Below, piece after piece: positions 1 to 64,000 of a stretch of 64,000 nucleotides of DNA; the stretch's first letter is position 1; the number at the start of each line of letters is the position of its first letter. Position numbers and translations under genes: made by a program. This DNA is from Candidatus Methanogranum gryphiswaldense (GTDB taxonomy: Archaea > Thermoplasmatota > Thermoplasmata > Methanomassiliicoccales > Methanomethylophilaceae): positions 617,093 to 681,092 of the forward strand of contig CP076745.1 of NCBI GenBank assembly GCA_019262145.1, in the 5' to 3' direction. The notes beneath the pieces were generated by a model. That model saw nothing but the letters and a program-made list of their open reading frames with translations, was not told where the DNA came from and made no database searches.

Positions 1-1
1 A

Positions 2-766
2 GCACATAAGCACAACATCGTCCTAGTGGTCGACAACACATTCGCAACACCATATCTGTTCAGACCGCTGGAACACGGTGCAGACATTGTAGTGGAGTCC
101 GCGACCAAATTCATAGGAGGTCACGGAACTGTACTCGGTGGAATAATAATCGAGGGTGGGAACTTCGATTGGAAGGCCAGCGGCAAATATCCTCAGTTCA
201 CGACACCTGATGCAAGCTATCACGGTCTCGTGTTCGCGGATGCACTCGGGCCTATAACGTTCGTAACATGGATAAGAGCGGTACTATTGCGTGATACTGG
301 TTCCTCAATTTCGCCTGTGACCGCGTTCGTACTGTTGCAGGGACTCGAGACACTGTCACTTCGCGTGGACAGGCATGTGGAGAATTCACTCAAGATCGTG
401 GAGTACCTGAGTAAGAATCCCAAGGTAGCAAGTGTGAGTCATCCTGCATTGAGCAATCATCCCTCGCATGAGCTCTATACAAAATACTTCCCCAACGGCG
501 CGGGATCCATATTCACGTTCGAGATCAAGGGCGGAGAGAAAGAGGCAAAGAAGTTCACAGAATCTCTTCAGTTCTTCTCATTGCTTGCAAATGTGGCAGA
601 TGTTAAATCATTGGTGATCCACCCGGCCTCTACGACACATTCACAGCTGAATGCGGAGGAGCTGAAATCGCAGCACATATATCCAAGCACAGTGAGACTC
701 TCTGTAGGTATTGAAAATGTCAACGATCTGATCAATGATCTGGAGCAGGCCTTCGGAAAGATCTGA
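2..766 (+). CDS. metY: O-acetylhomoserine sulfhydrylase (3' part)
   Basis: This is the C-terminal ~254 residues of a PLP-dependent Cys/Met metabolism enzyme; the 5' end lies outside the window. The family joins sulfide (or methanethiol) to O-acetylhomoserine to give homocysteine (or methionine) in the cytoplasm. [14 protein letters not shown] and the Schiff-base lysine in [11 protein letters not shown] are seen near the start. The C-terminal substrate region has [19 protein letters not shown] and the usual end [20 protein letters not shown]. The long insertion after the lysine ([15 protein letters not shown]) is typical of O-acetylhomoserine rather than cystathionine enzymes. A strong hairpin/T-run terminator follows. 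It adds to the sulfur-assimilation genes elsewhere in the window (cysE, a PAPS-reductase-like gene, a sulfite-reductase-like gene). Confidence 0.93.
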
Positions 767-786
767 GGCCTGAATACAGGATCATC

Positions 787-824
787 AATGCGTGCGTTCT
801 TCCTCCAGCGCACGCATTTTTTTT
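787..824 (+). terminator. Intrinsic-type terminator after metY
   Basis: A perfect 10-bp inverted repeat, AATGCGTGCG (787-796) and CGCACGCATT (809-818), has a 12-nt loop and is followed by an 8-T run (817-824). It starts about 20 bp after the metY stop. It is one of the cleanest hairpin/T-run structures in the window. Confidence 0.85.
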
Positions 825-907
825 ATAAATTAATATAAATTATTAGTTGAAATCAATCAAGTATGGCGTTTTAAGGACATCATAATTCTATTTGATCTTG
901 ATAAAGA

Positions 908-1672
908 TCATTTGTGACTTGATTGTGATAGGATATTCTTAGCATCTGTGTTTCCTTGGGCTGCAGCGAGTTCGAAGTATTCCACGGCCTCTTCTTTATC
1001 CTGTGGTACCCCGCGTCCTTCTGAGTACATCATACCTAACCTGTATTGTGCGCGTGAGTGTCCGTTCGCAGCGGCCATTTTATACCACGTTGCGGCCTCA
1101 AGATTGTCCTTACGGACCTCAATACCGTTCTCATATATGTTGCCTAAAGCGAATTGTGCGCCAACATCTCCCAACTCAGCTCTTGCTTTATAATCTGCTG
1201 TTTTTGAAAAACGCTTGTTCTTTGGATCATTGATGTATGTATCCAGATATTCTTTGGCTTCTTTGTGGCCTCTTTTTGCTGCTGTTTCCAATAACTCTAT
1301 GCCTTCCTTTCCAGATCTGAATCCTAATGTTCCCCTGTATATCAGAAGTCCTAGTCTATACATCGCCTCTGCATTCTTTTCATCGGCTGCTTTAGAATAC
1401 CATTTTTCTGCAAGTTCGTATTTTTTCTGGCTCTCATATATCTCTCCGAGTTTCTCCTTTGCTTCTGTAAGATTGTGAGTCTCGGCTGCCTCTGTGAACC
1501 ATCTGATCGCTCTGGACGTATCCTTTGGTATACCGTCCCCATTCATGTAGGCCATTCCAATTTTTGTTTGGGCATAGGGGTCTCCCGTATTGGCCTTTTG
1601 TAAGAGTACGGCAATGTCTCCAGCAGTGTTCATGATATCGTGGTATCCAAAGGAAGGATAAATGGGTTTCAT
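908..1672 (-). CDS. Sel1-like repeat protein
   Basis: This 254-residue protein is almost entirely Sel1-type TPR repeats (~36 residues). Units include GDPYAQTKIGMAYMNGDGI, AEAMYRLGLLIYRG, VGAQFALGNIYENGI and SRAQYRLGMMYSEGRGV. Such repeats form alpha-solenoids that mediate protein contacts; no catalytic domain is seen. There is no signal peptide, so a cytoplasmic scaffold is the simplest reading. A TATA-like AATTATATA (1687-1695) lies ~20 bp upstream, suggesting little or no leader. An internal ATG at codon 14 (position 1633) is a second possible start. The gene stands alone between convergent metY and divergent paaK. Partner and role are unknown. Confidence 0.8.
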   Translation of the reverse strand: MKPIYPSFGYHDIMNTAGDIAVLLQKANTGDPYAQTKIGMAYMNGDGIPKDTSRAIRWFTEAAETHNLTEAKEKLGEIYESQKKYELAEKWYSKAADEKNAEAMYRLGLLIYRGTLGFRSGKEGIELLETAAKRGHKEAKEYLDTYINDPKNKRFSKTADYKARAELGDVGAQFALGNIYENGIEVRKDNLEAATWYKMAAANGHSRAQYRLGMMYSEGRGVPQDKEEAVEYFELAAAQGNTDAKNILSQSSHK

Positions 1673-1738
1673 TTACTATAATGAATAATTATATACACTA
1701 ATGCCAAAAGATAGTTATATGGTAAAAGGCTAGCTCGG

Positions 1739-2995
1739 ATGTACCACACCGGTGATATGATGAAGATGAATGATTATCAGTTGGAAACGATCGTCCGTAA
1801 TCTTTCCACAATAAGAGAGAGAAGTCCCTTTTACAGGGAGAAGTTCAAGAACATCGATTTGACAAAGATAAGATCGCAAGAAGATTTCGAGACGCTTCCT
1901 TTTTCAGATAAGAACGATCTTCGTGATGCATATCCTCTCGGATTGCAGTCTGTACCAGACAAGGAAGTCGTAAGGATACATTCATCATCAGGTACGACTG
2001 GAACTCCGGTGATAATACCATACACACAGAGGGATGTGGAAGATTGGGCCATTCAATTCGAGCGTTGCTATCGCATGGCCGGTGTCACGGAAATGGACAG
2101 GGTCCACATCACACCGGGATATGGATTATGGACAGCAGGCATAGGTTTTCAACTTGGTGCAGAGAGGCTCGGTGCGATGACCATTCCGATGGGTCCAGGT
2201 AATACGGATAAACAATTGAAGATGATGGTAGATCTCCAGAGCACAGTACTTTGTGCGACCTCGTCATATGCCCTTCTCCTTTCTGAAGAGATAGAGAAAC
2301 GTGGCATAAAGGATCAGATCAAACTAAAGAAAGGGGTCATAGGATCCGAACGCTGGGGAGATAAGATGAGGAATAGGATCGCTGATGAGCTGGGAGTAGA
2401 GCTGTATGACATCTACGGACTCACCGAGGTGTACGGTCCTGGCATAGGCATCAGTTGCAGTTACAAGAACGGCATTCACATGTGGGATGATTACATCTAT
2501 TTCGAGATAATAGACCCTAAGACCGGCGAGGTGCTTCCAGATGGCGAAGTGGGAGAACTTGTCATAACAACTCTCAGAAAAGAGGGTGCCCCACTAATAA
2601 GGTACAGGACACACGATCTCACAAGGATAATACCTGGGGATTGTCCCTGCGGTTCCAGATTCCCAAGGATAGACATAATCACGGGTCGTACCGATGATAT
2701 GATCAAAGTCAAAGGGGTCAATCTTTTCCCCGCACAATTTGAAGAGTTATTGACCAAGTTCCCCGATGCGAGCAGTGAATATCAGGTAATGATCGATCAT
2801 ATGGAGGGCAAGGACATACTCACTTTATTCTTTGAGACAAAGGTCGATATCGATAAGAGACCGGCTTTGGAAAAGGATATTGCGAAGGAATTCAAGGATA
2901 TGGTCAATGTGACGATCAGTCCGAAGGCGGTGGGTTTGGGTGACCTTCCAAGAAGTGAGAAGAAGACCCCTCGCATATTCGATAACAGGTATTGA
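1739..2995 (+). CDS. paaK: Phenylacetate--CoA ligase family protein
   Basis: This 418-residue AMP-forming acyl-CoA ligase is of the PaaK type. The family activates an aryl acid (phenylacetate or a related arylacetate) with ATP and CoA. HSSSGTTGTPVIIPYTQ near residue 81 is the P-loop-like adenylation motif, and YDIYGLTEVYGPG is the core motif. YRTHDLTRI and GRTDDMIKVKGVNLFPAQ mark the hinge and small C-terminal domain. Length is normal for the family. In methanogens such ligases often work with indolepyruvate oxidoreductases in aromatic amino-acid turnover; no such gene is nearby, so the substrate is unproven. A TATA-like AGTTATATGG lies ~25 bp upstream of the first ATG, which favours a leaderless start here. 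ATGs at 1757, 1760 and 1766 follow a GGTGAT and are alternatives. Confidence 0.88.
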   Translation: MYHTGDMMKMNDYQLETIVRNLSTIRERSPFYREKFKNIDLTKIRSQEDFETLPFSDKNDLRDAYPLGLQSVPDKEVVRIHSSSGTTGTPVIIPYTQRDVEDWAIQFERCYRMAGVTEMDRVHITPGYGLWTAGIGFQLGAERLGAMTIPMGPGNTDKQLKMMVDLQSTVLCATSSYALLLSEEIEKRGIKDQIKLKKGVIGSERWGDKMRNRIADELGVELYDIYGLTEVYGPGIGISCSYKNGIHMWDDYIYFEIIDPKTGEVLPDGEVGELVITTLRKEGAPLIRYRTHDLTRIIPGDCPCGSRFPRIDIITGRTDDMIKVKGVNLFPAQFEELLTKFPDASSEYQVMIDHMEGKDILTLFFETKVDIDKRPALEKDIAKEFKDMVNVTISPKAVGLGDLPRSEKKTPRIFDNRY

Positions 2996-3055
2996 TCTGT
3001 TTAAAACATTTTCGATTCTTATCTTATTTAGATCTAAAAGAGGTTTAGATAGATA

Positions 3056-4024
3056 TCATCTCTTACTGCCACCTATCATGACAAGATAGGCCAGAAGAGC
3101 TTCCAGTTGTATCCTTTCATTACTGCCTTCAATGATACGGAATTCCACTTCACCGGTCTTATCCATCAATCTGACCTTTTCAGAATCGGTTATACTCAAT
3201 TCGAAGAAGGTTGAATGTATCTGACGGATGATATCCTGTCCTGACAGTCCGTATATGATCATTATGTTGTCAAGCATCTCCCTGGCATGAATGAAATTTC
3301 CTGCGAGTGCTGTTTCAAGCATTTTCTTGACCTCTTCCGGATTGGCCATTCCAGTGGTCTGGTAGATCGTATCCAAGGTTATGGTGTTGCCCATAGAGGC
3401 TGCCACCTGTAATGAGTTGATGGCCCGTCTCATATCTCCTCTGGCAACATGTATGAGTCCTTCCAAGGCATCATCATTGATCTTGACGTTCTCTTTCTTG
3501 ATTATCATGCTCAGATATTCCAATACATCCTCTCTCGAGAGTGGGGTGAATCTGAATACAGCGCATCTAGATTGTATGGGGTCGATGATCCTGGAAGAGT
3601 AGTTGCATGAAAGTATGAAACGGCAGATCTTGGAGTATTTCTCCATTGTTCTTCTTAGTGCTGCTTGAGCGTCAGATGTAAGTGCGTCTGCCTCGTCCAT
3701 GAATATTATTTTAAACTCAGCGCTTCCAAGGGGGGCGGTCCTGGCGAACTCTTTGATCTTTCCTCTGACGACGTCAATGCCTCTTTCGTCCGATGCATTG
3801 AGTTCGATGAAGTTGCCCTTCCACTCATCCCCAAACATTTCCTTTGCCATTGCAAGCGAACATGTGGTCTTTCCCGTGCCTGCAGGGCCTGTGAACAGTA
3901 GATGGGACATGTTCTTGGATGCGACATATGCTTTGAGTCTCTCTGTCACATGCTTTTGTCCCACGACCTCGTTAAGAGTCTTGGGTCTGTATTTTTCTGT
4001 CCAAATCTCGTTAATGGGGAACAC
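3056..4024 (-). CDS. rfcS: Replication factor C small subunit
   Basis: This 322-residue AAA+ clamp-loader small subunit loads PCNA onto primed DNA. Walker A is GPAGTGKTT (~46-54), Walker B is IIFMDEADAL (~110), and the arginine-finger SRC motif is in IQSRCAVFRF. The N-terminal IWTEKYRPKTLNEVVGQ is the RFC box. Length matches archaeal RfcS, and no intein is present. The large subunit is not in the window. It lies downstream of sufB on the same strand, separated by ~100 bp with a strong hairpin. Confidence 0.95.
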   Translation of the reverse strand: MFPINEIWTEKYRPKTLNEVVGQKHVTERLKAYVASKNMSHLLFTGPAGTGKTTCSLAMAKEMFGDEWKGNFIELNASDERGIDVVRGKIKEFARTAPLGSAEFKIIFMDEADALTSDAQAALRRTMEKYSKICRFILSCNYSSRIIDPIQSRCAVFRFTPLSREDVLEYLSMIIKKENVKINDDALEGLIHVARGDMRRAINSLQVAASMGNTITLDTIYQTTGMANPEEVKKMLETALAGNFIHAREMLDNIMIIYGLSGQDIIRQIHSTFFELSITDSEKVRLMDKTGEVEFRIIEGSNERIQLEALLAYLVMIGGSKR

Positions 4025-4093
4025 CTTCGAATGCCATAATGTATAGCGTGTTTATATTGTCATTGACATATATTTGTAAATGGTTTGGATAGT

Positions 4094-4120
4094 CAACAAA
4101 GAGACCAGGTCTCTCTGTTG
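4094..4120 (-). terminator. Hairpin directly after sufB stop
   Basis: CAACAAAGAGACC (4094-4106) and GGTCTCTCTGTTG (4108-4120) form a 13-bp stem with one G-U pair around a single central base, so the innermost pairs must open to make a loop. It begins 2 bp after the sufB stop codon and precedes rfcS. There is no strong T-run, so it may be a terminator or a 3'-stabilising hairpin for sufCB mRNA. Confidence 0.5.
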
Positions 4121-4122
4121 GC

Positions 4123-5337
4123 TTAAGATCCGAGATTAGCCTTCGCTATTGCCTCGTCGATTTCCTTTTTCAATGAATCTGGTAGACCCTCAATGCTTCC
4201 GGCTAAGAATCCTTTGACTATCATGCCGATAGCATCATCTTCCGTCAATCCGCGGGACATAAGGTATTCTATCTGATCCCTTGCGATCTTTCCAACGGCA
4301 GCTTCGTGTGTCATCTCGACATCTGCAACATGGGCTTCCAGTTCGGGTATGGCAAGTGTGGTTCCGCCGTCCTCTAGGATAAGGCTCCTGCATTCCAGAT
4401 GTGCCTTTGCACCTGATGCGTTCCCGATGAGTTTTCCGCGAGCAATCATAGATCCGCCTTTGGTTATGCTTCTGGACATCAGCTGTGCATTTGTATTCTT
4501 GGCGTTAAGGATGGCCATTCCTCCGGTATCAACGTTGGATCCCTTCTCTGCAAGGCATATGGTGTTGAATGCGCATGTCGCATTCTCACCGTTGAGATTG
4601 GCAACGGGGTAACTCTGCAAAGAACCGACCGGGTTCAAAAGTATGTAGTTGTTAGTGTAGGAAGAGTTCTTTCCCATAATTGTAGCTGTTCTGGGGCGGA
4701 CACCTGTCTCTTTTCCCCAGCTGTGTATCATGGAGAACTGAAGTTTGGCATTGTCATGAATGTATATCTCTGATACACCCACATGTAATGCATCGTCGGA
4801 ATGGTGAGTCGTGGAACAACCAGTGATTATCTCAAGTGATGATCCCTCTTCCATTATGATGATATTGTGGAGATTCTGGATGCTTTTGTTCTTATTGAGA
4901 AGCATGCATGTTTGAACGGGATACTTGGCGTGATAGTTCTGCTTGACGCGGATGAAATATCCATCAGAGTCCTCCAGGTAGGTCTTTGCCGTGTATTTGT
5001 CCTTCATGGGATCCATCGATTTCCACATGTAGTCCTTGACCCAATCATATTTTTTGAATGCTGCCTGGGTGGACAGCATTTCGACGCCTTCCTGTTCTTT
5101 ATTGGAACAGTGGCTCATTCCATTATCGATGAATACGATGGTACCTGAGCGGTCCTCATTGTTGGTGACCCCGACGCGGGTCATGACCTCCTTGAATTCA
5201 TTGGAATCTTCAATGTTTTCGATTTGTTTGGGGTCACGAGTACCTTCATCAAATCTGTTTAGGTCGATGTCCTTGCCGTAGGCTGCGGCTTTGTTCAATG
5301 CCTTTTTTACATCTTCACCATTCTGCATTTGATACAC
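4123..5337 (-). CDS. sufB: SufB/SufD-family Fe-S cluster assembly protein
   Basis: This 404-residue SufBD-family scaffold builds Fe-S clusters with the SufC ATPase. The beta-helix core contains ATIMGKNSSYTNNYILLNP and the C-terminal SufBD signature around THEAAVGKIARDQIEYLMSRGLTEDDA, followed by the family's final helices. It is shorter than bacterial SufB (~480 residues), as is usual for the minimal archaeal SufBC system. It overlaps the end of sufC: the first ATG lies 31 nt inside sufC and the second (codon 4, position 5328) 22 nt inside, so translational coupling is likely. No sufD, sufS or sufU is near. Methanogens often carry only sufBC. Confidence 0.93.
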   Translation of the reverse strand: MYQMQNGEDVKKALNKAAAYGKDIDLNRFDEGTRDPKQIENIEDSNEFKEVMTRVGVTNNEDRSGTIVFIDNGMSHCSNKEQEGVEMLSTQAAFKKYDWVKDYMWKSMDPMKDKYTAKTYLEDSDGYFIRVKQNYHAKYPVQTCMLLNKNKSIQNLHNIIIMEEGSSLEIITGCSTTHHSDDALHVGVSEIYIHDNAKLQFSMIHSWGKETGVRPRTATIMGKNSSYTNNYILLNPVGSLQSYPVANLNGENATCAFNTICLAEKGSNVDTGGMAILNAKNTNAQLMSRSITKGGSMIARGKLIGNASGAKAHLECRSLILEDGGTTLAIPELEAHVADVEMTHEAAVGKIARDQIEYLMSRGLTEDDAIGMIVKGFLAGSIEGLPDSLKKEIDEAIAKANLGS

Positions 5338-6059
5338 TCTCCGTAACCTTTTTCTCTAATGTCCTTAAGAATGTCCATTGGGCGTCCTTGACAGGATATT
5401 GTACCGTCTCTCATGATGTATGCTGTATCGGCGCCGATATAATCCAAGATTTGTCCTGTATGAGTGATCACAAGTGATGAGACATTCTTTTTCGCTCTTT
5501 CTACACCGCATAAGGTTGAATTATACAACAATTCGTGGACTTTCTTTCCTATCAAGCCTATGCTTTCTATGTCCACTCCCGATTCAGGTTCATCGAGCAA
5601 TACGAACTCAGGTTGCTGTGCAGTCAGTTGGAGAAGTTCCGATCTTTTGATCTCTCCGCCGGAGAAACCGACGTTTATATCACGATCCATGAATTTGTCC
5701 ATTCTGAATTTATCAGCGTTGTTTATGATATTCTCACAATCGCTGTTTTTGGCGGTTGCCCTCACCAGGTCACCGAGTTTCACACCAGTGACGTTAGGGG
5801 GTCTTTGCATCATCATCCCTATGCCGAGTTTTGCGCGCTCGTCAACGGGCAAATCTGTGATGTCTAAGCCTTTAAAGAAGATCTTTCCTTCGGTAATCTT
5901 TGTAGTACCATATCCCATTATCGCAGAGAGTAATGTGGATTTGCCGGAACCGTTGGGTCCGAAGAGGACGCAGGTATGTCCATCAGGGATGGTCATGTTT
6001 ATACCTTTGAGGATTTCTCTGCCTCCGGCCCATACATGTAGGTTTTTGATCTCTAGCAC
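5307..6059 (-). CDS. sufC: Fe-S cluster assembly ATPase SufC
   Basis: This 250-residue ABC ATPase is the energy subunit of the SufBC assembly complex. It has Walker A GPNGSGKSTL (~34-43), signature GFSGGEIKRSELLQL, Walker B FVLLDEPESGVD and H-loop VITHTG. The combination with DEPESGVDIE is characteristic of SufC. The start codon is GTG, preceded immediately by a perfect 15-bp palindrome (6061-6075). A 13-bp element (6077-6089) lies just upstream and recurs ahead of the divergent operon. The gene overlaps sufB, forming sufCB. Confidence 0.95.
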   Translation of the reverse strand: MLEIKNLHVWAGGREILKGINMTIPDGHTCVLFGPNGSGKSTLLSAIMGYGTTKITEGKIFFKGLDITDLPVDERAKLGIGMMMQRPPNVTGVKLGDLVRATAKNSDCENIINNADKFRMDKFMDRDINVGFSGGEIKRSELLQLTAQQPEFVLLDEPESGVDIESIGLIGKKVHELLYNSTLCGVERAKKNVSSLVITHTGQILDYIGADTAYIMRDGTISCQGRPMDILKDIREKGYGECIKCRMVKM

Positions 6060-6400
6060 AGTAACACCGTGTTACTCGATATGAACCGTCATTTAATAAA
6101 CTATTGTAAATGTGGGTCAGTGTTGATTTACGTTATCAAAAATCTGTTAATATATGTTAATGCGTGCATAATGCTACAATTACGGATTATTAATGGTTAA
6201 AACTTTTTTGGTGTGTGGCATTTACAATACTAGATTACGAAAGCATTTAGATTTAATTAAATTGTATATATTATTCTTAGATTTTTGGGACTTTTCGTCG
6301 TCACACTAGCGTTTGTATAATACGTTTTAAAGTTTTGAACGGTTCATATCGCTGCGCATAAGAATAGATTATAACGTCTTAATTCCATCGGGGTCTTCAT
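6060..6400. promoter_or_regulatory. Divergent promoter region sufC / nif3-like with paired elements
   Basis: This 341-bp AT-rich region has no gene. It contains three notable elements. (1) GTAACACCGTGTTAC (6061-6075) is a perfect palindrome touching the sufC GTG start. (2) CGATATGAACCGT (6077-6089) recurs as its exact reverse complement ACGGTTCATATCG (6339-6351), so each copy has the same orientation relative to the gene it precedes. (3) TATTGTAAATG (6102-6112) recurs as CATTTACAATA (6219-6229). TATA-like stretches lie beside each 13-mer (ATTTAATAAAC at 6091-6101; TTTGTATAATACG and GTTTTAAAG at 6312-6332). The simplest reading is a shared operator for both operons. A replication origin is a weaker alternative because orc1/cdc6 is the second gene on the right. 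Confidence 0.6.
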
Positions 6401-7363
6401 ATGAAAGTATATGACGCCTACAAACTGGCAATCGAGACTGGTATGAAAAACGATCCACGCCCCAAGGATGAGGTTAAACTGGTACTCAACGAGGCTAAAG
6501 AAGAATATGATGGGCTTTCAGATGAAAAGAAACCCTATTACGATCAGGAAAGATTGTGGAATCCCTATGCTGATTCTCGTCTGATGTGGGGAGAGGAGGT
6601 CGCCAAGGAAACTGATGCAAAACAGTTCATGTGGGGCATCGATATTGACACATCCGAGATACTTCTTGCAGACAGATTGAGAGAAAAAGGAAAGAAAATA
6701 TCTGCAGTTGTGGCACATCATCCCGTAGGAAGATCTAGAACCTGTTTTCCAGAAGTGATGTGGATGCAGACAGGAATGTACGACGATGTCAATGTACCGA
6801 TAAACATTCTTGAAGGGCTTATGAAACCGAGGATGGAAGAGGTAAAGAAGAATGTCCTCGGTTCCAATTATAACAAGCCAGTAGATGCGGCAAAATTACT
6901 CGATGTCCTCATGTTCAACATACATAGCCCCGCTGATAACATGGTGCAGAAATACATGGGTAAGATGTTCAAAGATTCTGAGCCGAAATACCTGGAAGAT
7001 ATCATTGATAGGCTGATGAAAGAACCTGAGTTCCAAACCGCAACAAAACTTAACGATCCGCCAAGGATAATGGTGGGTAGCAAGAAGAATCACTGTGGAA
7101 AAGTGGTCAGTAAAATGACAGGTGGAACATCCGGCCCCAAGGAGCTCTATGAAAAACTGGCGATTGCAGGCGTTGGTACTGTTGTCGGAATGCATTTCCC
7201 AGATGACCATATCGAAGAGTGCAAGAAGCATAATATCAATGTCATAATCTCTGGGCATATGGCGTCCGATTCATTAGGAATAAATCTCATATGTGATGTT
7301 TGGGAAAAGAAAGGTATAGACGTCCTAGGATGTTCTGGATTTACAAGATTTAGTAGGAACTGA
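6401..7363 (+). CDS. Nif3-like dinuclear metal-centre protein
   Basis: This 320-residue NIF3/YbgI-family protein is a conserved hydrolase-like protein with a dinuclear metal site; its biochemical role is still debated. The metal motif VAHHPVG (His-His) lies near residue 105, and later ligands are in VGMHFPDDHIEECKKHNIN and ISGHMASDSLG. The N-terminal ~80 residues (with KKPYYDQERLWNPYADSR) form an extension before the canonical NIF3 core. Its stop lies 1 bp before the orc1/cdc6 start, so the two are co-transcribed. It shares a 13-bp upstream element with sufC, which suggests co-regulation with Fe-S assembly, possibly metal- or redox-dependent (inference). Confidence 0.82.
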   Translation: MKVYDAYKLAIETGMKNDPRPKDEVKLVLNEAKEEYDGLSDEKKPYYDQERLWNPYADSRLMWGEEVAKETDAKQFMWGIDIDTSEILLADRLREKGKKISAVVAHHPVGRSRTCFPEVMWMQTGMYDDVNVPINILEGLMKPRMEEVKKNVLGSNYNKPVDAAKLLDVLMFNIHSPADNMVQKYMGKMFKDSEPKYLEDIIDRLMKEPEFQTATKLNDPPRIMVGSKKNHCGKVVSKMTGGTSGPKELYEKLAIAGVGTVVGMHFPDDHIEECKKHNINVIISGHMASDSLGINLICDVWEKKGIDVLGCSGFTRFSRN

Positions 7364-7364
7364 C

Positions 7365-8546
7365 ATGTTTGATCGTGCCTCGGCTGTGATCAAAGACAGT
7401 ACAAAACTGTCATTCGAATATGTGCCAGAGACCCTTGTCCATAGGGAAGAGCAAATGAAACAGTTGGAAATGCTTTTCCGCCCCATGGTAATGGAGGGCT
7501 GCGGTTGTTCAGCATTTCTTTCGGGAGGTGTTGGTACTGGAAAGACAGCAACAGCAAAACGTTTTTGCGAGGATATGTCCAAGTACTGTGCCAGAACAGG
7601 TAAACTTATGGACTATGTGTTTGTAAATTGTAGGATAAGGAATACAGAATATGGTGTCCTTTTACATTTGGTGAGGCATTTTGATCCTGGATTTCCAGAA
7701 AGAGGATTTTCTGCAGAAGAGATGCTCAGGTCATTCCGTACACACATAGAGAACAGTGCCAGACCAATAATTGTGGTATTCGATGAGGTTGATATGCTGT
7801 TGAAGAACAACAGTAAGAACCTGGTTTATCAGATGATGAGGATGAATGATGAGTTGAAAAGATCCTCCGTCTCATTGATGATGATATCCCAGGTATCGAT
7901 AGCTGAGTTATTGGACGAGGCGTCCATATCCACGTTCAAACGTGCAAATACTGTCAGGTTCGAAAGATATTCTTTAGGTGAGCTGAGGGAGATCATAGAT
8001 ATTAGGGCAAAGGAAGCTCTGGTTGCAAACGCTCTCGGCACCGATGAGGTTTCTTTGCTCGCTGAGATAGCTTCTCAGTATGGTGATGCCAGGTTTGCGA
8101 TCGAATTGATCGAGAGGTCCGCATCTATAGCAGAATCTGAAAAGATCGGTCGGATCACAGCAGATGATATACGTACCGCTAATGCAATGATATATAGCGA
8201 TGTTTCTGAGAATAAATTAAGAGATCTTGATATCAATAGGAAACTGGCTCTTCTCGCGATATCTCGTGCTATAAAATCTGAATCCTATGTCAGCATTACT
8301 TCTGCAGAGAAGACCTATGCGGTTGTATGTGAAGAATACGAGCAAGTGGCAAGAAAACATACCCAATTCTGGACATATATACAAGATATGGAACATTGTG
8401 GATTGTTGTCCACTGAAGTAAAAAGCGAGATAGAGGGCGGCAGGGTCACATACATTTCAATCCCCAATATACCGCCAAAGGAGTTGGCCAAGAAATTGGA
8501 ATATCTGATGGAGATTCCACAATCTGCCGACGAATATGAGTGGTAA
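7365..8546 (+). CDS. cdc6: Orc1/Cdc6-family replication initiator
   Basis: This 393-residue AAA+ initiator of the archaeal Orc1/Cdc6 family binds origin DNA and recruits MCM. Walker A is GGVGTGKTA (~54-62) and Walker B is IVVFDEVDML (~137-146). RANTVRFERYSLGELREII and the AEIASQYGDARFAIELIERS sensor-2 region follow, then a winged-helix C-terminus. It sits between nif3-like (1-bp gap) and ttuA (overlap), which is an unusual operon for an initiator. Archaeal origins often lie beside the gene; the nearest gene-free DNA is the 341-bp region one gene upstream. Confidence 0.92.
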   Translation: MFDRASAVIKDSTKLSFEYVPETLVHREEQMKQLEMLFRPMVMEGCGCSAFLSGGVGTGKTATAKRFCEDMSKYCARTGKLMDYVFVNCRIRNTEYGVLLHLVRHFDPGFPERGFSAEEMLRSFRTHIENSARPIIVVFDEVDMLLKNNSKNLVYQMMRMNDELKRSSVSLMMISQVSIAELLDEASISTFKRANTVRFERYSLGELREIIDIRAKEALVANALGTDEVSLLAEIASQYGDARFAIELIERSASIAESEKIGRITADDIRTANAMIYSDVSENKLRDLDINRKLALLAISRAIKSESYVSITSAEKTYAVVCEEYEQVARKHTQFWTYIQDMEHCGLLSTEVKSEIEGGRVTYISIPNIPPKELAKKLEYLMEIPQSADEYEW

Positions 8547-9465
8547 TATGAAGTGCGATATGTGCGGTCATGATGCTGTAACGTTCATTCGTTACAACGG
8601 TTCTCATCTTTGCTCAGAGCATTTTCAGAAGTATGTTGAAAAGAGGATAAAAAAAGAGATAAGGAAGCAGATCAACGTGTATCCTGGCGATACCATCGCA
8701 GTTGCTGTTTCCGGAGGAAAGGACAGCATGGTCACCCTTCACATGATAGACTCTATTTTCAGGGAAAGAGGGGATATAAACATATGTGCCATATCGATAG
8801 ATGAAGGCATAAGAGGATACAGACCTCCAAGTTTGGATATTGTAAAGGATTTTTGTGCAAAGAGAGACATCGATTGGCATGTGCGCTCTTTTTCTGAATT
8901 AGGTCTTGAAATGGACGATGTTGCTCCAGTCTCCGGAGAGAACAGTCCGTGTACATACTGTGGTGTATTCAGGCGTAAACTGATGAACGATGAGGCAAGA
9001 AATGTCGGTGCCAGATTCCTTGCCACGGGTCATAATCTAGACGACATGGCGCAATCGATAATGATGAACTTCGTTCGTGGAGATATTGAGAGATTGGCAA
9101 GGTTGGGACCTCATACGAAGGTACAGCCTGGGCTTGTTCCAAGATTTCATCCGTTGAGAATGATACCCGAGAAGGAGTCCCTATTGTACGCCTTGGTATC
9201 CGGTATACCATTCTGGGATGGAGAATGTCCATATTGGAAAGAAGCTCTAAGAAATCAATATAGGGATATTGTAGACGAGTTGGAAACAAGGTCCCCTGGT
9301 TCAAAGTTCAGCATATTGTCTTCGTACGATCAGATCCGTCCCATGCTTTCTGAAGAATACACTGCAGCAGAGCTTCATTTTTGTGGATGTGGTGAGCCAA
9401 CACTCGGTGTTAGATGTAAAGCATGTGAATTGTCAGAACTGTTGATAAAGAGAATCAACGGATGA
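8536..9465 (+). CDS. ttuA: tRNA 2-thiolation enzyme TtuA/Ncs6 family
   Basis: This 309-residue PP-loop ATPase thiolates a tRNA uridine using sulfur passed by a ubiquitin-like carrier. An N-terminal zinc finger has CDMCGHD plus CSEH, the PP-loop is VAVSGGKDSM, and the catalytic Fe-S cysteines are in NSPCTYCGVF and GECPYWK. A C-terminal zinc finger is in FCGCGEP...RCKACEL. This order matches TtuA/CTU1. The first ATG overlaps the end of cdc6 by 11 nt; an ATG at 8548 directly follows the cdc6 stop and is equally plausible. The likely carrier partner is the small Gly-Gly protein at 54361-54555. Confidence 0.9.
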   Translation: MSGNMKCDMCGHDAVTFIRYNGSHLCSEHFQKYVEKRIKKEIRKQINVYPGDTIAVAVSGGKDSMVTLHMIDSIFRERGDINICAISIDEGIRGYRPPSLDIVKDFCAKRDIDWHVRSFSELGLEMDDVAPVSGENSPCTYCGVFRRKLMNDEARNVGARFLATGHNLDDMAQSIMMNFVRGDIERLARLGPHTKVQPGLVPRFHPLRMIPEKESLLYALVSGIPFWDGECPYWKEALRNQYRDIVDELETRSPGSKFSILSSYDQIRPMLSEEYTAAELHFCGCGEPTLGVRCKACELSELLIKRING

Positions 9466-9552
9466 TATGTTTTAACTTAGTTTGCTGGTTGGCATCAACT
9501 TTATCATTTTTCTAATACTGAAACATCGTATGAGAAATACGACATTAAAAAC

Positions 9553-10584
9553 TCAAATTATGTCTTTGAAAGGAACTATGTCACAACATGTGCACTCTAT
9601 ACACATTGTATGGAAACTACGCGTGTCAAGATGATATTTTTCCATTATTCTTTTTTGAAGATTGGCTAAGTATATCACGCGTTCCGATGTGATCGGAGGT
9701 TGTTGACCTATTGCTTTTTTTAGATTCTCTTTGTTCATAGCGTTCTGTCTGAGAGCCCTTACTGTAGGAACTACGCCCATTGAACACAATTTTTCAAAGC
9801 AATCCTCTATTTCTTGGTCTGTTTCGCCCATTCCAAATATTATATTGGAACTTACTTTTCCTTTACCGAATACATTCACTGCATATTCCAATAGGACCCA
9901 TATATTATCATAGTCTAATTCTGGACACACTTTGAGGAACATACTCTTGGTGGGAGCTTCCAGATTTAGTTTTATTTCTGTTGCACCAGCTTGTTTAAGC
10001 ATTTCAACATGCTCTTTTGTGGATACGTAGGGTTCTACACCTATGGGCATTTTCAGGAATTCATTGCGAAGTGCAGTAATGCATGACACAAATCTATCAA
10101 CCGTATCGTCCACTGAACCAGCTACACCGCTGGTCAGGGATACTGAGACTACCTTCTGTTTAGAAACAGCATCTTTCACTTTGAATACGATATCATCATC
10201 GGTCAGTCCTTTGAATGTGCTTTCATCAAGGAGTGGCGATGTGCAATAGGCACAGTGATAGATACACCTCTGGTCCAAATTGAAGAATGCTTGTTCAGGG
10301 CAATGATAGACCACGGGTTTAAGTTCGACTTTGTTCAAAAACGGTTTTCCGTTCTTGGTCATAGCGTAACTCTTGTCTTTCACGACAAGTTCGAAGTCAC
10401 CCTTATCGAAGGAAATTGACTTTTTTACCCTGAATCTGTCGAATGCGAATACCAATGAACCGTATCCTGCACCAGGACCTGCGGTGGAATGGGATACTCT
10501 GAAAGGAAATTCAAAATCCTCTGGTATTTTGACCGATCCTCCAAGTATGAGTTCGGCTTTCTTTTGGATCAGATCCTCTTCCAT
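9553..10584 (-). CDS. Radical SAM protein with extra C-terminal Cys cluster
   Basis: This 343-residue radical SAM enzyme has the 4Fe-4S motif CIYHCAYC (CX3CX2C) at ~108-115. The SAM-domain TIM-barrel pattern follows (VSLTSGVAG, IGVEPYVSTKEHVEMLKQAG, IKLNLEAP, SNIIFGMGETDQEIEDCFE). The last ~20 residues hold MCIECTCCDIVPF, a candidate auxiliary cluster or metal site. The N-terminus (~95 residues) precedes the barrel without a recognised domain. Its start overlaps the 3' end of cysS by 16 bp, making it the last gene of cysE-cysS-rSAM. I cannot assign a substrate; a cofactor-maturation or sulfur-related role is only suggested by context. Confidence 0.8.
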   Translation of the reverse strand: MEEDLIQKKAELILGGSVKIPEDFEFPFRVSHSTAGPGAGYGSLVFAFDRFRVKKSISFDKGDFELVVKDKSYAMTKNGKPFLNKVELKPVVYHCPEQAFFNLDQRCIYHCAYCTSPLLDESTFKGLTDDDIVFKVKDAVSKQKVVSVSLTSGVAGSVDDTVDRFVSCITALRNEFLKMPIGVEPYVSTKEHVEMLKQAGATEIKLNLEAPTKSMFLKVCPELDYDNIWVLLEYAVNVFGKGKVSSNIIFGMGETDQEIEDCFEKLCSMGVVPTVRALRQNAMNKENLKKAIGQQPPITSERVIYLANLQKRIMEKYHLDTRSFHTMCIECTCCDIVPFKDII

Positions 10585-11993
10585 TTCACACCATCCGCGG
10601 AATCTTCTAGTTTATATCCTGCCGCGGCAAGTTTATCCCTGACCATATCTGCAAGTTCATACTGTTTACGTGATCTGAGTTCTTTACGTAGTTCGATTAA
10701 AATATTCATCAAAGAATCGAAAGCATCATCATCTTTTTGTTCGCCTTCAGGTAATATTCCCAAGATTTCATTGAATTCTCCCATCAAAGACAGGATCTTT
10801 TCTGCATCTTTCTTGGTCAGTTTCCTCTCTCCCATGGCCTTATTGGTCGTACGTGCCAATTGGAACATTTCTTCAATAGCTGCGCGGGTATTGAAATCAT
10901 CATCCATGGCATCTTTGAATCTGGCCCTGGATCCTTCGATCATATCACATATGTCGCTGTTGCCTTCGGGTCCGGTCTTTGCATAGGATTGAAGGTCTTG
11001 GTAATTATTCCACAATCTTTTGAGTGCGACCTGTGCTTCATTCAGCATGTCCTCTCCATAGACCAGGGGGCTGCTGTAATGGGTGTTTAGGAAGTAGAAA
11101 CGAATCGTATACTTATCGAATTTTTCAGTCACGTCTTTAACTCTGAAGAAGTTGCCAAGGGATTTTGACATTTTTTCTTCTTTAGAATTGCTTGCACCCT
11201 TCACTTGCAACATGCCGTTATGTATCCAGTAATTAGCCAGAGGTTTTCCTGTTGCCGCTTCGGATTGCAATATCTCATTTTCATGATGGGGGAAGATAAG
11301 GTCGTTCCCTCCACCATGTATGTCTATTGTCTCACCCAGGTGATGTCTGATCATAGCTGAGCATTCAATATGCCATCCTGGCCTGCCTTCTCCCCACGGT
11401 GAGCTCCAACTGCAGTGTTCCTCAGGCTTAGCTGCTTTCCATACTGCGAAATCCAAAGGATCCTTCTTTTGTTCATCCTGTGTTATGCGTCCCGAGGATT
11501 CCATGTCTTCGATCTTTCTGTTCGAGAGTTTACCGTAATCCTGTTTTTTTCTAACTGAGAAGTACACGCTGCCATCTGGTGTTGTGTAACCGTAACCGTT
11601 CTTGATGATCCCTTGGACCATGGCGATTATATCATCCATGCTCTCGCTGGCCTTAGGATAAATATCGGCCTTTTTTATACCAAGTTTCGCGGCATCTTTG
11701 AAATATTCTTCTATGTATCTTGTAGACAGCTCGAGAGGATCGATACCTTCTTTGTTGGCTTTGATGATGATCTTATCGTCAACATCAGTGAAATTTGTTA
11801 CATGAGTGACATCGTAACCTGAATATCTGAGGTATCTGGCTATCATGTCGAATACGATCATGCTTCTTGCATGGCCCATATGAATGTCATCGTATACGGT
11901 GACCCCGCACACGTACATTTTGACTTTACCAGGTTCTATCGAAATGAATTCTTCTTTTTTATTGGTCAGATTATTGTGGATCATTAAAGACAT
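10569..11993 (-). CDS. cysS: Cysteinyl-tRNA synthetase
   Basis: This 474-residue class I synthetase charges tRNA-Cys. Zinc and active-site Cys are in MYVCGVTVYD, the HIGH motif is IHMGHARS, the zinc/substrate region is GWHIECSAM with HHLGETIDIHGGG, and KMSKS is KMSKSLGN. Length is usual. Only 3 nt separate it from the end of cysE upstream, so cysteine precursor synthesis and cysteine charging are in one operon. Many methanogens use the SepRS/SepCysS route instead; this lineage carries the direct enzyme. Confidence 0.95.
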   Translation of the reverse strand: MSLMIHNNLTNKKEEFISIEPGKVKMYVCGVTVYDDIHMGHARSMIVFDMIARYLRYSGYDVTHVTNFTDVDDKIIIKANKEGIDPLELSTRYIEEYFKDAAKLGIKKADIYPKASESMDDIIAMVQGIIKNGYGYTTPDGSVYFSVRKKQDYGKLSNRKIEDMESSGRITQDEQKKDPLDFAVWKAAKPEEHCSWSSPWGEGRPGWHIECSAMIRHHLGETIDIHGGGNDLIFPHHENEILQSEAATGKPLANYWIHNGMLQVKGASNSKEEKMSKSLGNFFRVKDVTEKFDKYTIRFYFLNTHYSSPLVYGEDMLNEAQVALKRLWNNYQDLQSYAKTGPEGNSDICDMIEGSRARFKDAMDDDFNTRAAIEEMFQLARTTNKAMGERKLTKKDAEKILSLMGEFNEILGILPEGEQKDDDAFDSLMNILIELRKELRSRKQYELADMVRDKLAAAGYKLEDSADGVKWKRI

Positions 11994-11996
11994 GGT

Positions 11997-12689
11997 TCAT
12001 TCCTTCTTGAATGTGGAGTTTTTAGGTATGGATAAATCTGCAAGGTCTTGAAGATTGGATGCTTCTTGAAGTTGTTTGATAGCTTCGCGTAATGCCTCTA
12101 TTTCGCATTCCAATTGTTGAACGCGGTCTGATATGTAGTCTGGTAGATCATTATGTTTTAGAGGATCGTGTTTTACTCCGTCCTTCAATATGATCTTTCC
12201 AGGCACACCGACCACAGTGCAGTTTGGTGGAACATCTTTCAGGACGACTGACCCAGCCCCAATTCTGACGTTATCACCTATCGTTATGTTACCGAGGACG
12301 GTCGCATTAGCACCACAGACGATGTTGTTTCCGAGAGTTGGATGTCTTTTTCCTTTGTTAGCAGACACACCTCCCAATGTCACTCCTTGGTAGAGTGTGA
12401 CATCATTGCCGATAATGGCCGTCTCACCGATGACCACACCTGTTGCATGGTCAATGAAGAATCCTTTGCCTATTGTTGCACCAGGGTGTATGTCGCACCC
12501 TGTTAGTTGATGTGCTTTGAAATTTATTTCCCTAGCTTCCATATATTTTCCCTGAAGCCAAAGTTCGTGACTCTCTCTGTACATACATACAGCATGCAGT
12601 CCAGTATGGAATTTGATTGCATCTTCCTCATTGATGATCGCAGGGTCGCGTTCCATCACTGCTTTTAGGTCATCGGGATCTATTCTCAT
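11997..12689 (-). CDS. cysE: Serine O-acetyltransferase
   Basis: This 230-residue left-handed beta-helix acetyltransferase makes O-acetylserine for cysteine synthesis. Hexapeptide repeats and the catalytic core are in GCDIHPGATIGKGFFIDHATG, VVIGETAIIGNDVTLYQGVTLGG and KGKRHPTLGNNIVCGANATVLG, which is typical CysE (His in IDHATG and KRHP). The C-terminal ~50 residues are predicted helical/coiled (VQQLECEIEALREAIKQLQ). It is the first gene of cysE-cysS-rSAM. A TATA-like TAATAAATAGATAAATAAAC (reverse strand) lies in the 112-bp gap upstream. No cysK is in the window. Confidence 0.93.
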   Translation of the reverse strand: MRIDPDDLKAVMERDPAIINEEDAIKFHTGLHAVCMYRESHELWLQGKYMEAREINFKAHQLTGCDIHPGATIGKGFFIDHATGVVIGETAIIGNDVTLYQGVTLGGVSANKGKRHPTLGNNIVCGANATVLGNITIGDNVRIGAGSVVLKDVPPNCTVVGVPGKIILKDGVKHDPLKHNDLPDYISDRVQQLECEIEALREAIKQLQEASNLQDLADLSIPKNSTFKKE

Positions 12690-12801
12690 GCTATCAGTAC
12701 GTCAATGAATACCCCGTTTATTTATCTATTTATTAAGTCAACAATGATAACATCATTGCACATCAACGATAAATACGCGATTTTAATGTGATCACACACT
12801 T

Positions 12802-14733
12802 TCATTGATCGAATTCTTCCGGATCATTGTTACCAAATTTCACTGCTGGGCATGGTCCGTAGCAATCCTTGCAGAATATGCATTCATCTTCATGTATGGC
12901 GACTTTGCCATCTTCGATATAAAGGGCACCTGGTTTACATCTGGCCACACATAGTCCACATCCTACACATTGTTCGGCACGGACCACAAGTTGGAATGCT
13001 TCATTCATATGTTGTTTTGCGTCATTCTCTACATAGGCCTTGGATATTATGGCTCCATCACCGTAGAATGTGACATAGTCTGCTTCCAGATAATTCTCTT
13101 CCTCGTTATGGTTTATTACCCATCCCAATGCATGTGTGAAAGGTTTTAGTTTATGAAGGTCGATTGGTCTGGACAGTGCGGCTTCTATGCTATAGCCCAT
13201 AGTGCAAGGTGAGTATCCTTCCTGTATCTTTATACCGACAGGGCCGCTGATAGATTTATTTGTTTTTTTGGTCAATTCGGGCACATCCTTTCCAGTGATT
13301 CTTTTTATCTCATCGCGAATAGATTGTGGAGCGGATTTCCATCTCCACAGTCCATAATCCTTCCATTCTGCGGGAAGCTCATTTTCCTTTGTGTAGTCGT
13401 CGAGGAATTTGTCCCATTGGGGATATCTGTCTGCAGACCTTACGATATCGAATTCAGCAAGATCTGATGCAGGACATAGGAAACATCCTATTCTGTCCAG
13501 CCCTTTGGTGTACCATATGTTGTAAGGCTCTTTGCGCATGAATATGTACATCCAGATGTGCATGGCACTCCAGTTCTGTATCGGAGATGCCCCTATTTGT
13601 CCTGGTGTCCAAGGGTTTTGCCATACGCGAGGTTTAGCATTTCTTGCTTCAGATTCGTATTTCCTTTGTCCTATGAACGATAGGACGCCATTGGGGAAAT
13701 TCTTGTTTATTGCAGATACCATCGGTCCTAATTTATTCGTTTTGCAGCACCATCTGAAATCCTTTGCGGGCGGACCGAATTGTACTAAGTTGCCAAAGAA
13801 AGCATCCACTGGTGCTTTTTCTTCGATCAATTTTATGTTATGTCTTTGGCAGACATCATGCACATGTTCCACGGTCTCATTGAATTCAAGTCCCGTATCT
13901 ATGAACATAGCAGGTATGTCCAATCCTGCATCTATGGACAGAAGCAAGGTGGCCAGTGAATCCTTTCCTCCAGAGAAGGAGACAACAGTTGGAAGATCGT
14001 ATTTCACCATTGTGTTCCGCATGAAGCCCATGGCCTCTACGATCCTTTTATCCATGACGGCTCTGTTCGCTTCAACAGCGTCATCCCATGTATGAGGGGC
14101 ACCCGGTGTTATGAATTCTTCGGGTTTGTACCATCTGGTCTTTACGCCGACTCCTTTTTCTTGTTTGAGCATGTCCTCAACGGACATTTTGGCGATACCT
14201 GTAGCTATCACTTTCATATCGGGGTCTACAATTATGACCTCATCCCCGTTCTTGATATCAGGATGCGCGTCCATTATTCCTGGACCCATGAGGTTCTTGC
14301 TCTCCTGTATGAATTTTATGGCTCCTGGATCGCAGACCACATATGCTCTTTTCAATTTTCCTTCTAGACGTATTGCGCCTTGTAGGCGTATTATGAATTG
14401 CCATCCTCTGCCGACGTCATACCTCATGGTGCCGACAACACAGCCATCCACCAGTACCTCGTCCATGCGGTCTATCGCAGGAGATTTGTTTAGTATGACC
14501 AGGTGACCTTCAGGGATGACCTCTTTACCCGAGCCCTCTCCAAAAAGACCATCTATGACCCCTCTTATGTGTTGTATGTCATTATCGAATGCTGGCCTGG
14601 AATCTGCCGGTGGTGTGAGTTCCATCTCTTTTGTCCTGGACCCGCAAACGGGACATTTATCTGTCTCGAGAATAGGTAGATTGCACTCAAAACACCATCT
14701 GAGGTGATTTTTTCCAAGTCTTATAGATCCCAT
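12802..14733 (-). CDS. PUA / PAPS-reductase-like PP-loop / ferredoxin fusion
   Basis: This 643-residue multidomain protein has four parts. Residues ~14-30 form a zinc ribbon (CFEC...CPVC). Residues ~95-205 look like a PUA domain (VIPEGHLVILNKSPA, GDEVIIVDPDMKVIATG). Residues ~245-420 are a PAPS-reductase-type PP-loop domain with SFSGGKDSLATLL (~254) and FRWCCKTNKLGP. Residues ~585-630 are a two-cluster ferredoxin (CVGCGLCVARCKPGAL and CIFCKDCYGPCPA). The architecture is known in methanogens, annotated as PAPS reductase, but the PUA domain suggests an RNA substrate, for example a thiolation reaction (inference). It stands alone, next to the cysE operon in the same orientation. Confidence 0.85.
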   Translation of the reverse strand: MGSIRLGKNHLRWCFECNLPILETDKCPVCGSRTKEMELTPPADSRPAFDNDIQHIRGVIDGLFGEGSGKEVIPEGHLVILNKSPAIDRMDEVLVDGCVVGTMRYDVGRGWQFIIRLQGAIRLEGKLKRAYVVCDPGAIKFIQESKNLMGPGIMDAHPDIKNGDEVIIVDPDMKVIATGIAKMSVEDMLKQEKGVGVKTRWYKPEEFITPGAPHTWDDAVEANRAVMDKRIVEAMGFMRNTMVKYDLPTVVSFSGGKDSLATLLLSIDAGLDIPAMFIDTGLEFNETVEHVHDVCQRHNIKLIEEKAPVDAFFGNLVQFGPPAKDFRWCCKTNKLGPMVSAINKNFPNGVLSFIGQRKYESEARNAKPRVWQNPWTPGQIGASPIQNWSAMHIWMYIFMRKEPYNIWYTKGLDRIGCFLCPASDLAEFDIVRSADRYPQWDKFLDDYTKENELPAEWKDYGLWRWKSAPQSIRDEIKRITGKDVPELTKKTNKSISGPVGIKIQEGYSPCTMGYSIEAALSRPIDLHKLKPFTHALGWVINHNEEENYLEADYVTFYGDGAIISKAYVENDAKQHMNEAFQLVVRAEQCVGCGLCVARCKPGALYIEDGKVAIHEDECIFCKDCYGPCPAVKFGNNDPEEFDQ

Positions 14734-15077
14734 AATTCCATCACTGTTCTACCTGCTATAGATGAAGGAGATAAATAATTTGGTGGATTGTAAATGAGTT
14801 TGTCGCTCCGTATATACGTTAACCCAATACGATTTCACTATGATAGATGGATTTCATGCAGGAATTAATCTTGTGATGATCAACAGGCCATGTTCTATAA
14901 CATTCTCATTTTGAATTGATAGATGTTAACATTTGTATATCGCTTTTGATGTCATTTTAGATTATTTAGAGTCTTATGGACAAAGTTGTAATCTGGCCGT
15001 AGGTCCATTATCGGAACGTATAAATCGTTTCGATCAGATTAAGCTACTGGCTGTGTAAAAGTTATGGTGATGGTCGA
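14734..15077. promoter_or_regulatory. Divergent intergenic region with TATA-flanking inverted repeat
   Basis: This 344-bp gene-free region lies between the PAPS-reductase-like gene (left) and the YoaK-family gene (right). TCGGAACG (15011-15018) and CGTTTCGA (15026-15033) form an 8-bp inverted repeat with one mismatch. It brackets TATAAAT (15019-15025), about 50 bp before the right-hand gene. A repressor bound there would block TBP. I see no tRNA or other RNA gene in the rest. Confidence 0.45.
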
Positions 15078-15827
15078 GTGAGCAGTTACCCAGTGGACGA
15101 ACGTGTAAGGGACATATTAGTTGTTGTCTTGGCATGTGGTGCTGGATGCATGGATGCATTTGCCATATTGGCCTTGGGAGGGGTATTCATTTTTGCCTTG
15201 ACAGGCAACACGATATTCATGGCGATATCGATAGTGGATGGTAATTACGTCAAGCTACTCACAACCCTCATTGTATTTGCTGCATTTATTCCAGGTACTC
15301 TTTTGGGTACAAAGATGTTAAAATCATCAGAACCAGGGCAGTGTTGGAATTCTCAGATGACCAAAGCCATGAGCTTGGAAGCTGGTCTAATTTTTATTTT
15401 CTTTGTTCTGCTTTATTTGCGTGGCGACAATACTGAATTTGCATCATTGGTACTTCCTATTGCCGTCAGTAGTTTCGCAATGGGCCTCCAATTCTCAATC
15501 ACCAGTAGGCTGGCAGTAAAGGGAGCGATGGTCATCATGATAACAGGGATGTTGATCAAGCTCTTCAATGAAATGGTCTTTCCAGATATCAAGGAGAAAG
15601 TAGAGATACCAGAAAAAAAGGCAATCACAGGTACAAAGAGGCCATTATCTGAAAACACATCCAGGTTCTTTGGTTTAGTATGGATATCGTTCTTCGTTGG
15701 GGCTTTACTCTCTGCTCTCTTGATAAGGGTAAATTTGCTTCTTCCAGTAATTTTCATACTAGCAATGGAAATTCTGATACTCTTGTTTGTGACGGTCGGA
15801 AGGAAGAAAATGGAGTCCACCCATTAA
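15078..15827 (+). CDS. YoaK (DUF1275) family membrane protein
   Basis: This 249-residue integral membrane protein has about six hydrophobic segments. The YoaK/DUF1275 signature is present: VVLACGAGCMDAFAILALGG followed by VFIFALTGNTIFMAISI, and later SSFAMGLQFSITSRLAVKG and MVIMITGMLIKL. Function of the family is unknown; a transporter role is often guessed. The start codon is GTG; no in-frame ATG lies close upstream. A TATA box inside an inverted repeat at 15011-15033 suggests control by a repressor. Confidence 0.78.
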   Translation: MSSYPVDERVRDILVVVLACGAGCMDAFAILALGGVFIFALTGNTIFMAISIVDGNYVKLLTTLIVFAAFIPGTLLGTKMLKSSEPGQCWNSQMTKAMSLEAGLIFIFFVLLYLRGDNTEFASLVLPIAVSSFAMGLQFSITSRLAVKGAMVIMITGMLIKLFNEMVFPDIKEKVEIPEKKAITGTKRPLSENTSRFFGLVWISFFVGALLSALLIRVNLLLPVIFILAMEILILLFVTVGRKKMESTH

Positions 15828-15989
15828 AGTAGTAATGTAAAGACGACCAATGGGGACAATCAGGTCAACTCAAAAGTCATCTTAATGATAGAGTGAACAT
15901 TGAGGATGTCGATTTCAAAGATCTGTCTGATTTATCTCTTATAAAAAGACTAAATATATTAAACGACGTGGAGGCGTGAAAGTGATCTT

Positions 15990-17195
15990 ATGAAGACTAA
16001 GATAAAAGCTTCCAGGCGTGCGTTGGGAATGGATTATGCGATTCGTGAAGTAGTAGTCCCAGCCGATGCTGCCGAGAAAAACGGCAAGAAGCTTTACAAA
16101 CTTAACATAGGTGACCCAAATAAATGGGATTTTGAGACACCCGAGTACTTCAAGAACACACTGAGAGAGGCCGTGGATAATACCGATAACGGGTATGGGG
16201 ATTCCCAGGGTAACCTCAATCTCAGAGAAGCGATAGTTCAGAGAGAACGTGAGAAACACGGAGTGAAAATAACATCGAACGATGTCTATGTCACGGCCGG
16301 ACTCAGCGAATGCATAAATGTGCTAATGGCAACTCTCATCGAGCCAGGAGACGAGGTGCTCGTTCCTGGGCCAGGGTATCCATCCTACGCACAGTATACG
16401 AATTTTTACGAGGGAAAGATCGTACCATATGAGCAGATCGAAAGAGAAGAATGGCGTCCAGACATCGATATGATGCGCGATCGCATTACCGATAGGACAA
16501 AAGCACTGGTGGTCATAAATCCAAATAATCCAACCGGTGCAGTTTATTCTGAAAAAGATCTGAGGGCTATCGGTGACATCGCAGCAGAATACAACATTCC
16601 CCTCATATCGGATGAGATCTACGATAAGATCGTATTCAAAGGTAATTTCTTTTCATTGTCCAGATTACCGGATGATGTTCCGAGGATAATCATGAATGGT
16701 TTTTCCAAGGTCAATCTTATGCCTGGATGGAGAGAAGGATATTGTTACTTCATGGATAAGAATGGGCTCATGGATGAGATACGTGAGGGCATGATGAAAC
16801 AATTCCGCGTCAGGATTTGTCCCAATGTTCCTTGTCAGGAAGCGGCGCGGGCATCACTTCAAGGACCTCAAGATTACATAGTCGATATGAATCGCAAACT
16901 CAAGGAGAGGGCTGATTTCACATATAAGAGGTTGAATGAGATCCCAGGGATATCCACAAGAAGGGCAATGGGTGCGTTATACATGTTCCCCAAGGTAGAA
17001 CTTGGTAACACCTGGAAGTCTGACAAGGATTTCGTATTCGATCTCATAAAAGAAGAAGGGGTCGTATTCGTCCATGGTTCTGGATTCTGTAAAGAATTCG
17101 GGCAGTCTCACTTCAGAACTATCTTGTTACCTCCGATGGAAACTTTGGAAGAGGCGTACGATCTCTTTGAGAAGTTCATGGTAAGACATCAATGA
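15990..17195 (+). CDS. PLP-dependent aminotransferase (class I/II)
   Basis: This 401-residue fold-type I aminotransferase is close to archaeal alanine/aspartate-type enzymes. Motifs are NIGDPNKWDFETPEY, VTAGLSECINVLMATLIEPGD, VPGPGYPSYAQYTNFYEG, VVINPNNPTGAVY, SDEIYDKIVF and the PLP lysine in NGFSKVNLMPGWREGY. Length is normal. In methanogens such enzymes make alanine or aspartate; the precise substrate cannot be read from sequence. GTGGAGGCG lies ~10-20 bp upstream of the start and a TATA-like ACTAAATATATTAAAC ~30 bp upstream. A shared palindromic terminator with ribH follows. Confidence 0.88.
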   Translation: MKTKIKASRRALGMDYAIREVVVPADAAEKNGKKLYKLNIGDPNKWDFETPEYFKNTLREAVDNTDNGYGDSQGNLNLREAIVQREREKHGVKITSNDVYVTAGLSECINVLMATLIEPGDEVLVPGPGYPSYAQYTNFYEGKIVPYEQIEREEWRPDIDMMRDRITDRTKALVVINPNNPTGAVYSEKDLRAIGDIAAEYNIPLISDEIYDKIVFKGNFFSLSRLPDDVPRIIMNGFSKVNLMPGWREGYCYFMDKNGLMDEIREGMMKQFRVRICPNVPCQEAARASLQGPQDYIVDMNRKLKERADFTYKRLNEIPGISTRRAMGALYMFPKVELGNTWKSDKDFVFDLIKEEGVVFVHGSGFCKEFGQSHFRTILLPPMETLEEAYDLFEKFMVRHQ

Positions 17196-17225
17196 TGGCT
17201 TGAATCTTTACGAAAACATTAAATG

Positions 17226-17252
17226 GCCGGGAAATTCCCGGCATGAATTTTT
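17226..17252. terminator. Bidirectional terminator between aminotransferase and ribH
   Basis: GCCGGGAA (17226-17233) and TTCCCGGC (17235-17242) form a perfect inverted repeat around one base, followed by a T-rich tract (17246-17252) on the plus strand. It lies between two convergent genes and its T-run overlaps the ribH stop codon. Confidence 0.75.
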
Positions 17253-17667
17253 AAACTTTTTCTAATCTTTTCAGCATCTTTACTGCCGCATCTACTACAT
17301 CGCGACCTTTTTCAATACGATCTACAGCTTGGAGTTGAGTCATATTCGGTCCTGTAATTCCGAAGGCGACAGGTTTGTTGTATTTCAACGAAAGATCCGC
17401 AATCTGTCTGGATGCTTGTGATATGACTATCTGATCATGATCGGTCTCTCCTTTGATGACAGCTCCAATCGTTATCACGGCATCTACGTCTGTCTTTTCA
17501 AGCATGGTCTGTACTGCAAGGGGGATCTCGAATACCCCAGGTACCATTATTGTCTTGCTTATTTGGACGTCAAGGAATTCGGCTTCTGCCTTAGCCCTTT
17601 CGATCATCATCATCGTAACGTCATAGTTGAATTCCGCTGCTACCATTCCTAGTTTGTATTTTGCCAT
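17251..17667 (-). CDS. ribH: 6,7-dimethyl-8-ribityllumazine synthase
   Basis: This 138-residue lumazine synthase condenses the pyrimidinedione with dihydroxybutanone phosphate in riboflavin synthesis. Motifs: VAAEFNYDVTMMMIERA, VPGVFEIPLAVQTML, the ITIGAVIKGETDHDQIV loop with the catalytic His, and KPVAFGITGPNMTQLQAVDR. I chose the ATG at 17667 rather than the upstream codon at 17703, because GGTGAT directly precedes it and the family starts with a short M-x-K-Y-K-L stretch. It starts 5 nt after the ribC stop. Confidence 0.94.
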   Translation of the reverse strand: MAKYKLGMVAAEFNYDVTMMMIERAKAEAEFLDVQISKTIMVPGVFEIPLAVQTMLEKTDVDAVITIGAVIKGETDHDQIVISQASRQIADLSLKYNKPVAFGITGPNMTQLQAVDRIEKGRDVVDAAVKMLKRLEKV

Positions 17668-17671
17668 TTTA

Positions 17672-18563
<892 letters not shown>

Positions 18564-18567
<4 letters not shown>

Positions 18568-19274
18568 AGGTCCAGGTTGTTCTTTTCAAGGTATTTTTCC
18601 CAAGCCTCTACGACCTCTTTACCTGTAATGAACGGGATGTCTTTCCTTTTTGCGTATTCAATGACCTGTTCCTTCTGTCTAGAATTTCCATCGTCACCCA
18701 TCATTTCACATATTGTTGCGGAAGGTTTGACACCTGCCATGTACATTAATGCTGTACAAAGTTCAGTGTGTCCGAATCTCGTTTTGAGTATCTTGGAAGA
18801 TGTATTCAGAAGATGTACATGTCCAGGGGCGCGGAAGTTTTGCCCGATCTCTTTCTCAATATCTTTTGCGGATTTATCCTGGAATATCACTTTAGAATAT
18901 TCCCTGATGGTCAAAGCTCTGTCCTTATCAGTAATGCCAGTATACGTTTTCCTGTGGTTTATCGTGATACCAAAGGAGGACTTTGTATTATCATATGGTA
19001 TATCGTTGGGTGCCATGTCCTTCAATATGGGATATTTTTCCCGGTCATCCCAATAAACATCTGCCATGAAAGGAAGTCCTATATTTTTGGCCAGTTTGTA
19101 AGGTGTTGTTGTACAGACCAGGCCGCCAGCATCTTGCCTCATCATCTTAAGTTGTTCCCATGTGATGAATTCAGACGCAACGGTAAGATCAGTTTCCCGT
19201 TCTCTGTCATCGAAATCGAATACAAGGACTGGCCTTCCTGCCCTTATCTCGTCCAATGCTTTATCAATGCTCAT
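18564..19274 (-). CDS. ribB: 3,4-dihydroxy-2-butanone 4-phosphate synthase
   Basis: This 236-residue enzyme converts ribulose 5-phosphate to dihydroxybutanone phosphate, the first step of this branch. Motifs: VFDFDDRERETDLTVASEFI (catalytic acidic loop), MRQDAGGLVCTTTP, SFGITINHRKTYTGITDKDRA, FRAPGHVHLL and RFGHTELCTALMYMAGV. There is no GTP cyclohydrolase II fusion, as normal for archaea. It is the first gene of the four-gene riboflavin/FAD operon, with a candidate operator upstream (19326-19341). Confidence 0.95.
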
Positions 19275-19490
19275 CTTGACTACCGTTTTTTGAATGGGGA
19301 ATGTATTAAAATAATAATGGTTTACTACCTATATTTTGGTAAAAACTATTCTTTGGGTTCAATCAGCATTGGATAAATCTTGGTCTAAATGTGTTTTTAT
19401 CTTCAATTTTCCTTTCGAAACCTAATAACTTAACAAATAAGGTGGACCGAATCTCTTTTTAACAGCATCTACTATTATGCGTTCGATAAT
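19275..19490. promoter_or_regulatory. Divergent promoter region ribB / glyA
   Basis: This 216-bp AT-rich region lies between divergent transcription units. TACC (19326-19329) and GGTA (19338-19341) flank an 8-bp AT core, with outer TTTA and AAAA, about 50 bp from the ribB start. This is a plausible operator for an RbkR-like riboflavin regulator, but I have no consensus to test it against. A TATA-like ATTTTAATACATT (reverse strand) lies nearer ribB. The glyA side has CTTAACAAATAAGG and CTTTTTAACAG. Confidence 0.4.
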
Positions 19491-20774
19491 ATGACTTTGG
19501 ACGATGCCCGTTTTATAAGACAGCAGGTGCAGGCCCACAACAAGTGGTTCGAGGACTGCATTCCAATGATCGCTTCTGAAAATCTTATGAGCCCTCTTGC
19601 TAAAGAGATGCTAATATCTGATTTTGCAGACAGGTACGCTGAGGGTACCCCTGGAAAAAGGTACTATCAGGGTAACATATATGTCGATGAGGTCGAGCTT
19701 AAGGCGATGGAGATCGCGAAAAAGCTATTCAAGGCTGATTTTGTGGACGTAAGACCCATTTCAGGAACGGTTGCCAACATGGCAGTGTTATTCGCATTTG
19801 CGCAGCCCGGGGACACAATAACGACTTGTGCATTGGCACAGGGAGCACACATTTCTACCTGTGAGTTCGGTGCATTCGGACAAAGAGGTGTTAATTCAGT
19901 TAATTATCCCTTCAATGTAGAGGATATGAACTTGGATGTCGACGGTACGATAAAGACCCTCAAACAGGTAAGACCCAAGGTCGCCCAGTTTGGTCTTTCA
20001 GTTTTCCTGTTTCCTCCGCCACTGAAGGAGCTTCAAGATACATTCAATGAGATAGACTGTCTTGTATGGGAAGATTGTGCACATGTTCTCGGACTTATTG
20101 CCGGTGGACAGTTCCACGATCCGCTCAGAGAGGGCGTGAATATCATTTCCTCGTCAACGCATAAGACGTTCCCTGGACCCAATCATGGAATGATCCTTGG
20201 TACGAATCTTACGGACGAGCAGGAAAAGAAGATACAGAAGGCAGTATTCCCAGGTGTAACGTCGAGCCACCACCTTCATGCGATGGCCGCACTTGCGATC
20301 ACACTTGCAGAGATGGACGTCTATGCTAAGGATTACGCATCACAGGCATGCAAGAACTCTCGCGCGCTGGGACAAGCGTTGTACGAACTTGGTGTACCGG
20401 TACTCTGTCCTGATTTGGGATTCACAAGGTCTCATGCGATAGCAGTTGACGTATCTCAGTTCGGGGGCGGCAAGGATTGTGCAAAGGCCCTTGAGGATGC
20501 AAATATAATCTGCAATAAGAACATGCTTCCATGGGATACAAGTTCTGTGAAGCCTTCTGGATTGAGATTGGGATCACAAGAGATGACACGTCTGGGAATG
20601 AAAGAGAGCGAGATGAAACAAGTGGCGGAGTTCATCGCGCGCGTCGTTGCCAAGAAAGAGGACCCGAAGAAGGTCGCAAAGGATGTAAAGGCATTCAAGA
20701 AGGATTTCTCAACGATCCAATATTGCTTCAATTCGGGAGAGCCTGCGTACGAGTATCACAAGCTTGTTGATTGA
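19491..20774 (+). CDS. glyA: Serine hydroxymethyltransferase
   Basis: This 427-residue PLP enzyme interconverts serine and glycine with a tetrahydropterin carrier. Motifs: MIASENLMSPLAKEMLISDF, RYAEGTPGKRYYQGN, VRPISGTVANMAVLFA and the PLP lysine in SSSTHKTFPGPNHGMI. The insertions and length match the archaeal subgroup that can use methanopterin-type carriers. Together with mptD in this window it bears on which C1 carrier this organism uses; sequence alone cannot decide. Confidence 0.94.
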   Translation: MTLDDARFIRQQVQAHNKWFEDCIPMIASENLMSPLAKEMLISDFADRYAEGTPGKRYYQGNIYVDEVELKAMEIAKKLFKADFVDVRPISGTVANMAVLFAFAQPGDTITTCALAQGAHISTCEFGAFGQRGVNSVNYPFNVEDMNLDVDGTIKTLKQVRPKVAQFGLSVFLFPPPLKELQDTFNEIDCLVWEDCAHVLGLIAGGQFHDPLREGVNIISSSTHKTFPGPNHGMILGTNLTDEQEKKIQKAVFPGVTSSHHLHAMAALAITLAEMDVYAKDYASQACKNSRALGQALYELGVPVLCPDLGFTRSHAIAVDVSQFGGGKDCAKALEDANIICNKNMLPWDTSSVKPSGLRLGSQEMTRLGMKESEMKQVAEFIARVVAKKEDPKKVAKDVKAFKKDFSTIQYCFNSGEPAYEYHKLVD

Positions 20775-20924
20775 ATAGGGTCAAACTATATTTGGGGTGC
20801 AGGTCTTATTTTAGATCGCCCCCATTTAACCTTTTTCCTAAATTATTTTGATACCTAATTCGTTGTAACAGTTACCTGGAATATGCAACTCCCAGGCGGG
20901 TCCAAGATTACTTTTTATTGGTTG

Positions 20925-20947
20925 TTTAGGAATACCTTAAATATATG
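20925..20947 (+). promoter_or_regulatory. Imperfect iron-box-like palindrome over the dtxR TATA box
   Basis: TTTAGGAATACCTTAAA (20925-20941) resembles an imperfect DtxR/IdeR-type palindrome and runs into the TATA-like TTAAATATATG (20937-20947). The start codon is only ~20 bp downstream, so a regulator here would block transcription initiation. Autoregulation by the adjacent DtxR-family gene product is inferred. Confidence 0.4.
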
Positions 20948-20965
20948 ATAATTGTACATTAGATA

Positions 20966-21625
20966 ATGAGTTCAGGCAATCGTGAGGACTATCTTATAAG
21001 TATTCTTAGGCTCACTGAGGGCGAAAGGGCCGCTAAGACCACAGAGTTGGCAAACTTCATGGGAATATCTCCAGCCAGTGTTACTGAGATGTTGAAGATC
21101 CTTTCGGTCGATGGATATGTTGAGTACGAGAAGTACAAAGGCGTGAAGCTTACTGAATCAGGACTCAATTATGCAAGGCAGATCAGAAAGAAGCATCACG
21201 TAATGGAGAATTTCCTTATGAACGTTCTCAATGTGGATCATCAAACGGCACACGAGGAGGCTTGTAAGATGGAACATGCAATTTCCGAGGATTCGATGTT
21301 GAGGCTGTGTCAGATGGTGGGCACTCCTGTTGACAGTGATTGTAAGAGTTGTGGAAGTCCCTGTAAAGCGGCATGTTCAGGTAAAATTGCGATCGAGACA
21401 CTTGATCAGATGATATCTGGGGATCATGGCACGATCTCACATCTCAAGAGTGACAATTCCGACACAGTAAGAAGGCTGATCTCTATGGGGTTTGTACCTG
21501 GAAGAGCAATATCTGTTGAAGGCAGAATTTCTGAAAGGGGTCCAAGGATAGTCGGCATCGGTGATTCGACCATCGCGCTCGATGTCGATCTGGCTTCGGC
21601 CATATATGTGGACGTGGAAGATTAA
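20966..21625 (+). CDS. DtxR/MntR-family metal-dependent regulator with FeoA domain
   Basis: This 219-residue regulator has an N-terminal winged helix (REDYLISILRLTEGE, ISPASVTEMLKILSVDGYV), a dimerisation/metal domain with His/Cys/Glu ligands (HVMENFLMNVL, AHEEACKMEHAIS) and a C-terminal SH3-like FeoA domain (MGFVPGRAISVEG). It probably represses iron uptake when metal is bound. A Cys-rich insert CKSCGSPCKAACSG between the domains could bind a further metal or cluster and is not a standard DtxR feature. It overlaps feoB by 1 nt (TAATG), so regulator and transporter are coupled. Confidence 0.9.
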   Translation: MSSGNREDYLISILRLTEGERAAKTTELANFMGISPASVTEMLKILSVDGYVEYEKYKGVKLTESGLNYARQIRKKHHVMENFLMNVLNVDHQTAHEEACKMEHAISEDSMLRLCQMVGTPVDSDCKSCGSPCKAACSGKIAIETLDQMISGDHGTISHLKSDNSDTVRRLISMGFVPGRAISVEGRISERGPRIVGIGDSTIALDVDLASAIYVDVED

Positions 21626-23526
21626 TGGTATCTGATATTGTTCAGGTGGCTCTGATCGGGCAACCTAATGTAGGTAAGTCTGCACTTTTTGCGAGGATGA
21701 CAGGAGTAGGAGTAATATCCTCGAATTATTCTGGTACAACAGTAGAATTCGAAGAGGCTCACATCACAAGGAATGGTGTGACCGTAAATGTTCATGACCT
21801 TCCTGGGATCTACAGTCTTTCTAAGAATTCTCTTGACGAGGATGCCGCGATAAAGATGTTGGCAGATCCTGACAATGATGCGATAATCATAGTCGCCGAT
21901 GCTACCAATCTTGAAAGCAGTATAGTCCTTTGTTTTGAGGTTCTTGAATTAGGACTTCCATCGATATTGGCGCTGAATAAGATCGATGCTGCGAAAAACA
22001 AATACGACATCGACACGGTCGCGCTATCGAAATCTTTGGGGATAACCGTAATTCCAGTTTCAGCCAGGACATCGGAAGGTGTAGACGCATTGGTGGACGC
22101 AGTATGTGCAGGAAAGGCCAGTGCACCTAATTTTAGGGTCAATTACAGTAAGAATATAGAGGTGGCAGCGAGCTCACTTGCAGAGGTCATTCCCGAGGGA
22201 AAATACAGATCATTCGGTGTGGCTATAAAGCTGATAGAGGGGACGAAGGATTTCATCGATATGGTCCCAGAAGAGGTCAATGATAATGCTGAGAAATTCC
22301 GTAGAATGCTCAACAAATTCAATAATGAGTCACCCGAGCAGACCATAGGTCGTGAGAGATACGCACTTGCCGATATAATGGTAAAAGGTGTCATGAGGAG
22401 AACTCAGAGGACTCAAACTACCAAAGAGAAGTTCTCAGACATGACAATAACTCCCCTAACAGGAATACCGATCATGTTGGCTGTCCTGGGAATGATCTTT
22501 TTGACAATAGTCTATGTGGGTTCTTTCCTTGATAGCATCATATCGAGTTTTTATGACTGGTGTATAGGGAATTGGCTTACAAGTTTTGCTTCGGGTTTGG
22601 ACCCATTCTGGAAGGCTGTTGTCGAGGGTATAAATGGCAGTGTTGGGGCGATCCTATCGTTAGTGATACCTTACATAATGGTATTCTACATAATATTGGG
22701 CATACTGGAGGACTCTGGTTATCTTACGCGTGTTGTCGTTCTCCTTGATACCACTATGCATAGGTTCGGACTTCACGGTGGAGCGGCCATTCCAGTTATG
22801 GTTGGTATCGGATGCAATGTTCCGGCAATTTTGGCCACACGCACCATTCAGTCAAGAAGAGAAAGGCTCATAATAACATCGATAATCGTAATGGCGGTCC
22901 CTTGTTCGGCCCAGATGGCGATAATAATGGGTATAACCGGGAAGTATGCTGGAATACCCTATGCATTGGCAATTTTGGTCATGCTTGTGGCGCTTGGATG
23001 TTTGATCGGGCTAATCCTCAATAAATACCTCACCAAAGAGCCCAGCAGTCTTGCCATGGAGCTTCCGGACCTCGTAATGCCTCAGGCTAGGAATGTTCTA
23101 TTCAAGACATGGGAGAGGATAAAGGATTTCTTCGTTATCGCTTTCCCGTTGCTGGTCATAGGAAGCATTATCGTTGAGATACTTTTAACATATGATCTAT
23201 TGAATTGGATCATCGATCCATTGTCTTTCATAACAGTCGGTATGCTTGGATTGCCGGCAGTATGCGTGATAGCATTCATTGTGGGCATATTGAGAAAGGA
23301 GATGGCCGTTGGGATGCTGGTAATGCTGGGCCTTCTCACTACCATGACGCCGGAACAATTTGTTGTTTTCGGGGTCGTAATGGCAACATATGTTCCGTGT
23401 ATCGCGACGCTTACCGTAATGTGGAGGGAACTGGGATGGAAAGATACATTTGTTGTATCGATCATCTCCTGTTTTGTAGCCATTCTCCTGGGGACAATGG
23501 TCAACATATTGTTCATCATGTTCTGA
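21625..23526 (+). CDS. feoB: Ferrous iron transporter FeoB
   Basis: This 633-residue iron transporter has an N-terminal G domain with G1 GQPNVGKSALF, G3 DLPGIYSL and G4 NKID, then a helical GDI-like region. The membrane part has two Gate motifs (GGAAIPVMVGIGCNVPAILATRT and, near the C-terminus, VVFGVVMATYVPCIATLTV) and about ten hydrophobic segments. Length is slightly shorter than E. coli FeoB. It overlaps the DtxR-type regulator gene, whose FeoA-like domain may stand in for a separate FeoA; none is adjacent. Confidence 0.95.
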   Translation: MVSDIVQVALIGQPNVGKSALFARMTGVGVISSNYSGTTVEFEEAHITRNGVTVNVHDLPGIYSLSKNSLDEDAAIKMLADPDNDAIIIVADATNLESSIVLCFEVLELGLPSILALNKIDAAKNKYDIDTVALSKSLGITVIPVSARTSEGVDALVDAVCAGKASAPNFRVNYSKNIEVAASSLAEVIPEGKYRSFGVAIKLIEGTKDFIDMVPEEVNDNAEKFRRMLNKFNNESPEQTIGRERYALADIMVKGVMRRTQRTQTTKEKFSDMTITPLTGIPIMLAVLGMIFLTIVYVGSFLDSIISSFYDWCIGNWLTSFASGLDPFWKAVVEGINGSVGAILSLVIPYIMVFYIILGILEDSGYLTRVVVLLDTTMHRFGLHGGAAIPVMVGIGCNVPAILATRTIQSRRERLIITSIIVMAVPCSAQMAIIMGITGKYAGIPYALAILVMLVALGCLIGLILNKYLTKEPSSLAMELPDLVMPQARNVLFKTWERIKDFFVIAFPLLVIGSIIVEILLTYDLLNWIIDPLSFITVGMLGLPAVCVIAFIVGILRKEMAVGMLVMLGLLTTMTPEQFVVFGVVMATYVPCIATLTVMWRELGWKDTFVVSIISCFVAILLGTMVNILFIMF

Positions 23527-23563
23527 TGGTCAAATAGACCCTATGAGAGTATGATCTAGATTT

Positions 23564-25249
23564 TCAGCGTTGTGTGAATACAGCAGTGATCGTCTTTGGA
23601 TTCTTGTCCTCGATCTTGACGAATCCCACTCTCTCGAATTGTATTGAATCGGATTTCTCATCCAGAAGTCCTTTTTCTGCCAATCCTTCTAATATGGTTC
23701 CATCAGGCATAAGGACCTTGGTCTTTATGCTGTCCCTGCCGACCCACTGTACAGCTTTGAAACCTTGCTTGAGTATGGACACATCATTACCAATATATTT
23801 TGCAGGTGTGGCATATTCTATGTTGCATAGATCTTTAAGTCTCAGTTTTTTAGATTCGGCGAAAAGTTTCGAGTCTTCTCCTGATAGGAATATGGTCTTG
23901 CTTCCGTCTATGTTGTATGTCCTGCTTCCTCTTTCTGGATGATCAGGATGGAGTGGAGCCTTGCCTATTATGGCATCAATGCCTTCGATGTCATATCTGA
24001 CTGGATCGTTAACAAAGAAGTATCTGTTGGAGATGTCGTCGATGATGTCTCTGTTCATACCGTAGAGGTTATCCCATGAGAATTGAATATCCACGGATTT
24101 CATACCGCTTTCTACCCAATATCTTCTGATGGCCTCAGGTCTAATGCCTCTTCTCTCAAGTGCTCTGACGGTACCTGTCCTTACATCATCCCATCCCGTA
24201 TATTCTCCTGCATGGATGCTTTGTTTTATGAGTGAGGTCTTAAGCACGGTATCAGGTATATTGACCAATCCGTAATGGTAGTAGAAAGGCTTCTTCCATC
24301 CAAAGTAATCGAATATGTACTCCTGCCTTATTGTGTTGTTAAGATGGTCCTTTCCTCTGATAACATGCGTCATTCCCATCAGATGATCATCAATGGCGAC
24401 AGACAGGTTCATCATAGGGTATGCACAGTATTTTGATCCGGTCAAAGGATGTGGATGATTCACGATCCTTAGAGCTACAAAATCCCTGACCGCTGGATTG
24501 GGGTGTTTTAGATCTGTTTTGATAACAGCGACAGCTTTTCCTTCTTCATATCCGCCCGCAAGTAGTTTGTCATATCTTTCAAGCTGGATCTCTGTAGGAA
24601 GATCATGACAAGGGCATGGAAGGCCACTTTCCTTGAGCTCTCTCCAGTGTTCCGCTTCACAGGTGCAAACATATCCTTTTCCCATTTCGATAAGTTTTCT
24701 TGTGTAATCGTAATAAATTTCGAATCTTGTCGATTGTATGACTGATTCGTGGATTTTGACGCCTAGCCAATCCAGATCCTCTGGGATCATATCATAGGCT
24801 TCAGGATCTATTTTCTCAGGATTGGTATCTTCATATCTGGCTATGAGTTTTCCATCATATCTTTTCACGTATTCGTCATTCAGGATGGAAACTCTTGTAT
24901 GGCCTATGTGAAGTGGTCCAGAAGGTCCAGGTGCTATGCGCATTACGACCTTGCCATCTTTTGCATCGTCTAATTCAGGCAGCTGATAAACACGTTCTTT
25001 CTTTTCTTTGACCAGAAGCGACGAATCCATTTTTCTCAAGGCATCTGTTTGTGCATCCAGTCCCATAGCATTGATGTCTGAAACAATCGATTCGATGAGT
25101 TGAGTAATTTCTGCAGAATTGTTTCTGTATTCAGGGAATCCTCCGAGTATCTTACCTATGACTGCCTTAGGATTTGCAGTTCCTTTGAAGAATATTGCGT
25201 TCTGAAGTGCGAATTTCCTTATCGTATCTTCGATAGGTTCCCCTGACAT
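23564..25249 (-). CDS. gltX: Glutamyl-tRNA synthetase, archaeal type
   Basis: This 561-residue class I synthetase has the HIGH region PSGPLHIGHTRVSILNDEY and a KMSKS-like VLKTSLIKQSI. Its beta-barrel anticodon domain marks the archaeal/GlnRS-like subgroup, which charges tRNA-Glu and usually tRNA-Gln for later amidation. Zinc-like cysteines are in YVCTCEAEHWRELK and CPCHDL. Length matches archaeal GluRS. The 3' end faces feoB with a 37-bp gap. An 8-bp inverted repeat (25264-25271/25294-25301) lies just upstream of the start. Confidence 0.95.
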   Translation of the reverse strand: MSGEPIEDTIRKFALQNAIFFKGTANPKAVIGKILGGFPEYRNNSAEITQLIESIVSDINAMGLDAQTDALRKMDSSLLVKEKKERVYQLPELDDAKDGKVVMRIAPGPSGPLHIGHTRVSILNDEYVKRYDGKLIARYEDTNPEKIDPEAYDMIPEDLDWLGVKIHESVIQSTRFEIYYDYTRKLIEMGKGYVCTCEAEHWRELKESGLPCPCHDLPTEIQLERYDKLLAGGYEEGKAVAVIKTDLKHPNPAVRDFVALRIVNHPHPLTGSKYCAYPMMNLSVAIDDHLMGMTHVIRGKDHLNNTIRQEYIFDYFGWKKPFYYHYGLVNIPDTVLKTSLIKQSIHAGEYTGWDDVRTGTVRALERRGIRPEAIRRYWVESGMKSVDIQFSWDNLYGMNRDIIDDISNRYFFVNDPVRYDIEGIDAIIGKAPLHPDHPERGSRTYNIDGSKTIFLSGEDSKLFAESKKLRLKDLCNIEYATPAKYIGNDVSILKQGFKAVQWVGRDSIKTKVLMPDGTILEGLAEKGLLDEKSDSIQFERVGFVKIEDKNPKTITAVFTQR

Positions 25250-25420
25250 GATTGGACATTCGAATTCCTGTATTTATCATTCGCCTAAAAGAAACAGGAA
25301 TGGTCTCTTAGATCTCTTGTTGTCGTCTAGGTCGAGGTCTAGTTTGTATTGTTCTTCTTATCTGATATTACGCACCGTTTTAAGGACCGTAGTGTCAAAT
25401 CAACTTGTGTCTTCGGTCAA
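25250..25420. other. Intergenic region gltX-tspO
   Basis: These 171 bp hold an 8-bp inverted repeat ATTCCTGT (25264-25271) and ACAGGAAT (25294-25301) with a 22-nt loop and no T-run. It could be a leader hairpin of gltX. No RNA gene is recognisable. Confidence 0.3.
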
Positions 25421-25897
25421 TCAATTGAGTACGTACACGCTGTAACTCAGATATCCTGCAATGACGAGCCAAACCAGATAAGGGATCTGAAGGTAACCTG
25501 CTATAGGGTCTATCTTTCTGAAGGTCAGTATCATAGCGAGAACCAGTATCCACATCACGACGATCATTATGAAAGCGAGTAAGTATTCTCCATACGTGAA
25601 GAAGATAGGCGACCAGATGAAGTTCAAGGCAAATTGTGCAACAAATATGGCAATAGGCAGTCTAATATCGGTATCCCTCTTCAGAAGCACAAGATAAAGT
25701 GAGATCCCCATTAGGATGTATAGAATGGTCCAGACAATTGGAAAGAGTATGGACGGCGGTGAGAGATCGGGAAGGTTGAGCGTCTTGTAAACGTCAACGC
25801 TGCTAGCTGTTAACAGACCGGATATAGTACCTATCCCTACACATGCAATAAGACAAATCGCTAATAGCTTCCAGTTAACTGTTCTTACCTCTGACAA
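25421..25897 (-). CDS. tspO: TspO/MBR-family membrane protein
   Basis: This 158-residue protein has five hydrophobic segments and the TspO signature: LNLPDLSPPSILFPIVWTIL, LYILMGISLYLVL, FALNFIWSPIFF and IPYLVWLVIAGYLSYSVYVLN. TspO proteins bind porphyrins and related ligands and are linked to tetrapyrrole and oxidative-stress signalling in bacteria. Here a role with cobalamin/F430-type tetrapyrroles is conceivable but is inference. It is transcribed toward gltX from its own promoter. Confidence 0.88.
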   Translation of the reverse strand: MSEVRTVNWKLLAICLIACVGIGTISGLLTASSVDVYKTLNLPDLSPPSILFPIVWTILYILMGISLYLVLLKRDTDIRLPIAIFVAQFALNFIWSPIFFTYGEYLLAFIMIVVMWILVLAMILTFRKIDPIAGYLQIPYLVWLVIAGYLSYSVYVLN

Positions 25898-26063
25898 TTT
25901 TCATACCCGTATCTAATTCACATGCTCAGGATATATAGGTTTGCAAGTTTTTGAAATCAATGTTCTGGATGGGCGGTCGTCTGATCATTTGTGCATCTTT
26001 CGTTGTGTTAAATATTTGGTTTTTGAGCCATAATTATAAATGTACGTTACCTACGGGTGAAGT

Positions 26064-27341
26064 ATGTCGCTAAGGAACTCCCTTCATGGAGATGTTCGCA
26101 AGGTCGAAGAGAATATAGACCCTGATTCAGGAAAGATCACCAAATATCTCATGGGGGACCAGGAGACCACATTCCTATTCACAAATCTGAATGGAAAGAA
26201 GGCAGCTGGAAATGTATTTTCCACAAGGAAGAAGATAGCTGATGCTTTGAATATCAAACCAGAAGATATCGTCAAGAGTCTAATGAATGCGATCGACGAT
26301 CCCAAGGATACAAAGGAAATAAAAGATCCTGAATTCAAAACAAAAAAGATGGATCTGGATCTTATGAAACTTCCCATTCCTAAATATTTCCCAGAGGACG
26401 GAGGACGCTACATAACTGCAGGAATAATCATCGCGGAGTTCGACGGAAAAAGGAACGTATCTTTTCACAGGATGATGATAATGGACAAGGACCATATTGC
26501 GGTCCGTCTAGTTCCCAGACATCTTTTTACGATGTTCACCGAATCGAAGAAACTCGGTAAAGAACTCAACATTGCCATATGTGTCGGTGCACCGGCAGAG
26601 GTATTGTTGTCAGCAGCTGTTGCGATGGATTATGGGTCCGATGAGTTAAGGGTGGCTTCTTCTTTGGATCATATAGGTCACGGTGGACCTCTTGAGGTCG
26701 GAAGATGCGATAACGGGATACTTGTCCCATCTGCTTGCGACTACGTGATGGAAGGAAAGATAACGTTACAAACGACCAAAGAAGGGCCATTCGTGGATAT
26801 AACTGGAACATATGATTGCATTAGAGATCAACCTGTTATAAAAGTGGACAAGATATGGACCAATTCCGACCCGTGTTTCCATATTCTCCTTCCTGGAGGA
26901 TATGATCATTTCCTTCTTATGGGACTTCCCAGAGAACCGATGATATTCAAGACCGTGAGACAAGCAGTTCCACGTGTCAAGAATGTTCGTCTCACAGAGG
27001 GAGGATGCTGTTGGTTGAACGGCATAGTCTCCATTACAAAGAACAAGGAGGGGGATGGCGTGAATGCAATATTGGCAGCATTTACCGGACATCCATCAAT
27101 GAAGAATGTGATCATTGTCGATGAGGACATAGACATATTCAATGACCGTGAGGTCGAATGGGCAGTTGCCACAAGGATGCAGGGCGATAGGATAATCAAG
27201 ATACCTGGAGCTGCTGGGTCTTCTTTAGATCCAAGTACGGATAGTACTACATACAAAGTAGGTTTCGATGCAACCATTCCCATGAATGCGGACAGATCTC
27301 TTTTCAAGAAGGCGACCCTTGACGAACATCAGATTAGATGA
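26064..27341 (+). CDS. UbiD-family decarboxylase
   Basis: This 425-residue protein belongs to the UbiD family of prenylated-FMN-dependent (de)carboxylases. Family motifs: RNVSFHRMMIMDKDHIAVRL, APAEVLLSAAVAMDYGSDEL, GGPLEVGRCDNGILVP with CDYVMEGKI, and EGPFVDITGTYD. In archaea a UbiD homologue decarboxylates anhydromevalonate phosphate in isoprenoid synthesis, which is the most likely role; aromatic decarboxylation is the alternative. GGGTGA lies upstream of the ATG, and a TATA-like ATAATTATAAATG ~25-30 bp before it. The next gene overlaps its 3' end. Confidence 0.88.
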   Translation: MSLRNSLHGDVRKVEENIDPDSGKITKYLMGDQETTFLFTNLNGKKAAGNVFSTRKKIADALNIKPEDIVKSLMNAIDDPKDTKEIKDPEFKTKKMDLDLMKLPIPKYFPEDGGRYITAGIIIAEFDGKRNVSFHRMMIMDKDHIAVRLVPRHLFTMFTESKKLGKELNIAICVGAPAEVLLSAAVAMDYGSDELRVASSLDHIGHGGPLEVGRCDNGILVPSACDYVMEGKITLQTTKEGPFVDITGTYDCIRDQPVIKVDKIWTNSDPCFHILLPGGYDHFLLMGLPREPMIFKTVRQAVPRVKNVRLTEGGCCWLNGIVSITKNKEGDGVNAILAAFTGHPSMKNVIIVDEDIDIFNDREVEWAVATRMQGDRIIKIPGAAGSSLDPSTDSTTYKVGFDATIPMNADRSLFKKATLDEHQIR

Positions 27342-28848
27342 TTTCCGTGAAGCTACATGGAAATTTTACTGCGGGGAACTAGATGTAAAGGAATACAAGA
27401 GAATATCTGGTAAGTTCGGAAGTTATGCCCAAAAAGGTGGGCAGAGCAGCATGGTCCGTCTTAGGATGGCGGGCGGAGAGATAACGAAGGACAGATTGAA
27501 GTTCATAGTGGACTGTATCGATAAGTACGACATCGATCTCGTTCATCAGACTACGTGCCAGGCCATACAATTACACAATCTTAAAGGAGAACAGGTCTGC
27601 AAGATAATCGAAGAGGCGGCTAAACACGGCATCATCACTCTCGGTGGAGGAGGGGATTTTCCAAGGAATGTAACGGCATCTCCGCTTTCCGGTGTAGAGA
27701 TTGGTGAATGTTTCGATGTATTGCCTTATGCTAAGGCAGCGGAAAGATACGTATTGGGAATTTTAGACGATCTGAAATTACCAAGGAAATTGAAGATCGG
27801 TTTTTCCAATTCTAAGAAGAACGAGGTACATGCAACTTTCAGGGACCTTGGATTCATGGCAAAATCGAATGGGAAGTTCGATGTTTACAGTGCGGGAGGT
27901 CTTGGAAACAACCCGCGCATGGGAATCTGTGTGGCACTAGACGTTGAGCCTTCCAATGTTCTGTACCATATCAAGGCGATGATCTGTACTTTTGTGAGAT
28001 ATGGGAATTATGAGAATAGGTCGAAAGCAAGGACCCGTTATATGCAGGAGACTCTCGGCGAGGAGGGTTACAGAGAGGCATATCTTGGTGAATTAGAGAA
28101 GGCGATCTCCGAGGGAGGTCTGGAAATACATGTTCCTTCAAAAGTGATATCCAAGAAAGGAAAGGTCTGTTCCGTCCCAATGTCACGTATCCATCCACAA
28201 AAACAGGAGGGCCTGTATTATGTGGCATATCATGCTATTGGAGGAGATCCAGTTCCAATGAGATTCAAGCAGATCTACGATGTCATCAATGATATGCCAG
28301 ATGTAGAAATTCGCACATCTACCGAACAGACCCTATACATAATAAATTGCGACTCTGAGGAGGCACGGAAGATCGTAGATATCACTTATGACGGTGCAGT
28401 CAATCTTTTTGAGACCTCTGTATCTTGTATCGGCTCGACCATTTGTCAACAAGGATTGAGAGATTCAAACGGTCTGCTTCATCAGTTGATCGAGATGTCG
28501 AGGAGAAATAATTTTGCGGATGGGATACTCCCGCGTGTTCAGATCTCAGGATGCACTTCTTCTTGTGCTTCCCATCAGATAGGTACCATGGGCTTTCAGG
28601 GGACATCTGTAAAAGACCCCACAGGAGCATCAGTTCCTGCATTCTTTGTATTTGTAAATGGCTCTCATATTGCGGGAATTGAGCGTTTTGGCGATTCGAT
28701 AGGAAAAATACCAGAATCAAAAATACCAATATTTTTGGAGAAGATTGGAAGGGCCGTCGCCATCAGTAGAACAGATTTCAGATCTTGGTACTTGTCCGAT
28801 AACAGACGGTTCTTGGATATTGCAAATGAGTTCTTGGTAAAAGAATGA
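27286..28848 (+). CDS. Siroheme/4Fe-4S nitrite/sulfite reductase family protein
   Basis: This 520-residue protein has the duplicated ferredoxin-like and siroheme domains of assimilatory sulfite/nitrite reductases. The cluster/siroheme cysteines are in SCIGSTICQQGLRDS (CX5C) and SGCTSSCASHQIG (CX3C). Basic residues such as VRLRMAGGEIT and GGGGDFPRNVTASPLSG line the expected site. It lacks an extra ferredoxin or F420 domain, so it resembles NirA-like or methanogen Dsr-like proteins. The first ATG overlaps ubiD by 56 nt; a TTG at 27319 is another possible start. Tight coupling with a UbiD homologue is unusual. Substrate (sulfite, nitrite or other) is unknown. Confidence 0.85.
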   Translation: MRTDLFSRRRPLTNIRLDDFREATWKFYCGELDVKEYKRISGKFGSYAQKGGQSSMVRLRMAGGEITKDRLKFIVDCIDKYDIDLVHQTTCQAIQLHNLKGEQVCKIIEEAAKHGIITLGGGGDFPRNVTASPLSGVEIGECFDVLPYAKAAERYVLGILDDLKLPRKLKIGFSNSKKNEVHATFRDLGFMAKSNGKFDVYSAGGLGNNPRMGICVALDVEPSNVLYHIKAMICTFVRYGNYENRSKARTRYMQETLGEEGYREAYLGELEKAISEGGLEIHVPSKVISKKGKVCSVPMSRIHPQKQEGLYYVAYHAIGGDPVPMRFKQIYDVINDMPDVEIRTSTEQTLYIINCDSEEARKIVDITYDGAVNLFETSVSCIGSTICQQGLRDSNGLLHQLIEMSRRNNFADGILPRVQISGCTSSCASHQIGTMGFQGTSVKDPTGASVPAFFVFVNGSHIAGIERFGDSIGKIPESKIPIFLEKIGRAVAISRTDFRSWYLSDNRRFLDIANEFLVKE

Positions 28849-28852
28849 TGAA

Positions 28853-28875
28853 AGAGGTGCATTAATGGCACCTCT
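28853..28875. terminator. Bidirectional hairpin between sulfite-reductase-like gene and purA
   Basis: AGAGGTGC (28853-28860) and GCACCTCT (28868-28875) form a perfect 8-bp stem with a 7-nt loop in the 38-bp gap between two convergent genes. On the minus strand a T-rich stretch follows. Confidence 0.65.
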
Positions 28876-28886
28876 GAAATCATATT

Positions 28887-30194
28887 TCAATTCCACCAAT
28901 CGCCATTTCTGCGATCAATGGTCTCATCTCTCTTTGGTCCGATACTTATGATGTCCGCAGGTATTTTGAGTTCTTTTTCAATGAATGCAATATAGTTCCT
29001 CATTTCTTTTGGAAGTGCATCATATCCGTTCTTAACGACCGAATCAGTGTCATTCCAGGATTTCCATCCTTTCATCTCTTTGTATACTGGCTTTGCTTTT
29101 TGGAGTTTTGATATGGATGCAGGGAAATGTTTTTCCGTTTTTCCGTCGATCTCGTAAGCAATACATACAGGTAATGTCTCATAATCATTGAGGACATCGA
29201 GTTTTGTTACAGCAAGAGAGGTGAATCCGCACATTCTTGATGCATGCTCTGCGACAACAAGATCCAGCCAGCCGCACCTTCTTCCTCTTCCGGTGGTGAC
29301 GCCGAATTCTCCGCCCTTGATCTGAAGGGTTTTCTCTGCTTCTCCTGAAAGTTCTGTGACAAATGGCCCCTCGCCCACACGTGTCGTATAGGCTTTCAAG
29401 CATCCAACGACCTTTTCTATTCTGTTAGGTGCAACACCAGCTCCAGTACATATTCCACCGCCGCATGTTGCTGAAGATGTCACGTATGGATAGGTTCCAT
29501 GGTCAATATCGAGCATTGCTCCCTGAGCTCCTTCGAACATAACATTTTTACCATTGTCGAGTGAATCATTGATCAGTACAGAGGTATCGCAGATATTCTT
29601 CTCGATCAATTTCCTCCATTCCATCATTTTTTCAAAAAGTGATTCTGTTGTGCAATTGCACTGTTCAGCGTCGAGCATGTCCAGAAGGTCTTTTTTATAC
29701 GGGAGTATGAATGATATTTTATCTTTCAGGGTGTCCTCTTCCATGAGGTCTCCAACCCTGAGACCGATCCTTGCCATTTTGTCCTGATATGTAGGTCCGA
29801 TGCCTTTCTTTGTTGTTCCAACAACATTCTTTCCACGATATTTTTCTTCAGCACCGTCAAGTTTCTTGTGGTATCCCATTATGAGATGGGCCCTGTCGGA
29901 GATCTTCAGGCCTTCAATGGAACCCCCATTCTTCTTTACTTGATCGATCTCTTCAATCAGTTCGTCCATATTGACGACCACACCGTTTCCGATGACGGCA
30001 GTCTTACCAGGTCTTACGACACCTGAAGGGAGTCCGTGGAGTTTGAAAACCTTGTCACCGACGACAATGGTGTGTCCGGCGTTGTTGCCTCCTTGAAAAC
30101 GAACGATGAGATCCGCGTTCTCATCAAGATAATCAGTAATTTTCCCTTTACCTTCGTCGCCCCACTGGGCACCAATGATTGCAAGACTCGGCAT
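28887..30194 (-). CDS. purA: Adenylosuccinate synthetase
   Basis: This 435-residue GTP-dependent enzyme joins IMP and aspartate in AMP synthesis. The N-terminal GTP loop IGAQWGDEGKGKITDYL, RFQGGNNAGHTIVV, MFEGAQGAMLDIDHGTYPYV, TGRGRRCGWLDLV and TKLDVLNDYETLPVCIAYEI are all intact. Length is normal. It is a single gene with a TATA-like ATAAATTTTATAG (reverse strand) ~40 bp upstream. No purB is nearby. Confidence 0.96.
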   Translation of the reverse strand: MPSLAIIGAQWGDEGKGKITDYLDENADLIVRFQGGNNAGHTIVVGDKVFKLHGLPSGVVRPGKTAVIGNGVVVNMDELIEEIDQVKKNGGSIEGLKISDRAHLIMGYHKKLDGAEEKYRGKNVVGTTKKGIGPTYQDKMARIGLRVGDLMEEDTLKDKISFILPYKKDLLDMLDAEQCNCTTESLFEKMMEWRKLIEKNICDTSVLINDSLDNGKNVMFEGAQGAMLDIDHGTYPYVTSSATCGGGICTGAGVAPNRIEKVVGCLKAYTTRVGEGPFVTELSGEAEKTLQIKGGEFGVTTGRGRRCGWLDLVVAEHASRMCGFTSLAVTKLDVLNDYETLPVCIAYEIDGKTEKHFPASISKLQKAKPVYKEMKGWKSWNDTDSVVKNGYDALPKEMRNYIAFIEKELKIPADIISIGPKRDETIDRRNGDWWN

Positions 30195-30445
30195 TATTTT
30201 ACCTATCCCTCATCAGCTCGTTATCATCTATAAAATTTATGGCTCTGTCTAAAATCGTGTGGAAGGTTTCATGGACCTAATTTTCTGTATTCTTGCAATA
30301 TGATTCTTCATTTAGATTCGATCTTTGGTCAAAACACAGTTCTAGGATCACGTCACTTTGACTTGTGGTTAGATATACTATAACTCTGTTCTAAGTTCAT
30401 CAGAATTATATGAATGGGTCAACTCACAGTGAGGCGGGGCAATAA

Positions 30446-31441
30446 ATGACAAACGAAGGCGAATCCAAGTTAACTATCATCTCAGCTATTATCGCTAACA
30501 TCCTGATAGGAATAGTGAAATTCATCGCGGCGGGCATTACCGGTTCGTCAGCAATGGTCTCAGAAGGTATTCATTCGTTTGTTGATTCTGGAAATGGATT
30601 GCTTGTTCTTTTGGGAATAAAACGTTCAAATAAAAAATCTGATCGTGATCATCCATTCGGTTATGGGAAGGAACTTTATTTCTGGACACTTGTCGTTTCA
30701 ATACTGATATTTTCCGTTGGAGGAGGTTTAGCAATTTCCCAAGGATATGAGGCACTCGTGGAGGCTTCGAATGGCACTCATGAATTGGGCGATCCAACTC
30801 TGAATTACATCATACTTGCTGTGGCAATGATACTAGAGGGGGCTTCTCTCTTTATCGCAATCAGACATTTCAACCGTTCTCGTAAAGGGACCGGCATGAA
30901 GACGATGGAGTACATACATGAATCCAAGGATCCCAGTATCTATACAGTATTGTTGGAGGATTCTGCTGCGGAGATAGGATTGATAATTGCATTGGTGGCC
31001 ACTTTCCTTGGTCACACGCTTCACAATCCATTCTTTGATGGTGCTGCATCAGTTTTGATCGGTGTCGTGCTCATTGTCGTAGCGGCCATAATAATGCGTG
31101 AAAGTATGGGGCTTCTAGTGGGAGAAGGTATGACCCCAAGAGAGGTCCGTCGGGTAGGGGAGATCGTCAATGCAGATCCTGATGTTTCTGAGTGCGGTCT
31201 TGTTCTAACGAACTATTTCGGCCCATACAGTCTGCTTGTGAGCATAGATGTGACTTTCAAAGAGACATGCGATCTGTGCGGGGTAATCGATGCGATAGAT
31301 CGTATAGAGATCATGATCAAAAAGGAGTTCCCGCAAACGACCCGTATATTCGTGGAGGCTGAATCGCTTGCCTGTGTCATGAGTCAGCGGAAACAGATCG
31401 AGAGCATGACTTTCGAAGAGGACAATCATAAAGATGCATGA
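30446..31441 (+). CDS. Cation diffusion facilitator transporter
   Basis: This 331-residue CDF-family divalent-metal exporter has six hydrophobic segments and a cytoplasmic C-terminal ferredoxin-like domain. Metal-site motifs are SEGIHSFVDSGN (HxxxD) in TM2 and LLEDSAAEIGL in TM5, with the conserved DHPFGYGKELYFW loop. The C-terminal domain ends in a Cys/His-containing stretch (CDLCGVID). Metal specificity (Zn, Fe, Mn or Co) cannot be read. GAGGCGGGG provides a ribosome site, and a TATA-like AGATATACTATAAC lies ~70 bp upstream. Confidence 0.9.
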   Translation: MTNEGESKLTIISAIIANILIGIVKFIAAGITGSSAMVSEGIHSFVDSGNGLLVLLGIKRSNKKSDRDHPFGYGKELYFWTLVVSILIFSVGGGLAISQGYEALVEASNGTHELGDPTLNYIILAVAMILEGASLFIAIRHFNRSRKGTGMKTMEYIHESKDPSIYTVLLEDSAAEIGLIIALVATFLGHTLHNPFFDGAASVLIGVVLIVVAAIIMRESMGLLVGEGMTPREVRRVGEIVNADPDVSECGLVLTNYFGPYSLLVSIDVTFKETCDLCGVIDAIDRIEIMIKKEFPQTTRIFVEAESLACVMSQRKQIESMTFEEDNHKDA

Positions 31442-31552
31442 TATGCTGATTTCAAAGGACAGAACTTAGGAAGGTTGCTGTTCATAAAAATCGGTGTTGC
31501 GGGCTCAAAATAAGTGTACCCTTGAAGCATTCGAATATTCAGAGAATTGGAT

Positions 31553-32665
31553 TTATTTCGTTGGGCGAAGGGTTTCTGGACTTATAGAAGTATATATCGA
31601 AATAACATCTTCCGTCGAGAGGTCCGTCTTGAATGATGTAGGGCATATATGAGTTTTGCACGCGTGGCCATGTTCGTTCAATGCAGCTATCATGTCCTCT
31701 AGTTTCGGAGGTGACAATTTGATATGCGATGATAGTTCGCTAAGATCATACAGGAATACTTCGTTAAGTTCATTTCTCCAAATGTCTAATGTTTTTGTAC
31801 ATCTTTTTTCGGTTGCCGTATTCTCAGGGGACATACCGTATAGGATCTCATGATCATGAAGTGGACCAAGCCAAAACGGTCCAAATTTATGTTCATTGTC
31901 ATAAGTGTGAGATATGGATCTCTTCAGCGTTGAGGCGTCGTACTCCATATAACCAAGCTGTTCCAATGTTTTGTCCGCTGCTTCCGCTCCTTCCAATACT
32001 TGTACGTACGTCCTAAAGTAGTGGTCGGCATAGAAAGATAACAGCGGTTTCATTCCACGGTCGAATTTGGCAAGTTCCTTGGCTATCGTGCACATAAGAA
32101 TGCGCAATCCTCCCTCGTGGCACATGTATCCTCTGATAGGTTCGGATTGATATCTTCTTCTGCATTTGACAGCATGTGCCCCGGCAAGTGGTGCGGTATC
32201 CGTGGCGGTTATTGCAAGGATACCCTTTTTTTTACAGCCAATTATGGCAGATTGAATATAAGGTACAGGAGAACCGAAAGGGTCCAGGTCCACATAGTCA
32301 AATGATTCCTCGGCCAATAATGAATGCATATTCCTGTTAGAGGCCCTGCAATTGGAAAGTCCATTGATCGAGATATTGGAATTGATGAAATGGATCGCAT
32401 CAGGATTTATATCGTTTGCAGTAACTATTGTGCCAGGCACTTCATTTGCTATACGAACTGCTCTGGAGCCTGTAGCTGTCATCGCATCGCATATTGTGAT
32501 GTTCTCTCTCTTTAAAGAGCGCAAGAACATTATGCTGACATCTCTATTGAATGCCATTTGTTCATTAAAGAACACATTTCCATTTTTTGTGCCTGGACCG
32601 TGCATAGAATGATCTTCTGGCACAATGATTGTGGTAGGACCCTCACGGATCGTTGTTTGTATCAT
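31553..32665 (-). CDS. trm1: tRNA (guanine-26 N2)-dimethyltransferase
   Basis: This 370-residue SAM-dependent Trm1 makes dimethylguanosine at position 26 of tRNA. Motifs: GTKNGNVFFNEQMAFNRDVS, CDAMTATGSRAVRIANEVPG, VTANDINPDAIHFINSNISI, DYVDLDPFGSPVPYIQSA (catalytic DPFGSP) and ITATDTAPLAGAH. The usual C-terminal domain follows. The ATG overlaps the stop of the preceding THEP1 gene by 1 nt (TGATG), making it the last gene of mptD-THEP1-trm1. Confidence 0.95.
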   Translation of the reverse strand: MIQTTIREGPTTIIVPEDHSMHGPGTKNGNVFFNEQMAFNRDVSIMFLRSLKRENITICDAMTATGSRAVRIANEVPGTIVTANDINPDAIHFINSNISINGLSNCRASNRNMHSLLAEESFDYVDLDPFGSPVPYIQSAIIGCKKKGILAITATDTAPLAGAHAVKCRRRYQSEPIRGYMCHEGGLRILMCTIAKELAKFDRGMKPLLSFYADHYFRTYVQVLEGAEAADKTLEQLGYMEYDASTLKRSISHTYDNEHKFGPFWLGPLHDHEILYGMSPENTATEKRCTKTLDIWRNELNEVFLYDLSELSSHIKLSPPKLEDMIAALNEHGHACKTHICPTSFKTDLSTEDVISIYTSISPETLRPTK

Positions 32666-33210
32666 CAGACATTTTCACCGTTCATGAGACGAATGATCTT
32701 GTATGGTAAAAGGTTCCTATTGGTAGGAGTTACTTCCAAAATCCTGACATCATCTCTTCTTCTGATATCCTGTAAAAGTGGGTTTCTTGATTTTTTGTGT
32801 AAAGTAAGGATCATAGGTTTGTTAATATCGAGTGCGTCTTTTACGGCGTCGATGAAGGCTTGGCTTTCGACCTCTACCTTCCCGACCTCATCAATGACAA
32901 TTACATCGCATTTTTCACATGCGTCTTTGATGGCCGTGATGCTTACCTCTTCGAATTTAGATAGGTCCACACCGATTTTTCCGATCATGATCTTGCTTTC
33001 GATCTCTTGACTTGCGAATATCTGCGATTCCCCTGTCAATATGTTCTTAACAGTGAATCCAGTTTTATGTCTGCCGTCAGAGATAGGTTCATCGATCATT
33101 CCACCTATGGTCAGTTCTTCCTCCTTGAGCATATCGATTACACGAAGTAACGTATACGTCTTTCCTGAACCGGGGAGTCCCGTGATGCCTATCTTAATGT
33201 CGCCAATCAT
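32665..33210 (-). CDS. THEP1-family nucleoside-triphosphatase
   Basis: This 181-residue P-loop NTPase is of the THEP1 (archaeal/eukaryotic cancer-related NTPase) family. Walker A is ITGLPGSGKTYTLL, followed by GGMIDEPISDGRHKTGF and Walker B VIVIDEVGKVEVES, then ILTLHKKSRNP. These hydrolyse NTPs in vitro; the cellular role is unknown. I chose the ATG at 33210 because the P-loop follows in the family's usual register. A TTG at 33264 overlapping the mptD stop (TTGA) would add 18 residues and is possible. Confidence 0.85.
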   Translation of the reverse strand: MIGDIKIGITGLPGSGKTYTLLRVIDMLKEEELTIGGMIDEPISDGRHKTGFTVKNILTGESQIFASQEIESKIMIGKIGVDLSKFEEVSITAIKDACEKCDVIVIDEVGKVEVESQAFIDAVKDALDINKPMILTLHKKSRNPLLQDIRRRDDVRILEVTPTNRNLLPYKIIRLMNGENV

Positions 33211-33260
33211 AGTATCGCTTGAACGAAGTGTGCGTTCCTGTATCTCGTTAAGACTATAAA

Positions 33261-33641
33261 TCAATTTGTCTGGATATTTGAAATATACATCAAAGGATAA
33301 TTCAATTCTTTGTCGAAACGCATTTCAGCCGTGACCAAAACATTATCGATTTTTATTCTAAGAATGACATCCAGCATCTCTCCAGTAAGTGAACGATAGG
33401 AATATTCATCCTTTTTCGGTGTCAATGTGCTCTTATCTATTCTTACTTTGACACTTTCTACGTAGGGTTGTATCAATACGCCGCTTTCGATGGACCGTTC
33501 CAAAGTTTCAACATTGTTAGAATTTACGGGAACACCTACAAACTGATGGTATATTGTCCCCATTTTTATGCCTGCTTCGAAGAGCGCACGTTCTTTGACA
33601 GTGCAGTTGAACATTTTTGCTGCACGAGTCTCCCTTTCCAT
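33261..33641 (-). CDS. mptD: Dihydroneopterin aldolase, archaeal MptD family
   Basis: This 126-residue protein matches the archaeal MptD family (DUF372): ALFEAGIKMGTIYHQFVGVPV and NVETLERSIESGVLIQPYVESV. MptD cleaves dihydroneopterin to the hydroxymethylpterin used for methanopterin or folate-like C1 carriers. It is the first gene of mptD-THEP1-trm1, divergent from nadA across a 32-bp gap. The assignment comes from recognisable family stretches. Its presence implies the cell makes a pterin carrier even if the Mtr methyltransferase is absent, as in Methanomassiliicoccales. Confidence 0.8.
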   Translation of the reverse strand: MERETRAAKMFNCTVKERALFEAGIKMGTIYHQFVGVPVNSNNVETLERSIESGVLIQPYVESVKVRIDKSTLTPKKDEYSYRSLTGEMLDVILRIKIDNVLVTAEMRFDKELNYPLMYISNIQTN

Positions 33642-33694
33642 ATTCAGGGGTAGGCAAGCGTAAGATTTAAAGAATGTGTGCTATACAGACATTA

Positions 33695-34597
33695 ATGTCA
33701 TCTGTAACAGACCGCATTCAACAACTCAAACGGGAAAAGAATGCAGTTATATTGGCTCACAATTATACTTCTGCGGACGTGCAGGATCTGGCTGATTTTG
33801 TAGGCGATTCTCTGGGTCTTTCCATAAAGGCCTCTAAGACGGACGCAGACATAATCGTGTTCTGCGGTGTTTCCTTTATGGGAGAGACAGCAAAGATACT
33901 GAGTCCGAATAAGAAAGTACTTCTTCCTGAGCCGGAGGCAAAATGCGCAATGGCGTCCATGTGCAGTGCCGATCAGATAAGGCAGATAAGGAAGACCTAT
34001 CCTTTGCACTCCATAGTTGGATATGTCAATACCACTGCAGAGTCAAAGACCGAGATGGATGTGTGTTGCACATCATCGAACGCACTTAACGTGGTAAAAT
34101 CATTGGACAATGATAAAGTGGTGTTTGTTCCAGATATGAATCTTGGTGCTTATGTCAAGTCAAAAGTGGATAAAGAAATAGTTCTTTGGGATGGGTTTTG
34201 TCCAGTTCATCAGTGCATCACTGTCAAGCAGGTAAATGACCTTAAGACCAAACATCCTGAGGCTAAAGTACTGGCGCATCCTGAATGTAGGATGGAGGTA
34301 CTGGCATTAGCAGATTCCATTGGTTCTACAGAGAAGATCCTAAGTGAGGCCAAAGAAATGGATGCAACGGAGTTCATCATATTGACGGAGGTTGGGATGA
34401 GACACAGGCTTGAGAAAGCATGTCCTGGAAAGAAATTTTATTTCACTGTTCAAGCTGTCTGCATGACCATGAAGATGATAGAGCCCGAGTCGATACTTCG
34501 TGTTTTGGAAGAAGAATGTAACGAGGTAGTTCTTCCAGATGAGGTAATCAGGAAAGCATACGTTCCCGTCAAAAGAATGACAGATATACTCGAATGA
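33695..34597 (+). CDS. nadA: Quinolinate synthase
   Basis: This 300-residue 4Fe-4S enzyme condenses iminoaspartate and dihydroxyacetone phosphate to quinolinate for NAD. Motifs: ILAHNYTSADVQDLADFVGDS, VFCGVSFMGETAKILSPNK, CAMASMC, YVNTTAESK with CCTSSNAL, FVPDMNLGAYV and AHPECRMEVLALADSIGST. I place the start at 33695. A TATA-like ATTTAAAG (33667-33674) lies ~25 bp upstream, which predicts a leaderless transcript; the earlier ATG at 33674 would fall before that transcription start. nadB/nadC are not in the window. Confidence 0.92.
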   Translation: MSSVTDRIQQLKREKNAVILAHNYTSADVQDLADFVGDSLGLSIKASKTDADIIVFCGVSFMGETAKILSPNKKVLLPEPEAKCAMASMCSADQIRQIRKTYPLHSIVGYVNTTAESKTEMDVCCTSSNALNVVKSLDNDKVVFVPDMNLGAYVKSKVDKEIVLWDGFCPVHQCITVKQVNDLKTKHPEAKVLAHPECRMEVLALADSIGSTEKILSEAKEMDATEFIILTEVGMRHRLEKACPGKKFYFTVQAVCMTMKMIEPESILRVLEEECNEVVLPDEVIRKAYVPVKRMTDILE

Positions 34598-34685
34598 AGA
34601 TTTTTTTTAAGATAGACACATTCCTGTTTTAGACGGTAAAATCTTATAACGCGTATGTGTTCTCAGGAAAAGAAGGCGTGCATTC

Positions 34686-36038
34686 ATGAAGGTAATCATT
34701 GTTGGAGGCGGAAATGTTGGATACACCTCTGCCGAGGCCCTCTGTAAAGTGCATGAGGTCCTGGTGATCGAAAAGGATTCGGTCAAAGCGGACAACATTA
34801 AGAGTCTTCTCAATGTTTCAGTGCTTCATGAGGATGGAAGCAATCCAAAAGTTTTAAGGTCCGCCATAGGCAGAACGGATGCAGACATAATATTCTCGGC
34901 ACTTCCGGACGATGGTCTGAATCTGTTCATAGGGATGATTGCCAAACGTTATAAACCGTCCATAAAGACGATCGCATGCCTCAGAGACCCCGATTATGAG
35001 ATCAAGACAGTGGCTGAAGGGTTTGAGGGCATTGATATGTTCATTTCCCCTGAGCAGATAATGTCAGATAAGATCAGTAAGATCGCTTCTTTGGAGAATG
35101 TTATTCAATACGACTATATCGAGAGTAAAGGTGCAGCTCTTGTTACATTCAAGGTCGAGAATGAGCACGAACTTGTTGGAAAGGTCGTTATGGATATCAA
35201 TATGCCTGATAATTGCTCCATTGTTGCCATTTATCGTGGTGATAACACAATAATAAAAACGGAAACAGCTCAGGTCCATGTTGATGATAGGATATGCATG
35301 CTAGGTACACCCGAGGCCGTTGAATCCTTCAATAAACTAATGGGTGTGAAGAGAGAGGCCAAGGAGTTTGTTATCATAGGAGCCACAGTAACGGGTATCT
35401 CGATAGCAAAGGCTCTAATGGCATCTGGAAAGAGGAAATACATAAAGATCATTGATAGAAACGAGATAAGTTGCAGAACAGCTGCTCGGATACTCAACGA
35501 TGTGCTTGTTGTGAATGCCGATATTGCAGACCCTCAGATCATGAGGGGCGAGAATATAGACAGGGCAGATGTGATAATCAGTGTATCACCTAACGATGAG
35601 CGCAATCTACTCGCATGCATGGCAGGATTGAAATTCGGTACGAGGAAGATAATTACAAAGTATTCCACGGCAGAATATGAGGAGATATTCAAGTATACAG
35701 GTATAGAGTCCATCATTGGGTATCACCGTGTGATTTCCAACGAGGTCATGAAGAATCTGATCTACGACGAGAACGCCATACTTGTATTGGATCGTGAAGA
35801 TGAATATTTCTTTGGAGCTACGATAGATGGTAAATCTAAGATGGTCAATCGTTGTTATGGTGATATCAAGATACCAGATGGCATTCGTATCGTTGCAATA
35901 ATTAGGAAAAACAAGATCATTTATCCTAAGATGAATACTATATTTCTCGACGGGGACAAGGTAATGATCTTTGCCCATAATGCTAATGCGGCAAAACTTG
36001 TCAAATTTATGGGACATGAGACCCCTGTGGAGTTGTAA
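34686..36038 (+). CDS. trkA: Trk potassium uptake regulatory protein TrkA
   Basis: This 450-residue cytoplasmic subunit gates TrkH by NAD(H)/ATP binding. Two RCK Rossmann halves are visible: MKVIIVGGGNVGYTSAEALC at the start and EFVIIGATVTGISIAKALM at ~235. Each is followed by a TrkA-C domain (IVAIYRGDNTIIKTET; IVAIIRKNKIIYPKMNTIF). Length matches full-size TrkA. trkH starts 2 nt after its stop. Confidence 0.94.
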   Translation: MKVIIVGGGNVGYTSAEALCKVHEVLVIEKDSVKADNIKSLLNVSVLHEDGSNPKVLRSAIGRTDADIIFSALPDDGLNLFIGMIAKRYKPSIKTIACLRDPDYEIKTVAEGFEGIDMFISPEQIMSDKISKIASLENVIQYDYIESKGAALVTFKVENEHELVGKVVMDINMPDNCSIVAIYRGDNTIIKTETAQVHVDDRICMLGTPEAVESFNKLMGVKREAKEFVIIGATVTGISIAKALMASGKRKYIKIIDRNEISCRTAARILNDVLVVNADIADPQIMRGENIDRADVIISVSPNDERNLLACMAGLKFGTRKIITKYSTAEYEEIFKYTGIESIIGYHRVISNEVMKNLIYDENAILVLDREDEYFFGATIDGKSKMVNRCYGDIKIPDGIRIVAIIRKNKIIYPKMNTIFLDGDKVMIFAHNANAAKLVKFMGHETPVEL

Positions 36039-36040
36039 GA

Positions 36041-37609
36041 ATGTTCGATGCGGTAAGACTGCGCTTGAACCATATGGAAAGATGGAAGAACAGCACCATC
36101 AAGATAATGGGTGCTGTGGAATTCACTCTCGGAGTGATGCTTCTAATCCCCACAATTGTTGCGTTGATCTATGGCGAGGACGCATCCTATTTTTTTATAC
36201 TCGTACCACCGCTGATGATAGCAGGAAGTCTTCAGTATCTGTTGTTTTCTAAAGACAATAAAATGTCACCTTCTGTCAGCATATTGATGATGACGGTGGC
36301 ATGGTTCATTGCATTTTTTGTCATAGCTGTTCCTTTTTACATATATGGTTTTGCGTGGTATGATGCCATATTTGAATCAGTGAGCGGATTCACTACCACT
36401 GGTTTTTCTATTGTTCCCAACGTGGAAGAATTGCCTAAGAGCATGCTTTTTTGGAGATCATTCTCTCAATGGGTGGGCGGTGTATCTGTAGTTCTAGTGT
36501 TCATGTTTATTTTGCCTATGATGGGGATTGGCGGTCGTGCGTTCATCAATAATGAATTTACAGGCACAGATATGGAGAATTATTCTGTGAGAATGAGAAG
36601 CGTTGCGATGAGTTTCATCTACATTTACATACTGTTCTCGTTGATGGAAGTAATTCTGTTAATGGCTGCAGGTGTCAATTTGTTCGAATCAACCTGCATG
36701 ATGATGTCTTGCTTATCTACAGGAGGGTTCATGGTGAAAGCAGACAGTCTCGCTTCATATTCTTTCACGGTTCAATTAATCGTTGTGATATTCATGTTCC
36801 TTGGTGGAACAAATTTCTATCTGCACTATAGAACTCTGTATAGGCGTGACTACAAAGCCTATGTTAGAAGTCAAGAATTCGTTTGGACATTTTTATGGTT
36901 TGTCATTGCCATATTCTTGGTATTGTTAGCAATAATAATCGATGAGGGCAAAATATCTGGTAATGTAGATGATAATTTCTGGTATGCGACATTTACAGTA
37001 GTCTCGTTCGGGACTGCCACAGGGTATACGATATACGATTATTCTGTTTGGCCTGCTGCAGCATCCTGTCTTTTATTGTTTGTAGGATTCATAGGTGCTA
37101 TGTCTGGATCCACGACAGGAGGTGTGAAAGTCTACAGGATGATCATCTTAAAATCATACATTTCCTACGGATTTTACAAGATGTTACATCCTCATGCAAT
37201 AAGGGATGTTAAGTTAGATGGCCGTACTGTGGACAGCGATGCTCTGATGTCTGCTATTGTGATCACAGTATCTTTTTTGATTGTTGCTGCTGTGGGAACC
37301 ACCTTGATCGCATTGGCCGAACCAGATATCGATATGATGGAGTGTTTGGGACTTTGTATTCCAAGCCTAGGTAATGTTGGAGCGGGATTAGGACAATTTG
37401 GTCCTGCAGGATCCCTTGTAAATCTATCTGTATTCACGAAATTAGTCATGGCTGCAGTGATGTGGATAGGACGTCTCGAAGTATTCATGGTATTGATATT
37501 ATTCACCAGAGCATTCTGGGGTGACATAATTCTCAATACGAATTCTAACAAACATTCGGAGAACAGAAGGCAATTCTTCGACAGTGCATATAGAAGAAAG
37601 AGACAGTGA
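36041..37609 (+). CDS. trkH: Trk potassium transporter subunit TrkH
   Basis: This 522-residue K+ channel-like transporter has four selectivity-filter segments: SGFTTTGFSI, SCLSTGGFMV, SFGTATGYTI and LGNVGAGLGQFGP, plus the hydrophobic helices of the four-fold MPM repeat. The glycine filter residues are intact. It forms the trkA-trkH operon. Its final codons lie in an 18-bp palindrome shared with the convergent TPR gene. Confidence 0.95.
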   Translation: MFDAVRLRLNHMERWKNSTIKIMGAVEFTLGVMLLIPTIVALIYGEDASYFFILVPPLMIAGSLQYLLFSKDNKMSPSVSILMMTVAWFIAFFVIAVPFYIYGFAWYDAIFESVSGFTTTGFSIVPNVEELPKSMLFWRSFSQWVGGVSVVLVFMFILPMMGIGGRAFINNEFTGTDMENYSVRMRSVAMSFIYIYILFSLMEVILLMAAGVNLFESTCMMMSCLSTGGFMVKADSLASYSFTVQLIVVIFMFLGGTNFYLHYRTLYRRDYKAYVRSQEFVWTFLWFVIAIFLVLLAIIIDEGKISGNVDDNFWYATFTVVSFGTATGYTIYDYSVWPAAASCLLLFVGFIGAMSGSTTGGVKVYRMIILKSYISYGFYKMLHPHAIRDVKLDGRTVDSDALMSAIVITVSFLIVAAVGTTLIALAEPDIDMMECLGLCIPSLGNVGAGLGQFGPAGSLVNLSVFTKLVMAAVMWIGRLEVFMVLILFTRAFWGDIILNTNSNKHSENRRQFFDSAYRRKRQ

Positions 37610-37618
37610 TCACTGTCT
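37601..37618. repeat. Perfect palindrome spanning two convergent stop codons
   Basis: AGACAGTGATCACTGTCT is its own reverse complement. Its centre TGATCA is the trkH stop (TGA) abutting the reverse-strand stop of the TPR gene, so both proteins end in Arg-Gln. It could act as a bidirectional terminator hairpin with no intergenic DNA. Confidence 0.7.
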
Positions 37619-38449
37619 GCACATGTCCAATATACGGACGACCGCTTGGTGTCCAGGGGTCTGTTCGTTTATAGCTCCTGCGATTATCTTTGCTTCGTTG
37701 ATTTTTCCCTTTTCAATAAGACAGAACGCTAGGGTTTCCATCGCACCTATGTTTTTGGGGTCGGTCTTGACAGCTTTGGTAGCATATGCACCAGCAGCGG
37801 AGATCTTTCCGTTCATCCACATGAAATACGCTGCTAAGGCATTGGTATTTGCTGAGCTTTTATCATTCTTTAAGATCTCTTTGACAAAAGATTCTGCTTC
37901 TTTCTCGTGTCCCCATCTTAGAAGAACGGAGCAGTGGCATCTCTGGACATAGTAGTCTGACGGAGCTTCATTCAGAAGTCTGATGCTCTCATCGTTGGCG
38001 ATCTTGAATTCTTTCATTGAACAGAGCGCATCGATCATCACTATTTCGTCATCCAAAGTAGGTTCTTGGATCAAATTATACGATTCTACCGATCCAGAGT
38101 AATCACCCAGCCCGTAACGTACAGACATGCGTTCTCTTTGGATATCGTCACATATGGCAAGGTTCTCAAGGATCTTTGCTGCTTCTTTGAAACGTCCGAT
38201 CCCCTTTAGACCTTTGACGATCTCGATCTTCGAAGTCTCATTGGAGGGCAAGTTGTTCATGATGATGTTAACAACCTCATCGACCTTCTCATCTTCTTCT
38301 ACGACCTTTAGAAGTGAGGCACATGTCAAAAGTGTCATCGGATCATCATGGGAATTTGATGCAATAAGCATGATCTGCTGTCCAACTGCGTCCTTGTTGC
38401 CGACACCAATGTTCTTTTGGATCTCCTTGAAGGCCTGGTCCCTGTTCAT
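37610..38449 (-). CDS. TPR-like helical repeat protein
   Basis: This 279-residue soluble alpha-helical protein has degenerate TPR-like units: FKEAAKILENLAICDD, YSGSVESYNLIQEP, EAESFVKEILKNDKSSANTNALAAYFMWMNGKI (read in parts) and AAGAYATKAVKTDPKNIGAMETLAFCLIEKGKI. There is no catalytic motif, signal peptide or membrane segment. It diverges from the AAA-ATPase/DUF4435 pair with a 78-bp gap. A link to that pair is possible but unsupported. Role unknown. Confidence 0.65.
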   Translation of the reverse strand: MNRDQAFKEIQKNIGVGNKDAVGQQIMLIASNSHDDPMTLLTCASLLKVVEEDEKVDEVVNIIMNNLPSNETSKIEIVKGLKGIGRFKEAAKILENLAICDDIQRERMSVRYGLGDYSGSVESYNLIQEPTLDDEIVMIDALCSMKEFKIANDESIRLLNEAPSDYYVQRCHCSVLLRWGHEKEAESFVKEILKNDKSSANTNALAAYFMWMNGKISAAGAYATKAVKTDPKNIGAMETLAFCLIEKGKINEAKIIAGAINEQTPGHQAVVRILDMCRQ

Positions 38450-38527
38450 GATAACGCCTATATGCTCTTCTAAAATAAAGTTTCAGTTGAAAGCTATGTA
38501 TATCTTCACAGCAATCACACATCGCTC

Positions 38528-39562
38528 ATGATGCTCAAATCGATAAAGGTGTACGGATTGTTCGATGAATACGATTACAGCGTTGATTTGAGTGATAACT
38601 ATGTAACATTCGTTCATTCTCAGAATGGATTCGGAAAATCCACGTTGATGAGACTTATATACAATGTGTTGAGCGGTGAGCTTGAAGAAGTTTTTGAAAC
38701 ACCTTTTGATAGATTGGACTTGGTGTTCGATGACGAAACGGTCCTCTTTGTGGAGAACAATAAGGATGATCTCCATATTCAGATACAAAGGAATGAGGTA
38801 GAGGAAGAACTCGCAGCCGAGGACCTAAAGAAGATCTTGAAGGTTACATATATGTCACCAGATAGGATGACCATCTCCAAGGACGGACATCTTGTGCCTG
38901 CATTGGATTATTATCTCGAATGCTTGGCGGTAAAGATGAAGGAAGCAGGAGAACATTGTCAACTGACCGATCAACCAAGAAAGCATAAGTCAGAATTATC
39001 AGACAGTGAACTGGAATTCTGGTGTAAGGACATGAAGGCCAAATTGGAGTTCATAAAGCAGGCTGGATTTGAGCCAGATATGCCACCAAGTTATAGGTTC
39101 CCCCCTTCAAGATTCGAGATCATGGAATATCGTGAGGATTATACTAATTTGGCATATTCTGTGAATGATTATGTGGAAAAATATCATTCGCTTGCAGAAT
39201 CGATAGTCGTATACATGGACATAGTGAACAGTATTTTTGTTAACAAGGTCATTTATGTAAATGAGACAGGGGCCCTCACAGCTAAGATGGACAATGGGAC
39301 CACTCTTCCGATATGCAAGCTCTCTTCCGGAGAGAAACAGATACTCGTCATATTCTATCGTCTTTTATTCGAGACAGATGTAGGGTCGCTTGCGATAATC
39401 GATGAACCGGAGATATCACTTCATATATCATGGCAACAGCAGATCGGAAAGATATTCATGGATGTTGCCAAGCTAAGAACATTGCACATAATAGTGGCGA
39501 CGCATTCGCCACAGATTATTCATGACAATTGGAATCTCGCTGTGGAACTGAAAGTGGAATAA
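38528..39562 (+). CDS. ABC/AAA-type ATPase, AriA-like (PARIS-like pair)
   Basis: This 344-residue SMC/ABC-type ATPase has Walker A HSQNGFGKSTLMRLIY (~30-45), ABC signature LSSGEKQ (265-271), Walker B LAIIDEPE (288-295) and H-loop VATHSPQ (323-329). A ~190-residue helical insert between P-loop and signature replaces a long coiled coil. The next gene overlaps by 1 nt and encodes a DUF4435/TOPRIM-like protein. This arrangement matches AriA-AriB of the PARIS anti-phage system and the wider OLD-like ATPase/TOPRIM group. A TATA-like TATGTATATC (38495-38504) lies ~26 bp before the ATG, so the mRNA may be leaderless. Naming it PARIS needs a profile search. Confidence 0.8.
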   Translation: MMLKSIKVYGLFDEYDYSVDLSDNYVTFVHSQNGFGKSTLMRLIYNVLSGELEEVFETPFDRLDLVFDDETVLFVENNKDDLHIQIQRNEVEEELAAEDLKKILKVTYMSPDRMTISKDGHLVPALDYYLECLAVKMKEAGEHCQLTDQPRKHKSELSDSELEFWCKDMKAKLEFIKQAGFEPDMPPSYRFPPSRFEIMEYREDYTNLAYSVNDYVEKYHSLAESIVVYMDIVNSIFVNKVIYVNETGALTAKMDNGTTLPICKLSSGEKQILVIFYRLLFETDVGSLAIIDEPEISLHISWQQQIGKIFMDVAKLRTLHIIVATHSPQIIHDNWNLAVELKVE

Positions 39563-40419
39563 TGATAGAGAATATGACCGCTTCGGATGTGGCCAATGAG
39601 ATCTCGATGTTGAGGTCCACATTCAAAGGTACTTTTGTTGTAGTTGAGGGCGTGACCGATAGTAGACTCTATGGTAAATTCATAAAGAAAGAAGATGTCA
39701 ATGTCGCCATAGCATATTCCAAGGAAAATGTCAGGCATTCTGTAATGGAGTGTAGGACCAACAGAGGAGATCTTAAGATAATCGGTATAGTGGATCCGGA
39801 TCTCGACCGTTTGAACGGATGGGAATACAGGGCTCCGATATTCACAACCGACCATCGTGACCTGGAAAGTATGATCCTTTGCACTCGAGCTTTGGACGAT
39901 CTTCTAATAGAGTACGCTGACGCCGGACAGTTGAAGAAATTTGAGGATAAATTCGGAGTCGTTAAGGATGTGATCGCAAAAGCTACTGCCCCGATCGGTA
40001 TGCTCATGTTCATATCGCAGCGGGATGGGCTCGGACTATGTTTTAAAGATCTGGATTACAGATATTTCATAAACAAGCGCACTCTTGAGAATGATTACTA
40101 CAAGATGATAGATGAAGTATTTTCCTTGTCAAGGTCTCCAAACATAAATAAAAAAGATGCTTTAGCAAAATTGATCAAGGATATGGATTCATTGGAGGAC
40201 CTATGGCTCGCCGTAAGGGGTCACGATGCGGTCGCAGTGTTAGCTATAGGACTTTCGGACGTATTCGGTTCCTATAATTGCAGTGGGATGAAATGCGGCC
40301 AGATCGGCGGATCGTTGAGATTGGCGTTTTCTTATGATTATTTTGCAGATACTGAATTGTACAAGGATACTTCAGAATGGAGCAAGAAGACACAGAATCC
40401 TCTTTGGCTCAATCGTTGA
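39562..40419 (+). CDS. DUF4435/TOPRIM-like protein, AriB-like
   Basis: This 285-residue protein has a TOPRIM-like core: VVVEGVTDSRLYGKF (~26-40) supplies the conserved Glu and IGIVDPDLDRLNG (~74-86) the DxD. This is the pattern of DUF4435 proteins such as AriB, an effector nuclease released by its ATPase partner in bacterial PARIS. I chose the ATG at 39562 (TAATG overlap with the ATPase) instead of 39529, which lies inside the ATPase gene. The C-terminal half has no recognised domain. It converges on xseB with an 11-bp overlap. Confidence 0.78.
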   Translation: MIENMTASDVANEISMLRSTFKGTFVVVEGVTDSRLYGKFIKKEDVNVAIAYSKENVRHSVMECRTNRGDLKIIGIVDPDLDRLNGWEYRAPIFTTDHRDLESMILCTRALDDLLIEYADAGQLKKFEDKFGVVKDVIAKATAPIGMLMFISQRDGLGLCFKDLDYRYFINKRTLENDYYKMIDEVFSLSRSPNINKKDALAKLIKDMDSLEDLWLAVRGHDAVAVLAIGLSDVFGSYNCSGMKCGQIGGSLRLAFSYDYFADTELYKDTSEWSKKTQNPLWLNR

Positions 40420-40642
40420 GTTCTAAGTTCTCTTTTACAATACCGTTTGCGGTTTCCATTATCTTTTGAACTTTGCGATCGCTGTCCTCGAGTATCTTCT
40501 TACAGTGTTCTCTTAATGCGATGGCCTCTTCGTATGTCTTGAGGCTTTCATCCAGGTCTAATCCGCCATTCTCGAGCTTTTTTACCATGTCTTCCAAGGC
40601 TGTAATGCTCTCTTCGAAACTCATATTCTCAACATTTGTCAT
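40409..40642 (-). CDS. xseB: Exodeoxyribonuclease VII small subunit
   Basis: This 77-residue helical XseB has the family pattern MSFEESITALEDMVKKLENG and LDLDESLKTYEEAIALREHC. It assembles with XseA into the ssDNA exonuclease ExoVII. Its ATG overlaps the end of xseA by 14 nt. ExoVII is mainly bacterial. Confidence 0.9.
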   Translation of the reverse strand: MTNVENMSFEESITALEDMVKKLENGGLDLDESLKTYEEAIALREHCKKILEDSDRKVQKIMETANGIVKENLELND

Positions 40643-41906
40643 TTGGTCTCACTTCTTTAATCTCTGCGTCTATGGATCCATCACGCATACGGACGATTAT
40701 GTTCTTTCCTTTTTTCACCGATCTTGTCGATGTTAGTGCTTTACCGTTCTCATCGGTCACCATGCTGTATCCTCTTCCGAGGACATTGTACGGATCCAGG
40801 GCCTCTAAACGGTTAGTGAGATTCTCCAAGGTCCTGATCCTTGAAGGTATCAGATTCTCAGGAACCTTTTCTAATCTCATCTCAGCAAAGGCATACCTTC
40901 TACGCATCATCTCCACAGTGTTTCTAAGCGCTCCAGCTAATCTTGTGGATATATGATCTAAGCGCATGCTCTTCATGGCTACCATCTCTTCTGCACGTTT
41001 CGGTGAGAGTTTGGAATCGACCTTGTTGAATCTGCTTCTCATTTTTTCTATCTTATAGCTGAGTGCCCGGTTGAGACGTACGGTATCGTTGTTGAGCTGA
41101 TTCATTATCTCGATCTTATCCCTAAGTGCTATTTCGGCAGCAGCGGTCGGAGTGGCAGCGCGTACATCCGCCACAAGGTCGGATAGAGTGAAGTCGGATT
41201 CATGACCGACAGCGGATATGGTAGGTACTTTAGAGGCTGCTATGGCCCTAACAGTCTTTTCTTCATTGAAGGCCCAAAGATCCTCCATCGAACCTCCTCC
41301 CCTTCCGACGATAATAACATCCACGCCGATCCGGTTAAGTAATTCTATACCCGCTGCTATCGACTGTGCGGCCCCTTCTCCTTGTACCTTTGCTGGTGCA
41401 AGAATTATATCGGCAGGGAATCTTCTTCCAGAGGTTGTGATTATATCGTGGATGACAGCTCCGGATTGAGATGTGACCACACCGATGACCTTGGGGTAGA
41501 TAGGAAGTTTTCTCTTTCTTTTTTGTTCGAAAAGTCCTTCGGCCTCCAATTTCCTTTTCAGTTTTTCAAGTTCTGCATAAAGGTTGCCGATCCCTCCGCG
41601 TTTCATGGTCTGGACCATGAATTGATAAGAGCCCCTTTCGACATAGATGTCGACACTTCCGTAAACAGCGACCTCCATGTTGTCAGTAGGTTCGAAATCG
41701 ATCCTTGCCTTTGCGGATTTGAACATAACGCAACGTATCTCGCTGCCGTTGTCCTTCAGAGTAAAATAACAATGGCCCGAGGAATAAAGTTTGAAATTGG
41801 AGATCTCACCTGTAACCCATACATCAGTTACACCGGGCGCATTGGTCATGACGTTCTTTACGCGCGTGTTCAGTTGCGTGACAGTTATGGTCTCTTCCAT
41901 CGACAT
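40629..41906 (-). CDS. xseA: Exodeoxyribonuclease VII large subunit
   Basis: This ~425-residue catalytic subunit has an N-terminal OB fold (VTGEISNFKLYSSGHCYFTL) and catalytic domain motifs VIGVVTSQSGAVIHDIITT, IIVGRGGGSMEDLWAFNEE and ISAVGHESDFTLSDLVAD, then a coiled-coil region and the C-terminal GRGYSMVTDENGKAL. I start at 41906 (MSMEETITV), since family N-termini begin just before the OB fold; a GTG at 41954 would add 16 residues and collide with the divergent thioesterase. It degrades single-stranded DNA ends. Its presence in an archaeon suggests transfer from bacteria. Confidence 0.92.
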   Translation of the reverse strand: MSMEETITVTQLNTRVKNVMTNAPGVTDVWVTGEISNFKLYSSGHCYFTLKDNGSEIRCVMFKSAKARIDFEPTDNMEVAVYGSVDIYVERGSYQFMVQTMKRGGIGNLYAELEKLKRKLEAEGLFEQKRKRKLPIYPKVIGVVTSQSGAVIHDIITTSGRRFPADIILAPAKVQGEGAAQSIAAGIELLNRIGVDVIIVGRGGGSMEDLWAFNEEKTVRAIAASKVPTISAVGHESDFTLSDLVADVRAATPTAAAEIALRDKIEIMNQLNNDTVRLNRALSYKIEKMRSRFNKVDSKLSPKRAEEMVAMKSMRLDHISTRLAGALRNTVEMMRRRYAFAEMRLEKVPENLIPSRIRTLENLTNRLEALDPYNVLGRGYSMVTDENGKALTSTRSVKKGKNIIVRMRDGSIDAEIKEVRPNDKC

Positions 41907-41974
41907 GCCATATGGCGCCCTTCGATTTATCGTTTGGCTAAAATATGAGGTCACGGATACAAGGGGATATGGAC

Positions 41975-42397
41975 ATGAAGACCTTGAAGGAAATTGTCAG
42001 TCCTGAATTGCATGAATATCTTCCACGTATATTGGATATGTGTGAGGCGCCTTATGCAGTTGCGAATGGAATTGAATTAGTAAGTCTTACTCCTGAATGC
42101 ACACGCATGAGGAAATCCATCCACCAGGACGATATGAATAGCATGGGAAGGGTGCATGGTGCCGCATTGTTTGGTTTGATAGATCATACGTTTGCCGTAG
42201 CGGCCAATGTGAAAACAGACGGTACGGGACAATGTTGCAATATAATCTATCATAGGCCGTGTACTGATAATGAGGTCGAGTCTGAGGCTAGACTTATAAA
42301 TGAATCTAAATCATTGCAGATATTTGACGTAAGGGTATACAGTGGCAGTAAACTCAGGGTATCTGCTACATGTACGGGATTTAAGATCAACAGGTGA
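41975..42397 (+). CDS. PaaI-like hotdog thioesterase
   Basis: This ~140-residue single hotdog-fold protein of the PaaI/acyl-CoA thioesterase type contains SMGRVHGAALFGLIDHTFAVA, the family's catalytic G-G-H/D helix region. It probably hydrolyses an acyl- or aryl-CoA; the PaaK-like ligase at 1739 is a possible but distant partner. AAGGGGAT precedes the ATGs at 41969 and 41975. I prefer the second for spacing (8 nt); an ATG at 41945 overlaps the divergent xseA region. Confidence 0.8.
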   Translation: MKTLKEIVSPELHEYLPRILDMCEAPYAVANGIELVSLTPECTRMRKSIHQDDMNSMGRVHGAALFGLIDHTFAVAANVKTDGTGQCCNIIYHRPCTDNEVESEARLINESKSLQIFDVRVYSGSKLRVSATCTGFKINR

Positions 42398-42401
42398 AAG
42401 G

Positions 42402-42881
42402 ATGACCAGATTTTGTCCATATTGTGGAGTTGCAGTTCCTTCAAACTGTATCACGTGTCCGAAATGCTTTAAGAATCTTCCTAGAGAAGACGGTACTGAA
42501 AGTTCGTCGCAGGACGAATTCATTGACGGTAAGATCACCAGAGAAAAAACGGAAGTTCACGACGAAGGTGTGAAGATCATTAAGAAGAATAGGAAATTAA
42601 TGTTGATACTTGCAATAATTCCTGCTTTCTTCGGAGTTTTGGGCTTGGCGCAGATATATCGCGAATACAGGAATCATCTTGGATATTTCTTCTTGATCGT
42701 AGGTTTGATACTTTTCATTCCTTCAGTATTCCTGATAATGGGAGTTTGGACCACAGGATTGTTCATAGGCATCTTCAGAATAGTCGCATATATAATTTTG
42801 ACATTGCTGTATCTATCTGCAGCATTGGCATCTGTCCTTGATGCTGCATTCGGATCAGTATTTAAGATCATAAAATTGTGA
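42402..42881 (+). CDS. Zinc-ribbon membrane protein
   Basis: This 159-residue protein has an N-terminal zinc ribbon (CPYCGVAVPSNCITCPKCF), an acidic/charged linker, then three to four hydrophobic helices (MLILAIIPAFFGVLGLAQIY, YFFLIVGLILFIPSVFLIMG, GLFIGIFRIVAYIILTLLYL). Such zinc-ribbon/TM proteins are common in archaea and of unknown function. The ATG at 42402 follows GGTGAAAGG, 5 nt after the thioesterase stop, so the two are co-transcribed; an earlier codon (42342) lies inside that gene and is unlikely. Confidence 0.72.
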   Translation: MTRFCPYCGVAVPSNCITCPKCFKNLPREDGTESSSQDEFIDGKITREKTEVHDEGVKIIKKNRKLMLILAIIPAFFGVLGLAQIYREYRNHLGYFFLIVGLILFIPSVFLIMGVWTTGLFIGIFRIVAYIILTLLYLSAALASVLDAAFGSVFKIIKL

Positions 42882-42905
42882 AACACATCCACGGATCTGA
42901 GAGAA

Positions 42906-42946
42906 TGGTCGGCATCATCATGATGTTCTTTTTTTGATGCTGACCA
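42906..42946. terminator. Bidirectional hairpin between zinc-ribbon and DEDD-like genes
   Basis: TGGTCGGCATCA (42906-42917) and TGATGCTGACCA (42935-42946) form a 12-bp stem with one G-U pair. The 17-nt loop holds a T-run. It fills the gap between two convergent genes. Confidence 0.7.
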
Positions 42947-42958
42947 ACTTTCGATCCT

Positions 42959-43516
42959 TCAATATTTTCCTTTCTCCCTCATATGGAACATGAGATGGGT
43001 CGACATTTTTGCAAGGTCCTCTGCGCGTCTGTTCCTTCTTACTTTGGCAGGATCGTTCCTCATAATTCTGTGGTATGCTTTGCATATGGTCTCAGCTTCA
43101 TCGGCTGGTTCTTTACATTTGAGGCTGATAGGCATCCTGGATGAGATCGACGGCATTATCGTGGTCTGATAAGTGATGTCCCATGGTGCACAGATCATGT
43201 ACCGTCCGAATTCTTGTCTGATATCGTAACATGTGACGTTATGCCCTTTGATGATCTCGAGGATATCATTGGAGATCTTTTTCTCTGATCCTCCGGAATA
43301 TATGGTCTCAGGCGTCATTCTAAAGTGTTCGGAAAGATAGTCCAATTTCTTTTTTCCCAGATCCTTTGGATCATAGAATACAAGACCGCTGTATACGAGC
43401 TCGTAGTTCATATCATCAAGATCTGCTTTGCAGATAGCAATGTCTATTATTTCGTCATAAGGATAACCATTCGGACCCGTTGTGACTGCCTGAACAACAT
43501 AGACGTCGTCTGTCAT
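42959..43516 (-). CDS. Degenerate DEDD-exonuclease-fold protein
   Basis: This 185-residue protein is a paralogue of the intact DEDDh exonuclease at 53042-53686. YVVQAVTTGPNGYP aligns with YVLDTETTGLLGAP, DIAICKADLD with DIGICLVDLD, NVTCYDIRQEFGRYM with NVTAYNTGYDFNKFL, and NRRAEDLAKMSTHLM with NHRALSDAKMASHIM. In this copy the five catalytic positions (D, E, D, H, D) read Q, V, E, R, L. It is therefore probably a non-catalytic binding or regulatory protein. It converges with the zinc-ribbon gene. Role unknown. Confidence 0.7.
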   Translation of the reverse strand: MTDDVYVVQAVTTGPNGYPYDEIIDIAICKADLDDMNYELVYSGLVFYDPKDLGKKKLDYLSEHFRMTPETIYSGGSEKKISNDILEIIKGHNVTCYDIRQEFGRYMICAPWDITYQTTIMPSISSRMPISLKCKEPADEAETICKAYHRIMRNDPAKVRRNRRAEDLAKMSTHLMFHMREKGKY

Positions 43517-43578
43517 GATTCAAGGTCAATGCAGTGGATGTATAAATGTTTGGGAGAACGAAGGCTCATCTGCAAAAT

Positions 43579-44004
43579 TCATATGTCGAAAAATTCCTTA
43601 ACGCTAGGACGGAAAAGATAGTATATCACAACGATCCCGATAACCATAGTAATTCCAGCGGTCCATTGTTTGATGTCTATGAGGCTTATTATCGATGCAA
43701 GTACCAAAAGTCCGAAGAAGATCAGTGATATGTACCAGATGAATGCCCATCCTTTGAAGAAACCGAATCCTATGAATGCTGTTGCGAATGCTATTACGAA
43801 TACAATTATGCTCATACTGTGCACATACGATATCGCTTCATCGAGGGTCGTTCCACTTGAAAGGACGCCTTGATCGATAAGTTCTTGTGCTATTTGTTTC
43901 GCAATGTCTGGAACAAGACAACCTATGGCCGTGATCAACAATGCTATCGCCACAATAAAGAAAAGTATGCCTATGATGGTGATCAATAATGGTCTCTTGG
44001 CCAT
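43579..44004 (-). CDS. Small integral membrane protein
   Basis: This 141-residue protein has four predicted hydrophobic segments (LLITIIGILFFIVAIALLIT, SIIVFVIAFATAFIGFGFF, FIWYISLIFFGLLVLASIIS, AGITMVIGIVVIYYLF) and a short extracytoplasmic loop after the first. I recognise no family. It lies between the hypothetical gene at 44048 and the degenerate DEDD gene, all on the minus strand with short gaps, so co-transcription is possible. Confidence 0.65.
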   Translation of the reverse strand: MAKRPLLITIIGILFFIVAIALLITAIGCLVPDIAKQIAQELIDQGVLSSGTTLDEAISYVHSMSIIVFVIAFATAFIGFGFFKGWAFIWYISLIFFGLLVLASIISLIDIKQWTAGITMVIGIVVIYYLFRPSVKEFFDI

Positions 44005-44047
44005 AGGAGGGTATTACGGACGTTTGGTATAAGTTTTCCGTTATGAT

Positions 44048-44746
44048 TCATTGTACAATATCGAATCCTACTATCAGTGAGCATAGTTTTGGGTCATATT
44101 CGTCCATGAATCTTTTTTTCAGCATGATGTCTGTTGTCAACGAGGGATAAAAACAAATCGCATTTGATACCCCGTTCATATTTTCCAATGATCTGAATCT
44201 GCGAGGCATCATAACCAATCTGGATTCAGACCTCTGTACGGCTTTGGCATATAGCACGAAATTGTCAGAGAGCCAAATAACATCACTTCTCGCTCTGTAT
44301 TCTGCTTCTTTGCATTTGGGAACATCATTTCCTGTTATATTGCCGTAGTTATCCATCATGATCATGGATATTTCGGTCTGTTCTTCAATGAAACCATCGC
44401 AGAATACACATATCGCGGTATTTCTAACACAGCATTCATCTAACGCACGGTTGTCATATAACATCCCTCCTGCAAGATGGACCTTCATCTCTTCATTGAT
44501 TATATCGCGCATCAATAGATCGTCAAGTTTTCTTACCGAAGTTATCCCCTCAGTCTTCGATAGTAGGGATATCGTATCAAACAGGGAGTTTTTATCTGAT
44601 GTCTTCGAGGCAAATCTTGTGCAGTCATTCAGATCCAGGACGGTGTTGTCCGATGGAAGATCAAATACGCCATTCCAATAGCTATTACCCAAGACATGTC
44701 TTTGGGGTTCATGCATCCCATCCGTTCCGAAATCATGGTGCTTCAT
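44048..44746 (-). CDS. Hypothetical protein
   Basis: This 232-residue soluble protein has no family I recognise. It has six cysteines, including CCVRNTAICVFC, but no regular metal motif, and no signal peptide or membrane helix. It is divergent from the AddB-like gene across 155 bp of AT-rich DNA with TATA-like ATATAAAAATATATTATTCG (44769-44788). Codon use looks like its neighbours. Function unknown. Confidence 0.6.
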   Translation of the reverse strand: MKHHDFGTDGMHEPQRHVLGNSYWNGVFDLPSDNTVLDLNDCTRFASKTSDKNSLFDTISLLSKTEGITSVRKLDDLLMRDIINEEMKVHLAGGMLYDNRALDECCVRNTAICVFCDGFIEEQTEISMIMMDNYGNITGNDVPKCKEAEYRARSDVIWLSDNFVLYAKAVQRSESRLVMMPRRFRSLENMNGVSNAICFYPSLTTDIMLKKRFMDEYDPKLCSLIVGFDIVQ

Positions 44747-44901
44747 GTATGGTTGGAATATACATCCAATATATAAAAATATATTATTCGACCAACAAAA
44801 GATGAAAGCATCCCATTATTCAGAGAAGAGATCATAATTACTGATTTGTTACAATAATTACAACTTTCAGTTTTTATAATGACAAGGATATTGCAGACAT
44901 C

Positions 44902-47568
44902 ATGAGAAAGGCCAAGAGCATTGATGAACTTTACGAGGAGGTCAAGGATTGTGACCTCGTTATCACCAATGACGCACCGCTGGCGACGGCTTTAAATGCA
45001 AGGGTGCAAAAGGCAAGAATAGGTAGTTTCGCATACACTCCTAGACAGATAGCAGGTAGAGATTCTGTTCGTGTTCTTGGAAGAGGCGTGATAGGGGATC
45101 TCAAGCTCATTTCAGCGATCGCTGATGAGACTGGCCTTGATTTTAAGTATATTCATGGTGAGTTGGAGAATATTCGCACCATTCGTAGATATAGGGCAAA
45201 TCCGGAGAATTATCTATATTCTAAATCGGCAAAGGAGGTCTATCGTTCATTCAATGCATTGCCTACAGTGGAGAAGGTCATGTCCAATTACGATCCTTCA
45301 CACAGTGAATTCTATACGGGAAGAAATAACATTGCTATTATCGGTTTGGATCTCTTCGACGATCTGGATAAGCATTTCATTCCTTTGGAGTTCAAAGATG
45401 TCGATATGTTCGAGGATGGTGATTATGATATCGAAAAGATCCATCAGATAGGTAACGATCGCCAGATAGCGGACAATATTGTGGAATTGATTACTATTGA
45501 AATGGTCGAGGACACTGCCATCGTATTGGATACTGAAGGTCCGGTCGCCGATGCCATAAGGGCAGCGTTGTACAGAAGGGGATTACCATTCAAGAACACT
45601 ATGGCCGTAAGAGACCTTTCTCAAATAAGGGATTTCATACAGTTCGTCTCATTGGCATTGAGTTATGAGACATTAAGGGTCAAACACATAAGGGAGATAT
45701 TTTCCAATTATGGAGGATATGTAAAGTCCAAACAGGATGAATATCTTCTCTCAAAAAACGTTCAGAACATAAAGAATGATGTTGCTTTGAAATTGGTCGA
45801 CATAATGAAGAACATACGCTCGATGACATTCGGCGAAGTGATGAATGCCATTGTACATCCTGTTCAAAGGCCGCAAGTGAAGATATTGTTGGATGAAATG
45901 ATCATGACCGAAAAAAAGGTCACAACCAAATTGGTCAATCAAATTGTTTATGCTGTAAACAATGTATCGGATCTGCATCACAATGAACAGATTCCAGCTG
46001 AGGAGAAGAAAGGAGTCTTGCTTGTGAATTGCAATAATTCCGTCTATATAGACAGGCCGTTCATTATCTTTGTAGGAATCGGGCCGGAATGGTCACTCAA
46101 TATAATTGGTAAAGAATATATTGACAGGGAAGCCGAGTCTGAAAAGGATCTTCTTAGATTTTCTTCGTTAATACAACAAGGCACTTCAAGAATATACGCA
46201 GTTAATTACATGAGAGGGGGAAAACCAGCAAAACCATGTGGTTCTTTTGAACAGATATATCGCGATAGGGTCATAGAGAGTTTCAAAGATGTTTGCAGTA
46301 AAGAGGGTGGGTTGATACAAGGGCCATGGTATATTGTCAAGGAGACGGAATTCTCTGAGAAAGGGGAAGACCCTGTAGACCGTATTCCAGTGTATGACTG
46401 GAAATTCTCAAAAAGTACTTACAATCTATTCCGTCAGTGTCCGCGCGCATACATGTTCGGTGAGATGATGAAGACCCCGGATTCCGAATATACGGTCTTT
46501 GGCAGTATAATTCACGAATTCGCAGAGCTCTATGTATGTTATCCTGAGATGGTCAAGGAGAAAGGTCTGGAATATTATCTGGATCTTATACAGGAAAGAT
46601 ATTCCGGGATATCTTGCGAGCAGATGGTGAGGATCGACAGAACCGATATGTGTGCAAGCATGATGAATGTCATGCGTTATTTGGACAAGGCAGCTCCAAA
46701 GAATATTATATTGGATCGTAAGAATTCTGATCGTAAATATCCAAACGAACTCATGGTCATGGAAGATTGCGATCTTTATTGTAGTGCAACAGAGACAGAA
46801 TTCAGATCATCCATTAATCCTTTGTTTGGTAATTTCGATCTGATAAGCGGTACCACAATTACAGATTACAAAACAGGCAAGTCTTGTGAATTGAGAGAAA
46901 TAAGGGACAAAATGGCTCTTCCAAAGGATCATCCGGAATTCCAACCGATGATATATCTTGCATTGTTGCATCAATCCACGGGTAGACTCCCATGCAGGTT
47001 CAATCAATTCTACGTAAAGGATAGGTTGAAGGATTCAATACTGGATGAGAATTTCGACGTTATGTTGAATGTAAGGGTTATTGAATTCATTGATATGACA
47101 TTCGATGAATACATACACAGTTCTGATTGTTCTTTGAAGGAGGAATTCACATCCAAATCCAACGAGAAATTCCTTCAAGCATGGGATGCATTCATCGATA
47201 CATTATCTGAGTATGGATGGAAAACCAGAGAGGACTGGGACAACAACTTGTCTCTGAAGAACTCTGTTATGAATGCAGTAGGGATGAGGTCAACCGATTC
47301 AAATCTAAAGGCAGTCGCGACTGCGATAAGAAAGGTCGTTAAGAATACAATAGGGAATATGTTCTGCAATGATGATAAATTGATAATACCCAGAGATACA
47401 GTTTTAGAATTTTTGGATAGAGTAGATTCGGATCATCTTGCCGCATCGTTGATGACCATATCGAAATTCCCTGCAGATCCGTGTAAGGATTGTTCAAATT
47501 GTAATTTTGCTAAAGTATGTACCATGTTAGTTGCAAAGGCCGATGAGGGAGAGGATGTTGATGAATGA
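44902..47568 (+). CDS. AddB-like nuclease subunit with Fe-S cysteines
   Basis: This 888-residue protein has a C-terminal RecB-like PD-(D/E)XK nuclease. STYNLFRQCPRAYMFGE, FGSIIHEFAELY, GNFDLISG and ITDYKTGKSC give the Q-x-C, H/E, D and D-Y-K elements. The C-terminal CKDCSNCNFAKVC contains CX2CX5C, which with the Cys in RQCPRAY matches the 4Fe-4S staple of AddB. The N-terminal part lacks a Walker A and corresponds to an inactive helicase-like domain. The following helicase gene overlaps by 8 nt. The family places it in double-strand-break resection, rare in archaea, which mostly use HerA-NurA. Confidence 0.82.
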   Translation: MRKAKSIDELYEEVKDCDLVITNDAPLATALNARVQKARIGSFAYTPRQIAGRDSVRVLGRGVIGDLKLISAIADETGLDFKYIHGELENIRTIRRYRANPENYLYSKSAKEVYRSFNALPTVEKVMSNYDPSHSEFYTGRNNIAIIGLDLFDDLDKHFIPLEFKDVDMFEDGDYDIEKIHQIGNDRQIADNIVELITIEMVEDTAIVLDTEGPVADAIRAALYRRGLPFKNTMAVRDLSQIRDFIQFVSLALSYETLRVKHIREIFSNYGGYVKSKQDEYLLSKNVQNIKNDVALKLVDIMKNIRSMTFGEVMNAIVHPVQRPQVKILLDEMIMTEKKVTTKLVNQIVYAVNNVSDLHHNEQIPAEEKKGVLLVNCNNSVYIDRPFIIFVGIGPEWSLNIIGKEYIDREAESEKDLLRFSSLIQQGTSRIYAVNYMRGGKPAKPCGSFEQIYRDRVIESFKDVCSKEGGLIQGPWYIVKETEFSEKGEDPVDRIPVYDWKFSKSTYNLFRQCPRAYMFGEMMKTPDSEYTVFGSIIHEFAELYVCYPEMVKEKGLEYYLDLIQERYSGISCEQMVRIDRTDMCASMMNVMRYLDKAAPKNIILDRKNSDRKYPNELMVMEDCDLYCSATETEFRSSINPLFGNFDLISGTTITDYKTGKSCELREIRDKMALPKDHPEFQPMIYLALLHQSTGRLPCRFNQFYVKDRLKDSILDENFDVMLNVRVIEFIDMTFDEYIHSSDCSLKEEFTSKSNEKFLQAWDAFIDTLSEYGWKTREDWDNNLSLKNSVMNAVGMRSTDSNLKAVATAIRKVVKNTIGNMFCNDDKLIIPRDTVLEFLDRVDSDHLAASLMTISKFPADPCKDCSNCNFAKVCTMLVAKADEGEDVDE

Positions 47569-50440
47569 ACTCAACGAGTCCCAGACGAAGATAGCAAACC
47601 AGTTGGACGGCATGATAGTAGTAGATGCAGGCCCAGGTACTGGGAAGACCAAGACCATCGTGGAACGTTACATAAACATCTTAGACAGCGGAGTTGACCC
47701 CAAGGACATAATCCTTCTTACATTCACCCGTAATGCAGCTCAAGAGATGGAAGACAGAATAAAGGGCAAGATGATCCATTCCCATAATGCAAATAAATGT
47801 AAAGATGTAAGAGCTGGAACATTTGATTCATTCTGTTTTTCTGTAGTTATGGAATCTCCTGAAGCGGTTAGTAGATTTTTTGGTATTTCCGAGAAATTGA
47901 CGAGAAGTGCAAAGACAGTAGAGAATGAAACTTTGAATAGAGTGTATTTTGACGATTTTATGGATCGTTTCTTATCTGGTAGAAGCGACGATTACGGCGA
48001 TAGTTCTACAATAGCCAGTCAACATTATTCTGAACTTTACGGCATAATAAACAAATTAATGGCCAGGGGTGTTGTCCCGATCAGAGAAGGATGGTTCGGA
48101 GGAGATAGCGGTACAGTACTCTATGGCGATTTTGACAATATGCAATCAATATTGAACAAATTGAACATGGAAGTAAACAAAGACAAGTATGAGTTGTCAA
48201 CTTATATGCTGAGAGATACAGAAAAATATTCTTTTATGTTTCAGAAGCCAATTGAGACAGAACCTTTGTCTGAGGATATGATTGATGCTGCGATCAAGGA
48301 TGATCGTGTTTCTTTGATAAAACTCCTACACGACGTCTATTATGAATTCCTAAGACGTTCGATCATAGACGACAGATTGACATTCGGTCTGGTATCTTCT
48401 TTTGCTTTCGTGGTATTGTATTCAGATGATAAGACAAGAGAGAGAATGCGTTGCAGATATCTGATGGTAGATGAATTTCAAGATACCAACAGCAATCAAT
48501 TCATGATCGCGTTGATGCTTTTGAAAGAACCGAATCTATGTGTCGTAGGTGATTGGAAACAAGGGATATACGGATTCAGATACGTTTCTACAGAGAACAT
48601 CACAAGATTCTACGATAAAGGTGTAAAATTGAGAAAGTTCTTGAATGAGGATAAGGAGCGCATTCCTTTTTCGATCGAAGAACGCGATCCCATGTCATTG
48701 GATATAAATTACAGAAGTTCTCAGTTGATAATAGATCTTGCATATGATTCCCTATACATTCGCGGCAACAAAGATGAGAAGGTAGTGGTTGAAAATATCA
48801 CAAGGATCACAGCAGCAAAAAAATATCTGGACGAACACACGGCAATAGAATGTGTCAGCGCTCCATCTTCTGATGAAGAGATACAAGAGGTCCTGAGAAG
48901 GATCGAGAATTATGTGAACAATGACAGATATATGATCTGTGAGGATGAGGTTACTTTTCGCAGGGTCCAATACAAAGACATAGCCGTTCTTTGCAGAGCC
49001 ACGTCACTCGCATGTGCCATATATGAAAAAGCATCGAAGGCTGGAATACCTGTATTTCTCCAAGGTGATGTTGATATAATGGGCTCAAGAGAGGGAAAGT
49101 TATTGCTCGCTTGGCTCAGATACATCAATAACGACAGTGATCCCTGGGGCATATGTACGATATTGGCTGATCAAGGCCACCCTCTCTGTGAGATAAAAGA
49201 GATGACGCATCTAGGTTCATCCGTTGTGATACCTGCAGAGATAATACAGAAAAGACGTGAATTGATAACGAAAAAGCGCAGAGTAACAAATATGATCGCA
49301 TCAATATTTGATTACTATAATCTAAATAATGATATTACTCAGACGATAACTTCTGTACTTTCATCTGCTCACAGGGGATCACTGTTGACGATATCGGATA
49401 TAATCCGTATGATAGAGACAGATATCGATAGCGGAACAACTTATTCAGTCGATTCTTTTTTGAATAGACAGGCAGTGATAATACAAACCATGCACAAGTC
49501 CAAGGGTCTCGAGTATCCAGTGGTCATAGCTGCGGGATTTAATCAAAGATCATTCCCAAACACAAGAAGTGATATTTCAGAATACTTTTTCAACGATACA
49601 GTTGGGATAAGAAGTAGAAGCGAAGTGTGTCCAATAACAGAAGGCACTGCCAACATAATGCAATCATGGAAAACCAAGCTTATAATGAAGACATTATCCA
49701 AGGATTATAGCGAAGAGAGAAGACTTTTGTTCGTCGCAATATCAAGGGCAAAGCAATATTTGACCATAACCGCTGCGTCCAAACCTTCCACTTTCTTCAA
49801 TGGACTTTTAGAAAAGTCAACTGGGTCACCGTGTGGAAAAAACAAGGTCTTTTGCACATCCAATGAGGAATCCGATATAATGATCGAAAGGCCCAAGATC
49901 GATGAGTTCAAGAAACGCAGGAGGAATGTGGGCGTTCACGACATACTTCATTTTGAAGGTGATGATGCACCTCCTGAGGGTTCGGATCAGGTATGTGGTA
50001 AAGGAATGGAATATGGCAAGAAGGTCCATTATGCGGCAGAGCTTCTCGCCAGAGGCCTAAATCTTGATACAGAGTATTCTCAATTTCCAGAGAATATTGA
50101 GATCAAAAAGGTATTGCATTCTGTAAAGGATGCTGTTTATATCGAACCAGAGATAGAGTGTGCACTTCCCTTCAATGACATCAATGTGACTCTCAGAGGC
50201 GTCATAGACCTATATGCTGAATTCTCTGATAGGGTCGAGATACATGATTACAAGACGGACGTATCGGATCAGTTCGAAGGGGAATATAAGATACAACTCA
50301 GTGTATATGCACATGCGGCACATGAGGCAACAGGTAAAAGGACCGTATGTGTCATAGATTATGTCTCACAAGGGCGTAAAGTAGTGTTCGATCCGTTGGA
50401 AAAGGAATGCATAAGAAAGCGTTTGGCAGATTACTCATAA
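47561..50440 (+). CDS. AddA-like UvrD-family helicase-nuclease
   Basis: This 959-residue superfamily 1 helicase has motif I DAGPGTGKTKTI (~22-33), Ia ILLTFTRNAAQEME, II LMVDEFQDTNSNQF, III VVGDWKQGIYGFR, IV LDINYRSSQLI, V TMHKSKGLEYPVV and VI LLFVAISRAKQYL. The C-terminal nuclease has GKKVHYAAELLARGL, LRGVIDLYAEF and IHDYKTDVSD with QLSVYAHAA. This is the AddA domain order. The ATG at 47561 follows GAGGGAGAGG and overlaps the AddB-like gene. Together they should form an ATP-dependent dsDNA exonuclease. Confidence 0.87.
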   Translation: MNELNESQTKIANQLDGMIVVDAGPGTGKTKTIVERYINILDSGVDPKDIILLTFTRNAAQEMEDRIKGKMIHSHNANKCKDVRAGTFDSFCFSVVMESPEAVSRFFGISEKLTRSAKTVENETLNRVYFDDFMDRFLSGRSDDYGDSSTIASQHYSELYGIINKLMARGVVPIREGWFGGDSGTVLYGDFDNMQSILNKLNMEVNKDKYELSTYMLRDTEKYSFMFQKPIETEPLSEDMIDAAIKDDRVSLIKLLHDVYYEFLRRSIIDDRLTFGLVSSFAFVVLYSDDKTRERMRCRYLMVDEFQDTNSNQFMIALMLLKEPNLCVVGDWKQGIYGFRYVSTENITRFYDKGVKLRKFLNEDKERIPFSIEERDPMSLDINYRSSQLIIDLAYDSLYIRGNKDEKVVVENITRITAAKKYLDEHTAIECVSAPSSDEEIQEVLRRIENYVNNDRYMICEDEVTFRRVQYKDIAVLCRATSLACAIYEKASKAGIPVFLQGDVDIMGSREGKLLLAWLRYINNDSDPWGICTILADQGHPLCEIKEMTHLGSSVVIPAEIIQKRRELITKKRRVTNMIASIFDYYNLNNDITQTITSVLSSAHRGSLLTISDIIRMIETDIDSGTTYSVDSFLNRQAVIIQTMHKSKGLEYPVVIAAGFNQRSFPNTRSDISEYFFNDTVGIRSRSEVCPITEGTANIMQSWKTKLIMKTLSKDYSEERRLLFVAISRAKQYLTITAASKPSTFFNGLLEKSTGSPCGKNKVFCTSNEESDIMIERPKIDEFKKRRRNVGVHDILHFEGDDAPPEGSDQVCGKGMEYGKKVHYAAELLARGLNLDTEYSQFPENIEIKKVLHSVKDAVYIEPEIECALPFNDINVTLRGVIDLYAEFSDRVEIHDYKTDVSDQFEGEYKIQLSVYAHAAHEATGKRTVCVIDYVSQGRKVVFDPLEKECIRKRLADYS

Positions 50441-50450
50441 ATAATCGAAA

Positions 50451-53063
50451 GTGATGCATAGCTTGATGCCGCCCGATGGACTTACTGACAAGGAAGTGAA
50501 AGACAGAGAGAACATTGGTAAGGTCAATTCTTTCGAATCACCGGTGAGCAGGAGTTACATCGACATAGTTTTCAAGAATTTTTTTACATCTTTCAATCTG
50601 ATATTGTTGATTCTTGGCGTAGCCCTGATATACTTTCAGGAATACATAAATGCAGTAGCGGCGACTGGTGTCATACTGATAAATGTCCTGATATCCACTA
50701 TACAGGAAATGAAGGCCAAGAGGAGATTGGATAAGATCGCTTTGCTTCTCAGGCCTACTGTTAAGGTTGTCAGAAACGGCACAGAGATGAACGTCGACCC
50801 ATCCAAGATAGTGATGGACGACGTCATCAGAATGGAATCCGGAGATCAAGCACAGGTGGACGGAGTCATATTGGAATGTCGTTCGTTCGAGATGGACGAG
50901 TCATTACTTACCGGGGAGTCGAGTACGCGTAGGAAGCACGAGGGGGACACCATATATTCCGGTGCCTACTGTGTGACGGGAGAATGTTATTACAAGGTCA
51001 CCGCACTTGGAGAGGACACATTTGCATCAAAGATGCTATCCAGTGCTAAGAAGTTCGAGAAGAAGAAGACCCCCCTCCAGAGAGAGACGGCCACTGTCAC
51101 TGAGATGTTGATGATAATCGCGTTCATATATCTCGCATTGATGGTAATAATCAATATCATTTCAGGTAAGCACGCTGTGGATTCATTGATCCAATCCGTT
51201 ATAATATTGGATATAGTTCCAATTGCTTTGTTCCTGTTGATAACAATAACTTACATGATAGCTGCGGTTCGTATGGCTGATAGCGGTGTTTTGCTTCAGA
51301 ATTCGAGTTCCGTTGAGTCGATGAGTCATGTAGATACGGTGTGTATGGACAAGACCGGGACCATCACTACCAACAATCTGGTCTTTGAAGGTGCAGACTA
51401 TTTCATCGACCAAGATGAGGCCAAGAACATCATAAGGGCATTTGTTTCTGTTACGGGTAGTAAGAATCATACTATAAAGGCCATAGAAAAGGAGTATGGT
51501 AAGGTCGAGGCAGAGCTCATAGATGAGATACAATTCTCATCAGAGAGGAAGTTCAGTGCGGTAAGGGTAAGGACATCCACCGGAGAATATTCTCTTGTAT
51601 TAGGGGCTTACCCAATGCTCACATCCAGGATAGAATCTGACATTGATATAGGCGAAATGGTGTCCCAGCTTTCAAAAAAGGGACTAAGGACGGTTTTGCT
51701 GTGCAAGGCAAAGATTTTGGAACTTTACGAAAATGAAGTGCCAGCAATGTCAAGTTTGGAACCTGTTGCATTGATATATATCAGAGATGAGATAAGGCCA
51801 GATTGCAGAGAGATAATAGGTAAATTCATCGATAACGGAATGGATCTGAAAGTAATTTCTGGTGATGACCCAGAGACCGTGAATGCATTGTTCTCACAGG
51901 CCAATATTCCAGGCGATAGAAACATCATATCTGGAGAACAGTTGGATGCGTTACAGGGTGATGAGAAGAGAGACGCAGTCCTAAGGACCAATATATTTGG
52001 ACGCATGAAGCCGGACCAAAAGAGTGAGGTCATACAGATATTGAAGGATAATGGCAGATACGTCGCCATGGTTGGTGACGGTGTAAATGATGTGAAATCA
52101 ATTAAGATGGCACATGTGGGTGTAGCACTACAGAGTGGGTCTGGAGCTACAAGGGGTGTCGCAGATATGGTCCTCATCGAAGATCGTTTCGAAGCTCTTC
52201 CCAAGGCCATAATAGAAGGCAAAAGGACAGTGACTGGAATGCGCGATATCCTGAGACTGTACCTTACCAGGAATTTCGTACTTGCAATATTGGTTGGTGT
52301 TCTTTTGCTCATTTTCCACAAATTGCCCTTACTACCAATACAAAATACATATTACGCTCTTGTAACGGTGTCGTTGGCTGCCTTTTTGATGATAATATGG
52401 GCCAAGCCTTCTGATAATAAGGAAATGATATTGCCAGGAGTCTTAAGGTTCAGTATACCGATGGCAGTTTCGATCGCTATGTTCGGACTTGTGATCTATG
52501 CGATATTCATGATCGGGATATCGAATGGTTGGTTCCCCGACATAAATCTTACAGAAACATGGAATGCATATCATGCTCTTTTCCCAGATTCGACATATAG
52601 TGAGTTCTTGGACCATATGTCAGGGTACAAAGATACTCCTGACACATTGAGCACGCTTGCTGAGGTTACGGCAAGGAATGCGATGCTGTTCTTTATTGTG
52701 ATAGCAGGCATATTGCAACTTTTCCTGATCTATCCTGTATTTGGATTCATGAACCGTGACGGAAAGTCAAACAGACAGATACTCCCGATATTACTTGCCT
52801 TCCTCTTACTCGGCATCGTTGTGATCTTTTACAATCTTCCAGCTGTATCAGTCGGATTGGCATCAATAATGTATTTCCCAATACAGTACTATCTAGCATT
52901 TGTTGGTTTTACGGCAGTATGGTTTGTTATTGCAATAATTATGAACCGTAGTAAACACAACTCATACATGGTCAAGATGACAGAAAAGTCATTTAATAGG
53001 CAACTTCAGAAGGAGATAGAAAAAGAGAATAAGAAAAAAGGTCAAGATGATGAAAAACATTGA
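50451..53063 (+). CDS. Cation-transporting P-type ATPase
   Basis: This 870-residue P-type ATPase has the A-domain SLLTGESSTRR, the phosphorylation motif VCMDKTGTIT (~298-307), NKMKPDQKS-like FGRMKPDQKSEVI and hinge VGDGVNDVKSIKMAHVGVAL. About ten membrane helices flank these domains. It lacks N-terminal heavy-metal-binding domains and the CPx motif, so a Ca/Mg/K-type substrate, as in the bacterial CtpE-like group, is more likely than copper or zinc. The start is GTG (50451) or the ATG at the next codon. It starts 10 nt after the AddA-like gene and converges with the DEDDh exonuclease (22-bp overlap). Confidence 0.9.
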   Translation: MMHSLMPPDGLTDKEVKDRENIGKVNSFESPVSRSYIDIVFKNFFTSFNLILLILGVALIYFQEYINAVAATGVILINVLISTIQEMKAKRRLDKIALLLRPTVKVVRNGTEMNVDPSKIVMDDVIRMESGDQAQVDGVILECRSFEMDESLLTGESSTRRKHEGDTIYSGAYCVTGECYYKVTALGEDTFASKMLSSAKKFEKKKTPLQRETATVTEMLMIIAFIYLALMVIINIISGKHAVDSLIQSVIILDIVPIALFLLITITYMIAAVRMADSGVLLQNSSSVESMSHVDTVCMDKTGTITTNNLVFEGADYFIDQDEAKNIIRAFVSVTGSKNHTIKAIEKEYGKVEAELIDEIQFSSERKFSAVRVRTSTGEYSLVLGAYPMLTSRIESDIDIGEMVSQLSKKGLRTVLLCKAKILELYENEVPAMSSLEPVALIYIRDEIRPDCREIIGKFIDNGMDLKVISGDDPETVNALFSQANIPGDRNIISGEQLDALQGDEKRDAVLRTNIFGRMKPDQKSEVIQILKDNGRYVAMVGDGVNDVKSIKMAHVGVALQSGSGATRGVADMVLIEDRFEALPKAIIEGKRTVTGMRDILRLYLTRNFVLAILVGVLLLIFHKLPLLPIQNTYYALVTVSLAAFLMIIWAKPSDNKEMILPGVLRFSIPMAVSIAMFGLVIYAIFMIGISNGWFPDINLTETWNAYHALFPDSTYSEFLDHMSGYKDTPDTLSTLAEVTARNAMLFFIVIAGILQLFLIYPVFGFMNRDGKSNRQILPILLAFLLLGIVVIFYNLPAVSVGLASIMYFPIQYYLAFVGFTAVWFVIAIIMNRSKHNSYMVKMTEKSFNRQLQKEIEKENKKKGQDDEKH

Positions 53064-53686
53064 TCTTTTTTGTAGGGATAATCTCCGTTCTTATGCATTT
53101 CTATCATGATATGTGATGCCATTTTTGCGTCAGATAATGCACGATGATTTTGCTTTCCGTTTATTCCTGCAGGATCTTCGTCTTTGAGTATCATCTTGTA
53201 AGCGTTGTCAAGTTTTGGCCATCTGTAATCATCAAAATAGTTCATCGATTTTAATTTGCAGACATATGTGGCGGCAAGCATGATATCTTGATATTGATTG
53301 AATGTGCCTCTTAGATTCCATGGTTCCCGGAATAGGAATTTGTTAAAATCATAACCTGTATTGTATGCGGTCACATTCTTTTTCAACAAGATCGATCTGA
53401 CATCATTCAGTACATCAGTGAAAGGAAGACCTTCTTTGACAGCATCCAAGGTCATATCTGTATTTTGGAATATCCAAGCATTCTTTCTGTAATCGTTCCA
53501 AGAATCTACATCATGACCTACTACAGCGGAATAGACCTCTTTCACAGTTTCATGGTCTAGGTCCACCAGGCATATCCCAATGTCCACCACAACGTCCTCC
53601 GGAGCCCCTAAAAGTCCCGTCGTTTCCGTGTCTAATACGTATACCACATTATCGGGGGTTTCATCAAATGAGAAAAGGTTACTCAT
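53042..53686 (-). CDS. DEDDh 3'-5' exonuclease
   Basis: This 214-residue exonuclease has Exo I YVLDTETTGLLG, Exo II AYNTGYDFNKFL and Exo III NHRALSDAKMAS, so all five D-E-D-H-D residues are present. It belongs to the RNase T/DnaQ-epsilon superfamily; the substrate (DNA or RNA) is unknown. It overlaps the upstream secreted-protein gene by 4 nt (ATGA) and the convergent P-type ATPase by 22 bp. A paralogue with all catalytic residues replaced lies at 42959-43516. Confidence 0.85.
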   Translation of the reverse strand: MSNLFSFDETPDNVVYVLDTETTGLLGAPEDVVVDIGICLVDLDHETVKEVYSAVVGHDVDSWNDYRKNAWIFQNTDMTLDAVKEGLPFTDVLNDVRSILLKKNVTAYNTGYDFNKFLFREPWNLRGTFNQYQDIMLAATYVCKLKSMNYFDDYRWPKLDNAYKMILKDEDPAGINGKQNHRALSDAKMASHIMIEMHKNGDYPYKKDQCFSSS

Positions 53687-54285
53687 ACAACATCTTCCTC
53701 TAATTTTTTTGATATAAATATATATTCTCTATACCAAATGATAACGAATATGATTGAGATTATCAGAGCAATAATAGCCATTACCAGTGAAGGATCGATG
53801 GATATCCCAGGAGTCGAATTCTCAGTATCATTTGAGATCGTACCATCCTCAGGAGTTTCAATGTCGGGATCGTAATCTGCAGGATATTCTATAGCATCTG
53901 TGAAAACAATTTCTATATTTGAATTCACCCCATATATTGTGAAATACGAACTATATCCTAAACAATAAGGCGATTCATGTTCATTGAAACGATATTCTTC
54001 ACTGGTGTCTATTTCGCCTGTTGCACTGTTATAAGAGTAGAATTGTACAGTTGACTTTGAGAGGTCGTATTTTTCAGAGTAGGCTATAAATGATAATGTT
54101 CCTTCATTTTCGATCTGAATGGTGTTTTCACCATCAGATGTTCCGCTGGTGAATGTGACCTTTATACCATCAATGTTCGTGAAATGTACTGTGTATGTAT
54201 CGTCTGCATCCGAGGTATTTTCAATGCATAAGGCAGGAGCCAATAACAGAGTCATTATGATAATTGACAGGACCCCGAATCTCAT
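53683..54285 (-). CDS. Secreted, C-terminally membrane-anchored protein
   Basis: This 200-residue protein has an N-terminal signal peptide (MRFGVLSIIIMTLLLAPALC), a beta-rich acidic extracytoplasmic region with no family I recognise, a proline/acidic stalk (DPDIETPEDGT), and one C-terminal helix (LVMAIIALIISIIFVIIWY) followed by a charged cytoplasmic tail. It is therefore a surface protein with about 150 residues outside. Coupling to an exonuclease gene by a 4-nt overlap is odd and gives no clear functional link. Unknown role. Confidence 0.7.
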   Translation of the reverse strand: MRFGVLSIIIMTLLLAPALCIENTSDADDTYTVHFTNIDGIKVTFTSGTSDGENTIQIENEGTLSFIAYSEKYDLSKSTVQFYSYNSATGEIDTSEEYRFNEHESPYCLGYSSYFTIYGVNSNIEIVFTDAIEYPADYDPDIETPEDGTISNDTENSTPGISIDPSLVMAIIALIISIIFVIIWYREYIFISKKLEEDVV

Positions 54286-54360
54286 GGCACAAGCGATGGC
54301 TTACAAATATTTAATATTAAAACGTAAAAGCAATATGCATGCAGATATTTACTAGGTCAT

Positions 54361-54555
54361 ATGGTAGCTGTAATAAGGATTGGAAAGGAAGAAAAAGAAG
54401 TAATTCAGGGAATGACCATAGAATCGGCGATGGTCAGTATGAAGATGTATCCAGATTCATTCCTTTATTTGTTAAACGGTGTGCCAATACCGATGGATAC
54501 GCCTATAGAGGACGGTATGACCATAAAGGCTTTGAAGGTAGCTTCAGGCGGATGA
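54361..54555 (+). CDS. Ubiquitin-like sulfur-carrier protein (MoaD/ThiS/SAMP type)
   Basis: This 64-residue beta-grasp protein ends in Ala-Ser-Gly-Gly, the C-terminus needed for adenylation and thiocarboxylate formation. It has the family pattern LNGVPIPMDTPIEDGMTIKAL. It is best viewed as a SAMP/TtuB-like sulfur donor for tRNA thiolation by TtuA/Ncs6 (8536-9465), with molybdopterin or thiamine roles as alternatives. Its stop codon abuts the reverse-strand stop of the CobQ-like gene (TGATCA). No E1-like enzyme is in the window. Confidence 0.82.
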   Translation: MVAVIRIGKEEKEVIQGMTIESAMVSMKMYPDSFLYLLNGVPIPMDTPIEDGMTIKALKVASGG

Positions 54556-55389
54556 TCAGTCAGTTGCACATTTGTCGATGGCATCTAGGTCGAGTCCGCT
54601 GTCCACGGCTTTTTGCAGCAGTTCATCAAGGTTGTTCATGAATGCTTTTCTGATATCCTGACCTTCCAATTTTCCTTCTTTATCTGACATGGAATCTTCT
54701 TCAGGGAATTTTAGGTTCATGTAAGGAAGTACACCTATGCATTTCATTCCGGTAAGTTCTTCGATGCGGTCTATGCCGCTCTTTAATATCGAAGATTCAC
54801 CTCTGAATCTGTTAATTATGAATCCTTTTAGCAAAGGTTTTTGTTCATCAGGTATCAGTTTCCACGTTCCATATATTGCTGCGAACACTCCGCCTCTTTC
54901 TATATCGCCGATAAGTATCGCGGGTATCGAACGTGCTTTGAGCATTCCTATGTTTGCAAGGTCTCTGTCCATGAGATTCAATTCTGTGGGTGATCCGGAT
55001 CCTTCGCATACTACGGCATCAAATTCTTCGATCAATTTGTCGTAAGATTCTTCTACCTTCCTCATTACCATTTCCCTATCCATGGGGACATTATTTGTTA
55101 TGTCCATGAATGGTTCTCCCCTTATGATCAGTTGTATGGAACTGTTTCCAGAAGGCTTCAGTAGAACGGGATTCATGTCCTCTGTGGGTTCGATCTCTGA
55201 TGCCCAGGCTTGGAATGCTTGTCCCATTCCTATTTCTTTGCCGCTTTTTGTCACATAAGAGTTTAAGGATAGATTGGAAGCTTTGAATGGAGCAACATTA
55301 ATACCTTTTGTTCTTAGATATCTACAATAAAGTGCCGAGATAGTTGTTTTTCCGGCTCCGGATGATGTTCCTAGAAAAATTATTCTCAA
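54556..55389 (-). CDS. CobQ-like ATPase lacking the glutaminase domain
   Basis: This 277-residue protein matches the N-terminal P-loop domain of cobyric acid synthase: P-loop FLGTSSGAGKTTISAL, FKASNLSLNSYVT, MNPVLLKPSGNSS, VVCEGSGSPTELNL and GDIERGGVFAAIYGT. It stops before the glutamine amidotransferase domain; the C-terminal ~40 residues are helical and unassigned. It is encoded directly after full-length CbiP with a 4-nt overlap. It may be an amide-ligase subunit that borrows a glutaminase, or an enzyme of a different corrinoid/F430-type step. I cannot choose from sequence. Confidence 0.78.
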   Translation of the reverse strand: MRIIFLGTSSGAGKTTISALYCRYLRTKGINVAPFKASNLSLNSYVTKSGKEIGMGQAFQAWASEIEPTEDMNPVLLKPSGNSSIQLIIRGEPFMDITNNVPMDREMVMRKVEESYDKLIEEFDAVVCEGSGSPTELNLMDRDLANIGMLKARSIPAILIGDIERGGVFAAIYGTWKLIPDEQKPLLKGFIINRFRGESSILKSGIDRIEELTGMKCIGVLPYMNLKFPEEDSMSDKEGKLEGQDIRKAFMNNLDELLQKAVDSGLDLDAIDKCATD

Positions 55390-57203
55390 TTTTTCACCCC
55401 CAATATATCAAATAATTTTTCAATATCTAATCCAGATTCGAAAACATAGGCCATTTTTGCTATATTTTCTTCTAGTATGTCATCATAATCTTTCACATCA
55501 TTCAATTCCAATGGCGTCCCATCATGTTTGATAAATGACATGAAATATTTTCTGAATGCAGGTTTGTCCAGACATCCATGGAGATACGTTCCAAAAAGCA
55601 TTTCATTTTCAATCAAGGAACCTTCGTATTCTTCTTTCGGATATCTATTGATCTTGAATATGGGTTTCTCGTTAATTTCTGACATTCCCATATGGATCTC
55701 ATAACCAACTATGGGTTCTCCGTTGCAGATCATTGTACCTTCGCTCTGGATGACCCTTTTCTTATACTCGTTCCATTCAGTGGTGTTATTGAATAGTCCC
55801 AATCCTTCTACGTTGCTTGGTTCCTTTCCTTCCAGACCGTTAGGGTCTTTCAGAAGTTTTCCCATCATCTGATATCCGCCGCAGATCCCAAGGATCGGTA
55901 TTTTTCCCTTCAGTTTCTTGATCTCATCTCCAATACCGGAGGATATCATCCAATTCAGGTCATCAATTGTATTCTTTGTTCCTGGAAGGATTATTGCATC
56001 AGAACCTTTCAGTTCTTCTGGCCTTTCTACGTACCTTATTGTCGTATCCTCGAGGAACAGTGGATCGATATCGGTGAAATTGGCGATCCTCGGGAATTTG
56101 ATCACGGAGACGATTATGTTACCATGTCCAACAGTACTTTTTCCTCTAAATGCTTCGGAATCTTCTGATGGTAGGAAAAGTTCTGCATGAGGTATTATCC
56201 CAACAACAGGCACCCCTGTGATCTCTTCAAGTCTGTCAGCCCCAGATCTTAGATATTCTGGATTACCGCGTACATTGTTCAGTATTATGCCTTTTATCCT
56301 TTTTCTGTCATTTTCGGGTATAAGGTCCAGAGTACCCACCGCATACGCGAACGAACCTCCCCATTCGACATTCACGACCAACAAACAGTCTGCATCTGCA
56401 ATTTCTGCAGCACGCATATTTGCGATATCCTTGTCATATATGTTGATCTCAGCGGGAGACCCCGCGCCTTCCATTACCACATAGTCGTAACGTTTTTTGA
56501 GGAATTCTATGTTCCTGCGTACGATCTCTTTGCCCGGTCCAGGTACGAATTCGTTGTAATATCCTTCGACGTCATAGTCTTTGAATGGTTCGCCTTCTAC
56601 CATCACCTGTGATCTTGTTTCTCCTTTGGGCTTGAGAAGTATGGGATTCATGTGATGATCAGGATTCTTCAGCCCTGCGGCCTGGGATTGAAGGACCTGT
56701 ATCATGGCGATCTCGGAACCTTTGCTTGTGACCTTCGAGTTAAGGCTCATATTTTGAGATTTGAAGGGGCATACCAGATACCCTTTATTGTGAAGTATAC
56801 GGCATATTGCTGCCACTGTTATCGATTTTCCTGCATCAGATGTGGCACCTACGACCATGATTGCCTTTCCCGGATGGAAGAATCTCTTTTTGGCATTAGG
56901 TAGGATGCTCTTGATGCGAGGGTCTTTGGGGTCGTTGATGTTCTGTCTTTTTATTTCAGACATGACGAACTTTCCTACTTCTGGTCTGTGAATGAAAAGA
57001 CAATAGGTACAATTCCAAATGGCCTTATCATGTTTTGATCTGGTCATCTCTCCGAGATCGGTATCGTTGCATGGGTAGAAAGGACAGTAGCAGAATGTGC
57101 AGTCCTGTCCCGTGAAATGACTTGGATGATATGGGCATTTCTTGTTGGGTCCGATCCATCCGACATCTATCTCTTCTTTGACCTTGCTGGTGATATTATC
57201 CAT
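55386..57203 (-). CDS. cbiP: Cobyric acid synthase with N-terminal Cys-rich small domain
   Basis: This 605-residue CbiP/CobQ amidates four carboxyls of adenosylcobyrinate diamide. Residues ~1-90 form a Cys-rich small domain (CPYHPSHF, CTFCYCPFYPC, CTYC) seen in archaeal cobalamin genes. The synthetase domain has VVGATSDAGKSIT (~117-129) and FKSQNMSLNSKV, and the class I glutaminase has the catalytic Cys in ILGICGGYQMMG and His in GTYLHGCLD. The P-loop domain is intact. Its ATG is followed by the CobQ-like paralogue. Methylotrophic methanogens need corrinoids for methyltransferases, which fits. Confidence 0.92.
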   Translation of the reverse strand: MDNITSKVKEEIDVGWIGPNKKCPYHPSHFTGQDCTFCYCPFYPCNDTDLGEMTRSKHDKAIWNCTYCLFIHRPEVGKFVMSEIKRQNINDPKDPRIKSILPNAKKRFFHPGKAIMVVGATSDAGKSITVAAICRILHNKGYLVCPFKSQNMSLNSKVTSKGSEIAMIQVLQSQAAGLKNPDHHMNPILLKPKGETRSQVMVEGEPFKDYDVEGYYNEFVPGPGKEIVRRNIEFLKKRYDYVVMEGAGSPAEINIYDKDIANMRAAEIADADCLLVVNVEWGGSFAYAVGTLDLIPENDRKRIKGIILNNVRGNPEYLRSGADRLEEITGVPVVGIIPHAELFLPSEDSEAFRGKSTVGHGNIIVSVIKFPRIANFTDIDPLFLEDTTIRYVERPEELKGSDAIILPGTKNTIDDLNWMISSGIGDEIKKLKGKIPILGICGGYQMMGKLLKDPNGLEGKEPSNVEGLGLFNNTTEWNEYKKRVIQSEGTMICNGEPIVGYEIHMGMSEINEKPIFKINRYPKEEYEGSLIENEMLFGTYLHGCLDKPAFRKYFMSFIKHDGTPLELNDVKDYDDILEENIAKMAYVFESGLDIEKLFDILGVKN

Positions 57204-57310
57204 TTGTCATACCTTGCAGTAAAAAGGTATAAGCGGAATCATCATAAGTAGTTTTCAGGTGTCGTGATAAAAGTTGTACAATATTGCTGTGAATAATATC
57301 ACCATATTTC

Positions 57311-57327
57311 ACTTTCGTTTACTTTCG
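57311..57327 (+). promoter_or_regulatory. Direct repeat upstream of yhaO-like promoter
   Basis: ACTTTCG occurs twice 10 bp apart (57311-57317 and 57321-57327), one helical turn, upstream of the TATA-like TGTATAATTTATAAC (57338-57352). Same-face spacing suggests a protein-binding site for the yhaO-yhaN operon. Confidence 0.35.
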
Positions 57328-57373
57328 GCCTACCCATTGTATAATTTATAACCTCCTTGTAGAATTATGGGGC

Positions 57374-58564
57374 GTGGCCACTTTTAAATTCGTTCACTGC
57401 GCCGATCTGCATTTGGGCAGCAGGGCATACGGCATTTCAGGAAAAGATCCTGAATTGGGAAAAAGGATGACAGAAGCTGTTTTCAAGTCTTTTTCCAAGA
57501 TAATAGACCACGCGCTCTTGGAAAAGGCAGATTTCATGGTGATCTCCGGAGATATATTCGATGAGACCACCGAAACGCCAGCTACGCGTTATAGATTTTC
57601 TAAAGAACTTTCAAGAATTAGCATCCCTGTCTTCATATGTCTCGGTAATCATGATTACGTCATGTCTTGGACCGAGAGCATACCATATCCAGATAATGTT
57701 CACGTGTTCGGTAAGGAACCTGAAAGTATTTTTATCGAGGTCGGAGGAGGCAATGTAGAGATCGTCGGAAGGAGTTTCCCTTCTGTTCATTCTTCATTCG
57801 ACCCTGTTCAGGACATAAAAGGAAAAGAAGGGGTATTTTCAGTAGCGGTGATACATTGTAGTGTTGACGCTGTAACAATGGATAACGATTATGGCCCGTG
57901 TAAACTTGCTGACATGTACAACAAAGGTATTGATTATTGGGCCCTGGGACACATTCATAAGAGGGTCGAATTGTCAAAGGACCCATGCATCGTTTATTCC
58001 GGTAACATTCAAGGGAGGAACAGGAGAGAGACCGGTCCAAAGGGTGCCTACCTAGTAAGTGTATCGGACGATCATATGGTCGGTCTTGAGTTCTTCGCGA
58101 CCCAGGATGTAATATGGGAAAATATAGAATCAGACATCACTGGAAAAGACATAAACGGTCTTATGAATACGATATCTTCTACAGTAAAAAAAGGCTCTAT
58201 AATCAATCTTACAATAAACGGACACGGTCCTTTAGACAGCATTTTACGTCTGGGCACAGAGGGACTTATAGATCAGATAGAGAACATTACAGGATGCAGG
58301 GTTGCGGACCTTCGTATCAATACATATCCGCTTTTGGAAAGAAACGATCTTTTGCAGGGCGCAGACCTTAGGGCCAAGATAATAAGGTCCTCGGATAAGA
58401 TGAGTCTTTTGGATAGGGACCAGCTCATCAATTTAATATGTTCCACTAAGCAGTCCGCGTCTATCAGATATATGTTAGAATGGCTCGAGGATGATGAGTT
58501 AAAGGCACTAGTTCGTGATGCAGAGACCCTTTTGATAGAAAAATTGACGGAGGGATCAAGATGA
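57374..58564 (+). CDS. SbcD/Mre11/YhaO-like metallophosphoesterase
   Basis: This 396-residue calcineurin-like phosphoesterase has VHCADLHLGSRAYG, ISGDIFDE, CLGNHDYV, VIHCSVD and ALGHIHKR, i.e. all five metal motifs of the SbcD/Mre11 group. The partner gene overlaps it by 4 nt (ATGA). The partner contains membrane helices, so this pair matches YhaO-YhaN rather than canonical Mre11-Rad50. The start is GTG; the nearby ATG is out of frame. Likely DNA-end processing, possibly at the membrane. Confidence 0.88.
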   Translation: MATFKFVHCADLHLGSRAYGISGKDPELGKRMTEAVFKSFSKIIDHALLEKADFMVISGDIFDETTETPATRYRFSKELSRISIPVFICLGNHDYVMSWTESIPYPDNVHVFGKEPESIFIEVGGGNVEIVGRSFPSVHSSFDPVQDIKGKEGVFSVAVIHCSVDAVTMDNDYGPCKLADMYNKGIDYWALGHIHKRVELSKDPCIVYSGNIQGRNRRETGPKGAYLVSVSDDHMVGLEFFATQDVIWENIESDITGKDINGLMNTISSTVKKGSIINLTINGHGPLDSILRLGTEGLIDQIENITGCRVADLRINTYPLLERNDLLQGADLRAKIIRSSDKMSLLDRDQLINLICSTKQSASIRYMLEWLEDDELKALVRDAETLLIEKLTEGSR

Positions 58565-60777
58565 AGGTTCTTTCATTGAGAATAAGATCTTTTGGTGAGT
58601 TGAGGGAAAGGAAAATCGACTTTGACGATGAACTTACGGTCATATATGGTAAGAATGAGACAGGGAAGACATCCTTCATGGAATTCATAAGAGGGACGTT
58701 GTTTCCTGACAATCAGAGAAATCATTATCCTGAATATAGGACCACAGACTCGGGAGAACTTGATTTTGAGATCGCTTCCGGAGATAAGTTCACGATAACA
58801 CGTGAAGGCAAAAAGGCGAGATCTGAAAAGATGCCCTCCGATATCGTCCATATGGATTCTTCGCTTTACAGGTCGTTGTTCGCAATGTCGCCTGAGGACC
58901 TTAGAGATTCCAAGGTCATTACTTCCGGGGAGATCAAGAATCGTTTCTTGACAGTTCCAGGCGGAGAGTCTCTCCCGAAGGTCATCGAGGATATAGAGTC
59001 CGAGATGAAGGATATAATGAGTGTTGATAGGAAATCCTCTTCTACAAAGGTAGCCAGATTGTTTTCTGACATAGAGAACAACGATATGGCTGTAAAAAGG
59101 TCCAAGGAATTGGATGGATCGTATGGTGAAAAGAGCAATGAAAGGAACGAACTCCAAAAGATATCAGAGGATTTGAAGGAGAAGAAGAAAGAATCTGATG
59201 TCGCGGTAGCATCATACAGTATCCAAAGATCTCAATCTGCAAATCTGGTCAAATTGGATGAGCTTAAAAAGAAAAAGGATACGATTTCAGCTTCGGCGGA
59301 AATAACCGACAGCGATAAGACAAAATATGAAGAGCTAAAGGTCAATCTGGCCAATATAAAGCGTGAGACGGAAGATGCACGTTCCGTTGTGAATGAATTT
59401 CAAGATTCCACAGATGGGATAGATCCGAAGATATTACTCGTACATCGTACTACGATCGAGGATCTGAAGCACAAAGAACAGCTATATGTACAATTATCAC
59501 GTCAAAGAAAAGAATTTCAAGACAATGAGAACAATGCGATCAAAGAGATAAATAATGAGCCCGTCAAAAGGGAGATGGTACAGAAGAGTAGGCCGAGTGT
59601 CGGTTTGATCGCCTTAGGGGCGATGGTGTTTGTTGCAACGGTTTTCATTGGATTACTATCCAACATCTTGGTATCTGTAGTCGGTGCCGCAGTTTTTGTC
59701 GCATGCATCATCATAGCGTTCAAGAAAGGTCAAAGGCGCGAAAGTAGTGTTTCAAGTGATAAGACGGTCGATTCCAGGCAGGTAGAATATTGGCACGGTA
59801 AGGTCCAAGAGCTCGATGGAAATATATCGAGTATTGAAAAGGACCTTGACATATTGGCAAAGAGGACAGGGCTTGCAAGATCATCGTTCATGATCGACGT
59901 TGATCGTTTGTATAATGCATTGGGAAATGCTTTGAAGATAAGTGATGCGGAAACAGTCAGAGATAAGTTGGATGTCTTGGAGAGCAGGGCGCAATCCGAT
60001 CTTAATCTATTCTTATCCAGGTTTGGTTCAGAACAGAGATTTAAGGATCTCTGTGAAATGAAAAAGGAATATGACAGCATATGCTATCAGATAGATACGC
60101 TTGAAAAAAGCATCGAATCATCCGGATATTTTAATGGAGCACAGGTAATCGAACTTCCTGATACGGAAGGAATTCAGGAAAAGATGAATGAGGTTCAGAG
60201 GAAAATAGGGGATATTGACAGACAGCTCAGGTCGATGCGTGAAGATGATGAAATGGAGCGGCTGTTGGATATGCGCACACTCCTAACTACAGAACTTTAC
60301 AATACAGTGAAGAGATGGGCGGTCCTGTCATTGGCATCTTCAATGATAGAGGATGCCTGCAACACGATATATTCCGACATTCAGCCAGGTGTGATAACCA
60401 CGGCTGACCACCTGGTAAGGACAATGACATGTGAGAGGTATGGTCTGGAGATGGACATTCGTACCAATGAGGTAAGAGTAAGGTCCGGAGACACAGGTAA
60501 GAAAGAGAAGGAATGGAGTACAGGTCTTGGCGATCAAGTGTATCTGGCAATAAAATTGGCAATCGCCAAGGAGATGTCAGGAAGTGAGACACTTCCAATC
60601 TTACTCGATGATGTGTTGCAGATGTTCGATTCTGAAAGGAAGAAAAACGCGTGCAAATCACTTGTAGAACTTTCAAAGGATATGCAGATAATATTGTTCA
60701 CATGCGATGCGGAGACACTGTCGATGATGAGGTCTATCGATGCTTGTAAGGTGATAGAGTTGGCTAATATTGAATAA
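58561..60777 (+). CDS. SbcC/Rad50/YhaN-like ATPase with transmembrane hairpin
   Basis: This 738-residue ATPase has an N-terminal ABC half (VIYGKNETGKTSFMEFIRG) and a C-terminal half with signature-like WSTGLGDQVYLAIKLAIAKE and Walker B PILLDDVLQMFD. Coiled-coil segments lie between (for example DLKEKKKESDVA). In the middle (~345-390) are two hydrophobic helices, VGLIALGAMVFVATVFIGLL and VVGAAVFVACIIIAF, and no CxxC zinc hook. This organisation is typical of YhaN, which pairs with YhaO. The ATG overlaps the yhaO-like stop. Probable role: membrane-linked DNA or signalling complex, function not established. Confidence 0.85.
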   Translation: MKVLSLRIRSFGELRERKIDFDDELTVIYGKNETGKTSFMEFIRGTLFPDNQRNHYPEYRTTDSGELDFEIASGDKFTITREGKKARSEKMPSDIVHMDSSLYRSLFAMSPEDLRDSKVITSGEIKNRFLTVPGGESLPKVIEDIESEMKDIMSVDRKSSSTKVARLFSDIENNDMAVKRSKELDGSYGEKSNERNELQKISEDLKEKKKESDVAVASYSIQRSQSANLVKLDELKKKKDTISASAEITDSDKTKYEELKVNLANIKRETEDARSVVNEFQDSTDGIDPKILLVHRTTIEDLKHKEQLYVQLSRQRKEFQDNENNAIKEINNEPVKREMVQKSRPSVGLIALGAMVFVATVFIGLLSNILVSVVGAAVFVACIIIAFKKGQRRESSVSSDKTVDSRQVEYWHGKVQELDGNISSIEKDLDILAKRTGLARSSFMIDVDRLYNALGNALKISDAETVRDKLDVLESRAQSDLNLFLSRFGSEQRFKDLCEMKKEYDSICYQIDTLEKSIESSGYFNGAQVIELPDTEGIQEKMNEVQRKIGDIDRQLRSMREDDEMERLLDMRTLLTTELYNTVKRWAVLSLASSMIEDACNTIYSDIQPGVITTADHLVRTMTCERYGLEMDIRTNEVRVRSGDTGKKEKEWSTGLGDQVYLAIKLAIAKEMSGSETLPILLDDVLQMFDSERKKNACKSLVELSKDMQIILFTCDAETLSMMRSIDACKVIELANIE

Positions 60778-60791
60778 AAACACCAAAAATG

Positions 60792-60800
60792 ATTTAAATA
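60792..60800 (+). promoter_or_regulatory. TATA box of the structured RNA
   Basis: ATTTAAATA (60792-60800) is a strong TATA-like box about 27 bp before 60823, where the first strand of the RNA's closing helix begins. It lies just after the yhaN stop, so the RNA can be transcribed independently. Confidence 0.6.
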
Positions 60801-60822
60801 TCATCACCCTATGGAGCGACAA

Positions 60823-61049
60823 GGGAAGTATACATCTTCTCTGTTCACTGATTCACTATCACAATCACATACCCTGCTAGGAAGCGGGGAAGTACTACAC
60901 CGTGCCGCACAGTAGCGATCTGTCCGGTTAAGCACAAAACGGTATTCAAAGATGGGAAGCGCAGGAAGCATGCCATGATAAGGGAGCGAGTATCCCAGTT
61001 GGCGTGCCGAAGGAAGGACAACAGCAGAGCAGGGACGTGTATTTTTCCC
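60823..61049 (+). ncRNA. Probable structured RNA (or dnaG leader), family unknown
   Basis: About 227 nt without a convincing reading frame. The ends can pair: GGGAAGTATACA (60823-60834) with TGTATTTTTCCC (61038-61049), allowing one G-U and one mismatch. Inside, CCCTGCT (60872-60878) pairs with AGCAGGG (61028-61034), CTAC/GTAG (60895-60898/60912-60915) with GTG/CAC form a hairpin, and GCATGCCA (60968-60975) pairs with TGGCGTGC (61000-61007), capped by GGGA/TCCC. Purine-rich GGAAG-type linkers separate these helices. It does not show the conserved RNase P or SRP helix-8 sequences. It is either a stable RNA gene or a riboswitch-like 5' leader of dnaG. Confidence 0.55.
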
Positions 61050-61066
61050 TCCAACCTAATGGAGGG
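61047..61066 (+). promoter_or_regulatory. Hairpin hiding the dnaG ribosome-binding site
   Basis: CCCTCC (61047-61052) pairs with GGAGGG (61061-61066) across an 8-nt loop. GGAGGG is also the Shine-Dalgarno site, 5 nt before the dnaG ATG. The CCC is shared with the closing helix of the upstream RNA, so the two foldings exclude each other. Confidence 0.6.
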
Positions 61067-61071
61067 TACAT

Positions 61072-62997
61072 ATGAATATTGATCCAAACGCAACAAAATA
61101 TATGATCAAAGCCAAGATCACGGCTGACGGCATCGTTGAGAAACCAGATGTCGTGGGAGCGATCTTTGGACAGACAGAAGGACTGCTTGGAGACGATCTC
61201 GATCTTAGAGATCTTCAGAAATCAGGCAGGATAGGTAGGATAGAGGTCGAGATTGTTTCCAAGGGCGGAAAGTCAGAGGGAATAATCTACATGGCTTCTT
61301 CACTTGATCAGGTGGAGACTGTAATTCTCGCATCTGCACTCGAGACCATCGACCGTGTAGGACCTTGCAAAGCAAGCATCCGTGTTCTCGGTATCGAGGA
61401 TGTTCGCGTGACCAAGAGAGAAAAGGTCGTCGAACGTGCAAAAGAACTTTTGAATGATCTTATCGTACAATCAAAAGGAACATCTTCTGACCTTACACAG
61501 AGCATAAGACAATCCATACAAGTGGAAGAAATAACTACATATGGAAAGGACAGATGCCCGGCAGGTCCGGCTGTCAAAGATTCCGAATCCATAATCATTG
61601 TGGAAGGAAGGTCCGATGTTCTCAATCTGCTTAGAGCAGGAATAAAGAACGCCATTGCAGTTGAAGGAACGAACATTCCTAAGACCGTACAGGACCTTTC
61701 CAGAGAAAAGGTGGCAACAGCATTCACCGATGGAGACAGAGGAGGAGAATTGATCCTCAGAGAACTTTTCCAGACATCGGAGATAGATTTCGTTGCCCGT
61801 GCGCCTCGTGCCCATGAGGTCGAGGAACTCACTTCCAAACAGATAGTGAAATGTCTCCGCAACAAGGTCCCTGGTGACCAGTACATGGAGATGAATGGTC
61901 TAAGCTACGAGGAGAAAGACCTTGACGAGACCGCAGAACGCGATCTTCGTGAGGGTGAGCGCAGAGAGATCCGCGAGGATGATAAACCTAGAAGGGACCG
62001 CGAAGCGCGCGAAGGCCGTGACCGCAGGGACAGGCCCGAGAGGTCGAACGACAGGACAGAAAGGACCGAGAGGCCTGAGAGATCGGAAAGATCTGAGAGA
62101 CCCGAGAGGTCGAACGACAGGACAGAAAGGACCGAGAGGCCTGAGAGATCGGAAAGATCTGAGAGACCCGAGAGGTCGAACGACAGGACAGAAAGGACCG
62201 AGAGGCCTGAGAGATCGGAAAGATCTGAGAGACCCGAGAGGTCGAACGACAGGACAGAAAGGACCGAGAGGCCTGAGAGATCGGAAAGATCTGAGAGACC
62301 CGTCGAGAGAAGAAAGGATAACACCAGAACAAGGGATTCCGATTCCGATTCTGATGAACGCCGCGAGCGCAAAGAGAGATTCAACTCTGAGAACGCTGAC
62401 AGATACAAGAAGAAGAATGTTCACGGGACAGAGAATTCCGAAGAGCGTGTAGACGCTGTTGATAATTCAGAGAGCGAGTCCAAGATCGTAGAGCGCAGAG
62501 AGGAATCTGCTGTCATCGAATCTGTACCAAAATCTGAGATTGTCGAGGCATCCGATATCGTTTCAACAGAATACTCTGATGAATCGAAGAAGACAAGGAA
62601 GGTCCGCGAAAAGGCAGACAAACCGGAAAGGGCACACAAAGAAGACGACAAGTCCACAAGGACACTTCGTGCAAAGAAGGACAGAAACACCAAGACACTG
62701 TCCCCAGAGCAAGAGGTATTCAGAGACATGCTTCTTGATATGTCCTCTACACACAACGCGAAAATACTCGCGGCAGACAACTCTGTGATAAGAGAGGTCG
62801 CTGTCAAGGGATTGGTAAGTTCGCTCAAAGAGGAATCTGCGGGTACATCTACCATAATCTTTGATGGTGTGATATCCCAAAGGATACTCGATGTATCTGC
62901 CGAGAAGGGCATAAACACTGTGGTGGGTACCCGTAAGGGTAACATCACCAAGATGCCTGCTAATATCGTGATCTGGACCAAAGAAGACCTCTATTGA
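61072..62997 (+). CDS. dnaG: DNA primase DnaG, archaeal type
   Basis: This 641-residue DnaG has an N-terminal domain (MIKAKITADGIVEKPDVVGAIFGQTEG, read in parts) and a TOPRIM domain at ~173-250 with IIIVEGRSDVLNLL and FTDGDRGGEL. Archaeal DnaG is a primase-like protein and a subunit of the RNA exosome. Residues ~290-570 are a long charged, probably disordered insert with four identical 22-residue repeats (about 322-409) rich in Arg/Glu. The C-terminal ~70 residues (VFRDMLLDMSSTHNAKIL onward) form the conserved tail that closes the protein. It is longer than the ~400-450 residues usual for the family because of the insert. Lon-type protease follows. Confidence 0.94.
   Translation: MNIDPNATKYMIKAKITADGIVEKPDVVGAIFGQTEGLLGDDLDLRDLQKSGRIGRIEVEIVSKGGKSEGIIYMASSLDQVETVILASALETIDRVGPCKASIRVLGIEDVRVTKREKVVERAKELLNDLIVQSKGTSSDLTQSIRQSIQVEEITTYGKDRCPAGPAVKDSESIIIVEGRSDVLNLLRAGIKNAIAVEGTNIPKTVQDLSREKVATAFTDGDRGGELILRELFQTSEIDFVARAPRAHEVEELTSKQIVKCLRNKVPGDQYMEMNGLSYEEKDLDETAERDLREGERREIREDDKPRRDREAREGRDRRDRPERSNDRTERTERPERSERSERPERSNDRTERTERPERSERSERPERSNDRTERTERPERSERSERPERSNDRTERTERPERSERSERPVERRKDNTRTRDSDSDSDERRERKERFNSENADRYKKKNVHGTENSEERVDAVDNSESESKIVERREESAVIESVPKSEIVEASDIVSTEYSDESKKTRKVREKADKPERAHKEDDKSTRTLRAKKDRNTKTLSPEQEVFRDMLLDMSSTHNAKILAADNSVIREVAVKGLVSSLKEESAGTSTIIFDGVISQRILDVSAEKGINTVVGTRKGNITKMPANIVIWTKEDLY
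62035..62298 (+). repeat. Four identical 66-bp tandem repeats inside dnaG
   Basis: The unit starts CCCGAGAGGTCGAACGACAG and is repeated at 62035, 62101, 62167 and 62233 without a mismatch that I can see. Each encodes PERSNDRTERTERPERSERS plus ER in frame. Perfect identity implies recent expansion or active homogenisation. Confidence 0.9.
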
Positions 62998-63007
62998 GGT
63001 GGACTTA

Positions 63008-64000
63008 ATGGCTAAGAAAAAATCTGTGGATGTCTGGGAGGATGTGGCTACTCTTAAGAGCACTGCTGATATCCAGATACCCCCAGACCCTTTAGACAGG
63101 GTTCTGGGGCAGGAAGAAGCAATAGCGCTTGCAAAGATCGCGGCCATACAGCACAGGCATTTGCTGTTGGTAGGACCTCCTGGAACAGGAAAGTCGATGA
63201 TCGCCCGTGCGATCTCGATGAACCTTCCAAAACCTAAGCAGGAGATCAGGGTCGTAAAGAATCCTGAGAATTCTGAAAGGCCATTCCTCGAGGTCCTCAA
63301 CGAAGATCAGGTCAACGAAGAAGAAGGCATACGTGCCGAATCTGTCGGTAAATTGCTTGATCCGGAAAAAGCACCTGTGAATGTTGCTGAACGTCTTGGA
63401 TACATGTGCAAGTACTGTAAGACATATTCATCTCCCAATGAGTTGATGTGTCCGTCTTGTCAGAAGAGTAAAATGGATGTGGGTGCAAACAACAATCCTT
63501 TCGGTGATCTTATCGGAGGACTGTTGGAATCTGCGATGCCACAAGTCATCGCTGGTAAGGACAAGGTCCATACGACACGTGTTCTCGCTGACGGTACTGA
63601 GGAGACCGTGGTATTCGAGCGTGCAGGCGACAAGATAAGGATGTTGGACAACAAGGCGCTTCAGAAGAGGAGCCAGTTGAATAAGAAATCCAATCAGAAG
63701 GTCCTTGTGAAATTCAATAGAGACCCATTCGTAATGGCCACAGGAGCATCGGAGACGGAGCTTCTGGGAGACGTAAGGCACGATCCTTACGGAGGTCATG
63801 AGAAATTGGGAACTCCCGCCTATGAAAGGGTCGTCGCAGGGTCTATTCACGAGGCACACGAGGGTGTGTTATTCATTGATGAGATATCCCATCTGGGAAA
63901 TCTTCAGAGATTCATCCTCACTGCGATGCAGGATAAGAAATTCCCCATAGCAGGAAGGAATTCACAATCCGCAGGTGCCAGTGTCAAGGTCGACAATGTA
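63008..64000 (+). CDS. lonB: Lon-type ATP-dependent protease, N-terminal part with zinc-ribbon-like insert
   Basis: The first 331 residues of an archaeal Lon-type protease; the gene runs past the window. Walker A is VGPPGTGKSMIARA (~55-68) and Walker B GVLFIDEISHL (~286-296), with PPDPLDRVLGQEEAIALAK before and AYERVVAGSIHEAHEG between. Between the Walker motifs lies a ~220-residue region with CKYCKTYSSPNELMCPSCQ (Cys 134, 137, 148, 151), a zinc-ribbon-like site. No hydrophobic membrane anchor is seen there, although archaeal LonB normally has one in this place. GAGGTGGA precedes the ATG by 4 nt. The catalytic Ser-Lys domain is outside the window. Confidence 0.9.
   Translation, partial: MAKKKSVDVWEDVATLKSTADIQIPPDPLDRVLGQEEAIALAKIAAIQHRHLLLVGPPGTGKSMIARAISMNLPKPKQEIRVVKNPENSERPFLEVLNEDQVNEEEGIRAESVGKLLDPEKAPVNVAERLGYMCKYCKTYSSPNELMCPSCQKSKMDVGANNNPFGDLIGGLLESAMPQVIAGKDKVHTTRVLADGTEETVVFERAGDKIRMLDNKALQKRSQLNKKSNQKVLVKFNRDPFVMATGASETELLGDVRHDPYGGHEKLGTPAYERVVAGSIHEAHEGVLFIDEISHLGNLQRFILTAMQDKKFPIAGRNSQSAGASVKVDNV

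Follow-up and report, generated by a model that had tools for sequence, protein, structure and literature searches.

The window, a 64,000-nucleotide stretch (positions 617,093–681,092) of a single-contig genome (G000; 1,516,968 bases, 99.93% complete), carries two adjacent genes which in our reading specify an AddAB-type, ATP-dependent helicase-nuclease, the main DNA-end processing machine of its family of gut-type, methane-forming archaea, standing in for a lost archaeal set. We put the probability of this reading at about three in four. It draws on direct observations of gene pairing, motifs, predicted fold, catalytic invariance, co-inheritance, a fixed locus and the absence of HerA, Mre11 and Rad50 orthologues. 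In passages of two papers (PMC12977600, PMC9960219), HerA-NurA together with Mre11-Rad50 is the machinery described for DNA end resection in archaea, and resection of the AddAB/RecBCD type is described for bacteria. Among the titles and abstracts of open-licence PMC articles, no paper dealing with an AddAB-type pair was found, either for this order or for haloarchaea.

The gene pair and its locus

The AddB-like and AddA-like open reading frames overlap on the forward strand, and neither is broken by a stop. Their extent, 44902–50440, had been given in a preliminary description made from the sequence alone and agrees with the list of open reading frames. Judging from alignment with relatives, the AddA-like protein probably starts at the ATG at 47561, which overlaps the AddB stop. 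The features discussed below, in window coordinates, are:

40629–41954, − strand: XseA, the large subunit of exonuclease VII, conserved neighbour (474 bits to TIGR00237, whose cut-off is 180)
44902–47568, + strand: AddB-like subunit, 888 aa (open reading frame, PF12705, structural model, Foldseek match 3u44_B)
44902–46335, + strand: N-terminal, putatively inactivated SF1 helicase-like half of AddB, aa 1–478 (VIA match to UvrD; Walker A absent)
46405–47520, + strand: AddB PD-(D/E)XK nuclease with predicted four-cysteine Fe-S staple, aa 502–873 (PF12705; conserved residues)
47531–50440, + strand: AddA-like subunit, about 960 aa (open reading frame, Pfam, NCBIfam, structural model, Foldseek match 4cej_A)
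47627–47650, + strand: AddA Walker A (AGPGTGKT)
48470–48487, + strand: AddA Walker B / motif II (DEFQDT)
50027–50308, + strand: AddA PD-(D/E)XK core, residues H824, D884, D897, K899, Q913 and Y917 (numbered as in the analysis of the 50-sequence AddA alignment)
50451–53063, + strand: P-type cation ATPase, the gene after AddA and a conserved neighbour (flank annotation)
53042–53686, − strand: DEDDh-type exonuclease-like protein, conserved neighbour (PF00929, 5.1e-6)
57374–58564, + strand: phosphoesterase of the Mre11 superfamily, non-orthologous to the Mre11 of sister families (best NCBIfam Mre11 model 62 bits, cut-off 600)
58561–60777, + strand: ATPase of the Rad50/SMC superfamily, containing a hydrophobic stretch (sister-family Rad50 not matched at E 1e-12)

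Comparisons within the order used 61 genomes, 37 from the family of the window (f1) and 24 from sister families. Where 300 bases or more of sequence were available beyond AddB (62 loci), the AddA-like gene always follows on the same strand; where 1.5 kb or more was available downstream (45 loci), a P-type ATPase comes next after AddA in 42. XseA lies upstream at 27 of the 47 loci for which the sequence on that side extends to 3.5 kb or more, and a PARIS-like AriA/AriB pair is found upstream at 22 of the 43 f1 loci with 5.9 kb of upstream sequence. This gene order recurs across genera, at AddB identities of 33–62%.

Domains and predicted structures of the two subunits

From its motifs, the AddA-like protein reads as an intact SF1A helicase followed by a C-terminal PD-(D/E)XK nuclease. 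Pfam matches cover the UvrD N domain (1.1e-43), the UvrD C domain (4.9e-32) and the nuclease (PF12705, E 5.5e-7), and Walker A, the DEFQDT motif and the nuclease residues are invariant in all 50 aligned sequences. The preliminary description had assigned a full set of helicase motifs to this subunit and a PD-(D/E)XK nuclease to both, and these assignments hold, the AddB-like protein being matched by PF12705 over aa 502–873 (E 9.5e-12). The best Foldseek match of the AddA-like model (mean pLDDT 88.4) is AddA (4cej_A, E 3.2e-39), with RecB next. When ranked by VIA Z score, single UvrD/PcrA helicases stand above AddA over shorter spans (455–567 aligned residues against 813–831), a ranking that counts against the main reading.

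The AddB-like subunit would combine a dead SF1 helicase fold, as predicted by the model, with a four-cysteine Fe-S nuclease, as indicated by the cysteine pattern. All four cysteines of the staple that had been proposed earlier (C513, C864, C867 and C873) are kept in 26/26 AddB sequences from f1 and one sister family (f4), as are the nuclease residues H538, E542, D646, D655, K657, Q681 and Y685. Across a wider alignment of 56 AddB sequences, C513, H538, D646, D655, K657, Q681 and Y685 are invariant, and C864, C867 and C873 are present in at least 90%. In 38 of 38 pairs, neither subunit has lost its catalytic residues. The N-terminal Walker A, also recorded as missing in the preliminary description, was found in none of the 56 sequences, and the sole Walker A-type match is an unrelated one at residue 816. 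Listeria AddB carries this motif (GRSGTGKT) at residue 8, whereas the archaeal protein begins at about the point just past where it would be, rather than to contain a blurred copy.

The AlphaFold2 model of the AddB-like subunit (mean pLDDT 88.2) has B. subtilis AddB as its top Foldseek match (3u44_B, E 3.2e-14). AddB is also the top row in VIA (3u4q_B; Z 18.5, 6.6 Å over 698 residues), where rows within Z 1 of AddB count as tied, including UvrD (2is4_A against model residues 2–474; Z 17.9, 4.4 Å over 324 residues) and AdnA (Z 17.8). RecC (8b1t_C) scores well under AddB at Z 12.3, and for the nuclease half there is a likeness to ACE1/Cas4 (220 residues, Z 14.9). The N-terminal half (residues 2–478), taken alone, matches UvrD-type helicases in its predicted fold and lacks Walker A, and is therefore read as an inactive helicase.

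Relationship to bacterial AddAB

The pair is AddAB-like in architecture and fold, but its sequences do not establish membership of the bacterial AddAB family, so that the likeness to AddAB drawn in the preliminary description stands for the former and not for the latter. Among NCBIfam models, the best for the AddA-like protein is addA_Gpos (TIGR02785), at 166 bits against a cut-off of 707.65 and with pcrA close behind (157 bits). The AddB model (TIGR02773), run over G000, found nothing at the AddB gene and gave only a 12.5-bit match inside the AddA gene. Both models are Gram-positive equivalogs. In the haloarchaeal, f4 and f33 (a distant family of the phylum) relatives, of which one sequence each was scanned, pcrA outscores the AddA model. 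The shortfall of the AddA score, the unrecognised AddB and the lead of PcrA in other branches count against the main reading. Because the family cut-offs are missed, we name the pair AddAB-type and treat it as a separate archaeal branch.

Profile-profile alignment (hhalign) of the AddA family gave 885 columns, including the nuclease, with Listeria AddA (E 8.6e-35), 831 columns with E. coli RecB (E 9.6e-30) and 557 columns with UvrD (E 9.2e-35). The same procedure found nothing for the AddB family against Listeria AddB (29 columns, E 0.018) or E. coli RecC (67 columns, E 0.46). In a tree of 21 sequences, the 13 archaeal AddA sequences form one clade (support 100/99) outside both AddA plus RecB and UvrD/Rep/PcrA, the references being two bacterial sequences on long branches (AddA and RecB) and four helicases of the UvrD/Rep/PcrA type. 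The idea of a divergent branch is borne out by these results, and phylogeny, which had been suggested as a check, sets the archaeal clade apart, with few and long-branched references on the bacterial side.

It is rather unlikely, in our assessment, that the pair became AddAB-like by convergence, that is, through fusion of a PcrA/UvrD-like helicase to a nuclease and pairing with a dead copy, and does not derive from bacterial AddAB. The position of the archaeal clade apart from AddA, RecB and the four other helicases fits such an origin, as do the pcrA scores and the lack of sequence kinship between the archaeal AddB and bacterial AddB or RecC. On the other hand, whole-chain Foldseek searches rank AddA and AddB first, the alignment with Listeria AddA runs on through the nuclease and is longer than that with UvrD, the four-cysteine nuclease is common to both, and the comparison holds few bacterial references.

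Distribution and inheritance

AddA is present in 37/37 and AddB in 36/37 of the f1 genomes, the only AddB miss being a 78% complete genome (G014) whose AddA is at one end of a 5-kb contig. Both genes occur in one of the 24 sister-family genomes (G039, family f4). A survey of 292 genomes of the phylum found AddB in 27, namely 25 of the 26 f1 genomes listed and two of family f33. The scan of genome contigs returned 68 loci, all from this archaeal group by title except for one in a Bacteroidales-labelled bin, which is probably mis-binned. Relatives of f1 named in public records are Candidatus Methanoplasma and Methanomethylophilus, along with unnamed Methanomethylophilaceae/Methanomassiliicoccaceae; f1 is presumably the Methanomethylophilaceae of GTDB. 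The pair is a fixed trait of the whole archaeal family and not an oddity of one genome; a second, unlinked copy is present in G035.

Gene trees of AddA and AddB have 28 of 35 splits in common, the AddB tree having been made by a quick method. The same gene order across divergent genera and the matching gene trees point to a chromosomal unit of long standing in f1, inherited vertically, and not to an island. A viral origin was rejected, as none of 26 candidate stretches in viral contigs was confirmed and no phage record carried the pair.

Related genes on haloarchaeal plasmids

Outside Thermoplasmatota, relatives were found solely on plasmids of haloarchaea. Of 72,556 plasmid records, 33 carry AddB and 33 carry AddA at E up to 1e-20, and every host organism seen named is haloarchaeal. 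At E up to 1e-5, AddA matches rise to 336 records, of which only 33 have at least 80% cover; in 60 rows sampled across this ranking, the remainder were helicase-domain matches with 57% cover or less. These plasmid genes, annotated merely as 'PD-(D/E)XK nuclease' and 'ATP-dependent DNA helicase', represent an AddAB-like branch that is unnamed in the family libraries used. The checked nuclease catalytic residues and Walker motifs are all kept in both subunits of 11 plasmid pairs and of the f33 pair, and the helicase position R341 (window numbering) is Q in 12/12. The complete four-cysteine set is found in 0/12 of these pairs, against 26/26 in f1 and f4, which suggests, on the evidence of the alignments, that the Fe-S staple is dispensable in the haloarchaeal branch.

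In the 11 of 33 plasmid regions examined, neighbouring genes code for Orc1/Cdc6, ParA and integrases, and restriction-modification, methyltransferase or BREX-type genes are nearby in six. The plasmid branch suggests that the AddAB type can also serve as an accessory, possibly defensive, DNA-end nuclease. The restriction and BREX-type neighbours also fit defence, an observation that counts against the main reading.

We think it unlikely that the f1 pair itself serves chiefly in defence, as a RecBCD-like nuclease that degrades linear foreign DNA, was acquired from plasmids and retained, and leaves recombination to other enzymes. The confinement of outside relatives to plasmids, the genes that surround them there and the PARIS-like pair upstream of many f1 loci are all in keeping with such a role. 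However, the f1 pair is near universal, confined to a single locus, vertically inherited and located beside XseA and exonuclease genes, whereas defence islands are patchy, and its PADLOC matches are limited to shared domains, either helicase or nuclease.

Absence of HerA, Mre11 and Rad50 orthologues in f1

With sister-family proteins as queries, Mre11 orthologues (E 1e-89 or better) were found in 22 of the 24 sister genomes, Rad50 orthologues (E 1e-142 or better) in 21 and HerA orthologues in 22 (one partial); each was found in 0/37 f1 genomes. At least one of the three is present in 23/24 sisters, and in sister genomes their genes are clustered, as at locus L184, where the order is HerA, Na/H exchanger, Mre11, Rad50. 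The unusual repair set that had been supposed for this archaeal host is thus evident at the level of the family. A search for herA-nurA, also suggested earlier, was informative for HerA, the orthologue being absent from the genome and from f1 as a whole, but not for NurA; Pfam gave one weak NurA match in the 61 genomes, and as almost all of the order lacks NurA, its absence is no distinguishing mark of the genome of the window.

It is very improbable that these absences are failures of detection, with fast-evolving orthologues still present in f1. Weak Mre11-superfamily matches do occur in 14/37 f1 genomes (E 6.3e-16 to 8.7e-9), and 10/37 carry another HerA-domain ATPase (E 1e-10 to 1e-18), but these belong to other subfamilies, some of them also found in sisters beside true HerA. 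The sister orthologues are recovered at far stronger E-values, and the complete, single-contig genome G000 has none of the three. In the window itself, the Mre11-superfamily and Rad50-superfamily proteins encoded at 57374–60777 are, as judged by their match scores, not orthologous to the Mre11 and Rad50 of the sister families (E 7.5e-10 for the former against sister Mre11). Such non-orthologous proteins of f1 could resect DNA ends, which counts against the main reading.

The presence of AddAB in f1 and the absence there of the break-processing genes of its sisters raise the prospect that AddAB has taken over. Both states share one branch, so they amount to one evolutionary case and not 37, and the correlation backs a replacement but, coming from a single event, cannot prove it. 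Two sister-family genomes count against the main reading: G039 has HerA, Mre11 and Rad50 as well as AddAB, and G050 has none of these. G039 may preserve an intermediate stage.

It is scarcely credible that the pair is Cas4, Gabija or another known defence module, and Cas4-like, Gabija and RT-helicase identities were rejected, as the matches (GajB, 1.1e-37, and RTasHel, 1.1e-43, in PADLOC; the Cas4 model TIGR00372, 21.3 bits against a cut-off of 65; the ACE1/Cas4 likeness noted above) are confined to shared domains, whereas whole-chain best matches are to AddAB, the partner is a helicase-like/nuclease protein, neither GajA nor a reverse transcriptase adjoins the pair among the neighbours scanned, no cas genes are among the flanking proteins scanned, and profile searches, which the preliminary description had thought might move the pair to a Cas4-like or unrelated family, did not place it there.

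Possible recognition of Chi

In B. subtilis, the Chi site and an ionic latch are located in the helicase-like domain of AddB, and the AddB mutants F68A and F210A recognize Chi poorly, according to passages of PMC4824097. The archaeal AddB-like proteins contain a conserved T-P pair, with T46 invariant in 56 sequences and P47 present in at least 90%. F68 of B. subtilis presumably falls in the Listeria AddB stretch FSFSRLAW, and the T-P pair would sit where that stretch lies, a placement made by the order of elements and not by residue-level alignment. A T-P pair at the place of F68 would mean a different pocket, and so altered or absent recognition of Chi; any Chi-like control would then use a pocket unlike the bacterial one, or none. 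A small, indirect search for Chi-like words, based on over-represented, skewed 6-, 7- and 8-mers and GC skew in 464 kb of the 1,517 kb genome (the window together with the initial 400 kb of G000), gave no candidate, the top z being 4.8 with weak skew.

Proposed function

The fold and arrangement of the two proteins fit the established AddAB mechanism, presented in part in PMC4824097. AddA would be the only ATP-driven SF1A motor; starting at a free end, it would draw in and unwind the duplex, one strand of which would be cut by the C-terminal nuclease of AddA. The dead helicase fold of AddB may scan the other strand or guide it to its own, Fe-S-stapled nuclease. Together they would make up a single-motor, dual-nuclease machine for processing DNA ends. 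AddA and AddB presumably form an active complex, and we infer that it is the main DNA-end resection machine of f1 in place of the lost archaeal set, having replaced HerA-Mre11-Rad50 or allowing the cell to do without it. A more detailed scenario is offered tentatively, as we doubt that every part of it will hold: f1 exchanged HerA-Mre11-Rad50 for an AddAB-type machine which feeds RadA, has its own Chi pocket or none, and came from a wider archaeal branch that is also present on haloarchaeal plasmids.

In a family fixed for an AddAB-type pair and devoid of orthologues of the archaeal set, the first step of recombinational repair would have been exchanged naturally. Such a family allows tests of how a bacterial-type resection machine passes DNA on to the recombinase of an archaeon, and of whether control by Chi is dispensable or has been rebuilt.

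Comparison with known systems

Bacterial AddAB (B. subtilis, 3u44; 4cej), the best Foldseek match for both models, is likewise specified by two adjacent genes and has one active SF1A motor with a C-terminal nuclease and a helicase-like partner with an Fe-S nuclease. The archaeal proteins are smaller (888 and about 960 aa, against about 1160 and 1230 aa), and where Gram-positive AddB has an N-terminal Walker A, the archaeal AddB-like protein has none; it cannot be aligned with bacterial AddB by sequence. RecBCD shares the RecB-like architecture of AddA and a dead helicase partner, which is RecC-like in role, but the archaeal partner retains nuclease residues and Fe-S cysteines, and no third subunit adjoins the pair. 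Mycobacterial AdnAB also consists of two helicase-nuclease subunits, and AdnA is among the best matches of the AddB-like protein. Both AdnAB subunits have motor domains with Walker A, in contrast to the archaeal AddB-like subunit. The archaeal HerA-NurA and Mre11-Rad50 proteins are unrelated to the AddAB-type pair and share with it the proposed job of end resection. The haloarchaeal pair differs in being plasmid-borne, in its low identity (about 25% for AddB and 31% for AddA) and in missing the full Fe-S cysteine set (11/11), but it has the same gene order and catalytic residues and represents the closest relatives outside the phylum.

The neighbourhood of the AddAB pair

The overlapping AddB-like and AddA-like genes lie in the window among the following features.

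38528-40419 (+), AAA ATPase and DUF4435 protein, an AriA/AriB-like pair (PARIS anti-phage system)
42959-43516 (-), exonuclease-like gene flanking AddAB
53042-53686 (-), exonuclease-like gene flanking AddAB, DEDDh-type
57374-60777 (+), Mre11-superfamily and Rad50-superfamily pair
61072-62997 (+), DnaG-like ORF

The first of the exonuclease-like genes has no Pfam match, and its synteny is kept. The AriA/AriB-like pair, upstream of AddAB, was recognized by PADLOC (6.7e-28 and 3.9e-13), and is syntenic with AddAB in 22 of the 43 loci that have 5.9 kb of upstream DNA. A pair of defence type is thus seen to be retained beside a RecBCD-type nuclease. The DnaG-like ORF carries an Arg/Glu/Ser-rich stretch (about 61900-62420, +) made of tandem repeats of RPERSNDRTERTERPERSERSE-type units.

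Variant frames and in-frame TAG codons

One genome (G035) has a second, divergent AddAB copy (L048) that stands without the conserved neighbours, and the AddA of this copy contains two in-frame TAG codons. At one common position of AddA (window residue about 418-420), an in-frame TAG occurs in four distinct genomes (loci L046/L097, L047, L073 and L110). In other relatives, lone TAGs lie at different sites of AddA or AddB. TAG is decoded as pyrrolysine in this archaeal group, and the pattern among the relatives is compatible with such a reading. The AddA frames of two further loci, L077 (1300 aa in all) and L079 (1451 aa in all), bear long C-terminal extensions.

Distribution in other genomes and plasmid records

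Orthologues of AddAB, HerA, Mre11 and Rad50 were all searched for in G050, a 98% complete genome of sister family f6, and none was found. On haloarchaeal plasmids there is also a second set, made up of three genes (L232, 1-4846; L233, 1-4867): a UvrD-type helicase, a small PD-(D/E)XK nuclease of 317 aa, and a 1138-aa helicase with a C-terminal PD-(D/E)XK domain. The helicase of this set falls outside the archaeal AddA clade in the tree, and the set may represent an AddAB whose AddB has been divided into two parts. The PLSDB record NZ_CP030101.1 (Listeria), which includes addA, addB and a PcrA-like helicase, is a chromosome despite its plasmid label, given its 2.9-Mb size and gene content.

The Mre11/Rad50-superfamily pair

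The Rad50-superfamily ATPase of the window pair has a membrane-like hydrophobic stretch. In several further genomes of the family, AAA_23 matches occur in ORFs of about 600-850 aa that lie no more than about 10 kb from AddAB. The window pair, with this stretch in its ATPase, resembles YhaO/YhaN of B. subtilis.

What the first reader, a model, noticed from the sequence alone, without database searches (positions are those of the whole stretch)
60792..61049. Unassigned structured RNA with pairing ends and its own TATA box
A TATA box predicts a start exactly where a 12-nt closing strand begins; its partner ends in a T-run 215 nt later. Two internal long-range helices and a hairpin fit inside. I cannot match it to RNase P (no CR-V) or SRP RNA (no helix-8 motif). 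It could be a new stable RNA or a dnaG riboswitch.
Basis: seen in the sequence. Interest (0 to 1): 0.68.

Follow-up and report, generated by a model that had tools for sequence, protein, structure and literature searches.

The report
Conserved switch-like leader of archaeal dnaG
The stretch is a structured RNA at the start of the messenger for DnaG, an RNA-binding protein of the archaeal RNA-degrading exosome; it carries a repeated UCAC motif and two competing folds, recurs at the same gene across a whole class of archaea, matches no known RNA family, and probably controls how much DnaG is made.

Summary
The structure is real, and it is a cis-acting leader rather than a free-standing RNA. It lies between the only TATA box and dnaG, so the dnaG messenger must contain it. 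RNase P and SRP RNA sit elsewhere in this genome, and no Rfam family matches. The same element precedes dnaG in all six families of the order (Methanomassiliicoccales by MAG names), and a reduced form precedes dnaG in several other families of the class. Of 69 model hits at E<=0.002 across the order's genomes, 68 lie directly upstream of dnaG, even where the upstream gene differs. Three layers recur: a ~20-bp closing helix with compensatory changes that ends 8-27 nt (usually about 20) before the start codon; an array of UCAC/UCAU repeats (four UCAC here) inside it; and a local 5' hairpin plus a Shine-Dalgarno hairpin, each in competition with the closing helix. In silico, forcing the local hairpin lowers Shine-Dalgarno accessibility from 0.68 to 0.42. 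Best reading: a bistable protein-binding leader controlling dnaG, most likely feedback by RNA-binding DnaG or the exosome. The regulator and direction of control are inferred. I found no published description in the libraries available.

The parts
60793..60800 (+). TATA box (TTTAAATA), the only one seen between the upstream stop codon (60777) and dnaG; predicted start about 60821-60823
   Evidence: sequence; ORF limits
60822..60828 (+). Segment A (AGGGAAG): 5' strand of the outer closing helix with 61044-61050, or of the local hairpin with 60836-60842
60830..60835 (+). Middle of the closing helix, pairs with 61037-61042; loop of the local hairpin in the other state
60836..60846 (+). Segment B (CUUCUCUGUUC): 60838-60846 pairs with C (61027-61035), or 60836-60842 pairs with A
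60845..60868 (+). UCAC array: 60845-60848, 60853-60856, 60859-60862, 60865-60868; the most conserved stretch of the element
60872..60889 (+). Hairpin 3' of the UCAC array (60872-60878 with 60883-60889); compensatory changes at all 6 aligned pairs in alignment A1
60890..61021 (+). Lineage-variable inner domain; the AGAUGGGAA motif near 60950 can pair with UUCACUAUC of the array in the MFE fold
   Evidence: variable between clades
61027..61035 (+). Segment C (GAGCAGGGA), partner of B
61042..61050 (+). Segment D (UUUUUCCCU): partner of A, contains the U-run; 61047-61050 can instead pair in the Shine-Dalgarno hairpin
61047..61066 (+). Shine-Dalgarno hairpin CCCUCCA(61047-61053):UGGAGGG(61060-61066), extended by 61037-61041:61067-61071
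61072..62997 (+). dnaG, the gene led by the element (NF003108 DnaG equivalog, 508 bits against a cut-off of 300)

Best explanation
A cis-acting 5' leader of dnaG (and of the following lonB) made from its own promoter. Purine strands A and C and pyrimidine strands B and D pair in two mutually exclusive ways. In one state A pairs with D and B with C, forming a long closing helix that keeps D away from the Shine-Dalgarno sequence. In the other, A pairs with B as a local hairpin that forms first during transcription, which leaves D free to help mask the Shine-Dalgarno sequence. The UCAC/UCAU array next to B is most likely a multi-site binding platform for an RNA-binding protein whose occupancy decides which state wins and so sets dnaG translation (or read-through of the U-run in D). 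The likeliest regulator is DnaG itself, alone or as part of the exosome cap, giving negative feedback. Shown here: conserved structured element, linkage to dnaG, covariation of the closing helix, UCAY enrichment, and coupling of the two states to Shine-Dalgarno access in folding calculations. Inferred: protein binding, identity of the protein, direction of control. My own odds: real conserved leader 0.95, cis-regulation of dnaG 0.85, protein binding to UCAY 0.6, autoregulation by DnaG or exosome 0.35.
For: Linkage: dnaG leaders of all six families of the order carry the array and pairing arms. With sequence model R1, 68 of 69 hits at E<=0.002 over 147 genomes sit just upstream of dnaG; the exception is in an incomplete genome where dnaG was not found. 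The upstream SMC/Mre11 pair is missing in many loci while the element and dnaG-lonB stay. Structure: RNAalifold recovers A:D and B:C in A1 and A3 and B:C in A2. Pair counts on A1: 91.7% paired, 10 of 24 pairs with both-side changes against 4.9 shuffled and 2-5 slid; A3: 11 against 5.3 shuffled. Pairing own against swapped strands in 47 leaders: A+loop with 3' region z -7.7, B with 3' region z -5.3, A:B z -4.7, controls -1.7 and +1.6. Every one of the 49 leaders printed has both the long helix and the local hairpin. Array: UCAC is the most over-represented 4-mer in dnaG leaders in f1 (124 against 40), f2-f6 (43 against 15) and the rest of the class (62 against 26). Minimal forms in f9 and f18 consist of the closing helix around 5-7 UCAY. 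Coupling: forcing the local hairpin cuts mean Shine-Dalgarno accessibility from 0.68 to 0.42 in 56 leaders at about 6 kcal/mol cost. [quoted passage not shown] exosome RNase PH subunits are encoded here.
Against: No expression, binding or probing data. DnaG of Sulfolobus prefers poly(A), not UCAY (PMC4227792). No UCAY array was seen in a leader position in the loci around rrp41/rrp42, so a wider exosome regulon is not supported. In some clades the Shine-Dalgarno hairpin does not use D, and D:E co-variation is weaker (z -2.7). Relatedness inflates the swap tests. Thermoplasmatales-like f22 and some other families lack the element, so it is not essential for dnaG. Several f5 and f14 duplexes do not exceed base-shuffled controls.
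Confidence: 0.5

Rival explanations
1. A small-molecule riboswitch: the array and inner domain form a metabolite-binding pocket and the competing helices are its expression platform.
For: Aptamer-like position at the promoter-proximal end, mutually exclusive helices, Shine-Dalgarno masking; strongly conserved inner motifs within clades.
Against: The conserved core is a repeat with variable spacing and copy number, not a fixed pocket; inner domains differ between clades and are absent in the f9 and f18 forms; linked only to dnaG, not to a metabolic pathway.
Confidence: 0.12
2. A free-standing stable RNA (about 225 nt) whose 3' end is the U-run in D or a processing site, acting in trans; dnaG is only its neighbour or is read through.
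Against: Always within about 25 nt of the dnaG start codon, never convincingly elsewhere, and with no room for a separate dnaG promoter; the 3' strand competes with the Shine-Dalgarno hairpin.
Confidence: 0.12
3. Attenuation or processing: the closing helix and U-run form a regulated terminator or nuclease entry site, so that the leader sets dnaG mRNA level (as bacterial pnp and rne leaders do) rather than translation.
For: U-run in D conserved to f3, f6, f8, f9, f11, f18, f20, f23 as UUUUC/UUUUUC; archaeal RNA polymerase ends at U-runs (own knowledge); DnaG belongs to an RNA-degrading complex (PMC4227792).
Against: Some members have interrupted or short U-runs (e.g. L118, L123, L092); no 3'-end data.
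Confidence: 0.18
4. Structural decoration that only stabilises or boosts dnaG mRNA constitutively, without switching.
For: The closing helix alone is stable; the alternative state costs about 6 kcal/mol.
Against: Does not explain conservation of the UCAY array or the co-evolving A:B hairpin.
Confidence: 0.08

Closest known systems
TRAP-bound trp leader of Bacillus (PMC3913778, PMC4027176)
   Same: Repeated short motif in a leader, next to mutually exclusive RNA helices that decide expression of the downstream gene
   Different: Motif is UCAC/UCAU (3-7 copies) instead of 11 (G/U)AG; archaeal; gene is dnaG, not tryptophan genes; regulator unknown; no homology
Autoregulatory leaders of bacterial pnp and rne (own knowledge)
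   Same: Structured leader of an RNA-turnover enzyme gene, proposed feedback by the product
   Different: No sequence relation; feedback not demonstrated here; here a UCAY array and a Shine-Dalgarno switch
YCAY clusters bound by KH domains such as Nova (own knowledge)
   Same: Spaced UCAY tetranucleotides in single-stranded RNA
   Different: No KH protein shown to bind here; prokaryotic leader
Archaeal riboswitches and candidate motifs, e.g. crcB (PMC2864571)
   Same: cis-acting structured RNA in archaeal leaders
   Different: No match to any Rfam 15 model; dnaG is not mentioned in the main text of that survey
Archaeal RNase P RNA and SRP RNA (RF00373, RF01857)
   Same: Stable archaeal RNAs of similar length
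   Different: Both found elsewhere in this genome; no match here

Membership tests
RF00373 archaeal RNase P RNA | Covariance-model match at or above the gathering score | tested here: not met
   No match in the region; the genome's copy is at C1:413287-413581, 195 bits
RF01857 archaeal SRP RNA | Covariance-model match at or above the gathering score | tested here: not met
   No match in the region; the genome's copy is at C1:806852-807158, 159 bits
Any of 4227 Rfam 15 families | Match at gathering score, or E<=0.1 in relatives | tested here: not met
   none
cis-acting mRNA leader (general kind) | Constant linkage to one downstream gene, position between promoter and start codon | tested here: met
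cis-acting mRNA leader (general kind) | Conserved structure with compensatory changes | tested here: met
cis-acting mRNA leader (general kind) | Alternative structure linked to an expression signal | tested here: met
   Computed only:
Small-molecule riboswitch | Binds a metabolite or ion without protein | not testable with these tools
   Needs in-line probing
TRAP-type repeat leader | (G/U)AG repeats bound by an 11-mer TRAP protein | tested here: not met
   Repeats are UCAC/UCAU; TRAP protein itself was not searched for
DnaG/exosome autoregulatory leader | Gene product binds its own leader | not testable with these tools
   DnaG RNA binding is published for Sulfolobus with poly(A) preference (PMC4227792)

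The most novel reading that the evidence does not exclude
An ancient, class-wide archaeal RNA regulator: a UCAY-array switch by which DnaG (or the exosome cap) senses its own free level and throttles its translation, a feedback leader of the archaeal RNA-decay machinery with no bacterial homologue.
Probability: 0.3. Interest if true: 0.85.

Novelty: new variant of a known kind. Interest (0 to 1): 0.72.

Why it matters
Few regulatory RNA leaders are known in archaea. This one is conserved across an order and in reduced form across much of a class, has a recognisable protein-type repeat and a testable two-state design, and sits on the gene of an exosome subunit whose 'primase' role is disputed. 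It makes the question of how archaea set the level of their RNA-decay machinery directly testable with a reporter and a pull-down.

Tried and rejected
RNase P, SRP and all Rfam families. tRNA/tmRNA. The idea that genus g11 carries the element away from dnaG, raised when my start-codon pattern missed those loci, was wrong: it is also at dnaG there. A regulon of UCAC arrays: other triple-UCAC sites in this genome lie almost all inside ORFs, and the loci around rrp41/rrp42 show none in a leader position. Loci L040 and L047 matched the core pattern by chance elsewhere. The MAFFT alignment of 37 5' modules misplaces segment A, so I used it only as a sequence model. Literature: searches on riboswitches in this order, dnaG leaders, DnaG autoregulation and YCAY in archaea returned nothing describing this element; the library is open-access only and supplements were not read.

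Full report
WHAT WAS CHECKED. The window is 617093-681092 of a complete 1.52-Mb archaeal genome. Upstream of the finding an SMC/Rad50-like ORF ends at 60777; downstream dnaG starts at 61072 and lonB at 62999. The TATA box TTTAAATA (60793-60800) lies 22-26 nt before the first paired strand. The fold of 60816-61049 is more stable than all but 1 of 200 dinucleotide shuffles.

WHAT IT IS NOT. Rfam 15 gives no match at the gathering score in the window, nor any at E<=1 in 14 related loci or E<=0.1 in 20 more distant ones; in the region itself only chance-level hits appear. RNase P and SRP RNA are found elsewhere in the genome at 195 and 159 bits. No tRNA is present.

WHERE IT OCCURS. BLASTN finds the element in 35 of 102 genomes of the family. 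Reading the DNA upstream of dnaG in named MAGs (Methanomethylophilaceae, Methanoplasma, Methanomethylophilus and others) and in genomes of the other five families of the order shows it in every family. A 56-position sequence model of its 5' part gives 69 hits at E<=0.002 among 147 genomes of the order; I compared each with the dnaG coordinates and 68 lie immediately upstream of dnaG, while in the remaining genome (G101) dnaG was not found. The SMC/Mre11 pair upstream is missing from many loci, yet the element, dnaG and lonB stay together. Position relative to dnaG is fixed: the closing helix ends 8-27 nt before the start codon in the 49 leaders printed, usually about 20.

ANATOMY. From 5' to 3': A (AGGGAAG), B (CUUCUCUGUUC), the UCAC array, a hairpin, a clade-specific inner domain, C (GAGCAGGGA), D (UUUUUCCC), and the Shine-Dalgarno sequence. 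A pairs with D and B with C, giving a closing helix of about 20 bp (-12 to -35 kcal/mol in 49 leaders, most between -20 and -35). RNAalifold, given unconstrained alignments, returns A:D and B:C in two clades and B:C in a third. On those alignments A1 and A3, 91.7% and 90.4% of pair cells are standard pairs against 41-59% when partners are slid by 1-3 columns, and pairs with changes on both sides are 10 and 11 against 4.9 and 5.3 in shuffles. These structures were derived from the same alignments, so the slid control flatters them; the swap test below does not share that weakness but is affected by relatedness.

TWO STATES. The same strands also form a local hairpin A:B in all 49 leaders. In a swap test over 47 leaders, own pairings are stronger than pairings between species for A:B (z -4.7), A plus loop with the 3' region (z -7.7), B with the 3' region (z -5.3) and D with the Shine-Dalgarno region (z -2.7); control pairings A with SD and B with SD give z -1.7 and +1.6. 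When the local hairpin is enforced in folding, mean accessibility of the Shine-Dalgarno sequence over 56 leaders drops from 0.68 to 0.42 (Wilcoxon p 6e-9, leaders not independent) at a mean cost of 6.3 kcal/mol. In the window itself the figures are 0.25 and 0.00. These are computed, not measured.

THE UCAY ARRAY. The best-conserved part is UUCACUGAUUCACUAUCACAAUCAC here, UGAUCACUAUCAUCC in f3 and parts of f6, GUUCACUCUCACCAUCUCAUC in f5. Spacing and copy number vary while UCA[C/U] is kept. UCAC is the most enriched 4-mer against dinucleotide shuffles in dnaG leaders of f1, of f2-f6 and of the rest of the class. Within the 64-kb window four UCAC in 28 nt occur only here, on either strand. Outside the order, f9 (L252) is nearly bare: GGAAAGUAGUCUAUC pairs with GGGUAGACUAUUUUCC around five UCAY; f18 (L264-L266) has GGGAAAAAUGGUC paired with UGACUAUUUUUCCC around five to seven UCAY. 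f8, f11, f20, f23 and f30 also have a helix whose 3' strand contains a UUUUC or UUUUUC run. Families f22, f26 and part of f14 have no convincing element. Because the search picks the best duplex, single members of weak z (several f5, f14) should not be counted as support.

MECHANISM. Most likely a protein-binding bistable leader. A repeat with variable spacing is what a multi-site RNA-binding protein reads. [quoted passage not shown] Against it: the published preference of Sulfolobus DnaG is poly(A), and no array was seen in a leader position around rrp41/rrp42. Control could act on translation (SD hairpin), on termination at the U-run in D, or on stability; translation is favoured because of the SD coupling.

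KNOWN OR NEW. I found no description of the element in the papers that could be searched. It works like repeat-array leaders such as the trp leader bound by TRAP, but shares neither motif, protein nor ancestry with them. I therefore call it a new variant of a known kind (cis-regulatory leader), not a member of any named family. Taxon names rest on MAG titles; family and genus numbers f1.., g1.. are the tool's anonymous labels.

Noticed in passing
62035-62302: Perfect 66-bp tandem repeat (4.1 copies, 100% identity) inside dnaG, coding for an Arg/Glu-rich linker PERSNDRTERTERPERSERSER between the TOPRIM part and the C-terminal part.
   Followed up: no
61072-64000: dnaG-lonB adjacency is kept in nearly all loci of the order and in other Thermoplasmata while the upstream genes change; the leader may thus also govern lonB.
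   Followed up: partly
62999-64000: LonB carries a Cys-rich insert (CKYCKTYSSPNELMCPSCQK) between its ATPase motifs, resembling a zinc ribbon.
   Followed up: no
A2 columns 88-145 (L072-L100 leaders): One clade has an additional invariant module GGGCAACGGRGCKCCGACCC followed by GGUUUGGUUA inside the leader; another clade (A3) has GCCGUGGUUAACGGAC. Possibly a second binding site.
   Followed up: no
L158:1501-1517 (G000 C1:770615-770631, - strand): A triple UCAC run (UCACUUAAUUCACUCAC) in DNA without an ORF over 100 aa; besides L161 the only other candidate non-coding array found in this genome.
   Followed up: no
L128-L148 leaders: Several Thermoplasmata MAGs have a different conserved dnaG leader with GGAAUCACGACUCAUG and a GUCGUA motif; may be a diverged relative.
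   Followed up: no
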